Below are positions 1 through 64,000 of a stretch of DNA of 64,000 nt, one piece after another; positions within the stretch are counted from its first letter, which is position 1, and every line of letters begins with the position of its first letter. The translations under genes were made by a program, and so were the position numbers. The notes under the pieces were generated by a model. It did not search any database, was not told where the DNA came from, and was given only the letters and a program-made list of their open reading frames with translations. Source of the stretch: Eutreptiella sp. 'Long Island Sound 2002' (taxonomy: Eukaryota; Euglenozoa; Euglenophyceae; Eutreptiales; Eutreptiaceae); contig OZ038379.1 in the NCBI GenBank assembly GCA_964036045.1, positions 19,439,017 to 19,503,016 of the forward strand, in the 5' to 3' direction.

Positions 1-90
1 CCGGAAACTTTGAGTTACGGGAGCTTTGGCTTCCTGGATATGGCTCAAAAAAAAAAATCGTTGTGTCAGTTGTACTTGTGGTTCTATGCC

Positions 91-215
91 ACACCACACC
101 ACACCACACCACACCACACCACACCACACCACACCACACCACACCACACCACACCACACCACACCACACCACACCACACCACACCACACCACACCACACC
201 ACACCACACCACACC
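91..215. repeat. (ACACC)n pentanucleotide array, 25 units
   Basis: Perfect tandem ACACC for 125 bp with no interruptions. A second array of the same pentamer lies at 6625-6720, so the LHC gene sits between two copies. It is open in several frames only because the repeat contains no stop codon; it is not coding. Confidence 0.97.
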
Positions 216-1129
216 CTGAGTACTCCCCAGCTCTACTCACGGGCTGGGTGCCGGGTGCGAAGCCCCCGACGACAGGGCCCGGGCACTGCCAATGGGCGGT
301 GTACTAACAGTGTCGGGTGCGCGCACGTCCCAGTGCCAAGCACCGTCCCCAGGGACCCCGCGGCCCCTAGTACCGGCCGCCTTGGCCCTGGGAACGGTCA
401 GCGACCCTCCGTAGAGGACGGCTGACCAAGCCTCCCCCTCCTCTCTTCCCCTACGCGCCCGCCCACGCACCAGCCCACGCAGGAGTCCGACCATGCGCCC
501 CCCCCGCGCCTTTGCCCCACCCACAGGGCCGTCTGCCCCAACTCCATCCCGCACACCCCCATGCAGCTCTCGGTGCCCCCCATGCACTACCTCCCGCAGC
601 CACTCCGTGCCGCCTCCCCTGCCCACTGCCCCCCCCCCCCCCCCCACCCCCTTCTCCTGCCCTTGCCCCTCTCACAGGCCAGCAGCGCCCGTGCGGCGCG
701 CCTCCAGGGCCCCGCATCGGCGGCCGGCCGCGTGAACAGCTGGACCCGGGCGCGCCGACGAGGAGGCTCCAATGCGGGGTCTTCATGGCAAGCGTCCAGG
801 TGTGCAGGTGGAAAGGGCCCTGAAGGGTGCATGTGAGAGGCCCCCGCCCTAGCAGAGGCGCGGTGCCTGGGAGGAGAGGGTGGCCAGTGGCGTAGGCATG
901 CGCGGGGGGCCCCAACAACGACCCCCCGCCCTGCAGCATGTGCGAGGGTATGAGGAGGGATGAGAAGCAGGCCTGAGTGGTACAGGACTGAAGTGGAGCA
1001 GGCTGCCATACCAACAGCCGTTGAATGTGGGTCAGTCGATTGTAAGCCCGGAGACACAGTCCCTGTCCCCGTCCGGTTGGACACCCCGGTATCGGTATCC
1101 AACATCCTTTAGGTACGGTATAAGGCTCC
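216..1129. other. GC-rich stretch without a supported gene
   Basis: Very GC-rich sequence with a C-run near 631-646. Several frames stay open on both strands, as expected of GC-rich DNA, but none shows a recognisable domain or a phase-consistent exon pair. I see no gene here. Confidence 0.5.
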
Positions 1130-1139
1130 CCGTCCCCCC

Positions 1140-1490
1140 CAGGCCGGTGCGCCCGGTTCTCTGAAGAAGATGGCCCCCCCTTGGCCTGGCAGGAGACTCC
1201 GAACACCCCCTGGGCAGGACTCCCTGTCCCCCCCGGGCCGGTGCGCCCGGTTCTCTGAAGAAGATGGTCTCCCATTGGCCTGGCAGGAGACTCCGAACAC
1301 CCCCTGGGCAGGACTCCCCGTCCCCCCCGGGCCGGTGCGCCCGGTTCTCTAAAGAAGATGGCCCCCCCATTGGCCTGGCAGGAGACTCCGAACACCCCCT
1401 GGGCAGGACTCCCCGTCCCCCCCGGGCCGGTGCGCCCGGTTCTCTGAAGACGATGGCCCCCCCCCTTTTGGCCTGGCACGAGACTCCGAA
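1140..1490. repeat. ~95-bp minisatellite abutting the 5' end of the LHC reading frame
   Basis: About four head-to-tail units of 93-97 bp, each carrying GGTGCGCCCGGTTCTCTGAA and the landmark ACTCCGAACACCCCCTGGGC (starts near 1196, 1289 and 1386). The last unit runs directly into LHC coding sequence near 1490. The short string GCGCCCGTTCTCTG at the start of the LHC module resembles part of the repeat unit, so the array may have grown from a slipped piece of the gene edge. Confidence 0.9.
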
Positions 1491-1492
1491 AC

Positions 1493-2947
1493 CGCAACAA
1501 GTGGTTGCGCCCGTTCTCTGGGGGTGCCACCCCTGCATACCTGACTGGTGAGTACCCTGGTGACTACGGCTGGGACACTGCTGGTCTTGCCGCCGACCCT
1601 ACCACCTTCGCTGCCTACCGCGAGGCTGAGCTGATCCACGCTCGTTGGGCCATGTTGGGTACTTTGGGCTGCTTGACCCCTGAGCTGTTGGCCAAGTACG
1701 CCGGTGTGCCCTTCGGCAAGTCCGTTTGGTTCAAGGCTGGTGCTCAGATCTTCTCTGAGGGCGGTCTGGACTACCTTGGCAGCGACCATTTGGTGCACGC
1801 CCAGTCCATCCTTGCCATCCTGGCCTGCCAGGTTGTGCTGATGGGTGCCGTTGAGGCTTACCGTGTGAACGGAGGTCCTCTGGGTGAGGATTTGGATCTG
1901 CTGCACCCTGGTGAAGCTTTCGATCCTCTGGGATTGGCTGACGACCCCGACACGTTCGCTGAGTTGAAGGTGAAGGAGATCAAGAACGGCCGTCTTGCCA
2001 TGTTCTCGATGTTCGGCTACCACGTGCAGGCCATCGTGACTGGTGAGGGCCCTGTTGAGAACTGGGCATCCCACATTGCCGACCCATTCGCCGTGAACGG
2101 TTTGACCAGTGCCTACGTGACGCAGTTCGCCCCCAGCCCTGTTGCCATGTTCGCTGCGTCTGGCCGTGTCTCTGACAATCTGGCGGCCTGGTATGGCCCT
2201 GAGCGGAACAAGTGGTTGGGACCATTCTCTGATGCCTCCACCCCTGACTACCTGACTGGTGAGTACCCTGGTGACTACGGCTGGGACACTGCTGGTCTTG
2301 CCGCCGACCCAACCACCTTCGCTGCCTACCGCGAGGCTGAGCTGATCCACGCTCGTTGGGCCATGTTGGGTACTTTGGGCTGCTTGACCCCTGAGCTGTT
2401 GGCCAAGTACGCCGGTGTGTCCTTTGGCGAGCCTGTGTGGTTCAAGGCTGGTGCTCAGATCTTCTCTGAGGGCGGTCTGGACTACCTTGGCAGCTCCAAC
2501 TTGGTGCACGCCCAGTCCATCCTTGCCATCCTGGCCTGCCAGGTTGTGCTGATGGGTGCCGTTGAGGCTTACCGTGTGAACGGAGGTCCTCTGGGTGAGG
2601 ATTTGGATCTGCTGCACCCTGGTGAAGCTTTCGATCCTCTGGGATTGGCTGACGACCCTGACACGTTCGCTGAGTTGAAGGTGAAGGAGATCAAGAACGG
2701 CCGTCTTGCCATGTTCTCGATGTTCGGCTACTACGTGCAGGCCATCGTGACTGGTGAGGGCCCTGTTGAGAACTGGGCATCCCACATTGCCGACCCATTC
2801 GCCGTGAACGGTCTGACCAGTGCCTACGTGACGCAGTTCGCCCCCAGCCCTGTTGCCATGTTCGCTGTGTCTGGCCGCAAGTTCCAGAAGTCCGTCACCC
2901 CTCTTGACCTCTGGTACGGCCCTGACCGGAACCTGGTACGGCCCTGA
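1493..2947 (+). CDS. LHCII (chlorophyll a/b-binding) polyprotein, modules 1-2, 5'-partial
   Basis: Encodes two complete light-harvesting modules of the Lhcb type, which bind chlorophyll a and b and carotenoid in thylakoid antenna complexes. Each module starts with a [17 protein letters not shown]-type N-terminus. It then shows helix 1 ([16 protein letters not shown]), a short helix 2 ([11 protein letters not shown]) and helix 3 ([18 protein letters not shown]), with the chlorophyll-ligand Glu/His/Arg and Asn residues of the family. Modules are joined by AMFA-x-S-G-R linkers, the processing site type known from Euglena. There is no ATG or N-terminal targeting presequence; the frame emerges from a minisatellite, so the 5' end is missing or lies in exons outside the window. 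The frame ends at 2947 because a 22-bp segment (ending near 2959) is tandemly duplicated, shifting the frame. Either this is a decayed copy or the duplication is a sequence error. Confidence 0.9.
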
Positions 2948-5821
2948 CCGGAACCTGTGGTTGGGCCCCTACACCTAGAACGTGCCTGCATACCTGACTG
3001 GTGAGCTGCCTGGTGATTACGGTTGGGACACTGCTGGACTGGGTGCTGACCCCACCACTTTGGAGAAGTACCGTGAGGCCGAGCTGATCCATGCCCGTTG
3101 GGCCATGTTGGGCACTTTGGGGTGCATCACCCCAGAGTTCCTTGCCAAGTACGGAGGAGGCATCTCCTTCCCTGGGGACTCCGCTGTCTGGTTCAAGGCT
3201 GGTGCCGCCATCTTCAGTGAGGGTGGTGTCAACTACTTCGGTGAGCCTCAGCTGGTCCACGCCCAATCCATCCTGGCCATCCTGGCCTGCCAGGTTCAGT
3301 TGATGGGAGCCGTTGAGGCTTACCGTGCAGCTGAGTCTGGCCCATTGGGTGAGGGATTGGATAAGCTGCACCCTGGTGAAGCCTTCGATCCTCTGGGATT
3401 GGCTGACGACCCTGACACGTTCGCTGAGTTGAAGGTGAAGGAGATCAAGAACGGCCGTCTTGCTATGTTCTCGATGTTCGGCTACTACGTGCAGGCCATC
3501 GTGACTGGTGAGGGCCCTGTTGAGAACTGGGCATCCCGCATTGCCGACCCATTCGCCGTGAACGGTTTGACCGCTGTGTACGCTGCACAGTTCGCCCCCA
3601 GCCCTGTTGCCATGTTCGCTGCCTCTTCCCGCAGGAGTACGGCCAGTGTCCCCTCCTCTGCCTGGTACGGCCCTGACCGCAACAAGTGGTTGGGCCCGTT
3701 CTCCGAGGGTGCCACCCCTGCATACCTGACTGGTGAGTACCCTGGTGACTACGGCTGGGACACTGCTGGTCTTGCCGCCGACCCTACCACCTTCGCTGCC
3801 TACCGCGAGGCTGAGTTGATCCACGCTCGTTGGGCCATGTTGGGTACTTTGGGCTGCTTGACCCCTGAGCTGTTGGCCAAGTACGCCGGTGTGCCCTTCG
3901 GCGAGTCCGTTTGGTTCAAGGCTGGTGCTCAGATCTTCTCTGAGGGCGGTCTGGACTACCTTGGCAGCGACCATTTGGTGCACGCCCAGTCCATCCTTGC
4001 CATCCTGGCCTGCCAGGTTGTGCTGATGGGTGCCGTTGAGGCTTACCGTGTGAACGGAGGTCCTCTGGGTGAGGATTTGGATCTGCTGCACCCTGGTGAA
4101 GCTTTCGATCCTCTGGGATTGGCTGACGACCCCGAGACCTTTGCTGAGTTGAAGGTGAAGGAGATCAAGAACGGCCGTCTTGCCATGTTCTCGATGTTCG
4201 GCTACTACGTGCAGGCCATCGTGACTGGTGAGGGCCCTGATGAGAACTGGGCATCCCACATTGCCGACCCATTCGCCGTGAACGGTTTGACCAGTGCCTA
4301 CGTGACGCAGTTCGCCCCCAGCCCTGTTGCCATGTTCGCTGCGTCTGGCCGTGTCTCTGACAATCTGGCGGCCTGGTATGGCCCTGAGCGGAACAAGTGG
4401 TTGGGACCATTCTCTGATGCCTCCACCCCTGACTACCTGACTGGTGAGTACCCTGGTGACTACGGCTGGGACACTGCTGGTCTTGCCGCCGACCCAACCA
4501 CCTTCGCTGCCTACCGCGAGGCTGAGCTGATCCACGCTCGTTGGGCCATGTTGGGTACTTTGGGCTGCTTGACCCCTGAGCTGTTGGCCAAGTACGCCGG
4601 TGTGTCCTTTGGCGAGCCTGTGTGGTCCGAGGCTGGTGCTCAGATCTTCTCTGAGGGCGGTCTGGACTACCTTGGCAGCTCCAACTTGGTGCACGCCCAG
4701 TCCATCCTTGCCATCCTGGCCTGCCAGGTTGTGCTGATGGGTGCCGTTGAGGCTTACCGTGTGAACGGAGGTCCTCTGGGTGAGGATTTGGATTTGCTGC
4801 ACCCTGGTGAGACTTTCGATCCTCTGGGATTGGCTGACGACCCTGACACGTTCGCTGAGTTGAAGGTGAAGGAGATCAAGAACGGCCGTCTTGCCATGTT
4901 CTCGATGTTCGGCTACTACGTGCGGGCCATCGTGACTGGTGAGGGCCCTGTTGAGAACTGGGCATCCCACATTGCCGACCCATTCGCCGTGAACGGTTTG
5001 ACCAGTGCCTACGTGACGCAGTTCGCCCCCAGCCCTGTTGCCATGTTCGCTGTGTCTGGCCGCAAGTTCCAGAAGTCCGTCACCCCTCTTGACCTCTGGT
5101 ACGGCCCTGACCGGAACCTGTGGTTGGGCCCCTACACCCAGAACGTGCCTGCATACCTGACTGGTGAGCTGCCTGGTGATTACGGTTGGGACACTGCTGG
5201 ACTGGGTGCTGACCCCACCACTTTGGAGAAGTACCGTGAGGCCGAGCTGATCCATGCCCGTTGGGCCATGTTGGGCACTTTGGGGTGCATCACCCCAGAG
5301 TTCCTTGCCAAGTACGGAGGAGGCATCTCCTTCGCCGGGGACTCCGCTGTCTGGTTCAAGGCTGGTGCCGCCATCTTCAGTGAGGGTGGTGTCAACTACT
5401 TCGGTGAGCCTCAGCTGGTCCACGCCCAATCCATCCTTGCCATCCTGGCCTGCCAGGTTCAGTTGATGGGAGCCGTTGAGGCTTACCGTGCAGCTGAGTC
5501 TGGCCCATTGGGTGAGGGATTGGATAAGCTGCACCCTGGTCGAGCCTTCGATCCTCTGGGATTGGCTGACGACCCTGACACGTTCGCTGAGTTGAAGGTG
5601 AAGGAGATCAAGAACGGCCGTCTTGCTATGTTCTCGATGTTCGGCTACTACGTGCAGGCCATCGTGACTGGTGAGGGCCCTGTTGAGAACTGGGCATCCC
5701 GCATTGCCGACCCATTCGCCGTGAACGGTTTGACCAGTGCCTACGTGACGCAGTTCGCCCCCAGCCCTGTTGCCATGTTCGCTGCCTCTTCCCGCAGGAG
5801 TGCGGCCACTGCGCCCAGGCA
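1536..5821 (+). repeat. Higher-order direct repeat: two copies of a 2163-bp a-b-c module set
   Basis: Identical landmarks recur 2185 bp apart (1536 and 3721); subtracting the 22-bp duplication gives 2163 bp, a multiple of three. The two copies differ by only scattered substitutions. This indicates recent duplication or gene conversion of a three-module block rather than of single modules. Confidence 0.85.
2915..2960 (+). other. 22-bp tandem duplication that breaks the LHC frame
   Basis: The 22-bp string beginning GGTACGGCCCTGACCGGAAC occurs twice back to back here and only once at the matching place near 5098. Twenty-two is not a multiple of three, so the frame is lost. An in-frame TAG follows 20 bp later. 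Confidence 0.93.
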
Positions 5822-5825
5822 GTGA
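2982..5825 (+). CDS. LHCII polyprotein, modules 3-6
   Basis: Four further in-frame chlorophyll a/b-binding modules, orthologous in order to c-a-b-c of the repeating a-b-c set. Type a is 720 bp, type b 711 bp and type c 732 bp. Type c is recognisable by [20 protein letters not shown] and a GGGIS insertion. It would be made as one precursor, sent through the secretory route to the three-membrane euglenid plastid and cut at the linkers; that is known for the family and inferred here. Translation is continuous with modules 1-2 except for the 22-bp duplication and a CAG-to-TAG change at 2977-2979; the equivalent site at 5142 is intact CAG. Some substitutions hit conserved positions: WFKAG to WSEAG in module 5 and PGEAF to PGRAF in module 6. 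The stop codon at 5823-5825 lies in the first unit of the downstream 47-bp minisatellite, so the native 3' end may be lost. Confidence 0.92.
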
Positions 5826-6255
5826 GGTCGTGCATTACAGGAGTTGCACTGCCCACTGCCCCGGGGCAATGAGACAGTGCATTGCAGGAGTTGCACTGCC
5901 CACTGCCCCCAGGCAATGAGGCAGTGCATTGCAGAAGTTCCACTGCCCACTGCCCCAGGGCAGTGAGACACTGCATTGCAGGAGTTGCACTGTCCGCTGC
6001 CCCCAGGCAGTGAGGCAGTGCATTGCAGGAGTTCCACTGCCCACTGCCCCAGGGCAGTGAGGCAGTGCATTGCAGGAGTTGCACTGCCCACCGCCCCCAG
6101 GCAGTGAGGCGGTGCGTTGCAGGAGTTGCACTGCCCACTGCCCCAGGGCACTGAGGCAGTGCATTGCAGGAGTTGCACTGCCCACTGCCCCCGGGCAGTG
6201 AGGCAGCGGATTGCAGGAGTTGCACTGCCCACCGCCCCCAGGCAGTGAGGCAGTG
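5816..6255. repeat. 47-bp minisatellite, about nine units
   Basis: Units of 47 bp with core TGCATTGCAGGAGTTGCACT followed by a CCCACTGCCCC-rich half. Neighbouring units differ at a few positions. The first unit overlaps the last codons and the stop of the LHC frame, so the junction lies inside coding sequence. Confidence 0.95.
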
Positions 6256-6624
6256 CGAAGCGCTATTTCCATTGCCCACAGCCCCCAGGCGGTGCGTAAC
6301 ACTGCCCACTGCCCCCTGCCCACAACAACGGAGCAGCAGGGCACACACAGTGCAGTGTGGTGCCGAGCGCCAAGCAATGCGGCACCACAGAGAAGGCACT
6401 GGTGGTGCAGCGCGGCACGCAGGGTGCAGTGGGCAAATGAGACCCTGTGTGACTGCGCGCAGGCGTCGGCAAGGCAGTGTCGGCCAAGTGCGAGAGTGCA
6501 CTGGTCCGGCTATGCCACAACACACTTACACACAGCGCGCACACAACACACACAGCCCAGCCCGTTTACCTGTACCCGTGGGTAGACATCCCGGCCTTTG
6601 CCCTTTGGTAACAGCGCCTTCGGC
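6256..6624. other. No gene seen between the minisatellite and the second pentamer array
   Basis: Decayed minisatellite edge followed by unremarkable mixed sequence. No supported ORF or exon. Confidence 0.5.
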
Positions 6625-6720
6625 ACACCACACCACACCACACCACACCACACCACACCACACCACACCACACCACACCACACCACACCACACCACACCA
6701 CACCACACCACACCACACCA
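6625..6720. repeat. (ACACC)n pentanucleotide array, about 19 units
   Basis: Perfect ACACC repeat, the same unit and orientation as the array at 91-215. It ends abruptly at CGACGTCC. Confidence 0.97.
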
Positions 6721-6894
6721 CGACGTCCGGCCTCCCATTTGCCAAACTCCGTACCTGCACCGAGTGTCTTGTACAGCGCAACCAATGCTCCTCACAGCCC
6801 CTTGAGCCTAAACAATTCTTTGACCCATGCAACGCGATGGTGTACCGCCGTGATCCAGTGGCCCATGCTGCACCGCTGCCAGTGGCCCGGCCCT

Positions 6895-9066
6895 TCACTC
6901 CATCTTGGAGTCGGCGGCCGCAGGGTCATCGAAGACACTGCCGGCGGTTGGGGTCGTGCTGCGCTCCGACGGGGCTGCGGGGGGCGTACAAATCTTCTTG
7001 ATGCCCGCCGGAGCCGGCAAGGGCCCGGGATCCAGCATGGACCCGGGGCGCTTGAGGCACTGGTAATTGTTCTGCGTGAGGGCGCTCTTGTTGGGCAGCA
7101 CAACCGCGGCGCCGCCGCCACCGTCGGGTCCTCGGGGCGGCTCGGGAAGCGGGGCCCGGTTCAGGCGCGAGGCGAGCTTCAGCAGCGACTCCAGCGGACG
7201 CGGGGGTGTGAAGGAGAAATCGACCTTCGCCTGCAAAGGGGAGGCAGCACGTCGGCATATTGCACAGAACTACAACCCATGCGCCCTGGCGTACCAAGTG
7301 CGGTAGGTGTAGTAGGGATAACAAGCATAGGGTCTGTATCAAACCTTTGGTGAATTTGTACCCGATCTGTGCTATGGGCAGAGTGGCCAAATCATACCTG
7401 TTGTACCAACCATATCTCGAGGTAAAATGCCACAGAGTAAGCATCGTAGGGTTAATGCAATAAGTGCAATAGCCATCACCAACAATATCCCACATGTGCA
7501 ACGCCCTCACCTGAGGGCCACTACAAGCCTGGACCCCATGATTACTGTCATCAGACATTGACATTGGCTGCCAACTGCCATATGTGTAAGATCAAATAAT
7601 TATTTCCACGTCATCACATTTTTTTGAAAATTCACCAGACCAGCCAAATGGATGGTATTGTTCATCAAGCGCGCCTCAACTGCTCTGGAGCAGCTCCATG
7701 TGCTCTGTGAGGGGGAAACCAACAGGGAAAAACGGGGAACTTGGGTGTCCCCTACCTTGAGTGAGGGCCCTCTGGGGGATGCTAGGTGCAAAGAGTGATG
7801 TGCCACACTTGTGTATGAATGTACCAAAGAAGCATCTTGTGACAGCACTGCATGTGGGGGCGCTAGCCGTGCAGATCCACAGCGTTCGTGTGCAGCATCC
7901 TGCTACAACCAGTCACGTGGTGGCAGAAGAATGGCGACCACAAGTTCAAGGCTGAACCGGTGGACAGCACGAGTGTGGGATTGGGTCTCAAGGAGTCGCC
8001 AACGTTGCTGCAGGTGCATAGCAGGATGCGCATGTGCGGATCCCCGTGGCGAAGCAGAGACGGATGGAAGATTGACGCCAGTGTTTTGTTGGGGATGGCA
8101 GCTTGGGCTGCAGCCTGATTACGAAATTACGAACACCTCCTTGTTGTGGCACTGTGGTGAACCGTTGGCATGCTGTTGTGCTTTGGCGACGGTGGGTACA
8201 GCAAGAACGGCTGCCCCCGTTGCAATGGACCGTAATCACAGTTGTAATCATGACCGTCATCGTGGTGCGGCGGGCTTTACCCACTCGCATACGCCATCGT
8301 CCCCCTTAAGGGGGGTGGGGACTGTCACCTGCTCCAAACATTGTGGACCGAAGAAAACGTGTTCCTGAGTGGCACTCGGTTATGCTGAAATTTCAGTGGG
8401 GGGGTGGACAAATGGGGTACCATCGACAGCCCTGGGGTCAGTATCGACTACATTGTTCTTTGGGTCCAGACCAAGATGAGCTGGCATAGCCTGCTCACTG
8501 TATGGCACTCGAGACAATCTCTCGGAATCAAGGTTCAGCCTTGAGCAACTGCATTGCAGTCGTTCACAAATCGGCGCCCTGTGGCATTCGGCCGAATTTC
8601 GGCAACACAAAGTCTTCGCACAGCACAGTACAGAAAGGCGCCCTCTGTATCGAGCCATTGCGTTCACCTGGTGTCAGCTGGTCCCACATGACCGAAAAGT
8701 GGGTGGAAAGCAAAGGGGGTTTGAGCTGCCTGATGCATGGGGGGCCAATGGTCGGGTTCTGATCGACTGAATGTCCCGGGCACAGCCACTTTCAGCCATG
8801 GGCCCAGGTGGTGCAGGGGCTGAGGGGGGAACAGGGGACGAGGGACACGGGGATGGCACCTGCGTGGCGAGTTTGATGTCATCAGCGGTGATCTCCGTGC
8901 GCCCTGCGTGCTCTGCGAACAGCACGGCCTCCGTGAGGATCTCGGCACACCACCGGTGCTTGAACTCCATCAGCTGCGCAACGACAGGAGTGTCGTAGGT
9001 GTCCACACCCATGCTCTGCAGGATTTCGTCGACAGAAGCCGCCTCTGTCGGACCTGGGGCCGTCAT
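6895..9066 (-). CDS. TAF9: TAF9, TFIID/SAGA histone-fold subunit (two exons)
   Basis: Model: exon 1 9066-8860 (69 codons, ATG to CAG, donor GTGCCA), intron 8859-7231 (1629 bp, GT-AG), exon 2 7230-6895 (111 codons plus TGA); total 180 residues. TAF9 pairs with TAF6 through its histone fold in TFIID and SAGA, in the nucleus. Exon 1 carries the whole histone fold: SVDEILQSMGVDTYDTPVV, then an alpha-2 helix with QLMEFKHRWCAEILTEA and finally RTEITADDIKLATQ, close to the family pattern DADDVRLAI. Exon 2 opens with the conserved post-fold block VDFSFTPPRPLESLLKLA and later has VLPNKSALTQNNYQCL, matching the L-P-x-x-x-x-x-L-T-x-x-N-Y segment of TAF9. The splice joins in phase 0 and the acceptor is CTTTGCAG. 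The C-terminal tail is short and Pro/Ala-rich. No other family fits both halves. Confidence 0.88.
7231..8859 (-). other. TAF9 intron
   Basis: GT-AG intron of 1629 bp separating the histone fold from the C-terminal block. It contains one copy of a dispersed repeat near 8455-8560 (landmark ACTCGAGACAATCTCTCGGA) that recurs at 35868 and, inverted, at 36650. Confidence 0.7.
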
Positions 9067-10189
9067 GACCGCACTGGCTACAGTCGCATGACAAATGGGT
9101 GACAGTGAAGCTGAGGGAGTGTGGATGGCGGGTGCGAGGCCTGAAAGCAGTCCTGTGCTTACAGATAGCAATGGCGGGGCTGCGCATAACGCAAACAGAA
9201 AAAATGTCCCAACGTGGTACACCCAGATCGGACCGGACGGAACCGACAACCCGACCCCAGCTGACCCCAACCGACCCAACCCTACCCGACCTGACCAGAC
9301 CCCACCCCACAAGACTAAAGTAGACCACACAGGACCGGAGGTACCGTTGGACATGCCAGAGTCCTGCAACTTGTACAGCAGGGCTTGGTTTTTTTTTTGA
9401 AGCTGATGCCCCCCTGCCCACAATGCTCAGGTGCTTTTTTTTTAATGGCACCGCATGCCCGTAGCTGATCGGACTTGGATGCTTATGTTGCAGGACCATG
9501 GGATCCGGTGGCTCTCGGCAGGTAGCAAGCGGTCCTTCCCTGATGGGGAGAAATTCTTGAAGTGGTCCCTGACACTCATTTGGTCAGGGGGACGGTACGC
9601 CACTTGGAATTTAGGCAACTAGGCAGTTGCTACCGTGCAATGACTCGGGTGGTGTCAGTCAGCACACAACCCCTAGGCGGGAGCTTTGCATGGCAGAAAC
9701 TATGACACCAAGGCTTCCATTCGAATCATGCTCAAACTGCGAGGTTCAACATTCCTACAGTCCTACATCGCTGCAATAACCATGAGTTCGTAGTTTATGT
9801 GTGGGCCTTGCAGTAGCCCCTAGCACACTGATTCACAGCTTCCTAACCATAGGAACAATACTCCATCCCTCCTGCATATGGACACACGGGTTTCATACGG
9901 CGGTTACGCCGGAGTCAGTGGGTCAATGAGGCTGACCCCCCAAAACTGGTCAAACCAGAGGCGGAGCAGAAACACTGCAACGAACAAACATACAAATACC
10001 TCAGAGGAGCCCCAAGCCGTGCATGTGCAGCTGTCATTCCTCGTGCCGAAACGAGTGCCAACGTGGGTGTTCGCGGAAACACCACAACGAACAAACCAGC
10101 CACACCCGTGCAGCAGGACCCAGGAATTGAAAAAAATAGTAACAAAGTGGCCGACGGGAGGGAGATTTCTATGGACTATGTCGCCATAC
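9067..10189. other. Upstream region of TAF9; no gene seen
   Basis: Holds a degenerate ACCCGACC-like pentamer run (9225-9310), two T-tracts (9390-9399 and 9436-9443), and a dispersed repeat at 9729-9790 with the landmark TCAAACTGCGAGGTTCAACA, shared with 49133. Promoter elements for TAF9 must lie here, but none is recognisable. Confidence 0.5.
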
Positions 10190-10194
10190 CCGCC

Positions 10195-10770
10195 AGTCAC
10201 GAGCCCCCAGGATTTGAACCTACCCCCAGGGAACTCCAGGCCGGGTGACTGTCCACTATAGCGCCACGACGATGTGCCAAAAGAGGGGGTAGAGAAGCCT
10301 GCCGCCGGCGCCGTCGTCTACACGCCTGGCGGCGGGCATCGAACCTACGCTCCACGGGACGAAGCACCCGTGCACTTCCAGTATACTACGCTGCCGATGT
10401 GGTAATATAACCGCCACCAAGCCCACCACTACACTCCACCCGGTATGCATGGCCAGTAGATGAGGACCCACCACCGCCGCTAACCAAGAACAGCAGCTAT
10501 TTATGTGCTGCTGGCCGGCGCCGGCGCCTCCACGGTTCGCGACGGCCCGCGAAGACGTCGATGCGCGCCGCGGGGCCGGGCCCCCGTGCACTTTCAGGTA
10601 TGCTCGCCCTATACTAACCACCACCACAAGGCAAAGAACCACCACTAAAGGACAAAGCGGGGGATTTGGGATGTTCGGTGCGACCCAACCCTCCCCGGGG
10701 TTCGAACCCACCTCTGCGGGATGGAAGAGGGGCATGCTGCCCACTGTACTACGACGAGATGCTACCACTG
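10195..10770 (-). repeat. Cluster of tRNA-like modules downstream of the LINE
   Basis: Four minus-strand segments (about 10195-10278, 10329-10402, 10520-10610 and 10690-10765) look tRNA-like. Three have a box-B-like core (GGTTCAAATCC, GGTTCGATGCC, GGTTCGAACCC) 40-50 nt after a box-A-like element such as TGGCGCTATAGTGG. The second can fold a strong anticodon-type stem (CACGGG with CCCGTG). The second and third share AGTGCACGGG. None has a convincing acceptor stem, so they are more likely tRNA-derived SINE or LINE-tail modules than functional tRNA genes. Confidence 0.4.
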
Positions 10771-10833
10771 GGCACCGATCATCCTTTAGACATTGTCTGT
10801 CGTCCCTGTCCCGGTGCAACACCAAAGCAATAG

Positions 10834-12783
10834 CTACGGCGTGCGACACGCTGTGCGCACCACCACAGATAACCTACCTGCTGCCTCCGCCTGGTCACGT
10901 AGGAACTGGCGCCGTCGGGGGTGTGCCAGCCGGCCCTGGTTAGCCAGCTCATCCGCCCGTTCGTTGCCCGCCACCCCGATATGACTATACACATGGCGCC
11001 ACAGGGTGGGGGCTACCCTCGCATCCACCTCTGCCTGAAGTTGGAGCCAAAGGTCAGAGTTCAGAAAAAGACGACCCTGCAACCTCCAACGCCGGAGGTG
11101 CTTCAGGATACCATCGTACACATACTTGCTGTCTGTCACGACCCGCAGTGCCTGTCCCCTCGGAACCACTCGGAGTGCTGCAATGCACGCGGATAACTCC
11201 GCCCTGTTTACAGTCTGCACCTCCCCTTCAAGGGGCTGCGCCATATTGCGGGGATCCAGCAGCCCAAACCAGACCCCGTACCCTGCGAAACCCGTTCGCG
11301 GGGCCTCTAGGCCAAAGGAGCCGTCAGTATACGCTTCTGGGACATGCAGGACATCCGGGTCCTCAGGCCCTTCGGCCGCCGCCCGGGCCCTCTTCCTGCT
11401 TACCCTGTCTACCGTCTGCCGCCGAAGATAGCGGTCTGGTTGCTGCGGGGAGGGGCACGGCCGCTTCTGACCTGCTACGTCTGAGCCCTCACACACCGGA
11501 ATATTCCTGTCCGCCAGCCACCCGTGCAAGGCCCCTGCATACATCCGTACCGCCTCATGATCTAGGGACAGGTCCAGCATCGCCAACCACTTCAACACCT
11601 CGGAGTGTAACACCCGCAGATAATCATTCACTGTCAGGCGGGCTTTCTGAAAGACCACCTCACAACGGCAGGACCACAAAACACGAACCGCCTTCCACAT
11701 CAGGATCCCCGGCGCCCTGGTTAGGGAAAGCTGGGGGTAATCAGAACACAAACGGCCCATTGGCACTCTACCACCTGAGCCCCAGACCAGCGGAAAGGTG
11801 CACTGCAGGGCCCGAACTGGGATGGTTGGCCAGGAACAAGCTTTAGTGCAACGGTAAACGTCCTCGAGAGAGGAATCGAAAGGGCACCAGTCTGATACGG
11901 AGGGCCAAATCGCCCAGAGGCGGGCCCCTACCGACAGTTTCTTCCAAAGGCAAGTATGGATGAAATTGAGGTCCTGAGGAGGTAGTACCAGGCGGCAAAA
12001 CGCCAGCCACACTTCTTTCGGCTGCCGCCTGTCAGCACGGCGTTGGGCCGCTAGCGCCGCCGATATCGGGGTGAACTGTAGACCCTGGTCCATGGGGAGG
12101 GGGGGGATGACCCCTTGCACAGAATTATGTCCCTCCCATGCGGGTACTAGCCGGCACACCAGAGCAAGCAGGGCCTGGTACTGGTGTGGCTGCAACTTCC
12201 TACTCCCCTGCCAGTCTCGGGAGACCGTGGCAACCCAGGCACTGGTGTCTACGACATCCGAGAGGCGTAGAACCCCTCGGCGAATCAGGAACTTGCAAGT
12301 AATAGATTTCTCCGAAACCGTTAGCAGGCGGCTATTCCACAGGGGGGCCGCCGCTAGTTCCTGCCAAGTCAGCCCCAGGCCCTTCTGGGCAGCATTCAGC
12401 GAGGACGGCGCCTTCACAGATGAGGCCAACCATGTCGCATTACGAATGCAACACGGGGACAACTGCAATAGGGCTAGCTGGGAGGGAGCATGCACTATGC
12501 CCTTACGTTCCAACCAGCCAGAAAAGACCACATAGGCGTCTAGACCATACCGAGACGGTTGCTGCAGATAACGTGTGAATGTCGCTGCATGCGTCGTCCA
12601 CAGGTACACCTCAGGCAACCACAAACCGACCCCTCCCTCAGACGGACTGAGATGCAGAACGTTCAGAGGCACCTTCCAATTCTGAGCATGGAAAGCCACC
12701 ACCAGGGCTCTACGAAGCCTTTTAACCACCACGTCAGGCGGTAGTGTGCAATGGCAGAAACCTGCAACACCGGATAGCACCAC
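10834..12783 (-). pseudogene. LINE RT thumb, connector and RNase H domain
   Basis: A long open frame continuing the RT thumb (PSEGGVGLWLPEVYLW). After a Trp/Cys-rich connector resembling the zf-RVT region, it ends in an RNase H domain whose four acidic catalytic residues are all visible: Asp in EAYTDGSFG, Glu in NRAELSACI, Asp in VTDSKYVYDG and Asp in GNERADELA. It terminates with TAG at 10834-10836. The RNase H half alone still looks intact. Confidence 0.85.
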
Positions 12784-13507
12784 GTGTGCAGGAGCACCAC
12801 CTTCTGTGCCCGTGACAGGGGCATTCGGGAGATCCTAGTACAGCGGGACTCAAACAACGCCACACACCGCTCATAGGCCACCGCCGGGGACACATGTCCC
12901 ACCTGGGCACCCAGGTAGCGCACATGGGGTACCACCTTAATACCCGCCAATCGGTCCCGATCTAGGCCCTGGAGAAGCAGGCGAGTCTTCTCCAAGTTCA
13001 AGCAGAGCCCTGTGTATTCACCAAAGGCTGCAGATTCGGCAAGCAATGCCTGTAGGTCGGCCTCAAGAACAGCACCCGGCCGGCGCAGCCGAACCAGGGC
13101 ATCGTCAGAGTAAAGCCAGATGTCGACCCCATAGGGCAGCAGTATGAAACAAATAAAAGAAGTGAGTAGAGAGAATAATATAGGGGACAACAGGTCCCCT
13201 TGGCGTATGCCCGACGCCGGGGTCAGGGAATGTTCCCTCACAACCCCCCCCGTCACCAGAAACAGAACTGGGCCTCGCAAGATCTGCAGCAAGACACGTA
13301 TCCAGGGGGTCGGGATACAAATGAAGCAAAAAAGCACTGCCATCATGGGATGGCTGACCGAGTCATACGCTTTACTGTAATCTACCACTAACCAAGCCGC
13401 CACTTCATCCCCTGGGCCCGTGTGCCAGGTTTGTTGCACCGAGGCCAAGTGGTCGAACATCGTACGGCCCCTCAGGTAGGCCTTTTGTTGGGTACACCCC
13501 TCTCCCC
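12663..13507 (-). pseudogene. Reverse transcriptase domain of the LINE
   Basis: Encodes about 280 residues of RT: a first catalytic block AAWLVVDYSKAYDSV, the template-primer block GIRQGDLLSPILFSL, the active site LYSDDALV (Y-S-D-D in place of the usual Y-[AV]-D-D) and the following GLCLNLEKTRLL. The N-terminal part and endonuclease are absent. The frame leaves the RT thumb near 12720, where the continuation is found in the next frame (10834-12783), so one indel separates the two. Confidence 0.85.
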
Positions 13508-13515
13508 TTAAATCT

Positions 13516-13552
13516 AGCTAACAAGCAAGCAAGCAACAAGCAAGCAAGCAAG
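13516..13552. repeat. (CAAG)n microsatellite at the LINE 5' boundary
   Basis: Tandem CAAG with one CAACAAG interruption, directly adjoining the truncated 5' end of the LINE. Confidence 0.85.
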
Positions 13553-13599
13553 CACTTCTCCTTTTCGTTTTGGCTCTAGCTCCGCCTCATCGCTCCAGG

Positions 13600-14520
13600 C
13601 TCTACTCTATTCTAGCCACCCCAGAGCCTAGGTGGTGCCCTGGCCAAATCCAAGTTTTCAGCCAAAACCCACTGGTGGCGCCCTAGGGTGGGGGCGCCAA
13701 ATCGGGAGGTGCCCCCCCAAAACTGCGCATTTTGTGCCCCAAAACAGCCTTTTTTGGCACAAAACGGCCCCGAAACCCCATCAAAACGGACCAACGAAGG
13801 GAAACAGTTGCTACACACCACTTGTGCCTTGATTGCCTAGTGACAAAGAGCCCTTTGTTGCCCTCTAACTCCACAAAGTGTCCAAGAAACGGCCCAAAAA
13901 TGGCTAAAAATGGCCCAAAATGTGTGCAGTTTGTGTCCAACAGCCCCAAAACCAAGAACGGGCGGTATCTTGGCCTACGTGGCTCAAATCCGAATTCCGA
14001 GCGCACCTAGTCCACCCGCAACCCCCCACTTTTTGCGGTTTCCAAGCCTCAGAAGCGCCCAACGAGACGTCTACACCCCCATACCAGTGGTCACTTGGTG
14101 GAGCTAGAGGGCAGCTTGGGCCGCGTATGGCGGGGGCCAAAAGTGGGTCCACCAGGGTCCATAGCGCTGAAAAAAATGATTTTTTCCAAAATTGTTCCCA
14201 GACCACCTGGGATGCTCAAACAAGTGTTCTTGGCCCATTTTGAGCTCGTGGTGATGCATTTTGGCCCGTGGAAAATGCCAAAGTGCCTTGAAAATGGGCC
14301 ATTTTCGGACCAAAAATGGTTCAAAAATGGGTCAAAAACACATTTTTTCCAACGGTGATCCTAGACTATTTGGTGTGCTCAAACAAGTGTTTTTAGCCTG
14401 TTTTGAGCCCTTGGTGACGCGTTTTGGCCCATGAGAAATCCCATAATGCCTTGAAAATGGGCTCTTTTGGGAGCAAAAATGGGTCAAAAATGGGTCAAAA
14501 AGGTGCGTTTCCAAAAGTGA
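13600..14520. repeat. Low-copy ~180-bp repeat rich in AAAATGGG
   Basis: Two and a half units (about 14190-14350, 14360-14520 and a remnant) share the landmarks GCTCAAACAAGTGTT, TGCCTTGAAAATGGG and GGGTCAAAAATGG. A degenerate inverted copy lies at 50375-50525. The upstream part (13620-13990) is also rich in AAAATGGCCCAAAA-like words and holds no gene. Confidence 0.75.
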
Positions 14521-14559
14521 TCCTGGACCAATTGGGACGCTCGAACAAGAGTTTTGAGC

Positions 14560-16195
14560 CCGTAAGGGGGTTCCCCGACGCTTGAGAGTGGGGGGACAAA
14601 ATCAGAAGTGGACCACAAGTGGGCGGATTGGCTACATCACCCCTTCCGTATGGGGGGTCCCCAACACTTGAGAGCGGTGGGACAAAGTAAGAAGTGGACC
14701 ACAAGTGAGCGGATTGGCTACATCACGCCTGCCGTATGGGGGCACTTCTGATTTTGTCCCTCCTCTCTGAGGCGTTGGGGACCCCCAAACACCTAGGGTG
14801 ATGTACCCAATCCGCCCACTTGTGGGCCACTGCTGACTGTGTCCCCCGCTCTAAAGGGTTGGGCACCCCCTCGCCTCGGGTGATTTAGCCAATCCGCCCA
14901 CTTGTGGGCTAGTATTGATGTTGTCCTCCGCTCCAAAGCATTGGGGACGACCACAAGTGGGCGGATTGGCTACGTCACCCCTACTGTACAAGGGCTCCCC
15001 AACACTTCGGAGCGGGGGACACACTCAGAAGTGGCCCACAAGTGGACAGATTGGCGACAACACCTATGCCATATGGGGGGTCCCCAACGCTTCGGAGCAC
15101 GGAACAAAATCAGAAGAGGCCCACAAGTGGGCGGATTGGCTACGCCACCCCTGCCATTGAGGGTGTCCCCAACGCTTTAGAGCAGGGGACAAAGTTAGCA
15201 ATGGCCAACAAGTGGGTGGATTGGCTACATCACCCATGCCGTCTGCAGGGTCCCCAACACTTGAGAGCAAGGGGACAAAGTAAGAAGTGGACCGCAAGTG
15301 GGCGGCTGCATCACCCTTGCCGTATGGAGCGTCCCCAACGCTTCTCAGCGGGGGACAAAATCAGCAATCACCCACAAGTGGGCGGAGTGGCTACGCCATC
15401 CTTGATGTATGGGCCATGAGGCAACGGAAACTGGGCTCGCATACGCCCCCGTGTCACAGGCGCATGGTCACAGGCGCATGTATGGGGGGGGGGGGGGGGA
15501 TATGCTTTAGAGTGGGGGAAACTATCAGCACTGGACCACAAGTGGGCAGATTGGCTACATCACCCCTGCCGTATGGGGGGCCCCCAATGCTTTAGAGTGG
15601 GGGACACAATCAGTAGCGGCCCACAAGTGGGCAAATTGGCTACATCACCCATGCCGTTTGCGGGGTCCCCAACACTTCGGAGCGGGGCGACAGAATGAGC
15701 ATTGGCCCACAAGTGGGTGGAGTGGCTACGTCGAACCTACCGTATCGGGGGTCCCCAATGCTTTAGAGCGGGGGACAAAGTCAGTTGTGGACCACAAGTG
15801 GGCAGATTGGCTACATCACCCATGCCGTATGCGGGGTCCCCAACGCCTCAGAGCGGGGCGACCAAATCAGAAGTGGACCACAAGCGGGCTGAGTGGCTAC
15901 GCCAACCCTGCCGTATCGGGGGTCCCCGATGGCTTCATCGTGGGGGACACGGTCAGTAGTGGCCCACAAGTGGGCAAATTGGCTACATCACCCATGCCGT
16001 ATGCGGGGTCCCCAACGCTTCAGAGCGGGGCGACAAAATCACAAGTGCACCACAAGTGCACAGAGTGGCTACATCACCCCTTGCCGTCCGGTGGGTGCCC
16101 AACCTTCAAAGTGCGGGACAAAATCAGAAGTGGCCCACAAGTGGGTGGATTGACTACATCACCCTTACCATCCACGGGGGGGGGGGGGCAACGCT
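14560..16195. repeat. ~84-bp satellite array with an internal inversion
   Basis: About 19 units of 82-88 bp with the core GTGGGCGGATTGGCTACATC, a GGGGTCCCCAACGCTT block and GCGGGGGACAAAATCAGAAG. Units at about 14740-14945 are in the opposite orientation, then the array switches back. Short open frames through it are by-products of the repeat. Confidence 0.92.
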
Positions 16196-17609
16196 TCAAG
16201 GCGACAGGGAGTGCATTTGTTCAAGGAGTATAGGCCTTGGGCTTAAAGGCTTTGTCTTTATCCTTGTATTCCATTGGGAGCACGTGGAAAAGAGCCTTTG
16301 GCACAACAGAGCTAGACGCTCCACCATTGCCCATGGTTATGTCTGCTCACTGGTTGCCTTGCCATGCTCTCCGTTGCCAGGCACCAACGGCAGGTTAGGC
16401 TGCATCCTGTACACCATAGTGTGGTGTTGGAGGGGCAGGCCCTGCTGCGGTTGAAAGGGGGGGGTTGCCATCCATCCTGGCAAGCCTTGGGATGGCCGTG
16501 CAAACCCTGGTGTGTTCCGTCGGGGGGGGGGGGGGCACAACCCCCCTCTCGACGCTCTCTAAGGGCACCAGGGGCACCGCATAGTTATCTGCATCACTGC
16601 GTGCGACCCGCGACGCTTCTCTGCTACAGAAGTCCCCAGTAATAGAAATTGCCCAGGAGTCGACACCCTCTCCATCGGTATGGTCAACATTACATCAGCA
16701 ATCAGGGCTCAGCTGGCTGTTGGCTTCCTGCGACAACAGCTCATCAGGGCACATAGGCAGCAAGCCGTCATCTATTGCGGCACCTGAGGTCGCCGCTAGC
16801 GACCACATAGGGTCCACCGGGGAGGGTGACAAGGCACTCTTCCAACTAGATGTGACTGCGAGGGGCCAATGAGGCATTCCCGAGTCTCTGCGCGGGGTGG
16901 CAACTTGCGCCGGCTGCGGAGCTGGCTCTGGTTGGGATGGCTCGATAGAGCTCTCGCTGGGCACTGATCTCGTTGCCGATGCCATACGTGATTCGCGCAC
17001 CTGTGTCAACCCAATTTTTGGGGCCTTGGGCGACAGTCGCATTTGCCAGATCAGCCGTGCTCTCCCTGGGGGAACCGTTTTGCGTTCCCCAACTATAGGG
17101 GGACCCTTGTGTGCGGTCGGTGTGGGTGCCCGTACCGGCTGAGTTGGCATGCTTGACGCAGTGACCGGGGTCAGGCTTCCCATCCCTAGGTATTGTATGG
17201 TGCCTCTGGTCATGGGCACTTTGGGCGGCATCAGCAGACATGTGCTTGCTGAGTGCAGGGCTGGGGTTCTGGTGCATCCATTGGATGTGTTGCCGTATGC
17301 CTTTGTTTCACGGGCCTAGGGGCAGGGGATCCTGCACTCGGGGGCCTTGGGTGTTTGATGCGCGGCACAATGCATGACACCCGGTCTCCTCTCGCTTCTT
17401 TGCGACGCCGTGGGTTCCCGGATACTTGTTCCGGTCTAGGGCGCCCGGCAGTAGGCTTGGGCGTGTGGGCCCCCGAGGGGGTACCAGGGTATCTTCGCGG
17501 TATAGGTGTCGGAGCCTGGGATGACTGCGATGAGAATGCCTCATGAATGGACATTGGTTGCAGCGTGGTGTTGCCAGCCAGGCTATCTTCCTCGTCTTGT
17601 GTTTTCCCC
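16196..17609. mobile_element. 1.4-kb non-satellite insertion in the 84-bp array
   Basis: Satellite units stop at CAACGCTTCAAGGCG and resume at CCAAAGGTTCAGAGCGGGGG, so this block interrupts one array. It holds Pro/Ser/Thr-rich open frames on the minus strand (16695-17611). No transposase or RT motif and no clear terminal repeats are visible, so calling it mobile is inference. Confidence 0.4.
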
Positions 17610-17611
17610 AA
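16695..17611 (-). other. Pro/Ser-rich overlapping ORFs of unknown nature
   Basis: Two successive minus-strand frames (17611-17231, 126 residues; 17231-16695, 178 residues) and a third overlapping one are open with low-complexity Pro/Ser/Thr/Arg-rich products. Possible reading: remnant of an element ORF or of a host exon, broken by indels. I recognise no domain and rate coding as unproven. Confidence 0.25.
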
Positions 17612-18395
17612 AGGTTCAGAGCGGGGGATAAAATCACCCTTGCCATCTCGGGGGTCCCCAACGCATCACAGCGGGGGATAAAAGTAGTGGTGGCCCACAA
17701 GCCGGCGAATTAGCTACACCAGCCCTCCCATATGCGGCGTCCCTAACACTTTAGAGCGGGGGAGAAAAATCAGAAGTAGCCCAGAAGCGGGCGTATTGGC
17801 TACATCACCCCTGCCGTCGAGGTGGTCCCCAATGATTCAAAGCAGGGGGACACAGTCCGCAGTGGCCCACAAGCGCAGAGTGGCTACATCACCCCTGCCG
17901 TGTGGGGGGTCCCCAATGCTTCATAGCGGGGGACAACATCAGCAATGGCCAACAAGTAGGCGCATTGGCTTTATCACCCCTGCCGTATGGGTGGTCCCCA
18001 ACGCTTCAGAGCGCTTCAGAGCGGGGGACAAAATGCGCAGTGGCCTACAAGTGGGCACATTGGATACATCACCTTTGCCATCTTGTGGATCCCCCACACC
18101 TTAGAGCGGGGGAGAAAATAAGCACTAGCCCACACATGGGCGGAGTGGTCACATCACCCCTGCTGTTTGGGGGTTCCCAACGCTTTAGAGCAGGGGACAA
18201 AATCAGCAGTGGCCCTCAAGTGGGCAGATTGGGTACACCACCCTTACCGTCTTGGGGTCCCCAACGCTTCAAAGTGGGGACAAAAATCAGAAGTGGCCCA
18301 CAAGTGGGTGGATTCGCTCCGTCACCCCTGCCGTCTAGGGGTCCCCAACACTTCAGAGCGGGGGACAAAATCAGCAGTGGCGGTCACAAGTGGAA
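17610..18395. repeat. ~84-bp satellite array, second segment
   Basis: Nine more units of the satellite seen at 14560-16195, same orientation as its outer units. It ends abruptly at an AT-rich island at 18396. Confidence 0.9.
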
Positions 18396-18640
18396 AAAAC
18401 TTATTCTTTTGGCAAGTTTTTTACGCCGTAAGAAAAAAACTGTTTTTCTACTAAGTAATTTATTTGGTAGAAAGAAATTTTTTCGAAAAAAATCTTTCTA
18501 CAAGTACCTTACTTGAAAAAAAAAGCCCACCCGCAAAGGAAAAACTTAGCAAACAAATATTTTTACTAAGATTTCAAACTTAGTCAAAGAAAATATAAAA
18601 AAAACAATTTTACTAAGTTTTACCACAAACCCATGAGAGA
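18396..18640. other. AT-rich island (about 245 bp)
   Basis: Abrupt switch from GC-rich satellite to sequence dominated by A and T, with repeated CTTAG/CTAAG words such as AAACTTAG and CTAAGTTTT that can pair. The plus strand stays open for 44 residues with a Lys/Phe/Leu-rich product. Composition fits organelle-derived DNA or an AT-rich element core, but no plastid gene is recognised. Confidence 0.55.
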
Positions 18641-21600
18641 GACCCTTCTTGTCCCTCGGGGAACATTTGCCGTGCACCCGTCCTGTGTGTAACCTGTGCC
18701 AAAATGGATATCAGAAGAAAACACATCCTACAAGAAACACAATGCATGGTATGCTTTCACACAGGGGGAGTGTGTGCACCACACACATGCCGCGCGCTAC
18801 TTTGTAGCAAGAACACCCATAACGTCTCAATTTTTACCCTCTCCCAAAATGGGCCCAAACAAGAGCAAATCTGCTTGCTACAAAAATCATATAAACACCG
18901 CTCCTTGCCACGAACATATAGCAAACCAAAACCCACAAATTTAAACCTTCAGGTTGTGGGTTCAAAGGCTCCAAGTCCGCAAGCCCCAAGCGGCTTGAAC
19001 GGCATTTCTACCTCACATCTAAGGAATGAAGCGTAATAATGGCTGTGCAACCCTCGCCTTCGGGCCCAGCTTTATATAGCTAGGAAGCAAACAAGGGTAC
19101 CAAAAGTGTGTGTATTGCCACATTGGTGACCGAAGTGGGGACACCCAGGCTGAAAAGCTTGGATTACAGCCCTTGGCTGGGGGGAAGAAGGCCTCAAAAA
19201 CCCATAAATCAGTGGTGCCCCTCCGAAATGAGGGTAATAATCCAATTCAGCTTGCACTATAGTCCATTACTCTGCGTGGCTGGGTCCTGGTACAGGGTGT
19301 TTGCACAGCACACACACTGCATGCAGTACACACTCACATCTCACTAAGCAATTGGGTTGAATGAGGCCCCAATCAACGGACAAGCTGGTGCTTTTCGAAG
19401 ATGTGGGAGGCATCTGAGCATCACACACAATTTTCACACAATCCCTCGTGATCCATCTGCCCTGAGCACGTGCAAACAAAGCGTTGTGATGAAAGACGTG
19501 AAGTCCTGCTGCAACGTAGGATATATAGACGTAAGGGCTCAGGAGAAGCAACAACTTGAGCCGCAAAAGGTAATTGCGAAAATTACAACCGGCTGGGTGC
19601 TGGGCCCATGATACGAGTTCATCTACGCGGGTCCAACTGCAGCAAACCATGTGACTGTGGGTTGGGTTGAGGCACCCTATATCTAACCGCCGCCACCGGG
19701 CTCCCATCTGCGCCTGGTGCATGCCTGGGTCAAATGTGTAAGGGATAAACCTGCAAAGGATGAATAGACGAGCACAGCTTCGGAACTGTGAATGGTTACA
19801 GAAGCCCCCGTCTTTAGCACACCCTCCAATTGAAGCAAAATCATCATCGTGGCATTTCAGCCATTGCCACTGCCGCTGGAAACCTGCGAGGCGGGAAACC
19901 CCCGTCTTCTCCATCCACCAACCACAGAAAACCTCCGCCAGTTCAACTTGCTCGACCTCAGAGAAAGCTTCCAATGTCTGCATCGGAGGAAGCAGGGACC
20001 ATTCAACCGCCACAAAGGGGCGAAATGTGGACTTACAGAAACACAGCGTGCATTCGCGTTCAACAACGAAAGCAGACACCAGCAGGCCTGTGCTTGACGA
20101 AGAGATAGACTAAGTGGGATCTTGGGCACGGTTCCCAAAGCGGTCATTTGGCGATTTGGAGACGCGGTTAGAGACTAATCGGGCACTTACAAAACGTTGC
20201 AGAGCAGTTGGGGACGAATGGAAGCGGCAGGGGCGGGAAAGGGATCCGCAGTCCCGGAGGGAGGGGGTTGCACTACCCCCTTCAAGCACCGGCCTGGACA
20301 CCAACAACGGCACTGCAATCCAAGTGACCGACTGGATGCCTGCTCGTGCTGCACACACACCATCGCATCCACATAAAGATTTCGTCAGGGGCAGCAGGGG
20401 AATTGACAGCCGTCCAAGCGACCAAAACCCCAGATCAGGACGGAGGTCACAACTGGCCCCCCGCCCACCCCCTGCCCTTGTCCGAGCTGCAGGAAACGAA
20501 CTAATGCGCCAACTGGAGCCAGACACACAACCCGTTGGGACCCAGTACCTGCCCAGCCCTTGCCCCTGTGGGCTTTGGGCCCCTGTGACCGCAGGCAGGC
20601 AAACCAACGCCAACTGCGCACGCCCCCCAAAATGCAATCTGCCCACTCAAATGTGCAACATCAACCCAAACCCTTGGGTCTCGTCGTGACTTTACATTTG
20701 GTACCGAAGTGTACGGGGCCCCAAATCAATGCTGTAGGGCGGACGGCTGGACAAAGCCGTAGTCCCAGGCATGCAAATACAACAAAGATACCCGCTTTCT
20801 CGTCTGCCGATCCTGCCAACCTGTGTGCTCGTAGTACCCGCACACGGAACTAAGTCCTAGCTTGGGCACAGCTCGCAGACGCAAGCCAGGACAAAGGAGA
20901 GCAATGAACCATTCAGCATGCTCCCAGGTACCCCTGTGGTACCACGTCGTAGGATCCAAAAAGTGGAACATAACCTAATCTACAAAACGCCGGCCACAAA
21001 ACTCGCTCCCCAATTCCGCAAAACGCAGAAAATGAACAGAATTGTTGCACGGACCACGGGGGTGTCTGTGGTGTGGTGAGAGGCCCCGGAGGCCACGGTC
21101 TCAGGGAAGTTCGATGCGGTTGATATGTCAACAAGGAATGAAGGAGCCCGTGTACCGGTCATGGCGAAAGCACAATATATTCCGAATCTCCCTTCACCAG
21201 CAGATGGGGCCGCTGCAAAGCGCGGATGCCATAGACAGTGGAAAACTTGACAAGACTCGCGAATTTAGACACCAATTAAAACCCCAGAAGATGCAAAATT
21301 GGGCCAATTCATGCCAAAAAAAAGGAACCAGCTGGGGCGATTGGGTATCCGATCTTCATGTCTGGTCGAGATGGCCTCATCCATATGCACCAAAGGGCGG
21401 CCGCACGCAGATGCGTCGGCCAACACTGAAGGCGGGTGCAGAAATGCCAAGCGTCAGAGTAACGGAGCCACGGACAGCACACCTCCGCATCCCGCCATCT
21501 GGTGTAATGAATTTGCTGAGAATAGCGGTTTCACCGCCTAGTGCTTGCACAATATGGTGCGGGAAGTCCATGGCCCCTAAACAGATGGTATTACCGACTC

Positions 21601-24600
21601 CAGTGGGACGTGCATGCACAATGCCGAGGGGAGGTCAATCGGAACAACTCTTTGCTTTCAATTGCGTGGGTGGCACTGCTGACTGGGATGAGGAGGTTCC
21701 ATTGAATGAAAAAAAGGTCTGGTCATCACTCCATCGGCCGATGCCAGATCAGGTTAGGTTGCTCATTTCAGATTCTCTTTCTATACTTGAAATAGCTGGG
21801 GCGGTAAGCGTGTCCCAATTTCGACTGCATGTCCCAGTTTCGTCTGATGATGCGACTTTTGCCCAGCAGGCAATGCATGAGGGGCATTCTGGGGAAGCTT
21901 TCAGTCAACCCAGCCCATTCTCAAACTGTGAATGGGAAAGCATCCAAAGCGCACTCCTCTACATCTGCATCTAGTGCATCAATGCATCCGCGCATTCGTG
22001 TGTATCCCCTTCATGAGGCCCGCTGCCTCCACCTGTGGCACCAAGACAAGTAGCTCGTGAGCCTCGGCCCCCACAGGTACGTGACAAGCCAAGTGGGTTT
22101 GGGCTGTAGGTCAGGAGGTGGCATGGGGAGGGGGATTAACATAGAACGAAACAACGGCAGGAAGCGTTCGGCCGACGACTGCAAAACGCATCGCGAAAGG
22201 AGTGTCATGATATTGCAGCCCTCGGATGCTCTGAGATACAGTGAATTGCTAGAGACAGGAGAAGGTACTAGACACGGGTAGTGGTGCAATACCAGACATG
22301 TAGATATGCTGGCCGGCACAGCAGCAGCAAACGCTTGGTGTGCAATATCCTCAAGTCAGATGACGATCTCTTCGGTGTTGGCACATTCTAAGTCTCTAGG
22401 ACTACCAGCATAGTCTGTGGCTCCGCTGCCCATTCCTGGACCAGGCCCTCGGAGCATTGGTACGCATCTTCTTCCAGTGCAGGGTTGTCCACTGCCCTGC
22501 CCAGGGCCACCGTGTGCGCGCCCGCCAGTTCTTGCGTAGCCGGCGCACACAGAACGTCTGCAAGTCTCTCACATCAGCGCGGAGGGAGACGCAACAGCTT
22601 GCCTGATGCCTATGCCCTAATAACCGCCGTCGGAAAACGCCAACCGACGTGGTCGTCGAGCGACTACCAACTGGGTTTCCTACCGACGCGGCAGGGCCCC
22701 TTTGTGCCGGCTTGAACCCATCAACTGAGCATTGCAATCAAAGCACCTACATCTAAACGCTACGCGCCGGGATTCCGTCAGCAGATGCTGCTAACCCGCG
22801 GGGCGGTTCGCTGCCTCGCCGCTGTGACTATCCCACACGATTAGGCGCGCAAACAAATCGCACTTACTGTACTCAGCGCCCATGGGTGCCAGCAATGGAG
22901 CACTTGGGGTTGGAGGAAACGTCCTCCGACAGTGAGGTGCCATCGGACATTGGGATTGGGAGAGAAGGGGATGAGCAGTGAGGAAGGGCAGTCAAATTGC
23001 AGTGCAGATGTCAGTGACGCACGGCGTTTTGGTATTTGTTTGGTTAGCATTTTTGTTATCTGGCGTACCTGGCGTCCAAGGAAGGCTCGAGACTGTCCCA
23101 GATCAGAGGTGAGTGCAGACGGCATGGGATTTCGGCCCCACAGTGCACATGTGCTCCCTTTCATAGGTCCCTCGTCCTGCAATACCCCACCACTGCATAT
23201 GTCACCCACAACACACGCCGTTTCTAGTATGCCGCGTAGTAGTAGTGCGCGATCCCCATACATCCCCTTGCCTCTGTGGATGTTCCGTCCCTTTGTCGAC
23301 AGCACTTACGTACCAATCTTATTCTACAGGAGTTTCTATGTCCGGAGGCAGAGCAACAGGACGACAGACCGGCTGGGGGAAATGAGGGCAGCGTCCGACC
23401 TGCGAAGTGGTACCTCCGTTCTGGTCCCAAATGGCGCCGAAGTTTTGTGACACAAAACCATTTCCTCGTTCTTTGCCTTCGCTGTCGTGCAGAGGGGGAG
23501 ACAAAAGGCGAGCAAACGTCAACCTACTAAAATGGGCAATTATATGGTTCACTCACTGACTGAAGCAGCCCTTCAAATACATGCAATTCAGAGAAACGGT
23601 AATGCCACATTTGCGCTGCACTCAATGGGTGCATAATCCAATTTGGCACTTTGCTGCTGTTATGCTGGGCGGAGGAAATGACATTCACAAAAAGAAAGAG
23701 GACAGATTGGGTCCTTCAATGGCATTCGCGAGTTGTCGCATGCACTGACCATTGCATACACCGAGTACTGTGCTTGAGCATCGGACTACTGTGTGCATGG
23801 CACAATGTCATGGGAACAAGGGGATAGGATCAGGGCTGTTGTGCACCCGGCTGCATCCAGTCGTCCAGGGGTCCAACGGAGCGTGGATGGACCATTAATT
23901 TTGGGAGTTCGCAGAGTGGGTCATGGTGCTGTGTAGACTCCTGTACAAATCAAACGAATCTCTGCAGCATGAAAGGATACCACGCCAAGTGCTGGTCCCT
24001 ATCAACCAAGCGGGCCGACTCTACATAGGCCCCTCAGAGCAAGGTTAGCCCACCCCCTGTGTGACATTCCGTCTGGTTGTTGTTTCTTTACGGGGCCCTG
24101 GACAGTCACCCGTTCTTCCCTTCGCATGTTGCGCCGGGTCGCTGCTTTCTGTCGGGCGCTGCGGCCTGTGCTCCTGCTGGTGTCGCTTCCACGTTTGCGG
24201 AGCCCAGTGGTTGGTGTGCTGGAGCTGTGCTGGATGTGGCGGGATGTGCCGTTTGCGCGTCAGCAGCGCCCAGTAGTTGGCGTATTGACGGTGTGCTGGT
24301 TGTTGTGGGGGCCGTTTGACTGTTTTTGCTGTCTACACACCTCCGTCCTCAGGCCATCCACAACCTGCCTCGCTGCGGTTCCGTGTGCGTGAGGCCCGGG
24401 TGCCCTGCTCCTCCACGCGTTGTCCCGGACGTCCACCACATACGCTCCCCCACTCCGTGGGTCGCGCGTGCGCAGGGGGTTAGCCCCACCGCCCCCTTTG
24501 CGCAAGCATGGGTCAGGAGCACTGGGTCACAGTGCACAGACAGGACTGTCCTTACTCATGACCTGAGGTGGATCATTATGCAGAGGAGGCACATTGCACA

Positions 24601-24650
24601 AAGGGCAATACACAAGAGCACATTGCAGAGGCCTATAGCACAGTGTTGTT
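18641..24650. other. 6-kb region with no supported gene
   Basis: Several frames remain open for long stretches: minus 20079-19267 (270 codons), plus 20114-20689 (191) and plus 21042-21974 (310). Each lacks an ATG near its start, a recognisable domain and flanking splice signals. A transposon terminus lies at 18764. The block 22850-23050 is repeated in diverged form at 28055-28210 (landmarks GGGTTGGAGG and GATGTCAG.GACACACG.CGTTT). I annotate the ORFs as unproven. Confidence 0.4.
18764..18860. mobile_element. Solo terminus of the GC-hairpin transposon family
   Basis: Begins GGGGGAGTG and continues to GCCGCGCGCTACTTTGTAG, then TTTTTACCCTCTCCC, which matches the terminus of the DDE element at 24651. 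No coding region follows. Confidence 0.55.
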
Positions 24651-25601
24651 GGGGGGGTGTTTGCCCGGCGCGCGCCTGGTGCGCTACTTTTGTATTAACT
24701 ATCCCGGCTTTAACCCCGGATTTACCCTCTCCCCAAAGGAGACCCCCAAGTCGACCAGAGTGGACCGCAAACCTGACCTACAAAGCCCGCTGTATAAGTC
24801 AAAATAGCTGAATTCAACAACAATATGTATCCATCATGCATTGCTAATAAACAACTTGTTCCCCACAAGTGTGGGCATCGATGCGTTCATCACAATAATG
24901 CTCCTGGCACTCACCACAGACTGTGATGGTGGAGCGCTTCTGACAACACAAGTCACACACATCTGCCTCATCCTCTCCCTCATCTTGCGTGGCGGCTGAG
25001 TTGCCTTTATCAGTGCAAACATGGGGCAGGACATGGTCCCATGGCCCATAAGGAGGGTGACGGACCTGACTCTGAATGCAAAATTGCGTGAAATGTAATG
25101 AAACACGCACACACTGGTGCAACTCATTAGGGCCGCCACGCCACATGTTCCTAACCAAACCCCAATGCCACAACTGTCCAAACAAATGCTCAATGCGTGC
25201 CCTATACCACCCATGCACATCATTGTACGCTTGTTGCCGGGCCGTCAAAGTTCCAATCTTTCTTCCAATGAATGGCACAATGACATGAATCCGGCCTTTA
25301 TGAGTGCCGTCATGGCCCCCAATCTCAAAATCAAAGAAATCACCACGGGTACGAGACAGTCCGTACCCATCCAAATCATAACATCAGCAGATGTCCCCGG
25401 GGCCAAGGGGCAAATCCATACAATGTTGCCCAACATATCAACGGCAACGGTTACCTTGTAAACATGCGACGCATACTTAGGATTCCACAAGTCAACACTC
25501 TATATGCCACTCCATATGTTCCCCGTAGGTACTGAAATTACCGAAGCAAAGCTCAAGGCAGCTTTGGGTTCCCCGAAGGTGCTTCCTTAGCACTCACCCC
25601 C
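24651..25601 (-). mobile_element. Decayed DDE (PIF/Harbinger-like) DNA transposon
   Basis: Left end GGGGGGGTGTTTGCC followed by a GC hairpin (CCGGCGCGCGCC) and GCGCTACTTTTG; right end ...GCACTCACCCCC. The ends share G5 and AGTG in inverted order. Inside is a minus-strand transposase pseudogene. No target duplication is visible. Units related to the 84-bp satellite follow immediately to the right. Confidence 0.6.
24844..25499 (-). pseudogene. DDE transposase with C-terminal Cys/His finger
   Basis: The N-terminal side reads VYKVTVAVDMLGNIV and PLAPGTSADVMIW, and the rest reads HVIVPFIGRKIGTLT, then TARQQAYNDVHGWYRARIEHLFG, as in the DDE_Tnp_4 fold (the Glu in RARIEHLFG is the likely third acidic residue). 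The C-terminus has CDLC, VCGEC and EHYC, a zinc-finger-like tail. Two lesions are visible: a stop TAG at 25500-25502 that cuts off the N-terminal part, and a one-base frame change near 25370. Not functional as it stands. A homologous tail is found at 63678. Confidence 0.7.
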
Positions 25602-25800
25602 AGAAGTGGTTAACGTAGATGCTCCGGCTTCCTTTGTCACTCAGCATGGCTACATAACCCCTGCCGCCTCGGGGGCCCACGTGTGGACGGAATGGCCACA
25701 TCACTCCTACCTTCTCGGGGATCCCCACACAGGGACAAAATCAGAAGTGGCTACATCACCCCTTGCCTTCTCGGGGGTCCCCATGGTGGGGAGAGACCAA
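25602..25800. repeat. Diverged units of the 84-bp satellite family
   Basis: Words CTACATCACCCCTTGCC, TCTCGGGGGTCCCCA and GGGACAAAATCAGAAGTGG recur two to three times beside the DDE element. The same arrangement is seen beside the second element copy at 63780-64000. Confidence 0.7.
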
Positions 25801-26265
25801 TATGGCTACATCATGAAGAAAAAAAAAGGGTAAAAATAGTTGAAAACAGGTAAAAAAAAGGGGGGGGGACAATTCAAATATGCCACATCCAAAGTGCATC
25901 AGAACCTAATAAAAACCCCGGTATGGAACAAAACACTTGTGGAAAAGGGCATTCCCCATATCCCCAACCGGTAAGGGGCCACGCAAAAAGTGTGGTTTAC
26001 GGCTCCGTATCAAAAGTGGCCCAAAAAGATGGCCGGCGCGCTGCTGCTCCCCCTTTAGCATTCTCTCACTGCTCCTAATTTGAATTTGAGACCTGGAAGC
26101 CAGCAGAATAGGAGCCCTTTACAACATTGCGTCTCGTCCGGGAGGAAATCCTGCATGTGCTCCACTGGTGACGTTGTTGTTACGTGCATTGTTGGGCCTT
26201 TGCCACATGGGAATGAGTTCCGGCACAAAGACTCGTACCACTGATTTTCGGATACTATGTACTAT

Positions 26266-26345
26266 GGGGGAGTGTTTGCCCCACGCGCGCGAGGCGCACT
26301 ACTGTTGTGCGTTCTTGGGGGTCCCAAGGAAACCCCCAAAACGCT
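26266..26345. mobile_element. Solo terminus of the GC-hairpin transposon family
   Basis: GGGGGAGTGTTTGCCCCACG, then CGCGCGAGGCGCACTACTG, closely matches the left end at 24651. No internal ORF or opposite end was found. Confidence 0.5.
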
Positions 26346-27744
26346 GAAGTTGTTCCCATCGCGCGCACTGGGGATCAGGGAGCAGCTGGGAAGCCCCACC
26401 ACTGAAAACTTTGCAAACCAGCATGAGATGTCTGAAAAATCGCAATGTTGGGGGTGAACCCTGACTCCTTGGGTGGCCACCGTCTGGTGGTGGCATCAGC
26501 ACATCGAAGTCCATGAGGGGCCTTATTTTTGGGGCTGGCCTCGGTACAAACCAGCAGCAATCTACAGAGAGACACTCAGGAGATATTCCCTGACTCTACA
26601 CTAGCAGGTCTGTGCACACGCCCTGGCACTCTACAGGTAATCGCAGCTCTACTCAAATTCACTCATCACTTGCCCACACATACCACACAAAGCAGGGGCG
26701 AAGGAGTAGCATCTCAAGGAGCTGGCGAGTAGCTGCTTCATGGGCCAGGGAATAGCACCTCCAAAGCGGCACCCTTAGGGGCGAGGGAGCAGCACCTCTA
26801 TAGGCTACCCACCCGCGCCATCCTGCATGCTCTTCTTCAAGATGGTAACCCAAACCTCTGCTGCCGCAGCAGCTGTTGCCCAACTTGCCATGCAGCACCT
26901 CTATCCCCACCCTCTCCTTATGACACCCACTGCCAAACAGCTGGGACCTTCGCTCTGTTGTGCATAGGAGGGCCATTGCCACTCGACGGTCACCAAGACT
27001 GTGCGGATATCTCTGTACTGACGCATGGCATTGCAGTCGCAAGAAGTGTAGCTACACATGGTCAGGGGCCACAAGGCAAATGGGGGGGGGGGGGATGAGT
27101 AAAAGGAGGCTGCAAAGGGGATGGCCTGGGATGCGAAAGAAGGCGCAATGCAGCCACTAACAGGCGACCATGACCGCGGAAAGGGCAGCCGGTGAACACC
27201 AAGCGACACAAGTAACCCAAGCGGCTGCCTGTTGGCCTCGTCCCCCACTCCAGTACCTACGACCGTCCGAGTGGCCATCACACACCACACGCCTAACTAG
27301 GGCACGCTCATGGTCGCGGGCCGATGTCGACGATGGAGCTGGCTGGCAAGGGACGGGGGTGGCGGTGGCGCTGTGCCAGGGCGCCGACAGCAAGGACTTG
27401 GAAGGGTGGTCCAAACGTGGAGAAACACGGGGTCGGAAGTGCTTATCGGCGAGGCCTGGGTCGGAGGGTCGAGTCCCATGCACGGCAGAAATTGTACTAT
27501 GGGTCACCGGAGGACATGAAGGATCCGCTGCGGCCTAATGGACCTGGATTAGGGATGCCCTGCACCGTTCCCACGACAGGTGGAGCTGAGGGTGCCCCGA
27601 GAAATCATGGTTCATACAGCGGGGGAAGGGGAGAGGGGGTAGCTCGGACAAGGCTTAGGCCATAGACATACCCGAATCTCCTGCATGGGACATCTTTGCG
27701 CGTCATGATGCTTGATCTTTGTGACAACAATCACTTGGAATGGG

Positions 27745-27945
27745 TCAGAACCAGGCAAAGGCCCACGGCTGGAGGCAGATGGACGGTCCACAGCCACTTG
27801 AGGATTCAACACACAAAGTGGACTCTGATGGACACTCAAATTGGTCTGCAAACAGTTTCGATGCCGAAACATCAACGGCCCCTATGAGGAAGCCTTGAAC
27901 AAGGCGGGGCTTGGCCATGAGAGCGAAAACCCTGCAGTCGTGCAC
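27745..27945 (-). pseudogene. Possible DDE-transposase fragment
   Basis: A 66-codon open stretch containing VHDCRVFALM, reminiscent of the G-S-x-H-D-S-R-V-F block of Tnp_4-type transposases, with no flanking support. Could be chance. Confidence 0.2.
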
Positions 27946-29480
27946 AGTTTTGTCACGTCATCAAGCAGAGTCATGACAGCACCGGCCCGGCGCCGCAGGC
28001 CCCCACAAAAGTGGTTCGCAACAGGTGTCGTTCGGCACGCAGTTGAATGGCACCCACCGCACTAGACGCCCACGGGCGCCAGCGTAGAAGGACTGGGGGT
28101 TGGAGGCAATGCCCTCCGCCCAGTCCCCTGCTGTCGGACAGTGGAGCTCGAGATGGGCCTGGGCAGTCAGAGTGCACAACCGATGTCAGCGACACACGCC
28201 GTTTGGAGGAGGGGATTGAGGGAGGAGGACTTGGGTGCAGAGTGGCCCACGGAGAAGGGGCAGAGGAAGGGGCAGCAGGGCGCGGCTTGGCCATAGATCA
28301 GTGATCGTCACTACCCTCCAGAGTCACTCTGGCACACGAGACTGTGGCCCAGTTCTCAACGCCGCGAAGCTGCGGGCACACTCTGTCTAGGCCGACCGGC
28401 AAAGCGCCGTGAGGCGGCCTCACTGATTGGGTCTCGGGTCAGCAGAGGGCCTTGAGGGGCGCAGCTTGGCCATAGATCGGCGATGGTCGTCACCCTCGAG
28501 AGTCAGTCAGGGTGCGGCTTGGACAAGGGGGAGGTACGGAGCGGATACCCCACTAAACCCGCTGCGCCTGTCGGTCAGACAGGTCGGGGTGGAGGCGCTT
28601 GGGGGAGGTGTGGGGGAGGATCGCACACCCTCACGCGGCACCTGGGGCTCCTGGGCCTGGAAGCGCGCGGGGGTGCGGCAGTCACAACGGTTTTGGGGGG
28701 CTACACACAAATGTCAGATGGCGGGCAGGGCACAGGGCTCGTCTTATGAGCCCGGCGACCCTCCTGGGGCGTGCGCCGTGGAATAAGGGGTGCCGTTTGG
28801 GGGACAGACGCCCGGCGCCTACAAAGCGAAGGGCCCACGCGCGGTATCGCCAGCCCAATCCGGCGGGTGTCGGGTGCAGGGCAAAGAAGCGAAAGGAGGC
28901 GCGAACCCTCTCCTGAAAGCAGGACACAGAGCCAGGACCCTCTTGAAGGTCAGCAAAAAAAATTCCGTTACACTTCGCACAGCAGTCGACCGACAGCGCC
29001 AGGCCAGCCAACAAGAGCGGCTCGCCAATCAGTGACGTGGGCGCCTACTCGATTAAATATCCAACCGACAGCAGTTGGCGGTTGCAAGACAGCACCAGTG
29101 TTTTGGCTGCCAGCATTTGGCGATTGGCCGCCGGCAGTTGGCCCGCAACCCCCGGCCCAGAACGCCGTCATTTGGGCATCACACACCCGGATCCCACTGC
29201 GCACTCGGTTGGCCAGGTATGCAGAGCCCAAGATCGAGGGGACCAGCGTGGCTCCCTCAAGCACACAACGCCACGGGGCGTTTGGGCGCCCCGGTGGAGG
29301 ATATCGCCCCAGGCCCGCCGGCATTCCTTCATCGGTGCTGGTGTTCAGACCAATACAACTTGCGGGGGGCGAATGCAGGGGAACCGCGACTCGCCGGTCA
29401 CGGTGACGCGCCGACGGCCATCGGCCATGGGGCGTCTCTCAACGCATTGGCCTCCGAGACCGCTCTGGTACCGGGAGGCC

Positions 29481-30080
29481 TCAGTGCAACGGGGCGTTGC
29501 GGCTGCGGTGCACAGTGGGTAGCCAGTTGAAGTCCTGTTTGCTGTCGAGATCGATCCACCGCGAGTTCTGAAGGCCCGTGGGATGCTCCACGTTGACCTT
29601 CGGCTTCGCCGTTTTGTTGCTGAGGTGAAAGCGGAAGCCGCCCACGTTGTTGCCGCTATGGGTCTTGCTGTTGGTGCGGGGTGGCGGCGGGGGCTTGGCC
29701 CCGTCAACGTCCCCTACGCTGCTCTTCCACTTGACGAAAAGGTCGTACGCCTTATCCAAGTCGTCTTGCTGTTGCTCCAGGAAGGCCTTCCATGGAGAAC
29801 TGCTAGCTGCGTTGTCTAAGGAAGAGGGGGCGGTCAGTTGCGTGTTGGGCCTGGCAATTTCACGCACCGGTGCGGCGGGGGGTTTGGGTATGGGTATGGG
29901 CAGGACCGGCGGGGGGTATGGGTATGGGTATGGGCTGGACCCTTCTGCCAGGACCCCGCCATGCCAGGCCACGCCGGGCCATGCTACCACGCACGCTTGG
30001 AGGATCCTGGTTGCCTCTTCGGGTCCGCGAGGCCGCAGGGGTGGTGCCACTGCCGCCTTCGCAATAGACGAGTGAAACAT
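29481..30080 (-). CDS. Uncharacterised protein, 199 residues
   Basis: A single open frame from ATG at 30080 to TGA at 29481. The N-terminal third includes a PYPYPYPPP/PIPIPKPP stretch encoded by a GGGTAT-type repeat. The second half is charged and protein-like: WKAFLEQQQDDLDKAYDLF, VGGFRFHLSNKT and NSRWIDLDSKQDFNWLP. An alternative start would be an exon beginning after TCTTCCTTAG near 29820, which would exclude the Pro/Tyr repeat. I recognise no family. Codon use is GC-rich like the neighbouring minus-strand genes. Whether upstream exons exist is unknown. Confidence 0.45.
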   Translation of the reverse strand: MFHSSIAKAAVAPPLRPRGPEEATRILQACVVAWPGVAWHGGVLAEGSSPYPYPYPPPVLPIPIPKPPAAPVREIARPNTQLTAPSSLDNAASSSPWKAFLEQQQDDLDKAYDLFVKWKSSVGDVDGAKPPPPPRTNSKTHSGNNVGGFRFHLSNKTAKPKVNVEHPTGLQNSRWIDLDSKQDFNWLPTVHRSRNAPLH

Positions 30081-31623
30081 TCGGGGGGCTTAATCCTAAC
30101 CATGTCACTTCATGGTGGCTGCCACCAGACGGGGATCGTCCAATTGATGTGACCGCCGGGGTGAATGCCGCGCACATGCAGGGTGATGACAGGGCGGTCC
30201 TCATATCGGACTGGTACCACTGTAGGTCCTCACACAGTGAGGCTTGGACCCTGTCCAAACACTCCTGAGCCATAGGCTAAGGGTCACAAGCTCTCAGAAG
30301 GGTCCCTTGCTACCCTCGCGGAGGACTGACCTGACCGGGTGAGCCACAGGCCACATTCTCCTCTGGTGTGCATCCACAGCCACTTGGGACAACCAGGAGG
30401 GTTAACCCACAGGTCCACAAGACCCCTTGTGACAGTGAGAACCATGGACAATCCAGAGGGACCGTCCCACACATACATGGTGGCCCGTCGGGGGGCTGAG
30501 ACGCCGGGCTCCTGGCCACTCGTACTCAGGGGTACCCCGAACAGGGCCCGTATGTGACCCCCACCCCTCTGTTCTGAAGCCGGGCTCTCCTGGAGACCGC
30601 GGCTGGCAACCCTATTTCTTCCACTTGGTCTGGCAGTGGTAGGGCTGCCCCATGCAGATAGCACCTTCCCCAGGGGGTGGTGGTCCCTGGTGGTGGAGGC
30701 CCCCTGTCCAGGCCCGCCTGACTCATCTGACTGTGGCGCCGGGGGGGGGGGGGGACCTAATTAAAAAACAGACAAATGCGGCACGGGGGGGAGGTGCCAT
30801 GAGAGCTGAGCGAGTGTGCCTGTTGGTTCTTCCGGTTGTACGTACATGTTCGCCTTTTGAGGAGGCAATCCTCCACTTGTGGACTGGTGAGTGGGTTGTC
30901 CACCCGTTGGGTTGGGGGTGGAGGGGGCGGTTTGACAAAAATGCAAGCCAGGTCGGCTAACCCCAACAGCCGGGGAAAATGATTTTCACTAGGTGAGGGC
31001 GCGGCAGTTGTCCCGCTACTCACGAATGCTGCTTCTGCCCCTTGGCCTCCCTCCCACGCCGGCGCCAGCATGCTCCACATAAAATCTTTTCCCAACACAG
31101 CGGAGTTTAGAGGGTGCTCACCACCAACAATGCGGGGAATGTACCACAGGGCCAGGGGGTTCCGGATCACCAAGTGTTACCCATCAGCGGTGCACAGCAT
31201 GTCCAGGCATTTTGCTGGTTGTTTCCGGGGTTTTCTGCCTGGGGCAGTGTGCCGGGTTGCTCCACCAAGGCCCTTCAGTGGGGCCTGGGTAGTTGTGTAC
31301 CGTGTGGTGCGACTGTGCTCTAGTTCTGGGGCAGTTTCGCAAGGCCTGAAGCCCTTGCCACTCACCCACCCTCTGCCAATTCCCATGCCATTGCTACCCC
31401 ATAGACGGTAACACGTGTGTGCATTCCCTGCGCATGCCTGCCAACCGAAGCGTAACGGACCCTCAGAACGCAAGCTGTCATGCGGCATGCGGCATGGGTC
31501 CGTCTCGATCGCCACAGCATACGTTCCTGGCCTTTTGGATAAATTGGAGTCCATATCATGTCGTGATACATCCAGCACGGCCGGATAAGAAACTAGACTA
31601 ATTTTCCCACGACAGAGTCCCCA
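30081..31623. other. Intergenic stretch, no gene seen
   Basis: Mixed sequence with a G-run at 30738-30753. No domain or phase-consistent exon detected. Confidence 0.45.
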
Positions 31624-34519
31624 CTATCGAATTACCAGCACGTGTGGCTCACCCTTTGGGGACGTTCCTCCGAGGGCCATCCCGGACAAAACAACAAACA
31701 GGCTGCCCGCGAGCGCAACGCGTGGGAGATACGGCAGCGCAGGCGAACCTTCGTTCTTGCCGCCGGGCGGGCCGCTGCGCGTCCGGGGCAGTTCCTCGTC
31801 CGGGGCCTGGCCCTGCGCCTGGCCTCGGCCACCACCGGAGGCGTCCGTGCCAAAGCGGTGCGCGCGCGGGAGGGTCTTGCTGGGGCTGAGGCTGCCGAGC
31901 GCGTACGACGCGCGCCGCACCTGCGGCTTCCTCGGCGGCAGCTCGGCCTTCGGATTCTCGCGGCTGCTGTTCGAACTCAGCCGCGGCTGCGGGCCTCTCG
32001 GGGAGGCCTCGCGCTGCGCGCGCGCAGCCGCCTGCGCCGCGGGCGAGTCCGGCAGCGAGTTCCGGCGCGGGGCCATGGGAGAGGGCTCGTCGGCGTCGGA
32101 CATCCGGAATGACTCGAGCGCGAGGGCGAACTCGCCCCCGGACCCCTGGCGCCCGAGTGTTGAGGGCTGCCACGACACCGCGCCGGAGTGCTGGCGCTGG
32201 AAGGAGAGCGTGCGACTCGGGGAGCTGTCGGGCGGCACCGGCAGAGGCGCACGGACGGGGCCGATCGGGGACTCCAAGGCCTGCCCGGAGCCCCGCCGGC
32301 CCTGGTGAGGGGGGTGCGCAGTGCTGCCGCTCCCGTCGCCGGTGCTGGGCGACGACGCGCTGCCGGGCACTGCGGGGGCCAGGCCCAGCAGCGAGTCCAG
32401 CACCACGAGGGACGAGGCGTCCAGCGCACTGGGGACGGGATTCCGGCGCAGCGTCCCCGGGTTCGCGGGCCGGACGGTGGACGGGGTCGCGGTCTCGGGC
32501 AGCGCGAGGATACGCGTGGGCTTCGCGGGCGGCGCCGGCACGAGGGCCGGCCTGTCCGGCACCGCCTCGGGTCTGGAGGCGGCGTCCGGCGTCGGGGCCG
32601 GCGGGGGTCCCGCGGGCTCACGCGGCGAGTCCTGCGGCGGGGCCTTCCGGGCCAGTTTGCGCGGCGACAGTTGCTGCGGCAGACTGCGGCCGGTCGTGGC
32701 CATGAAGAGCCGCGTGGCCGCCGTGATCCGGTGGAAGGGTCCCGGGGGGTCCGAGGGCTCGGAGCTGGTGTCGGTGGCGGTGTCGGAGCTCTCGTCGGTG
32801 GAAAAGGTCGAAGTTGAGGACGGGGTGGCGCAGGGCATGTTGAGGGCGGCGTCCGCGACGTTGGGGAGGTCGCCGGCGCGGGGCGGCACGACGGCGTGCC
32901 GCCAAATGCGGACCTCAATGTCCTGCCGCAGGTCCGAGTCCTCGTCGTCCAGTTGGGCTTGGGTGATGGCCAGGGACCCAAGACGCACAAACGACTCCAA
33001 GCCGAAGCCAACAGCGGTCACCTGCGGCCGTGAGGGGTGTGCAGGTGCAGATGCGGGATGGCGGGGCCGTTCAGTCGGTTACAACCGACCAGTGAGCCCC
33101 CTACTGCCCACCCCGACTACAGATGAGGGGGACAGCACAACGATGTCCTCATTTTGGGGGTCTTCAAATGGTCGGCAGGGCTGAGCTGGATGTCCCCGCC
33201 ATAGACACTTCCAGCCATTCTTTATTGCAGGTTGGCCGGGTCACTGCACTCGTGCTTAGACAAGCCCGTGCTTGCGCGGAGTGCGTGGTACCAAAAGAAT
33301 ATGGCTAAGTTGTTGCACCGCGTGCGTACTGCTTGCACCTGCTGGGGAACTCACCCAAGATCACCTGCCCCGTGTCTCATAGCACGGCAAAGCAGCAGAG
33401 CTCAAAAGATAACAACATCCCTGCTTTCAAATTGGTACTCCAATGTACCTATGAACAAAGGAATGCGGCACACAACAGGCCATGCAAAAAAGACCATGAC
33501 CATGACCACCCACAACTAGCACGGGTCCAGACTGAGCACTGCAGCACCTCGGGATGAGAGAGCCACCCAGCACCACACTGACCCACACGATGCACACAAG
33601 CCCTGTGCATGCTCCACAGGTCATGGAAAGGGCTCCACAGCCATAAGCTTGGCACATGGTGATATTGTGGTCCCACAACAGGATGGCTGTGATGTACAAC
33701 ACCCACACAGTACCAGCAGGGACAGGGATCACCAGCGGAAAGGAAACAAATAGAGAGGCCCGTTGGTGCAAACCAACAACGTCCAGGTGTCGGTCGTGCG
33801 CCTTCAAACGACCCCTGGGGATGCCATGGGACTTTCATTTTGGCATGTTCCCGGGTCACAGGCGGGGGAAAATGCACGTATACACAGCCACAGCCATCGC
33901 GGTGTAATGAGCTGACAAAAGAAAACTTCTGCATGGTGTGCAATGACTGGGGAGGGGTGGGGGGGGGGGGGGGGGACCAGGGGGCTGGACAGATGGCCGA
34001 CATCCGCTTCATTGTCCCCTATAATGTGCAACTGATGGAGAAGTGGGGCACGGGGGATTCCCTTCAGTTGGCCAACAGCCCGAATCTCCTGTCGACACGT
34101 TCACAGCCAAAGGCAACGGAAGTGGCGTGTGAGAGGCTCACCTGCAGCCACAGCTCCAACATCAAGGACGGCTGCACTGTGCCCTTAAATCTGTTGTACT
34201 CCACAAGGGGGACGCGGATGTCTTGGGCAACGCCACGCTTCAGGCGTCGGATGGGGATCAGGCAGATGCCGTACCGTGTTGTGTCCCGCTTGTCCCGCAA
34301 CGTCACCTCCAGGTAGTCGCAGTCGAAGACGTCAAAGCGGAGGTGGTCCTCTGCTTGTTGACTCCGGGGCATCGGGTAACTCTGCTGGCCCAAGGTGAAG
34401 GTGATGCATCGCTGGTCCCATGGGATGTTCTGCAAGTCCAACACGGCGACGACCAACTGCCGACAACCGCTCAGGCTCTTGGACTGACTCATGGCTGGTG
34501 TGCCAAAGGGTGTCGACAT
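31624..34519 (-). CDS. C2-domain protein with Pro/Ser-rich tail and C-terminal membrane segment (two exons)
   Basis: Exon 1 34519-34142 (126 codons, donor CAG|GTGAGC), intron 34141-33022 (1120 bp), exon 2 33021-31624 (465 codons plus TAG); phase 0 join, 591 residues. Exon 1 is a C2-type beta sandwich: LVVAVLDLQNIPWD, LRFDVFDCDYLEVTLRD, a GICLIPIRRL strand and a final LELWLQ strand that runs across the splice into VTAVGFG. C2 domains bind membranes or partners, often with calcium; only some of the loop aspartates are present, so calcium binding is uncertain. Exon 2 is long, Ser/Pro/Arg-rich and probably disordered. Near the C-terminus a hydrophobic run VALAGSLFVVLSGMALG could be a tail anchor. 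An internal ATG nine codons in is an alternative start. Confidence 0.6.
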
Positions 34520-34877
34520 TCAGACAACTGTACTGCAGGGCATGGAGGCCAATGGTGGCAGACACACGGAAGTGGAAGGACAAAGGTGGCGAAATTTTAC
34601 AGCAATGCAATTTGGAGGCTTGGCCCTGTAGACATCTTCGTGCATGCTTAGTCGCCCTTGCCTCCAGAGATCACACAAACACACATCCTGCCCATTGGGG
34701 CCCTTTCTGAGAGGGCTTTTGGTGTAGTCATGTCAGCTTTTGGTGACACCTGCTAAGCGGCCTGCCCCGGCATTTTGAGGAGTAAGTTGTACAATTAACG
34801 CTTGGTCAGAAAGTACAAGATCTGCGACTGACAGCAGGTGAGGGTCTTTGCAACCACAGATGGCACCCAGATAGCTA

Positions 34878-35600
34878 GGGGGAATCCTTGCACTGCGCAT
34901 GCACTGCGCGCTACTTTTAGACTATGTCCCCCCTGAAGAGCCCCTAGGCACGCCCCTTGGAAACACCCTTAGAATTAGGCGACCCAAACTGGACTGGAGG
35001 GGACCTTGAGGGGGACCTTCCTGGTTCTTGTGGCATGGTGAAGGACCAGGGGCCTTTGGGGGGGAACTTGACTGTGTGTTGGGCAGCGGAGATGGAGGGC
35101 AATCAGGTGGCAAGTCTGAACTTGGGGTGGCAAAGGAGATGGACTCCATCTTGCATTGCCGATTCACCACTCTCAACCCATCTTGGTAGTATTCCAAGTG
35201 GAGGAGTCCGTCTTCAGCTGTCCCAACCACCATGGCAGGAGGTCGCAGGCCATTGGAGCAGGTGTAGAACACCCTATCCCCAATACTGAGATCCATGGAG
35301 AAAATGGGCCTGAGAAATGAGGAGGGAAGTATGATGTCCTGTAGCAGGCACCCTCAAAGTGTATCACCATATCAATCAACTGAGAAAAAGAGTAGATGTG
35401 GTGGAAATGGGCAAAAAATGTGTGCAAAAAAGTAGAAATGGGTGAAACAGGGTGAACATCCAAAAAGGCCAGATCCCCAATGCATCAAAACCTACTACCA
35501 AACAACAATGATGCCCAAAGATTCACAAAGTATGGGTTTCTACTACGGCCAGACGCCCAAATAGTTGCACTGCGCGCGCACTGCGCTTAAGGCGCCCCCC
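34878..35600 (-). mobile_element. TIR element E2 carrying a barrel-domain ORF
   Basis: Left end GGGGGAATCCTTGCACTGCG with CATGCACTGCGCGCTACTTTT. The right end, read on the minus strand, is GGGGGGCGCCTTAAGCGCAG with GTGCAACTATTT. The ends are imperfect inverted repeats and are flanked by TA on both sides (34876-34877 and 35601-35602). The 723-bp element contains one minus-strand ORF. Confidence 0.6.
34922..35296 (-). CDS. Small barrel-like (SH3/Tudor-type?) domain protein of element E2
   Basis: 124 codons from ATG at 35296. The first 50 residues form a beta-rich domain, GDRVFYTCSNG, then PPAMVV and LLHLEYYQDGLRVV. The remainder is Pro/Ser-rich. The same pattern (V-[YF]-Y-x-x-S-N-G, then A-x-V-V, then L-x-Y-x-x-x-G) recurs in elements at 40269-41053 and 38642-39189. 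Function is unknown; a nucleic-acid- or chromatin-binding barrel is one possibility. Confidence 0.5.
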   Translation of the reverse strand: MDLSIGDRVFYTCSNGLRPPAMVVGTAEDGLLHLEYYQDGLRVVNRQCKMESISFATPSSDLPPDCPPSPLPNTQSSSPPKAPGPSPCHKNQEGPPQGPLQSSLGRLILRVFPRGVPRGSSGGT

Positions 35601-37146
35601 TAAACAGAGCCTGTCCACACCAGAACGCAGACATGTTACCACTGTGACCGGGTCCAAAAAATCCACAAACTGGAGCACAGAAGCGGCGCAAATTGGACCC
35701 CAACGTGGGGAGGGGGGAGGGGGGTGGGGGTGCCACAAAGGCTGGCGGTTTAAACGTGTAAAACAACCACCAACCAGTACCATGTGCTTTGTACTCCTCA
35801 TCAACCCTCTTGAACGGCGGTCGGCTGTGCTGGAAAATTTTTTTGTTGTTTTTTATGGTCCCGACCAAGATGAGCTGGCGTACCCTGCTCATCATATGGT
35901 ACTCGAGACAATCTCTCGGAATCAAGATTCAGAGCTGTCCAGTGCTACGACTATGATCCCACATAATGTACACATGATCCCACATACAGACTGTAGTTGC
36001 GGATCTGACACGTAGTGAGGATTAGCTGAGTCTGAAACCAGGTTATGCAGTAGGCCACACCCGTAGGCTTCCCAGTGTGCATGGCCGTGCCGGAAATTTT
36101 CCTCTCATCCCCAAGGGAACATGGGCCTCAGTGAGGGTTCCCTTGCTATCCATCACTTGTAACAACCCATGCTAACACTATGTCTTGCATGCACCGCATT
36201 GAGTACATTCGGGAGGAGGACTATCCAAACCAAAGCCCGGGGCGTAACGGGTGCACAGTGCGCGCACGGTGGGCGCCTTTTTGGGCAATTACACAGCTTT
36301 CACCCCCCAAATGGACCCTCACAGACAGGCCCCAGAAAGCAAGTCCCCAAAGCTTGGGGCCCTGGTGGAGTGACGGACCACAGTTCCGGCGGGGATTGTT
36401 TCGAGGGTGCTGAAATCACACCGCGTGCATCAAAGAAGCTAACATGTTCGTGTAACGTGCACCCTTTTTTGAAGGTAGTGGCTCACTGACCCCGAATCAG
36501 TGTGTGCTACCAAATCTTCACACCGCTGTCTTCTTCAGCCTACAGTCATTGTGCCTCATGCACACTGAGAAGCCTACGGGCGTGGCAGTCTCCCACTGCA
36601 TACCCTGGTTTCAGACTCAGCTAATCATCACTATGCGTCAGACCCGCTACCACAGCCATTGTGGGATCATCGTAGCGCTGGACAGCTCTGAACCTTGATT
36701 CCCAGAGGTTATCTTGAGTACTGTAAAGTGAGCAGGCTCTGATGTTTGCTGCGTAAACATGGGTTTCGTGTTACCATGTGTGCGCACCGGACTGACGCAA
36801 CTCACACCGCACACAGTGCGTGGGCGGCACCCTCTCTGGGTGCTTGTTGTGATGTGAGGCCACCCAACAGCGTTTCCACGTAACCACCTGGGGGCTGCAA
36901 CCCAAGCAAAGACTTTGGTACTTTCTAGCTGTCCACCAAATCTACCCTGCAAAACACACCACAGTATAGCAGCACCAGTGAACAATATGATAATTTATTG
37001 GGATTGCAAGACAATACTATGGTCGTGAGATGCGAAAAATATGTGATCGGAGAGATCAGAACCAGGGACAGATAGCAGTCCAAACCCAACAGCAGAGCAA
37101 TGCAAAGCACAAGACAATAATCTGATACAAGGACGCAGGCATCTCC
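35601..37146. other. Repeat-rich stretch, no supported gene
   Basis: Holds two copies of the ACTCGAGACAATCTCTCGGA repeat, direct at 35868-35965 and inverted at about 36650-36750. A solo inverted transposon end (GCACAGTGCGCGCACGGTGG ... CACCCCCC, to 36308) is also present. A minus-strand stretch near 35740-35830 reads FKRVDEEYKAHGTGWWLFY but has no context. Confidence 0.45.
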
Positions 37147-38289
37147 ATGTCATGTTCTCGAGGGAGGAGAGGAAAGGGAGAGAGGCTGACAAAACACATT
37201 GTCGTACCAAGCACATGCCATATTGGTTTTCCTGATACCGGGCACACCCTGAAACTGAGGGCATGTATGCCAGAGCTGGTATGTACAGCCAGCCCTATGG
37301 GGGGTACAGCACAACAAACAGTCCCCACCATGCGAGCAGAGCTGTACATTGGTGTACCTGATGATCCTGTGCCAGATGTGTCAGGATGTGAAGGGGAGCA
37401 ATCAAAGCATCATGCGCTCAAGTGCCCGGAAACAACATGCAGATCAAAGTTCAATTTGCATGCCAGGCCTGCTTTCAGCTGTTCGAGCGAAACCGAAACT
37501 GCAAACTTGCAACTGGCAGAAAACCGAACTTGGTAAGTAAGGCCCCAACGTGAGACCACCCCTTCCGGTGCGATGTTACATCCATCTCAGGGTGTAAACA
37601 CACAGAGGGGTGTGGGTGTGGTACGGGGAGCCACAAGGCGCCGATAACCACAGCATAATCCGTGGGTGTCCTGAGAGAATACGGACAGAGCCACAGGGAC
37701 AACATGAACAGCAGAGCGCCACAAGATACGGGATTGGTGACGGTGAGACACAGTGTCAAACGGTGCCCTCCATCATCAGAGAGAGGCAGAACAAGGCCTT
37801 GGACCTACTACCAGGTAAGTGCCTGCACAAAAGCCACCCCCACAGCCGTGCTATACTTACCAAAACTCGTAACGATGGGGCACTCGCCGGTGCCGGTGGT
37901 CTCTGCCACACAAAGTGGTTTCTTTTTGTCGTCAAACACAGCAGCGCCCAATGTTGTGCATGGAGAATGCAAGGCAGGAAGGTGGCATGACCAGGAGGCA
38001 AACAAACTGAGGTCTGTTGAGCGTTGTGCCAGGGCCTGCAGACATCTGCACCACATGCCTGCCGGCAGACTTCACCCGCTTCCTGGGACTGACGGCCCAC
38101 AGCATGTCTGCTCAGCTCACACTGATGGGGGGCGATAGGAGTACTTGTGCCGCACACACACCGTTTGTTCCGGAACGGCTGGATATACTTCCCACCGCCC
38201 CATGCCTGCCACCAGCTGCCCTGATAGTTGCGCCGCGTACTCCTCCCATAGAACACTCTCCATGCTCGGACGTGACGGCCACACTGCAG
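37147..38289 (+). CDS. Probable multi-exon Cys-rich protein, 3'-incomplete model
   Basis: Exon candidates 37147-37532, 37654-37814 and 38042-38289. Donors are TTG|GTAAGT, CAG|GTAAGT and CAG|GTAATG; acceptors are AACCACAG| and GGGCCTGCAG|. Phases match at both joins (2+1 nt, then 1+2 nt) and give 265 codons without a stop. The product is Cys-rich in its first half (GCEGEQ, KCPETTC, FSCSS, TCIIRGCPE), suggesting a secreted or luminal domain, and later reads CLPADFTRFLGLTAH and ERLDILPTAPCLPP. An alternative acceptor for exon 2 (37638) would use another frame of exon 1. No family recognised; the 3' end is not identified because a transposon follows. Confidence 0.4.
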
Positions 38290-38641
38290 GTAATGCCCAC
38301 GAACGCTAATGGAGGAACGGTTGTCCGCTGTGCAAACGCACAACCGCCTGCCCGCGACCACAAGGAGACCATGTACGCCCACACTCTTATCTGTGCAAGT
38401 GCAGCAACGTGTTTCGCTGTTTGAGGGGGGATTCAGAGGTGTTCGGCCGGCAGGGGAGCATTGCGTGCGTGCTTGTTGTGCATGTCGGGAGAAGCCGGAT
38501 GTGACGCTGCTGCAGAAAGGGGGCATTTCCACGGTTGCGTACCCCGCCCGCGCCTCCCTGCGCAGGCCCCGCTAGGGACACTGAAATATGCAGAACATGA
38601 CGCCTTTACCACCGAGTAGCGCTTGCACGATACCCAAGGTA

Positions 38642-39189
38642 CCCCCCCCCCCCCTGCGCATGCACGGCCTTGTCTAAGCACGGGGTGGGCCCCGTTTGGG
38701 GCCGCTGTTTTTGTGGTCCAGAATGGAGGATTGGGTGTTTGTAGAGTGTTTGTATAGGGAAAGAGGGGCTCAGTCATGTTTGTGATAGTGCATTGTGTTC
38801 ATAACAACGCTGTACCACACATTGCAACCCCATGCTGTCTGTTCTGGTGTGATTTTCAGCCATGGCTAACAATGCTATTCCCGGCATGGCTGGCATGTAC
38901 GTTCAGAGCACTGGGGAACATTTTTTGGTCCCTCTCGTCATGGAGACAATTACATCCATTTGAAGTACATGCGGAATGGGAAGGAGATTGAGCACAATGC
39001 CGCTTTTGATAAAGTGCTCTTCCCCATTTGCAGCCCCTCGCCATCCCCATCTGAGGGCTCCCCCACATGTTTGCTGTCACGTGTGTCGCATGCATGCACG
39101 GCCTTGTCTAAGCACAGGGTGGGCGTTGAACCGCCATTTTGACCTGACTTTTGGGAACGCGGCCGTGCTTGCGCAGGGGGGGGGGGGGG
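38642..39189. mobile_element. TIR element E4 with homopolymer ends
   Basis: Left terminus is 13 C then TGCGCATGCACGGCC. The right terminus is its inverse, GGCCGTGCTTGCGCA then 14 G: about 28 bp of inverted repeat with one mismatch outside the run. The left subterminal block CACGGCCTTGTCTAAGCAC is repeated directly at about 39097. A barrel-like reading frame lies inside on the plus strand. Confidence 0.6.
38862..39142 (+). pseudogene. Barrel-like domain of element E4, split by a frame change
   Basis: Frame one gives GMAGMYVQSTGEHFLVPLVM from ATG 38862. The continuation is one frame over, GDNYIHLKYMRNGKEIEHNA, up to a stop at 39142. Together they follow the E2/E3 domain position by position (Y-x-x-S-[NT]-G, then V-M, then I-x-L-x-Y-x-x-x-G). 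The frame change near 38940 suggests decay. Confidence 0.45.
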
Positions 39190-40268
39190 AGAGGAATGTG
39201 CAACAGCGTCCACGCGTTGGGCATCTGGAGTGCGGAAGGAAAGCATTTTAAGGAACATAGATCTTGGGCTTGGAGATGTCTCATCCCACCGATGCATCCC
39301 TGTTGGGTGCTGCAGCAGGGCACTTCCAGTGCCGACAGGGCTAGAGGCTCCGGTGCTGACCTTGTTTATGTTTGCGCATGGGGAGTGCGGTCACTTGCAC
39401 CCCCTCTTGTCGCCTTGCACCTTTGCAAGCACAAGGGAGACAAAACTGGGACAACTCAGCATTGCACTCAATCCCTTCCCTTGCCTCCCCTCCCGATCCT
39501 TTCTGCAACTCACGGCAGCGGTCCCCCCAGGCTGCTGCACCTTGAATGCAGCCTCCCGCATATGGGATCCCAAGAGAATGTGCCGTGTGTCGTCTGGGTG
39601 GCGCAATAGCACAGACATGTCCTCTGTAGTGACATGCGTTGGGGGTTGTACATGCATGGTCTCCCCTCCGGAGCGGGCAGTCTCCAGTCAACCACTGTAA
39701 CGGGCTGCAGTATGGCTCTCGCGGACAGCAGTGAATTGGTGATGGTGTAACACAGACTGCAACAGTCTGTGACGGACTGTAAGGAAGTGTAGCTGACTGC
39801 AAGGGTATGTGCGGACTGAGAGGAGTGCCATTCCAGCTCAGAAGCCATCGACCCCTGCCCATCCAACCCCGTTTGAAATCATTGACTCCAATGTTCCAAA
39901 ACGGGCCTTTTCAGCGCCTGGCGTCGCTTGCACCGGGGTGGTGCATGTGCAAACGCGGAGGGGGGGTTATGTAGGAAGGAAAAAAGGAAGCAGGCATATT
40001 AAGGAGGGCAGCCATTGGTGTAATCCCTGGCACAGTGCCCCAGTGTCGCGTCCTGCATCACTTTTGTCCCCGTAACCTCCGGCATTGCTTCGCCATGGAA
40101 GTATGCGAGGGGTCACCTTCATCAAGTCACCTGCACGTACGGACTCATAGCTTTCCAGCAGAGCAATCGGGGGTTTAACCATGGAGGTCAAGGGAAATGG
40201 ACCGGACAACACATCCAGCATCCCCTTCATCCTTTTTCTTGTCCAACACAGCGACTCGGAGTCCCAAA
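39190..40268. other. No supported gene
   Basis: Unremarkable mixed sequence. Open frames on both strands overlap each other without a domain or splice support. Confidence 0.45.
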
Positions 40269-41053
40269 GGGGGCGTTGTCGCACGGTGCGCGCACGGTGC
40301 GTGCACGGTGCGTGCACGGTTCAATGTTTTTGGGATGGTTGCCCAACTTGTACCCCGTTGAATGGCCCCCATAGAAACACACCCAGGGTCCTGATTTCTG
40401 CACCTTGCAGTCCATACTGGCATACCAGGATTCTTCAATTTTTAGTCTGATGCTTGTCACAGGTTCCAGGGTCCTATTTTCTGCACCCTGCAGCCCCTAT
40501 TGGCGTACCGGGAACTTTTTTTTTTTGAAGCTGATGCTTGTCACAGGTTCCAGGCTCCCAATTTCTGCACCTTGCACGCACCTCCGTAACAAACCATGCA
40601 CAGGCGACAACACAAGCGACAACACTGGTTGGTTACGGGAATTTCAATTTCATCCGCCACAGCATTCTGGCTCATGATCATCAATTCTAGGGGCTTCAGC
40701 TTCCACTTCAGGTAATTGGGGCTCCAGCAAAGTGTCCATCGGCGCCTCATGGTGCATAGGTTGGGGGGAATCGGGGCTCTCAGTAGTCACAATTGCAAAC
40801 TCCAACCGCTCCTCGGGTGCATGCTCGTACAAGACCTCTTCACCACCCAATTCGTACCTAATAGAGACGCAACTCCCACCTCTTGGAGAAGGGTCAACGA
40901 CAGTGGCCGACACCCTATCCCCGTTGGAGCGGTGGTAGTACACAAGCAGTCCGGCGACAAGCTAGGGCAGCTCAGATTCAGGCATTGTGGATCTGGTGGA
41001 CACAGAATACGCAAAAGGACGCACAGTGCGCGCACGGTTCAGGCAACACCCCC
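40269..41053 (-). mobile_element. TIR element E3 carrying a barrel-domain ORF
   Basis: Left end GGGGGCGTTGTCGCACGGTG followed by CGCGCACGGTGCG. Right end on the minus strand is GGGGGTGTTGCCTGAACCGT followed by GCGCGCACTGTGCG. AAA flanks both ends (40266-40268 and 41054-41056), a possible 3-bp target duplication. The 785-bp interior has a threefold ~85-bp tandem repeat (about 40382-40575, landmark TGATGCTTGTCACAGGTTCC) and a minus-strand ORF. Confidence 0.65.
40650..40967 (-). CDS. Small barrel-like domain protein of element E3
   Basis: The open frame begins after a TAG and reads VAGLLVYYHRSNGDRVSATV, then CVSIRYELGGEEVLYEHA and EERLEF, followed by an acidic Pro/Glu-rich tail ending in ECCGG. 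There is no ATG at the front, so the N-terminus is missing or read from an upstream exon. The domain matches E2 and E4. Function unknown. Confidence 0.45.
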
Positions 41054-43814
41054 AAAGAGCGCAGTATATGTGGGGCAAGGCAGTCCTGTGCAAAGCGCGC
41101 CGTGGTTGGCATGCCCCAACAAGAAAGCCGAGGGACTTCAGACGGCTGATGCTGAGCAAAACAGCATGTGGGCTTCTCGCTGCTGTGCACTAGAGGCCTG
41201 ATTGCCACTCCAGCCTGCGTCAGGTGGATTCGGATGGGCTCAGGCTTTCCTGGTCCACTTGTTCCTTGGGCCTCATGTTTCCAGCAACCCGGGCTGGGAA
41301 CCTTGCCAAGCCAATGTGCCAAATACATGCAACTGTCGCATCACAAGCTGACGGGGGGGGGGGGGGGAGCGCCACGTGCACGCCACGCACACTGTTGGAG
41401 GTGGCTATCCCTGGGAACGGCCAGATCCGTCCCCCCTTTCATTTCTGGTTCTTTGTCCACGCAACACGTTGTTCCAGTGCGTATCCGCGTGTGCGTGCAC
41501 ATGGCAGTTCAATGGTGATGACAGGCCCTTGGTGGAGGGTTGGGAAGGTGGTCCTAGGACCGAGGCCACAACCTGATCTTCTGCCGGTAGCCCCAGCACG
41601 CACGGCAAGTGCTCCCTCGCTGTACCACACTGCGCATTGGCACACTGACGATGACGATGAGTGGGAAGGTTCCGCGTTTCCAGCATCTGTTTGTGCCCCA
41701 TCCCCTTAGAACACTTCCACCTTCACGTGTGGTCACCTTCTTTTTTTTTGTCGGGCCCGCGCTGAGTAGCGATAAGGCTCTCGGGTTCACAACCCGGTCT
41801 CTGCATCAGTGCTGCAGGGCGCAGTACAGTCACCCGATACATCGTGTGGCCGAAAGGCAAACCTGGATCTGTGCCTGCAGAGAATACTAATGCATGGTAG
41901 TGCTTCCACCTTCACGTGTGGTCACCTTCTCCGACCAGTTGCATTACAGACGCGTGGGTGCACTCACTCCGCTGGCTGCTTTTGAAAAAGCAGCCTCATT
42001 GGATGCGCTGCACTTCGTATTAGTGTCCCTCAGTCACACAGACAGGGGGAAGGGGGAGGGAGGGGGGGACGCGCCCTGGATCCGTGGATGAAAGCGAAGG
42101 GGTTCCGGTGGCAATAGCACCGCAAGCACAAAAAGGATCCTGTGAAGAGATGCATAAAAAGCTGAGAAGCCCTAGCGCTGTGCCCGACTCGGACCCATTC
42201 CAATGACCGGTGTGAGCTGAGAAGGTAGGAGGAAACAGACTGCTGGTGCGTAATGGTCAGCGGCTGGTGGCTCCCTGACAGCAGCTGTCAGGAACCCACG
42301 GCAATTGGCAAACGACTGTTGTCAGTCCGTTGGCAACCCTTTCTTTTGCTCAGGCTCAGAGGAGCCTCACCCGCTCAACTTTCCGGCGAAAGCTCGGACG
42401 CCATGGACACCACAGCAGTTCCACCCTACCGCATCCAGGTTAGTGTTGATGCCCACTGCTCGTCATGTCCTGGGTTGTTGCATGTACATGGTACCGCCAC
42501 GGCTCACGTACGTGTACGGCTTGAGCCATCGTGCCATTCTTGGTTCTGTCAGACTTGAGATTTATTATCAGCAACTTGATTTGTTTGCACATTCTTACTG
42601 AGAAACCATAGAGACATCTTCTTTGTTGGATTTCCGCTGATCTGCAAGTTCAACCCGACGAGAGGGGAGCAGAGTCATGGCAAAGCCATGATGATCTGAC
42701 TAGCTGGTCTGGAAGGAGTGCTGGACAAGAGTCTCCAAATTCCGAACAGAGGTGGAAACAACCACCAGCATATGCCTAAAAAGGCCGGAACAACATGCAA
42801 AGCATGCGCCAAACATCCACCAAGCACTAAGACACAATTGACACTCCGCCTGTTACAGTCTGCAGTCTTCATCACTAAACACTTTCACGCCCACTGTCTC
42901 AGTCAGTACCAAGCCTGCTGTCCGTGTCCACAATATTCGGTCCTGCTCCTGCGCAGGCCTCTTGCACTCTGTCTATCTGTCTGTCACTGGCTTGCTGTGG
43001 TACCCCAGCTGTTTTATGGCATTGCACGTCCATGCGTGTTTTCCCATTCCTACAATGAGTTGATGAGTTGCGCATCTTTCAACTCCCTCACCTTCTCACG
43101 ACTGAGAAACCATAGACACATCCTGCCCAGCCAGAAATGTTGTTTTTTGGTTTCATGACCCAAGTCAATCCGTCAATGCAGTGTGCTCACTCTGAAGTCA
43201 TGATGCCCCAGATATCAAATCGCCGCAGAAATGTGTACCTGAAGCACGTGCAGCAGGCGCATGCCTGGGCGACAGCACCCTGTCATCCAAGATCCCGGCA
43301 AAACCAAGGAGGAAGAATGCGGACCAGGTTGGCTTTCGCCTGCCACCAGTCACGAAAGACGCCGACAGGCTTTGGGGGGGACATGGCTCTTCTGTCCAGA
43401 ACATCCAAGAGCACAATTGATGAACCCCAAGCGCATGCACCTGGCCACTGACTCACCACTCAGCGTCAGCACCGCCGTCAGTCAGCTGGCAACTGCTGGT
43501 CCAGAGGAATGCGCTTTTAGGAAGTTAGGCAAGAAAAGACGAAGACAGAAAGTGCAAGTGGGAAGCACGTGCCCGAGAGAGGGAGAGACAAAGCTGATAG
43601 ATATGGTACTGGCGGTCCCAACGGCGGTTGGCGGCCACCCGGGGATGGTTGGTGGCCAGTGCCTGGCGATGAAGCGACGACACACGGCTCCGACGGAGCA
43701 CACAGGAATGGGGCCAGACTTGCGTGCAAGAATTCCGATTTGTTTGCTGTATGGCACTCGTGAAAGGGGTACTTGGACACAACAGGCAACACCACATGGC
43801 CGCCACCCACCAAC
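41054..43814. other. Mostly non-coding stretch with one exon candidate
   Basis: G-run at 41355-41370. A tRNA-like hairpin near 41765-41800 was considered and set aside. Apart from the short exon candidate at 42403 no coding segment is supported. Confidence 0.4.
42403..42438 (+). CDS. Possible first coding exon (12 codons)
   Basis: A pyrimidine-rich acceptor CCTTTCTTTTGCTCAG at about 42341-42356 is followed 46 bp later by ATG at 42403. The frame runs MDTTAVPPYRIQ to a donor CAG|GTTAGT at 42439. This is the expected layout of a euglenid 5' end, a spliced-leader acceptor just before the start codon. The next exon could not be placed; the nearest acceptors give early stops. Confidence 0.3.
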
Positions 43815-43881
43815 CTGCGCGAGTCCCAGAAACGCAAAGCACTGTCCATACCGAAGGAACACACGTTCAAGAGCTTGTTGG
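43815..43881 (-). CDS. Possible WD40-repeat exon
   Basis: Reads NKLLNVCSFGMDSALRFWDS ending at CGCAG|GTTGGT. The spacing of hydrophobics, the Asp and the terminal F-W-D fits one WD40 blade. It is isolated and the acceptor (CCATGAG) is weak, so it may be an orphan exon or a pseudogene fragment. Confidence 0.3.
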
Positions 43882-44400
43882 CTCATGGGTGTCCATAGGC
43901 CCCCATATACCAGACCACAGGGGCTGTGAATGAACGTGGTCCGCACTTGCTGCTAGAGCAAGCTCAGGCTCAGGTTTGGGGTGCTGGAGCTGCGCCGTCT
44001 CAGACGTCCCTCTTCCCCAGTGCTCAGCTGCACAGTCAAAGATCAACTTTACTCCTTTGGAGTTGGCAGTGCTTCCACTTGGCCGTCGATCGACGATGGT
44101 CGTCACCCTCCAGAATCACTTTGGCATTCCAACAGTACTTCAAGTATCATGGGGCGGAGCCATCCGCCGCGACACGCGTTGTCCAGATTGTTCAGCAAGG
44201 CGCCGTCACACGCAAAGTGTTCATGAGTCCAGCAAGGCGCCGTGAGGCGCCAGGCAAGATTAGGTTTCAGATCAGAAACGTGCCTTTAGGCCACATCAGA
44301 AGCATTCTTAATTGCCCTACATGGGCTCCAAGCCCAACGCATCCAACTCTGTCACTTGCCGTTGCTTGGACAGCGGCAGTAGATTGTTGGGGTGCCGGTT

Positions 44401-44481
44401 TCAACCCATTTTTGCCAGTAAGTCGGCTTGCTCGTTTCCATGGACCTCTAAATGCGACAGCACCCAGCGCAGCTGCACATA
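44401..44481 (-). pseudogene. RNase H fragment of a retroelement
   Basis: VQLRWVLSHLEVHGNEQADL then LAKMG and a stop. This is the terminal RNase H block (S-H-x-x-V-x-G-N-E-x-A-D-x-L-A) with its last catalytic Asp. Compare SHIGVAGNERADELA in the LINE at 10.8 kb. The rest of the element is not recognisable here. Confidence 0.6.
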
Positions 44482-47237
44482 ACCCCACCTCCCACAGCCC
44501 TCGGCCAGTTAAAGGCACTTGCGTTTGGGCCATTGTTCCGAATTGTAGGACTGACTGGGTGACAGAGGGAGGAAGGGCGTAGAGGGCGAAGAGGGATCCT
44601 CTGCCCTGTGCCATCGCACAGTGCACTGCACGATGGGGGACACCTAACTCAAGAGGACGCCAGCATTTCCACCCGAAACCAGCATTCAGGGGCTGTGAGA
44701 GCCTTTGACACATGGTTGGCCAGGCAACCAAACTAGGGAGGTGGGAGGGGCTAATGAATTGGAAGATTGAGATGGATTGATAGACAGACAGAACCAAACA
44801 CAACTGCAGAAATTTGCAACTTGAGGCAATGTACTCCACAGTCTGACATAAGGGCATCTTTCTCCAGATCAGACCTGGTTGACCCTCAAACACAAACATG
44901 ACTACCGGTAGGGGGGGGGGGGGGGGCTGGAGACCGGTTGGCAAGGAACACCGTTGGATTGGCTCAGGAGGAAGGTCCTTTCACATGAAAGAGAAGCCCG
45001 TTGAACATGAAAGTCCAGCACACACCCCACACCTGCCGTAATTGTGAGGGTGCGAGGTCTGTTTGAGGAGAGTGCTCTTGAAAACCCGACCTGAGCTCCG
45101 GCTGCAGGCCACTCCCCAGTGACAAAGGGAAAGAGAACCAACCGCAGCTGCCCACTACTGTGAGCCTGCCGCCACACACACCATAACCCCCACAGCAATG
45201 CACAGGCGCTATCCAGTTTTTCCAGGGCTGACACCCAGTCAAAGCCGGTTGGCCCGCACCCAGAGATGGACAAAAAGCAGACGCAAAACACAGGTCGTAC
45301 ACATGCAGTCGACGACACACCGCAAAAACACGCATCAGCCAATGATGATTGGCTGACTTCAGATGGGAGATGGTTTCCGGGTGCTTCGTGGGGATTAGAA
45401 CCTTCTGGGCACCCAATCACAAAGCAGCTGACCAAGTTCGCTGGTCACGGCTGGTCAACCGGCAGCGGTTGACTTCAAACTGACAGGCATTGGGTTACAG
45501 CGGAGCTGGGGTGGGGAGTGGGAGGCCCCAGCTGTCTGGCAGTCTGCATCAGCACAGATCCAGCCAGGAAGGGCCTTGTCCTCTTGTGCCGCCAGCAACC
45601 CTACCACAAGCGCGTAGCCAGCCAAAGTACAGGCTGACAGTATCGTAGCCTTGGGAAAACACACCGACTATGCAACAAGCACACACAAACGCGCGCGCAT
45701 GTAGTACACCGGACGGTGCACCGCGTGTGATATTCCCCCAAAGCCTACAAACACCAACACACACACAAACGCAAACACATCGCAAAAAACACAGTGGAAT
45801 CGCAAATACAAATGCAATCACCAACAAACACACAGACACACACAACAACACAAACACCAACACAAACAGCATGGCACAATCGCAAACGCACATACAACAA
45901 CAAACACCAACACACACGCATGTCTTCCTCATCATGTGCACGACGCTGGAGACTCTGAAGTACGCCTGGCAAAGAAAGAAAGGCCACTGCATCCCTCAAC
46001 CTTCAGCTCTGAATGCATATAGGGCTGAGCAAGTGTGCGGTTCGTTCTCATGTTGAGAGTTGAAATTGGCGAGAGCATGTGTGCGTGCGCCAATCTGACC
46101 ACTAGGGCATGCGCATATGGCTACCTCGCAGATGCTTATCAGTGCGCAGTGCGTGCGTACGTGCGGACAGTGTCGCACAACTATGTGCATGCGTGCACAG
46201 TGTGCAGCCATGTGACTGCAAAGGAAGGGCGTAGGGTTGGGGGGCAGTATCTGGAGAAGGATGAGAATGGTTTGCCTGGCATTACAAGGACGGATGCATA
46301 TGGTCTGGGGAGGGTGGGGCAGCATCGGGACAAGCAGGCCGACAGCGGCAAGGCAGGTACCCTCACCCTCCGTTGTCCTTCCCCCTGCAGGGAAGGCGGT
46401 CCCCCCTCACCCCCGGGGGGACGGTTGCCAAGTGACGCCCCCCCCCCCCATCCCCCAGGGAGCCGTACTACCACCGTACACACACACTGTGGGATACAGA
46501 AATTGCAGCGGAAAACGAAATAACAAAGCAGAAGAAACGTTAGTGATGCCGAACCTCGTCGGACACGAGTCAGCCTCGAAGTGCAAGTGATTCTTCGTGA
46601 AGCCCGCCAACACTGCCTGCCAATTCCCCTGCGACCCTCCATCATGTGAGGAACGAGTGTGTGACTGGCACAAACGTGAGTTCTGGCGGTGTTGGTGGCA
46701 CGAATGTGTGGAACAGTGAGCTACGAGTGTGTGAGTGTCACGAATGTGAGTTACGGTGGTGTGGGTGTGCAAACGATATGAAAAGCGTGCATGCGTTCAA
46801 CACACGGACCCTCAAAACAACACAGTGACCCGCAACCAAAGTTTGGTGTTGTCCAAGTGACGCCCCCGCCCCACACCAGCCGGGGAATGACAGGGGGAGG
46901 GACCTCACGACCTGGAGCCGAATCATGTTGATCCAACACATGATCACAGGAAGCAGGTGATCCCCAGTGCTGCCCCGTTCGCGGATGGAGATGCCTGCAA
47001 TTCTAAACCCCCCTTTGGGAACCCAACACTCTACTTGTCCAGACCAATGCTCGCGTTTTCCAGACGGATGGGCGTGACCTGTGGGGAGGCAGGGCCGCAG
47101 GTACGGTGGGAGTGGACCCGATCCCACAACCTGCAAGCTCAAAGACTGCAGAGGGGCGACGGGACCACATTTCGAGGGCGGGGCTTAGCGATGGCATGGG
47201 CTCAATGGCACAAAGGAAACGGGGGGGGCGGGCTCAC
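44482..47237. other. Microsatellite-rich stretch without a supported gene
   Basis: G-run at 44911-44927, an ACA/CAA-rich tract at 45750-45930 and a C-run at 46439-46450. The word TTGCCAAGTGACGCCCCC at 46425 recurs at 46851 (one base changed) and 53058 (without the C-run). A minus-strand acceptor CCTCCCCACAG near 47094 followed by VTPIRLENASIGLDK and a stop could be a terminal exon of the 47.2-kb candidate, but its phase does not match. Confidence 0.4.
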
Positions 47238-47448
47238 CAATCATCACGGACGGGGCTGGGCGAGCACCTGCATCCGGTTCATTCTGCACGGAATCTATGG
47301 GAGTGCGGTGCTCAACGCACCGCAGCTTGAGGTTTGCCGCAGTCCAGTGAGCCACATCAACGTGGGAAAGGGACAGATCAGCGTGGTTCAGGTATGGCAT
47401 GGGCAGGTCAAGAGGACGTGTTGACTCCACTTGGGAGTGTCTGAGCAC
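47238..47448 (-). CDS. Possible internal exon, unknown protein
   Basis: Open and protein-like: LDLPMPYLNHADLSLSHVDV, AHWTAANLKLRCVEHRTPID, then PAPSVMI and a donor ATTG|GTGAGC. The frame extends further upstream, so the 5' edge is uncertain (an acceptor GTGCTCAG lies near 47450; CCTCCCCTCAG lies near 47500). Partner exons were not established. Confidence 0.3.
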
Positions 47449-48157
47449 TGCCCTTCTACAACGTTGCCTCGCGGGCGAGCGCGCGCGTGTGGAAGGCACT
47501 GGGCTGAGGGGAGGGGGATAATACGGAGGCACGAGCCGAGGAACGAAGGTCCGCTCACGGCGCCGAGACGTGGGGTACGCCTGGCAAAAGGCGGCCACTG
47601 CCGCCCTCCATCTTGTAACTCTGAATGTTTATATGGCTAACACCCGATGCAGTGCTCAATGTGGAGTGACGTCACGTCTGATGATGGGCGCGCACGCGTG
47701 CATTTGCCTAATACCTTTGCCGTGTGCGGGTATGTACCGCGCAGTGCGTGTTCGTGTTTGTACAGGGGCACTTGCACATCTTGTGCGTGCATGCCCGGCA
47801 ATGTGAGTGTGACCGTGCTGTGGTGTGGGAAATCATCGCATTGAGTAGGGCAGTCTATCTTGGTCAAACATGATGGCGCTCCACGAGGGGGGCCACAGAA
47901 GCCATCTGGCTTAGTGCTGGGTGGCCCGCCCCATGAGCTCAAGGGGTTGTTGTTCTCCAGCCCCCACCCTCTGGACGTGCTGTGGTGTGGCGACGGGGGT
48001 GTAGTGTCGGAATAAAGGATGAGACTGCCCGGATGATATCATAAACACGGGTTTATATACATATATATAGCGCGGAAGGGGAGGGAGTGGCAGCACCTGG
48101 GACACGATGCTGACGGTACTGGGACGGTACTGGGTACTGGGGGTATGTGACGAAATG

Positions 48158-48228
48158 GAGATCTGCATGCAGATCATGATCTGCATGCAGAGATGCATGC
48201 AGAGATCTGCATGCAGATCATGCAGATG
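48158..48228. repeat. Nested palindrome built from CTGCATGCAG
   Basis: Four overlapping TGCATGCA units. Positions 48162-48191 form a perfect 30-bp palindrome centred on ATCATGAT, and the right half repeats AGATCTGCATGCAGATC. It could form a cruciform. Confidence 0.9.
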
Positions 48229-49066
48229 ACTCCGTCATACCCTAGCACCACAGCCTCACAATGCCTCACAATCAGCAGCAATCCCTTGTGCTGCCGTGCC
48301 ACCCCTCCCTCCCCCCCCGGAAAGGGGTAAAGCGTGCAATCGCACTCGGCGCGCGGCAATGCCACGCAAGCCATTGCCCTGATCTCACCCACACAAACGC
48401 TCATGTACGCACGCATGCACGTGTGGAAGGGACTGCGCGGGAGCAATGGCGCATTCCGGGGGCACCAGCCTAGTAACGTCAATGCACGATACCAACCAGC
48501 GAGGTGCACCTAGCCAAAGGCGACCCCTGCCGCCCTCAATCCTGGGCTCTGCATGCCTCCTGTGGCGGACAACAGGTGCAATGAAGCCTCGTTTTTTGTT
48601 TTTGAGGAGGAATGCCCACCTCTGCTGCATGTGGGTGCGCGCGCGCGCGTCTGCAATGGTTCGCCGAAAAATGCGTGTACCGCGCACGCATTCCTTGCAA
48701 AATCATGCGCGTGGGTGTGCCGCCATGTGAGTGTGGCGGTGCTGTTGTGTGGGCAGAGGGGGCGAGAACCTGGCAGCATACCTAACCTGGCAGAATACGG
48801 ACGGATATACAGTGTGGGAGTGAAGGGCCCGCATCCGGAGACCGACGCCACTGCCTGTGCAACAGCACTGGGGCAGATGGGTGACGCTACGGAGCCAAGT
48901 CATGCAGAACCCTCCGTTGTACCAATACCCTGGAAGCAGGGCAGGGGGCCTGCAGGTCTCTGCAGTCCTAACCCCCGCTTGGCAATGAGTGTAGGTCCTG
49001 TGCTGCCTGTCAATGCAGAGCACGAGACCGGCCTTGGGTACAGGGAGGGAGGAGGAAGGCCCTTTG

Positions 49067-49070
<4 letters not shown>

Positions 49071-49111
<41 letters not shown>
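49071..49111. repeat. (GT)n microsatellite
   Basis: About 20 GT units. Confidence 0.95.
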
Positions 49112-49112
<1 letters not shown>

Positions 49113-49370
49113 CGCCCAAGGATTTCAATCAAAGCTCAAACTGCGAGGTTCAACAGGCCTACGGTCCTACCATTCATCAGCGAAATCATGAGTTCCAAGT
49201 TCGAGGGGCGACCATGAGTTCCAAGTTCGAGCGGTGTAGGTGTGTGTGTGTGTGTATGACGCCCATTCATTCCAACCAAAGCAATAGCATTCGCTATGAT
49301 ACACCACCTCTCTACAGCTCTGTTCGCACTGCGGCAATGTTCGGTATCGGGACATGGGGGGGGGGGGGGT

Positions 49371-49371
<1 letters not shown>

Positions 49372-49452
<81 letters not shown>

Positions 49453-49462
49453 CGCGCGCGCC
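49372..49462. repeat. (GT)n-(GC)n microsatellite
   Basis: About 35 GT units passing directly into about nine GC units, a strong Z-DNA candidate, preceded by a G-run. Confidence 0.95.
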
Positions 49463-51300
49463 AGGGGCGCAATCATTATTCCACTGCCATCAGTTCTCAT
49501 GTTCGACTGGATATGCTGTGGACATTCGAGATGAACGACACAGCATTCATCCGTCATCTTTGCTGCATCCATATCTACAATCCAACATAATTCTGTAGCG
49601 GATGTGAACAACCATTAGTGTCTACTCTACAATACTATATACCTGGGCTGCAAAAGCTGGTGTGTGCCCGGGGGGGGGGGGGGGGCGAACCCCCATTCCC
49701 CCGTGCGCAACCAGACCCCCCCCCGCCGTCCGGGAAAATGACGGTAACACGGGTTCCTGTGCTCAGACATGCCGTGCGGGCACATGGACATGAAGGGGGG
49801 GCACGGCACAACAGTAGCCATGGCCCCCAATCGCATCAAACCCAATCAAACCGGCGTGCAGACACAAGTCTCACGAGTCGTACACGCAGCCTCTGTCCTT
49901 GTCCTCCCACACGGAGCGGGCTCACATGGTTGTGCCTTCAGGTGCTGGACCTGAAAGTTGCCCGTCCCAGAAATGGCAGTGACACGGCGCTGTTGTGCTT
50001 GGACAAGGCCATGCCTGCGCACGGGAGGCACATACCTCAAAGTGATCGCCACATCGCACTCGTCATTTTGAGGCGCCTGCGTTGGGGATAAAGAAAAGTT
50101 GTCAGGGTGGCCACCATCGACGGAATACTCCTTCGGGCGCCAATGGTCATGTCAGGCCCAAGCCCAGCGACCTTGGGCCAAAGGCGGGCAGGGGGGGTAA
50201 ACCATAATTGGTGGTGGAGGTTTCCCGGTTGGTACTTCTCGTGGGCTGTATGAGGGCATAGCGCTGGGCTGTATGAGGGCATTGCATGGGGCAGAGCATG
50301 CAGCTGTATGAGGGCATAGCGCTGGGCTGTATGAAGAGTTTCACATGTGGTGGGGTCTTGAGAGGGGCCAACATTCCTCAAAATGGGCTCAAAATGGCTC
50401 ATTTCACTTGTTTGTGTACCTCAAATGCTCTAGGATTACTTTTGGGACCACATGTTTTCAATCCATTTTTGACCCTTTTTTTGTCCCAAATTGGCCCATT
50501 TTCAAGGCATTTTGGGTTTTGTGTCGTGCAGCCGGACTGGTAGGCCCTGGTCTCACTCCGACTCATGCATCAATTGCGAGTGCCACGCCGATGCACAGCA
50601 AACCAATGGTGCCTTGTCCTCGCACTGCTGCTGAGCGACCACGCAACACCTCAGGACCGGATGGAGGGGCCAACTTTCCGCAGCTGTGGGGGGGGGTTGA
50701 AACCAGGACGAACAGAAACGAGGGGGGGTGGGTTTGCACAGTGCCCCTTTGTCGAGATGCAGGCACGCTCTTATCATGCCACACACACCCCCCCGCGCGC
50801 GCGCATGCGTGGGTGTGTGGAAGGGGGTGCGTTGGGGCTGTTGCTTGCATCCATTGGGTCGGGTGGGCCGGGCAACGTGGAACAGCACAGGGCAGGGCTG
50901 CGGCTTAACAGTCCTGAGTTGAGCCTTACTGGCGGAGCACCTGCACAGCACGAGCCCGGGCGCGCTTGCAACTGCACCAGCGGTGACGCGGCGCCACAAT
51001 CGGAAACCTGCCGGGATCGCGGCTATCGGGCTCCAAGTCGGGTTCTCGAGCCCCGGCAACGATTCGGGCAAACCGCCGGCGTGTGGCAGCACCGGACCGG
51101 CGGACTGTTGCGTGCGCGCCCGGCGCGCGTGCGACGTCCCAGACGACCGAGAGGCCTCGGCGCTGGCGCCGGGAGGTTCACGGGCGCGCGGTCCGGGGCG
51201 CCTGTGTGGGTTGACCGCGGCCGACTCTTACGAGCGAAGACCACCGCTGCGCCCTCACACGACAGTGGCCCCGGGGACCCCGACCCCGTGGGCCCCGGGT

Positions 51301-54158
51301 CTACCCGGACACCATGCACGGCATGGACACGGACACCCGCGGGATTTGGGCGGCCCGCATCTTCTCATCCGCCGCAAAGCGCGTCTGGGAAGAGCTGCGT
51401 TGCCGGGTCCGCGCCGCCGACAGTGTCTCCAGGAAGTCCTCCATGGCCTCGCTCTGCAGCCAGTCCTCGAGCTCAGCCGCGGCCGGGACCTCCACTGGCG
51501 CCGCCGGGGGCGCGGCCGCAAGAGCCTCGGCCCTGTACGCGCGGCCACCCGTGCGGCCGGTGTGCAGGCGTCGCTCCAGATGTCGCGCGAGCTTGTCGAC
51601 CTTCCGCAGAAAGCTGTACTCGACGTGGTCCATCCGCCGGCTGTGCCGCGCCTGCATCTTCTCCAGCTTGATCTTGGTCATCGACATGTCGTGCTCCAGC
51701 TGCCGGTTGGCCTTGGCCAGGCGCGCGGCCTCCGAGATCATCTCCTGCTTGGCGGCGTTGCGCTGCTTCACGGCGCTGTACTTCTGCTGGTACAGGCGCT
51801 CCTTCTCCTCGTGGGCCTGTTGCTCCAGGGCTGCAATCACGGCCGCGTCCTCCGGCAACTGCGAGGCGGCTAAGTCCAGCTGGTACTGCGGCCGGCGCCT
51901 GGGCATAGGGCAGGTCGACCGACGGACTGCGGACACACCCGACGCGTCCCATACGGCCTCGTACCCCGTGAGAGGCAACCCACTGCGATAGGGGACGCGC
52001 TATTGGGCCTGGCTACCGGTGAACGACACATCCGTGTTTGAAAAAGGGCGCCAGGTCTTAGAGGCCACGCCAAAATTCTATTGCCTTCGGCAAGGCACCT
52101 CAAAGAGAGACGAGCGACGTTGAGGGGAGGGCATACACAATCCCCCACCCCCCCCCGCTCCCTCCTTCTGGTGAGGACCGATCCTGGCAACGCGGAGATA
52201 GCCCCTGGGACCCCATCATTGGTTAGGGTGTCCATATAGAAGCACAAAGTGGAGTGAGACCTGGTCCAGATCGACGCACAGTGGAGGCTATACGCCAAAC
52301 CAAGTTTTGCCCATGGCGGCGCATACAGGCCCAAAACGGCACTTCCGGGACCGATAAGCACCACCAGGAGGGCCCGATGGGTGCTACAGGGCTCCCCATG
52401 GGGTTACACGCACTTCCACTGCCACCAAATGATGGCCCAACATCGACCGGAGGGTCCCCAGGGCTGTCGCACATCACCCAACAATCGTCATCTTTCAGCC
52501 ACCCCATGCCGGCCCAAAAACAGCCAAATGCTCACCAGTGAGGCCGATCTCGGAAACCCGGAGATAGCACCCGGGACCCCGTTCATTGGGTAGTGGGTCC
52601 ATAATGGAGAAAAAAGTGGGACGGGACCGGGGTCTGTATCGACGCACAGTGGCAGCCATAGGCCACCCAAGTTTTGACCCCCAGCCCCCACCCCATCCCC
52701 ACCACAAGCCCCCATCCCCCAAAAAGCAGCACCCAGGTACGGGGGGTGCAGGGGTCAAAATCAAAAAATACATTGGGGGATAATTTTGTCTCCCAAAATG
52801 ATGATTTCACAAGGGGTTACACATCAAAGTTCATACATTGGGGTATGCAAAGCGAATGACCCCCCAGAGGGGGGGGGGGGGGGATGGCGCCCACACCTGC
52901 GCTTGATCTAACAGCCTCTCTTCGAGGTAATTTGGCGGACTTTTCTGGGGGCCCAGCTCACCGTTCCGAATTTCCAGCCCCCACCCCAAGCCCCACCACC
53001 GCGTTGAACTGTCTTCCTCGTCATTGAGCAGCCGTGCTTTCCTAGTCCACGGGTAGGGGACGGTTGCCAAGTGACCGTAAGGGGGGGGGGGGGGTTCGGA
53101 AGGACTGGCTGGTGACCCTGGAGTACCACCCATGCCCAGTGCCATGTCTTTTGTGCGAGCTGGAGGCCCTGTGAGTTGGAGGGCCAGGAAGCCACTGGCT
53201 GGAGCACTCGCGTTCAACCCAAATGCCCCATGGCCGTCGCTCTGGCAGGCGTCATCCGTTCTGCCCCCGGGTGTGCACATGTGCACGCACGCCTGCCTTT
53301 GTTCGTCCCAATTCTTTGTGGTCATGTATTACCGTTGAATGGCAGCCGGAGTACTGCCGTAGACTGGGCCAAACCCCTGGATCCTACGGTTGGGCTGCCG
53401 CCGAGGGTACCCTGACACCCGCACTGGTCAACGGTCGCTGGGGGTGGGGCTTTGGCGTTTGGGCTTTGGGCTTTGGGCTTGCCCCGGACCACCAAGGCCT
53501 GAGGGGCCCGTGGCCCTGCCTCGTGTGGGGACAGGCAACAGGCATCGGAGACGCCTCACGTGCCCAGGCCCAGACCAGGGGCTGGGCCGGGGCATATCAT
53601 GCGGCGCTAAGGAGGACGGCCATCGGCCTGCCAGCCGGCGTGCTGTGCGTGAGGTGTCGCTTCGCTGGGGGTCGGGGTGGGGCTGGATGCATGGCCTGTA
53701 CCTGGAAGCCCCCATCCCCCCCCCCCGCCCTGTGGGGGTGGGCATCCGCCTTTTTGCCCAGGGGTAGCACGGTCGTGCCCTCTCGGTCCTGGGCTACAGC
53801 AGAGGGTCCCCCGAAGCTCCGGTGGGGGTGGGCATAGGCATTGGTGGGGCCACCTGTGGTTGTTACATTGGACGGCCGTGGCAAACACCATCTTGCTCAC
53901 GTGACACGCCACTTCGCCGTTCTCCAGCTGCTCCCACGCTGCGAGCGGCGTATGGTCCATGCCGAACACCTGCTCGTACCTGCGACGCCAGAGCTTCTCC
54001 CGCGGGCTCATCTCCCGTGGTGACAACTGCTGCGAGTCCTCGTTGGAAAGCACAGACTCTGCGGCCTCTAGCGTCGACGCTGTGTCGGCCACCGACGCTG
54101 TGTCGACGTTCGACGGCATTGGCTCGAAGGCATCGCGGCTGAATTCAACTGCGTCCAT
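51301..54158 (-). CDS. Coiled-coil protein, three-exon model
   Basis: Exons 54158-53854 (ATG, donor CACAG|GTGGCC), 53041-52897 (acceptor GGACTAG, donor GCGCAG|GTGTGG) and 51885-51301 (acceptor GGCCGCAG, stop TAG). Phases agree at both joins (2+1, then 0) and give 344 residues. The N-terminus is acidic and Ser-rich with QQLSPREMSPREKLWRRRY and EQVFGMDHTPLAAWEQLENG. Exon 3 is a long charged helix (AALEQQAHEEKERLYQQKYS, AKANRQLEHDMSMTKIKLEK, VEYSFLRKVDKLARHLERRL), a coiled coil, then Ala/Pro-rich sequence and a basic tail. Exon 2 is Trp/Gly-rich and the least certain. A shorter exon 1 ending at CAC|GTGAGC (53901) is possible. I do not recognise the family; a cytoskeletal or flagellar role would be a guess. 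Confidence 0.5.
52180..52690. repeat. Tandem pair of a ~140-bp segment, 360 bp apart
   Basis: 52180-52320 and 52536-52680 share GGAGATAGC, GGGACCCC.TTCATTGG and ATCGACGCACAGTGG in the same order, inside an intron of the coiled-coil gene. Confidence 0.75.
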
Positions 54159-54232
54159 GGCTCAAGAGAAAGTGAGAACACTGCAGATGTGGTGGTACAA
54201 AAGAGCTGCATCGGCAGAGGCACAGGCGCTCC

Positions 54233-54250
54233 CCCCCCCCCCCCCCCCGC
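54233..54250. repeat. Long C-run
   Basis: Eighteen consecutive C, just upstream of the coiled-coil gene start; one of more than a dozen G/C runs of 12 or more bases in the window. Confidence 0.9.
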
Positions 54251-54855
54251 CCCCATGGACTGGGTGTGTGTGTGAGGGGGTGGGTACAACACTGGGCAGG
54301 CGCAGGCCACACCAACTCGCTACAAAAGCAACACTTCAGTGGCTGTAAGCCTGGGAACTGGATTGTGCACGGACATGAGATGCTCCGACTTAGTCAATCC
54401 GTCAACCGCATCAGGCCCACGCAGGGTCCACACAGGGTGCATAGGCTCCACCAGAGCCATTGTGAAGTCCCACACCAATGCTTGTCTCCCGGTGGGGGGG
54501 GGAGGGGGGTCACTTGCCAAGGCACCAAAGAAAAAGTTTCCTTTGGGTACAATGGAGTTGTAGTCCAAATGTCAGGTGTGGGTCCTCGCACATCCCCCCC
54601 CCCCAGGGTACGCAATTTTTTTCCTTACACATATGACCAAAATTTTTACCAAACAAAGCCGTTTCAAGGCAAAAATAGTGCACGTTGATCTTTTGACATT
54701 GCTCCATCAATGTGAAGACTACGGCCCTGGCTCAACGTGCAAAGCGTGGTAGGGAAGTCTCACCCTTCAACTGCAGTTAAGGAGGAGGGGCGTTACTCCC
54801 TCGGTTAGAAGTAGCAGAGCCCCAATACTACTTCTTTCCTTATACCCCGTGGTTC

Positions 54856-54910
54856 AGGCAACAACCTGCCTGACTCACTACGTCACAAGGTGCCCATTTC
54901 TGTGACGTAG
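54856..54910. terminator. Two consecutive hairpins 3' of the basic ORFs
   Basis: CAGGCA...TGCCTG (54856-54873) followed by CTACGTCACA (54878-54887) and its exact inverse TGTGACGTAG (54901-54910) with a 13-nt loop. They lie just beyond the stop of the minus-strand ORF at 54994, where a 3'-end or processing structure would be expected. The role is inferred; the stem also contains a TGACGTAG word like CRE-type sites. Confidence 0.35.
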
Positions 54911-54993
54911 TTGTTTCAGTTCGCATGTTGCGACGTTTCGCGTTTCCAGTCGTTTTGCGTTTCGAGTTGTGGTGCCTGCTACTACGCCGCTAC

Positions 54994-55353
54994 CTACTGC
55001 TTCTTGGTCTTCCCACCATGGGAAGCCGCGGCTTGCTTCTTGCCCTTGCCGGCGGCTAGTTTCTTTTTCGCTGGCTTCTTGCTACTACTGTTGCTGCTGC
55101 TGCTAGCGATGGCCTCGGAAGCTACCGTCCGCTTCTTGCACTTCTTAGTTGTTGCCTTCTTTCTGGCTTGTTTCTTGCTGCTGCCGTTGTGGCTGCTGTT
55201 GTTGCTGCTACTGCTGCACCCGTTGCTGCTACCGGTGGTACTCGTAGTGCCGCTTGTACTACTACCGCTGCCGCTGCTACTGTTGTCGCTTTCGCTACCC
55301 TCGGAACCGCTCCGTGGCTGGTAGTCTTTGTCCTTCTTGTCCTGTGCCTCCAT
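54994..55353 (-). CDS. Ser/Lys-rich basic low-complexity protein, 119 residues
   Basis: Opens with MEAQDKKDKDYQPRSGSEGS, then long Ser/Thr/Gly runs, and ends in KKPAKKKLAAGKGKKQ and GGKTKKQ. The lysine/alanine pattern resembles histone H1-type tails, which in euglenozoans can lack the globular domain, but it is too simple to assign. Its start lies 7 bp beyond the stop of the basic ORF at 55360-55575, so the two could be parts of one disrupted or spliced gene. Confidence 0.4.
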   Translation of the reverse strand: MEAQDKKDKDYQPRSGSEGSESDNSSSGSGSSTSGTTSTTGSSNGCSSSSNNSSHNGSSKKQARKKATTKKCKKRTVASEAIASSSSNSSSKKPAKKKLAAGKGKKQAAASHGGKTKKQ

Positions 55354-55359
55354 AACTGC

Positions 55360-55575
55360 TTATGCTTCTCGGTCTCCAGTCTTTGCTGCCCGGCGCGCTG
55401 CTTTTTTCACTGCTTTTTTCTGTGCCCGACGTGCTGCTTTCTTCTCTACCTTTGCGAGGATCTCACGTTGCAGTGTAACCTCGCCCTTCAATTTATGGCG
55501 CTTCTTTTGCACGCGCTTTTTCTCTTTTGCGCTCTTTTGGTTTGACAATTGCTTTTGCCAAGTGGTCAACCCCAT
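55360..55575 (-). CDS. Basic Lys/Arg/Ala-rich ORF, 71 residues
   Basis: The frame reads SNQKSAKEKKRVQKKRHKLK, then REILAKVEKKAARRAQKKAV and a KAARRAAK repeat, a charged helical product. The start used here is ATG at 55575. It ends 7 bp before the next basic ORF on the same strand. Function unknown. Confidence 0.35.
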   Translation of the reverse strand: MGLTTWQKQLSNQKSAKEKKRVQKKRHKLKGEVTLQREILAKVEKKAARRAQKKAVKKAARRAAKTGDREA

Positions 55576-57223
55576 TTGGAGGATAGCCTTCTCTTCCTCT
55601 GGCTATACATGGCTATGGAAGTATGCAGTCTCGGGGCCCGATTGGGAGTTCACCATGCCCAAGTAGGCCCCCTGGCCCAAATCGCCCATCGGGCTGTCGA
55701 ATGTGTCGTTGGTGTAAGCCAGACTCACGTCCATCTGGCCTGTAGAAACGGGACTGTGTTATACTTGCGGTAGAATGCACTTGTTGGAGGTGTATGGGGG
55801 AACCCTCCGGGTGGTGTACGGCTGATGCAAAGCACTGCAGCATGCAGTGAGCAGAGGGTTGATGAACAAGCCAGTGCCTACTGCCAGTGTCATGCATGTG
55901 GTCGAGCGTTGTGGCCACACTGCATGGCTGATGTCGTGCCACACAGGAGGGAGGCCGCTCCCTGTACATCGGACCTCGGTTCTTTGCTTTGCCGACAAGA
56001 CTCATGGGCAGACAGGCTGGTGTGCTCAAGGGGCCACGGGGTGAACCATCAAAGGTGGGGTCGGTTCGCCGGCTGGTACTTCCGGTTGAACGCACTTGGG
56101 TGTGTGTTGTGGAGGCGTGCCCCTAGACTGGAGACTGCTGATGCCTGGCGGGTGCACTGCTGCTCGCCGTTCATTGAGTCTCAGTTTGCGTCTTTGCTGA
56201 CCGGACACGCGCGCACGCATTGGAGCGCGCTGGTGGCGTCGAATGTTAGGCCGCACTTCCTGACGAGGGCCTGTGGGTCAGCACACGAGCGTGTCTCGTT
56301 GACCTTGTGTCAGGGGGTGCCAGGGATAGGGGGGGGGGGGGGGCTCAAATGGTCAGGTGAGCCGCCAGGCACGTGACTTCAGCCACACCTGCTCCCCACG
56401 AACTTCATGGCCATCAGTTTCAAGGTGTGGACACTTCCATGGGACAAGAGGTGGGGTGGGGGGTGGGGATTCCCCTTCCACCTCAGCCCCTCTCACTGGT
56501 AAACGAAACTGCCGGACACACGAACCTGCTCAGCCAACCATGTCCCCAGCTGCAGTACAGTGCTCCACCACTCCCCAAAGGGAAGCTGCCCCGGCGACCA
56601 GAGCCTCCGAAGGGTTCATCACAGTTACTACATGGGGCACGGAGCGCCGGGTCCCCTTACCTCCTGGACCCCGCCTCCCCCGTCACCTGCCATGCGCCGC
56701 AGGGAGGGGTAGCGCACGCAGGTTGCGCGATTCCGGGTGTGCCACCGCTGTCTACATTGCGGATCCACTCAGGACTCAGCAGGACAACACATGAAACCCG
56801 GGACTTGAAGGTCGATGCCGTCCAGCGCGGCTATTCGAACCTGTGCTGACTCGTTCGTCGACATCCGGGGGTATGGCCCCGGTGCCAACTTCACCGGTGT
56901 ACCCTTCCACGTCAGCATCACTTCTTGCGCAAGGAGTGCCACACTCCCCCATCGGGTACACGCCCCTGTCACCACTGCACCCACCAACCCATGAGCCCCC
57001 GCCAGCCCTCCACCCCAACGCACCACCCTCAAAGGCACATGGCAGGACCGGGTGCCGGACAATGCGGAGATGATGGTCCAGGCCAGTCAGCTGCTGCTCC
57101 TGGTCCGCCATCGACTGCGGCAGTTCCGGAAGCTGAACACTGCTCTTGGCGCACCAAGAACAGTGAGACGGCCCAAACGACAGCCCAACTGGGAACCACA
57201 ACGATCACGCAAGTAACCGCCGA
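55576..57223. other. No supported gene
   Basis: G-run at 56329-56343. The minus strand from 57200 to 56770 is open in three frames, one with GTPVKLAPGPYPRMSTNESA, but there is no domain or clear exon border. A box-B-like GGTTCGAATAGCC near 56830 lacks a box A. Confidence 0.4.
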
Positions 57224-57934
57224 CTACCCCCCAGGCACCGCTGGCTTCACCCATTGAGCCACTAGGAATGCCCCTGTCAGGGATTGCTGCGCGTCCCGTT
57301 CGATTTGGGGGACCGCCTCGACCTCCTCATCCTTCGAGAAGTGCACGCACGTCCGCAGGTCGCATGGCAGCTGCGGCACCAAGGCTCGCATATCGGCCGG
57401 CGACCGCAAAATGACGTCGCGGAACAGCGGGTGGCCGCGCGCGCCCGCCGCCCGCCGCCGTTGGGCCCACCACAAGCTTTGGCTGTTGAGCGTTGCGACC
57501 GTGACAGTGCCGCCGGGCTTGGCGACACGCAGCAGCTCCGCGACGGCCGTCGGGGCGTCCCGTACGAACTCAATGGCTGTGACGGACACGCACTTGTCGA
57601 ACGCGTTGTCGGGAAAGGGCAGGCACCGCATGTCGCCCACGACGGCACGAAAGGCCAACCCTGTCATCCGCTGCCGGGCCCTTTCGAGCATTTGTCGCGA
57701 CACATCCAGTCCGACGACGTTCGAGCCACGCCGCACGTAATCGAGGGTGAAGATCCCAGTGCCGCACCCGGCGTCGAGCAGGGTGTCGCCGTGTGTGGGC
57801 CGCAGCATGTCCAAGAGCAGCTGCTGTTCGTACTTGAATATCAGGCCCCCAATGGGCGTCCGAAACCATTGGTCGTACTCCTCCGTCCAGCCATCGAAGA
57901 GGGCCTGCGGGTCTTGCTGGATTGCAGTGGCCAT
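57224..57934 (-). CDS. Class I SAM-dependent methyltransferase (Methyltransf_11 type), intronless
   Basis: 236 residues from ATG at 57934. A short N-terminal block FDGWTEEYDQWFRTPIGG precedes the Rossmann fold. Motif I is LLDAGCGTGIFT, the acidic end of strand 2 is VVGLDVS, motif II/III is VVGDMRCLPFPDNAFDKCVS and the next strand is VAELLRVAKPGGTVTVATLN. These bind S-adenosylmethionine; the methyl acceptor cannot be told from sequence (UbiE/COQ5-like small-molecule enzymes share this shape). The frame is open upstream to 58078, giving an ATG at 57994 as an alternative start. There is no intron and the FDGW..EYDxWF..P.G opening is typical of bacterial homologues, so a bacterial origin is plausible. 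GC-rich codon use matches other host genes here, so if transferred it is well ameliorated. Confidence 0.85.
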   Translation of the reverse strand: MATAIQQDPQALFDGWTEEYDQWFRTPIGGLIFKYEQQLLLDMLRPTHGDTLLDAGCGTGIFTLDYVRRGSNVVGLDVSRQMLERARQRMTGLAFRAVVGDMRCLPFPDNAFDKCVSVTAIEFVRDAPTAVAELLRVAKPGGTVTVATLNSQSLWWAQRRRAAGARGHPLFRDVILRSPADMRALVPQLPCDLRTCVHFSKDEEVEAVPQIERDAQQSLTGAFLVAQWVKPAVPGG

Positions 57935-58864
57935 ACGACAGCATTTCCACGACCACCCTCGTGATGCCGCGCGCCCCACGCGGCGGGGTATCATGCCGAA
58001 GCTGGCGTACACGCACATCCACACAGGGCGAGACCACAGGCACAAGCGGCAGGTACGTGTATGATGTCGCTGCAGCAAGAAACGAATGGCAACACCCTCT
58101 GGTGAGCACTGTACTCAAAAGAGGGGGGTACTTGCACCGCGTGCGCCTTTCGGACTCCTCTGGTGAGTTTCAACTACGCATGAAGGCCACTGTGATGTGC
58201 CCCATCGAGGGAAGAGCATGCCCAGAGCATCGATCTTTGCCCCCCCCCCCCCCAACTCCGCCGCCCCCGTGCCAGGAACAGTGTCTGCCATGGGCCTCGC
58301 ACTGTGGTTCTGTGACTAAGGATTGATTGCGCGTTAGCTCTGCTGCGGACCCCCCACTGTGGCCCACAGCAGACGCCCTTTAATGGAGTTACGCCGCCAC
58401 ACAACTGGGGGGACACTGGCAAGCGCACGCCCCCCCCCAAGCCGCTGTGTCACCACTCGGCGGAGGACGTATGTCAGGCATGGTCTCCACAAGGGAGGGC
58501 GGTGAGACACCACTGGGGACCGGAAGGTGCGAGCGAGGGGGCTGGCAGCTTTGGGCCGACAATGCACACCCCTTCACTGAGGGGTTTACCCTCACCTCTG
58601 CATCGAGATGGTCTGCTCAGGAATCTGAGGGACCCCACTGCCCTTGAACATACACACCAGATTCTATTCCACAAGCATCAAATCACTGCCACAGGCCTTT
58701 ACTTCCGGTCCTCTTGTGCAATCACCTACTCTTCTCACTAATCTCTGTGCTGGACCCCATACTCGCCCCTGGGGGAGGGTGTGCCGGGCGCACGCTCAGT
58801 GCCTGCCCCACGCAGTCCGTTTGAGGAAATGACTTCGGCCCTTTGATCCGCCCCCGTACAGTAG
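57935..58864. other. Upstream region of the methyltransferase; no gene seen
   Basis: C-run at 58240-58252 and otherwise unremarkable sequence. Confidence 0.4.
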
Positions 58865-58866
58865 CC

Positions 58867-58867
<1 letters not shown>

Positions 58868-58920
<53 letters not shown>

Positions 58921-58946
58921 ATTTGATTTGATTTGATTTGATTTGA
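58868..58946. repeat. (TAG)n followed by (TTTGA)n
   Basis: Seventeen or so TAG units pass directly into about five TTTGA units. Confidence 0.95.
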
Positions 58947-59099
58947 CGGCTTCGTTTTGTACCGGATCCGTACCAGTACCCGCACAGTTATCCTCTTCTC
59001 TTTTTTTTTGTTCACATACCCAACATTACACACAACGACCTGTCAATGTGATTTTCCGAGCTTCTCGTCCTGCAACGAACGAGACGTCCAATCAAATCA

Positions 59100-59107
59100 A
59101 AAGTAGC

Positions 59108-59164
<57 letters not shown>

Positions 59165-59400
59165 GGTGGTGGTAGTAGCAGCAGCAGCAGCAGGCAGCAG
59201 GCAGGCGGCGGTGGCGGCGGCGGTGGCGGCGGCGGCGGCGGCAGTGGTGGTGGTGGTGGTGGTGGAAGTAGTAGTAGTACTAGTAGTAGTAGTAGTAATA
59301 GGAGCAGTCGTAGTAGTAGTGGTGGTGGTGGTGGTGGTGGTGGTTATGGTGGTGGTGGTGGTAGTGGTGGTGGTGGTGGTGGTGGTGGTGGTGGTGGTCA
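59100..59400. repeat. Compound trinucleotide block (AGT/GGT/GGC)n
   Basis: Some 300 bp of alternating AGT, GGT, GGC and AGC triplets. One plus frame encodes Ser/Gly and the reverse frame encodes Thr. The ACCAC content lets every frame stay open, so coding cannot be inferred. It is preceded by CAATCAAATCAAAA, the inverse of the TTTGA motif at 58921. Confidence 0.95.
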
Positions 59401-59668
59401 TATTCATCTTCATACTCTGAGCTCTGCAAAATCAAGTCAAGTAGTATCCAAACCTGTTCCAAAAAGCCATGCAGCACGGTCTCTGTCCACGGGGTTTCGT
59501 TTATGTCAATTTTACCTGAATACAAGCTTGGAGAAGATAGGGAGAAAGAGGCTGATCTCTCCTGGGCTATGGATGCGGTGCAGTTGCATTTCCCTTCACT
59601 GCCAGTGTCGCTCAATAGACCTCTATGGACAATGTGAAAATTGAAAAGTATGATTACAATACCTCTGT

Positions 59669-60079
59669 ATGATAGCATTGAAAGTCATGGCGTCCTCTTT
59701 GCTCTGTATCTCCCTCTCATCACCTCTCGGGTCCACCCTCAGGAATGTTGAAAGATCTAGTTACCTAATCAAAGAGATGCGCACTAGCAACAGAACCGTT
59801 GTGGATCTGGCATTTGCACGTGAATTGCTGAGTTCCAGAACTGCTATCAAACGAGACCTGATTCTACCCATCTTGCAAGAGAAATATGATGCTGCTACAA
59901 CCGAGGAGGAATGTAATGCAGACGGCCTCTGTGAACTGCTACCGCAAATCTTGGGCAAACTTGTTGTGCTGTCCACATTCTTCCGTGCTCAACGTGTCGG
60001 TGCATCGCCTCTTCACCACCAAATGCGGACATTGCACCCTCCAGTATCATGCAGACATGCCACTGCCGCCACAAACTGA
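59669..60079 (+). CDS. Unknown protein, 5' part, interrupted by a repeat insertion
   Basis: ATG at 59669 (second ATG at 59687) opens a frame of 136 codons. Residues up to the 141-bp duplicated segment look genuinely coding: LRNVERSSYLIKEMRTSNRT, VVDLAFARELLSSRTAIKRD, LILPILQEKYDAATTEEECN. The base composition is lower in GC than the other host genes. The frame ends shortly after a 280-bp repeat begins. The same segment reappears intact at 60357. Upstream sequence (59500-59625) is also open and protein-like (ILPEYKLGEDREKEADLSWA) in another frame and may be a preceding exon. Family not recognised. Confidence 0.45.
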   Translation: MIALKVMASSLLCISLSSPLGSTLRNVERSSYLIKEMRTSNRTVVDLAFARELLSSRTAIKRDLILPILQEKYDAATTEEECNADGLCELLPQILGKLVVLSTFFRAQRVGASPLHHQMRTLHPPVSCRHATAATN

Positions 60080-60497
60080 ACTATGACCTCTTGTGACCTC
60101 TGTGTGTTGCTGCGTTCATCGGTTCATTGGGTGGACGAGTGTACTGGCACTGCCCACAGTGGCACCTCAGGGGGGGGGTCTGAGGTGCTGTCATTGCATT
60201 CAATGATATTCAGTTGTTACTCAATGCGATTTGATGCTATTGAATGCTATATAATTGCTACTCAATGCTATTCAATGCTATTCCTTGGCCACTCAATGCT
60301 ATTCAATGCTATTAAATTGCTACTCAATGCTATTCAATGCTATTGAATTGCTACTCACTGCTACCGCAAATCTTGGGCAAACTTGTTGTGCTGTCCACAT
60401 TCTTCCGTGCTCAACGTGTCGGTGCATCGCCTCTTCACCACCAAATGTGGACATTGCACCCTCCAGTATCATGCAGACATGCCACTGCCGCCACAAA
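59935..60497. repeat. 141-bp direct repeat flanking a 280-bp inserted repeat
   Basis: 59935-60075 and 60357-60497 are the same segment (landmark CTACCGCAAATCTTGGGCAA) with a single C/T difference seen. Between them is repeat B1 (60078-60357). Confidence 0.9.
60078..60357. repeat. Interspersed repeat B, copy 1
   Basis: 280 bp starting GAACTATGACCTCTTGTGAC and ending in a run of CTACTCAATGCTATTCAATG minisatellite units. Nearly identical to 61501-61779. Confidence 0.95.
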
Positions 60498-60656
60498 ACG
60501 TTCAGCAACACTACCGAAACCCCTTTCCCCTGCTGCTGCAGGCTAAGCTTGGACCAAAGAGGAGTGTAGTAACTAGCGGCCAGTGGCGTCCGTAATGTTG
60601 GAACGTGGTCGATGACTCAGTAGTGCCGTGGGGCAGATTCCTGATTCTGTTTGCAG

Positions 60657-60975
60657 TCTAGGCCGCACGGATGCCTGCAAAGAACGACTCTTTGTATGGC
60701 CATCACTACAGCTGCTCGAAACCTTGGTTTCCGCTAATGTTGTTGCTCTGCATGAACACAATTTGTTGAAATGGTGTGCTGAAGAGTGGTGTCTCAATCG
60801 GCAAGCACACAAGCACACGGTGCTCAACAAGAAAAGCAAGGCACCTGACAATGAGGAAGAGGAGGAGGAGGAGAAGGACAGCAAGAGCACCAGCCACAGT
60901 GATTCAAATATGAATCTCAGTGACTTAGTCACGGAGATTAACAACACCATTTTGCACACGATGGAGCCGTGCTAG
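60657..60975 (+). CDS. Unknown protein, acidic C-terminal exon
   Basis: After an acceptor CTGTTTGCAG the frame reads LGRTDACKERLFVWPSLQLL, ETLVSANVVALHEHNLLKWC, AEEWCLNRQAHKHTVLNKKS, an acidic run NEEEEEEEKDSKS and NLSDLVTEINNTILHTMEPC followed by TAG. The amino-acid pattern is clearly protein-like. It probably belongs to the same gene as 59669, but the intervening splice is not resolved, because the segment at 60357-60546 ends in a stop before a weak GC-type donor. Family unknown. Confidence 0.45.
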
Positions 60976-61500
60976 CAGACAGAGGTTGGAACAAGTCTTT
61001 GTGGTAGGTATTCAAATGCGGAATGGTGGTACCCTCACTGGCTTGCAGTTAGGGTTCGTGGTTTCCATTTTGCATTTTTTCGGTTTCAGTTACACCACCT
61101 TCCTTTTGCATTTTTTTGGGGGGTGTGAAATACTTGTGAGGTTGTAGTGATAAAAAACAAGCATGCTACAAGAAGAGGCCTTCACCAAGCACACAGGGTG
61201 GCTCAACAAAGAGGTGGGGTGTAACAAGATATTGTGTCACATTGCTTGCGGCAAAGCAGGGTTCATAGGGTGCATTTGGTGTGGGGGAATTTGCGGTGGA
61301 ATCTCAATGTAGCAAGGAGGTGCACCTCAACTGTTGCTTGGAACATTCAAAACAATCAATACATACATACAAACGTTCTCAATGAGAAGGAGGAAAACAA
61401 CTTGAAACCCGTGGAATCGATGGCAACTAAACAACCACACAGCACCACATAGCCACTACACCAGCGCATGAATGATGATGCTGGAAGGGACGTGGACGTT
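60976..61500. other. No gene seen
   Basis: Lower-GC sequence 3' of the acidic exon, with T- and G-tracts near 61070-61125. Likely 3' flank. Confidence 0.4.
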
Positions 61501-61779
61501 GAACTATGACCTCTTGTGACCTCTGTGTGTTGCTGCGTTCATCGGTTCATTGGGTGGACGAGTGTACTGGCACTGCCCACAGTGGCACCTCAGGGGGGGG
61601 TCTGAGGTGCTGTCATTGCATTCAATGATATTCAGTTGTTACTCAATGCGATTTGATGCTATTGAATGCTATATAATTGCTACTCAATGCTATTCAATGC
61701 TATTCCTTGGCCACTCAATGCTATTCAATGCTATTAAATTGCTACTCAATGCTATTCAATGCTATTGAATTGCTACTCA
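61501..61779. repeat. Interspersed repeat B, copy 2
   Basis: 279 bp, one G shorter in its G-run than the copy at 60078. It is followed by (AGGT)n at 61788-61804. Confidence 0.95.
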
Positions 61780-63482
61780 ATACTATCCAGGTAGGTAGGT
61801 AGGTATCTTCGGGAGCTCGGGATGCCTCCTTTGACACTGCAGGAGCCCAAATAAACCTTGGTTCAACAAACCTCTCTCTCTTGCTTGTGGCCGCAAGACA
61901 ACCATATCCAGTTACTCTATGCACTATTTTGGTTGATTAGCAACGGTGTGTCAGGGTTTGTTTTTTGAACAAAGGATTTTTTTTGAGGCGAGCTAGAGTG
62001 GGATAGAGGCCGGGTTGGCTGCAACCCCCTCAGACCAGTTCCCAGAGGTTTCCGAACCGCACCCAAATGAACTGCAAATTGAACAAAGAAGAGTTCATGG
62101 TGGAGTACCAAAAAGCAGTTGTTGTGTGGGAATGCCTCCACCGGTGGCCACCAACCATGGCCACCAACATAACCCCTTCTGCACTGGCTGTGAACTGGAC
62201 CAGCTGGGACGGCAGTAATGAGTCTTCAGGGTGTGACAGCCGAGAGTGTACCAGTCGCCGAGGGAGACCAATGCAAACCACCTGAAACGGCTGCCTTGAC
62301 CACAGCTGCGCCATAGTGAATCAGGCAAAGCAGCTGGACCCGCTCAGTGTATCGTTCCAAGGATCCTTTAGATTAGGATTAGGAGTAGGGGATGATGTAG
62401 CTTGCAGGAATGCCCCACAGCGCCACACTCCAATCGTGATCCTGCAATGCAGTCAATCCAAGGGCCACACACCCATGGCCCTGTGGCCATGGTCATTTAG
62501 CAGACACATTTGTCGCACAGACACTGCACAGATACTACACAATTGCACTGAAAAGGCGGAGTAGCAGTCGTAGGCCACAAGCACCAGACTGACCCAGGCT
62601 GCAAGGAACCTTATTTACAATGTGGGTGTGCATACGTAAGCACAAGAAGCTGCATTCATAAGTTGTGAGCATTAAATCTGTGTAACACTCAACATGAGTT
62701 ACCAAGTGCGATTCTGGAAACCCAAACCTCGGCATAGAAACAGGGAGGGAGGCAGTCGACGTGCAGCACACGCTGGTTGGGCATGCACAAATATGGACAT
62801 AAAGTATAGACGCTGGATGTTGGACAAATGTATATGGACCTACAGTGGACACAGGGGACGAGGTAGGTGTGGATCCAGAATGTCAACTGCGTAGTCGAGA
62901 TGATGCAATCAGACAGCACTCGTGCCTAGCAGCGTTCAGGGATCAGTTGGTGATACGAGGTGTGCGCCTACCCCCAGAAATGTCCTTGGCACTTGGGCGG
63001 GGTGCAACACGTGGCTATCAATCCTCCTTTTCAGTGCGGCAGCCGTCACATATCATGGCGAAGTGTCTGTGACTGAGCTCGCTTTTTGCCTGTTGCACTG
63101 CCTGAGCCACGATGGACGCCGTTCGGCAGAGCTAAAGAGGGCCAGCGACCAACGAGGTAGGGCAACAGCAAAAGCTGCGGGAATGGCTGCTAAATGCTTG
63201 GATCCAGACCTGAAAGGGAAAGGCGCGGGGTTGTAGTGGGGGTGCGCAGGAGTCAGGCTTTGATCTTTTCTCACACCAGATTCCTACAATGGTCGATAAA
63301 ATATGCGAAGACAACTGAGAGAACCGGTCAAATATGCGGACGAAATCATCCCCCCATGCGCTGACGCATGGTCAGTCGCGTGTGTGGGGCCACAAAGTGC
63401 ACGCGCAGGCCACTGGTGTGTGCGATACGATGTGTGGCGAGAAACGTGACAAAGCTCCGCAAGCCGCTGTTTTGGCCCCCTT
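61780..63482. other. No supported gene
   Basis: Open frames at 62067-62285 and 62922-63236 on the plus strand have protein-like stretches (for example NKEEFMVEYQKAVVVWECL) but no domain or splice support. Confidence 0.4.
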
Positions 63483-63780
63483 GGGGGAATGTAGGCCGGC
63501 GCGCGCCCGGCGCGCTAGTTTTCTATTAACTATCCCGACTTCAGCCCCAGATTTACCCTCTCATGGAGAAGCCCCCCAAGGAGACCACATTGCACTGCAC
63601 ACCTTCCCTACAAAGCACGTTGCAAAATAAAGCAGGATCTGTGAATTCAACCACTCCAACTTTCATTTGTAGTGTAATTAACAAACAACATTGGTCCCAC
63701 AAGTGTGGGCGTCGATACATTCATTACAATAGTGCTCCTTACACTCATCACAAACTGGGACGGTGCGACGGTGAATGCTA
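63483..63780 (-). mobile_element. Second copy of the DDE-element terminus
   Basis: GGGGGAATGTAGGCCGGCGC, then GCGCCCGGCGCGCTAGTTTTC and CTATTAACTATCCC, parallels 24651 over about 290 bp. The minus strand encodes the same C-terminal finger (VPVCDECKEHYCNECIDAHT, stop at 63678), with all Cys/His positions kept, including a Cys that the 24.8-kb copy has lost. The transposase body is absent; satellite-like units begin at once. Confidence 0.65.
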
Positions 63781-64000
63781 CGTCACCCCTGCATTCTCGG
63801 GGGTCCCCAACAAAGGGGACAAAATCAGAAGTCAAAACCTACGCCGGGGGTCACCATGATGCACCACGCAACAAAGCGTGGATTCAAAGATTGTTCCGGT
63901 TTCCTCAATAGCACCAGAAGGTTGGGGCCCAAAAGAGGGCGGAAATGCTATGTCACCCCTGCATTCTCGGGGGTCCCCAACAAAGGGGACAAAATCAGAA
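63777..64000. repeat. Satellite-related direct repeat, 170 bp apart
   Basis: GTCACCCCTGCATTCTCGGG with GGTCCCCAACAAAGGGGACA and AAATCAGAA occurs at 63782 and again at 63952, running off the window. Related to the 84-bp array at 14.6 kb. Confidence 0.85.

Follow-up and report, generated by a model that had tools for sequence, protein, structure and literature searches.

A Tudor-like module in short inverted-repeat elements of Eutreptiella sp., probably inherited by one family from a PIF/Harbinger-type transposon

Results

A small barrel domain is carried by three short elements, E2, E3 and E4, that lie within 6.2 kb of the window, the 64,000-nucleotide stretch of Eutreptiella sp. contig OZ038379.1 analysed here. 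In at least one of these three kinds of element, E3, the domain is a remnant of a longer transposon of the cut-and-paste type. We consider it very probable that E3 is a MITE descended from a PIF/Harbinger-type (DDE_Tnp_4) transposon with a Tudor-like module at its 5' side, that E2 arose likewise and E4 from another transposon type, and that the domain is now a passenger in the short copies.

Borders and target sites of the three families

E2 is a 722-bp non-autonomous element (34878-35599; ends GGGGGAATCC and GGCGCCCCC) flanked by the 3-bp target duplication CTA, whose left copy (34875-34877) pairs with the right one (35600-35602). All 40 scored near-full-length copies, at 94-100% identity, come to within 35 bp of each end of the query, and 21 copies were aligned, comprising the window's own and 20 of the 22 hits ranking next after it; 16 of them have a 3-bp duplication, compared with ~1.5 by shuffling. 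E3 spans 785 bp (40269-41053; ends GGGGGCGTTG and CAACACCCCC), and its target duplication AAA lies at 40266-40268 and 41054-41056. Its 40 scored copies (96-100% identity) all come equally close to the two ends of their query, and 11 of the 13 copies read show a 3-bp duplication (~1.5 by shuffling), 12 of these copies having been picked from the 39 others for alignment at both ends. E3 is the youngest family, with copies 0.1-1.0% from the consensus. The duplication rates, like the constraint tests below, are valid for the copies read in each family, which are not random samples. The copies read in detail terminate at identical bases in E2, E3 and E4. The mobility proposed in the initial annotation is borne out, with exact ends, its coordinates prove accurate to within one base, and the target duplications that it suggested looking for are present in E2 and E3. 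All three families have the attributes of MITEs, being short and dispersed in many copies with matching borders and no transposase frame, and E3 and E2 also share the 3-bp duplication of PIF/Harbinger elements.

E4 (38642-39189) is a 548-bp shortened copy of a family of ~580 bp and ends in a C-run followed by TGCGCA on the left and in TGCGCA followed by a G-run on the right. Its 40 scored copies are 87-100% identical and, except for two starting at base 54, also come to within 35 bp of the query's two ends; the 30 best of these 40 were read. Among these 30, 28 copies were parsed, and 19 of them are flanked by TA at both ends, whereas the window copy has TA on the left only. Being invariant, TA could equally be element sequence. 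The polarity of E4 is thus reversed relative to E2 and E3, which have G5...C5 ends, and TA takes the place of the 3-bp duplication. After trimming of the C- and G-runs, the inner ends of E4 resemble those of E2 or E3 no more than shuffles do (60 to 265 of 500 shuffles reach the observed similarity in the eight end pairs). In view of the polarity, the TA and the unlike inner ends, we conclude that E4 is a different kind of element. The single family initially assumed for all three does not hold. Between E2 and E3, 0, 2, 16 and 20 of 500 shuffles reach the likeness of the four end pairs, which is suggestive, though not strong, sequence evidence that their ends are related. Ten 10-kb stretches from elsewhere (100 kb), scanned with the domain profile described below, contained no carrier (best E 2.9), and the occurrence of three domain copies within 6.2 kb looks like local chance. 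The 100-kb sampling (L060-L069) also contained, at L062, a relative of E4 without a recognisable domain.

A shared Tudor-like domain

The frame of E2 (34922-35296, minus strand) is open in the window copy and consists of 124 codons, the first ~58 residues forming the Tudor-like domain and the remainder a Ser/Pro-rich tail; an acceptor-like CTCAG lies 13 nt upstream of its ATG. In E3, the domain is encoded by 103 codons (40650-40961, minus strand) that follow a TAG at 40962-40964, which is codon 8 counted from the nearest ATG (40983-40985). The frame of E4 (38862-39139, plus strand), with TTTCAG 2 nt upstream of its ATG, is broken in the window by the absence of 13 nt of the family frame, and a second frame, open from 38870, carries on.

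Leave-one-out profiles, in which two families were searched against the third among 7465 frames from 287 kb, recovered the best member of each with E values of 2.9e-9 (E3), 9e-9 (E4) and 8.9e-6 (E2), and homology of the three frames is hence upheld by profile comparison. Chance likeness of GC-rich frames, which might be argued from a pairwise identity of just 25-36% between families and from the 0 (E2-E3), 3 (E2-E4) and 17 (E3-E4) of 2000 shuffles that reach the observed score, is already disfavoured and has a practically negligible probability in the face of these E values and of a confident joint structural model. The pairwise alignment of E3 with E4 is weak by itself, and the case for homology rests on the profiles. 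Between families, conservation concentrates at the first two codon positions (55-58% identity at position 2 as against 33-43% at position 3), in agreement with the earlier suggestion that selection has at some time acted on the domain.

The joint model of the domain (pLDDT 85.6) is predicted to form an SH3-like beta barrel with four strands and a two-residue fifth, as the initial annotation had anticipated, and its closest structural matches are the Tudor domains of TDRD3, PHF1 and PHF20 and the PWWP domain of Shuguo. We therefore describe the predicted fold as a Tudor-like SH3 barrel of the Royal family type. Pfam and PDB sequence searches returned no relative; no Tudor model of Pfam matched, and the only hit, to SH3_12, had an E value of 0.14 and concerned a single member out of eight. 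With regard to the aromatic cage by which Tudor and other Royal-family domains bind methylated residues, reading by eye shows an invariant Y11 in the eight aligned sequences and Y36 in six of them. Scanning viral contigs with the profile produced 54 pattern matches, none of them a relative. A single-sequence scan had pointed to one viral locus, L001, where a frame that by eye is of phage portal type matches partially through an ESISFATP stretch; we regard this as chance.

Longer relatives of E3 encode a transposase

Two longer elements, of 1949 bp (G000:C2:8824077-8826025; duplication CCA) and 2971 bp (G000:C17:8025002-8027972; duplication TTG), combine the ends of E3 with its Tudor frame and a frame for a DDE_Tnp_4 transposase (PF13359 at 33.8 and 38.2 bits, above the cut-off of 24.8). 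Their two outer parts align with the E3 consensus at 95-98% identity (81% in one repeat-offset piece), and their middle is absent from E3. A DDE_Tnp_4 transposase in longer elements with the same ends points to PIF/Harbinger, and we thus conclude that E3 is an internally deleted transposon of this type. Parent elements were found for E3, not for E2 or E4. A genome search with the DDE segment gave 8869 first-look candidates, of which 150 were scored at 61-100% identity, many of them in long open frames. PIF/Harbinger transposons have a second gene, for a Myb/SANT-like protein; the 634-aa frame at L087, the only transposase frame of the lineage scanned with Pfam, contains no Myb/SANT-like match. 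In the E3 lineage, a Tudor-like and possibly chromatin-binding module belongs to the coding region of the cut-and-paste transposon itself. The idea that the domain is part of the element's own protein therefore stands for E3 at the level of the two longer elements, while the short elements do not have the appearance of protein-driven units.

An origin by Pack-TYPE capture, in which each short element would have independently taken up the first exon and splice acceptor of a host Tudor-like gene family and spread it, is unlikely in our estimate. It would account for the presence of one module in three elements belonging to two or more types, for the pyrimidine- or T-rich stretch with CAG directly before the CCATGG start in E2 and E4, and for relatives at L062, L057 and L006 that have the same outer parts and a different interior. 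Against it, the module of E3 adjoins the transposase frame in longer transposons that share the ends of E3; a host gene with the domain was not found, in a search that could hardly reveal one (150 scored of 3511 candidates, all E3-like).

The short copies show no protein-level constraint

The E2 frame is free of stops and gaps in 13 of 21 copies, and the 97-codon E4 frame in 16 of the 25 members parsed besides the window's (insertions uncounted). Changes among E2 copies (48 synonymous, 119 nonsynonymous and 10 stop) are near the neutral expectation (51.3, 122.0 and 5.1), and for E4 (56, 148 and 5, compared with 82.6, 199.3 and 3.6) the totals are lower with an unchanged ratio. Protein-level constraint is absent from the copies of both families, and the early stop of the window E3 is common to nine of the 13 copies read. 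The short elements do not, therefore, seem to need a protein of their own.

These data make it improbable that the short elements express and depend on a small Tudor-like protein, for example as helper or repressor of the long element. Such dependence would fit the uninterrupted frames (13/21 in E2, 16/26 in E4), the start context and acceptor-like sites, and the deep conservation between families, but it is at odds with neutral change in E2, where stops occur at twice the expected number, with the unchanged ratio in E4, and with a nonsense codon shared by most of the E3 copies read despite the youth of that family. E3 already suggests that source copies of recent bursts have lost the frame.

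We also compared the elements with the nonconventional introns of euglenids, which have pairing ends and for which, in two studies (PMC4770533, PMC11170887), a MITE-like origin is proposed and the consensus is given as CCAGG at +3 to +7 and CCTG at -9 to -6. This consensus is absent from the ends of our elements, E2 and E3 consistently duplicate 3 bp, and some relatives of E3 carry a transposase; identity with such introns or intron-like insertions was set aside as highly improbable.

Discussion

We propose that the parent of E3 had a 5' coding part comprising the Tudor-like SH3-barrel domain and then an acidic/proline-rich linker. The short copies would have retained the Tudor frame because the deletion took only the transposase-holding middle, and transposase from longer copies probably cuts and pastes them in trans, leaving 3-bp target duplications. 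E2, with its G5...C5 ends, 3-bp duplication and own divergent Tudor-like frame, most likely took the same route from a related transposon, and E4, with its TA target and C-run ends, may derive from another transposon type bearing the same domain. In the long element, the domain might bind chromatin (a methylated histone or other nuclear protein) or DNA and thereby help to place or tether the transposase complex, whereas in the short copies it would be a passenger today.

PIF/Harbinger transposons are characterized by a DDE_Tnp_4 transposase, G-rich termini and short non-autonomous derivatives. The E3 lineage, with such a transposase in its long relatives, 3-bp duplications, G-rich termini and short derivatives, resembles this superfamily (PHIS group, with IS5/ISL2EU) and departs from it in having a Tudor-like domain encoded 5' in the coding region. 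The range of target duplications given for the PHIS group in PMC10045372 includes 3 bp. The TA beside E4 may be a Tc1/mariner-like target duplication or, as noted above, part of the element. A literature survey by title, with most subscription journals and Repbase outside its scope, returned neither a Tudor-bearing Harbinger nor a comparable Euglena element.

Chromoviruses, the chromodomain retrotransposons, have a Royal-family-type barrel in a transposon protein, where it is thought to steer insertion. The E3 lineage shares such a predicted barrel, in another element class and at another domain position, and steering is only putative here. PMC12477816 (2025) names chromodomain-bearing retrotransposons and reports Gypsy-10_Ec32 of the brown alga Ectocarpus as the first transposable element with a Tudor domain. 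As described there, Gypsy-10_Ec32 also holds a Tudor-type reader domain in its own coding region, but it belongs to the LTR retrotransposons and its Tudor domain is C-terminal (PMC12477816), whereas the E3 lineage is a cut-and-paste DNA transposon with a 5' module. Our elements are like MITEs and Pack-TYPE elements (PMC8903248) in being short, in high copy, with terminal inverted repeats, no transposase and a coding-derived interior; unlike in Pack-TYPE elements, the coding interior of E3 stems from the parent transposon and not from a host gene. Coding MITEs that resemble gene carriers can hence form without gene capture.

Chromatin-reader domains in mobile elements have so far been found mainly in retrotransposons. 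A group of DNA transposons that has a Tudor-like module and thousands of candidate transposase fragments would allow a direct test of whether chromatin targeting evolves in cut-and-paste elements too, and the short derivatives that preserve the module add to the material for it. A broader scenario, which we put forward tentatively and hold to be somewhat doubtful, is that the Tudor-like module is common to several cut-and-paste types that are unrelated but share this genome (one PIF/Harbinger-like, duplicating 3 bp, and one with a TA target), has been exchanged among them and serves chromatin choice or survival, and that its remains have been multiplied into thousands of coding MITEs. In the genome searches with E2, E3 and E4, smaller separate pieces appear beside the near-full-length copies.

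Ends and target sites of the three elements

E2 (34878-35599), E3 (40269-41053) and E4 (38642-39189), three short elements that each hold a frame for one homologous Tudor-like, barrel-like domain, were searched for in the genome assembly (2.28 Gb, 2205 contigs), where the window occupies positions 19439017-19503016 of contig C2. A first look at the whole genome at the DNA level gave 3834, 1424 and 2913 candidates, respectively, which are not confirmed copies. We scored 40 per family. Apart from two E4 matches that start at base 54, these stop no more than 35 bp short of either query end. Copies studied in detail, a non-random sample picked by rank or by presence of both ends, comprised 21 of E2 and 30 of E4, both including that of the window, and 13 of E3. 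Divergence from the family majority sequence was 1.7-3.6% for E2, 0.1-1.0% for E3 and 2.0-3.8% for E4 (14 copies, partial alignment).

E2 and E3 start with GGGGG and end with CCCCC. Perfect 3-bp direct repeats flank E2 in 16 of 21 copies and E3 in 11 of 13, where shuffling of the flanks gives 1.54 and 1.49, respectively; the target duplications sought in the flanks are indeed present at both elements. No copy of either has a 4-bp flanking repeat. E4, on the other hand, has a C-run at its start and a G-run at its end, and a 3-bp flanking repeat was found in only one of the 28 copies (of 30) whose ends were parsed for target-site analysis. TA lies on both sides in 19 of the 28. Since TA hardly varies, shuffling (mean 19.9) is unable to separate a TA duplication from sequence of the element itself. 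Once the C- and G-runs had been trimmed, the resemblance of the E4 ends to those of E2 and E3 did not exceed that of dinucleotide shuffles, while the ends of E2 and E3 showed weak similarity to each other. The initial annotation had placed all three in one family, which does not hold, because E4 differs in both ends and target site; the Tudor-like domain is common to at least two element types.

Selection on the domain frame

Between families, second codon positions are conserved and third positions nearly saturated, with identities at positions 1/2/3 of 0.46/0.56/0.34 (E2-E3), 0.40/0.55/0.33 (E2-E4) and 0.43/0.58/0.43 (E3-E4). Among the E2 and E4 copies compared we found no protein-level constraint, and a low dN/dS, which the earlier proposal of selection had led one to look for, did not emerge. 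E2 copies carry 48 synonymous, 119 nonsynonymous and 10 stop changes; the rates outside the frame predict 51.3, 122.0 and 5.1. E4 copies carry 56, 148 and 5, against 82.6, 199.3 and 3.6, the total being below expectation and the ratio about as expected. Frames free of stops and gaps occur in 13 of 21 E2 copies and in 16 of the 26 E4 copies with ends parsed for this analysis, and codon 8 after the nearest ATG of E3 is TAG in 9 of 13 copies and TGG in four. The object of past selection is something other than these short copies.

Long relatives of E3 carry a transposase frame

A protein search with the E3 domain gave 3511 candidates, and all 150 that were scored are at least 92% identical. We picked out four loci with unusually long frames for inspection. 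Three proved to be short elements of E3 type whose frames are extended; in two of them, ~47 bp of E3 interior is missing. The fourth lies on contig C2; its two outer parts match E3, but between them is 1.2 kb of other sequence, which holds a frame with a DDE_Tnp_4 transposase domain (PF13359, E 3.1e-8, 33.8 bits; cut-off 24.8). This element runs from GGGGGCGTTG to CAACATCCCC over 1949 bp, with CCA on either side. A search with its DDE segment returned 8869 first-look candidates, of which 150 were scored (61-100% identity). Of the two tied best other matches, that on contig C17 was chosen because of its 654-codon frame. It is 2971 bp long and has E3-type ends with TTG on either side. A 263-codon open frame from its left end contains MPESELPW...VYYHRSNGDRVSATVVG and is overlapped by the 654-codon frame, which carries the DDE domain (E 1.4e-9 in a scan of 634 residues); we read VAVD, LHDGAYKG and VEHLF as its putative catalytic triad. 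A terminal B-box-like stretch scored below its cut-off. The C2 copy is without ~1.1 kb found in C17, and C17 without ~0.2 kb found in C2; since each misses sequence of the other, neither can be taken as complete. Both long copies examined contain the Tudor-like frame, and both are close to E3, so that they give no gauge of its overall frequency. An internal tandem repeat of E3 (40383-40576; offset ~83 bp, 111 nt, 81% identical) also occurs in the C2 element.

PIF/Harbinger-type DNA transposons and the MITEs derived from them are well known. We conclude that E3 is a deletion derivative of such a transposon, one with a Tudor-like module on the 5' side of its coding region. The ends, target duplications and shared outer parts suggest that long copies would have supplied the transposase that moved the short ones. 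Judging by the fold, the most likely role of the Tudor-like part in the protein of the long element is to bind a nuclear partner and to tether or steer the complex, while the frame in short copies would be a passenger. We found no Tudor-like module in Harbinger-type DNA transposons in the full-text literature, a scope outside which lie most subscription journals and Repbase, where an entry may be deposited. In PMC12477816, an Ectocarpus element is presented as the first TE reported, as far as its authors know, to have a Tudor domain; that element is a Gypsy element, whereas the module described here belongs to a PIF/Harbinger-type transposon.

Relatives of E2 and E4 with other interiors

At locus L006 (~2620-3360), an E2 relative with similar ends and, by eye, TTA on either side has a rearranged interior and no recognisable Tudor-like frame. 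As E2 shares the ends and target length of E3, and has this relative with another interior, its parent was probably a transposon of the same type as that of E3. E4 has relatives at L062 (8826-9402; outer parts 85-88% match) and L057 (2786-3300; 71-76%, in pieces), in which the coding part is replaced or shortened and divergence from E4 sets in within or after the domain. Past the junction the two share the peptide GKGFYSTA. This pattern could equally have come from several deletions, each different, in a longer coding element or from an exchange of interiors. Outside the E4 copy, 28 nt on the minus strand (33251-33278) are 93% identical to E4 consensus 481-508 (the GCATGCACGGCCTTGTC segment).

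Frame starts and other features of the window

In the E2 and E4 families the frame starts at CCATGG, and before it, 13 nt away in E2 and 2 nt in E4, is a stretch rich in pyrimidines or T with CAG at its end, the pattern that a splice or trans-splice acceptor would show; in E3, CAG lies 7 nt upstream of the ATG. Between E2 and E4 lies a large foldback structure (35884-36736) with three inverted arm pairs of 67, 64 and 30 nt (84-93% complementary), and its centre contains a GTGCACAGTGCGCGCACGG stretch resembling E3 ends. On the minus strand, a retroelement (10837-13460) has frames for RNase H (PF00075, E 2.1e-24) and, beside it, reverse transcriptase (PF00078, E 2.8e-13), and a frame with a methyltransferase domain (57227-58078, minus strand; PF08241, E 5.4e-24) is possibly a host gene.
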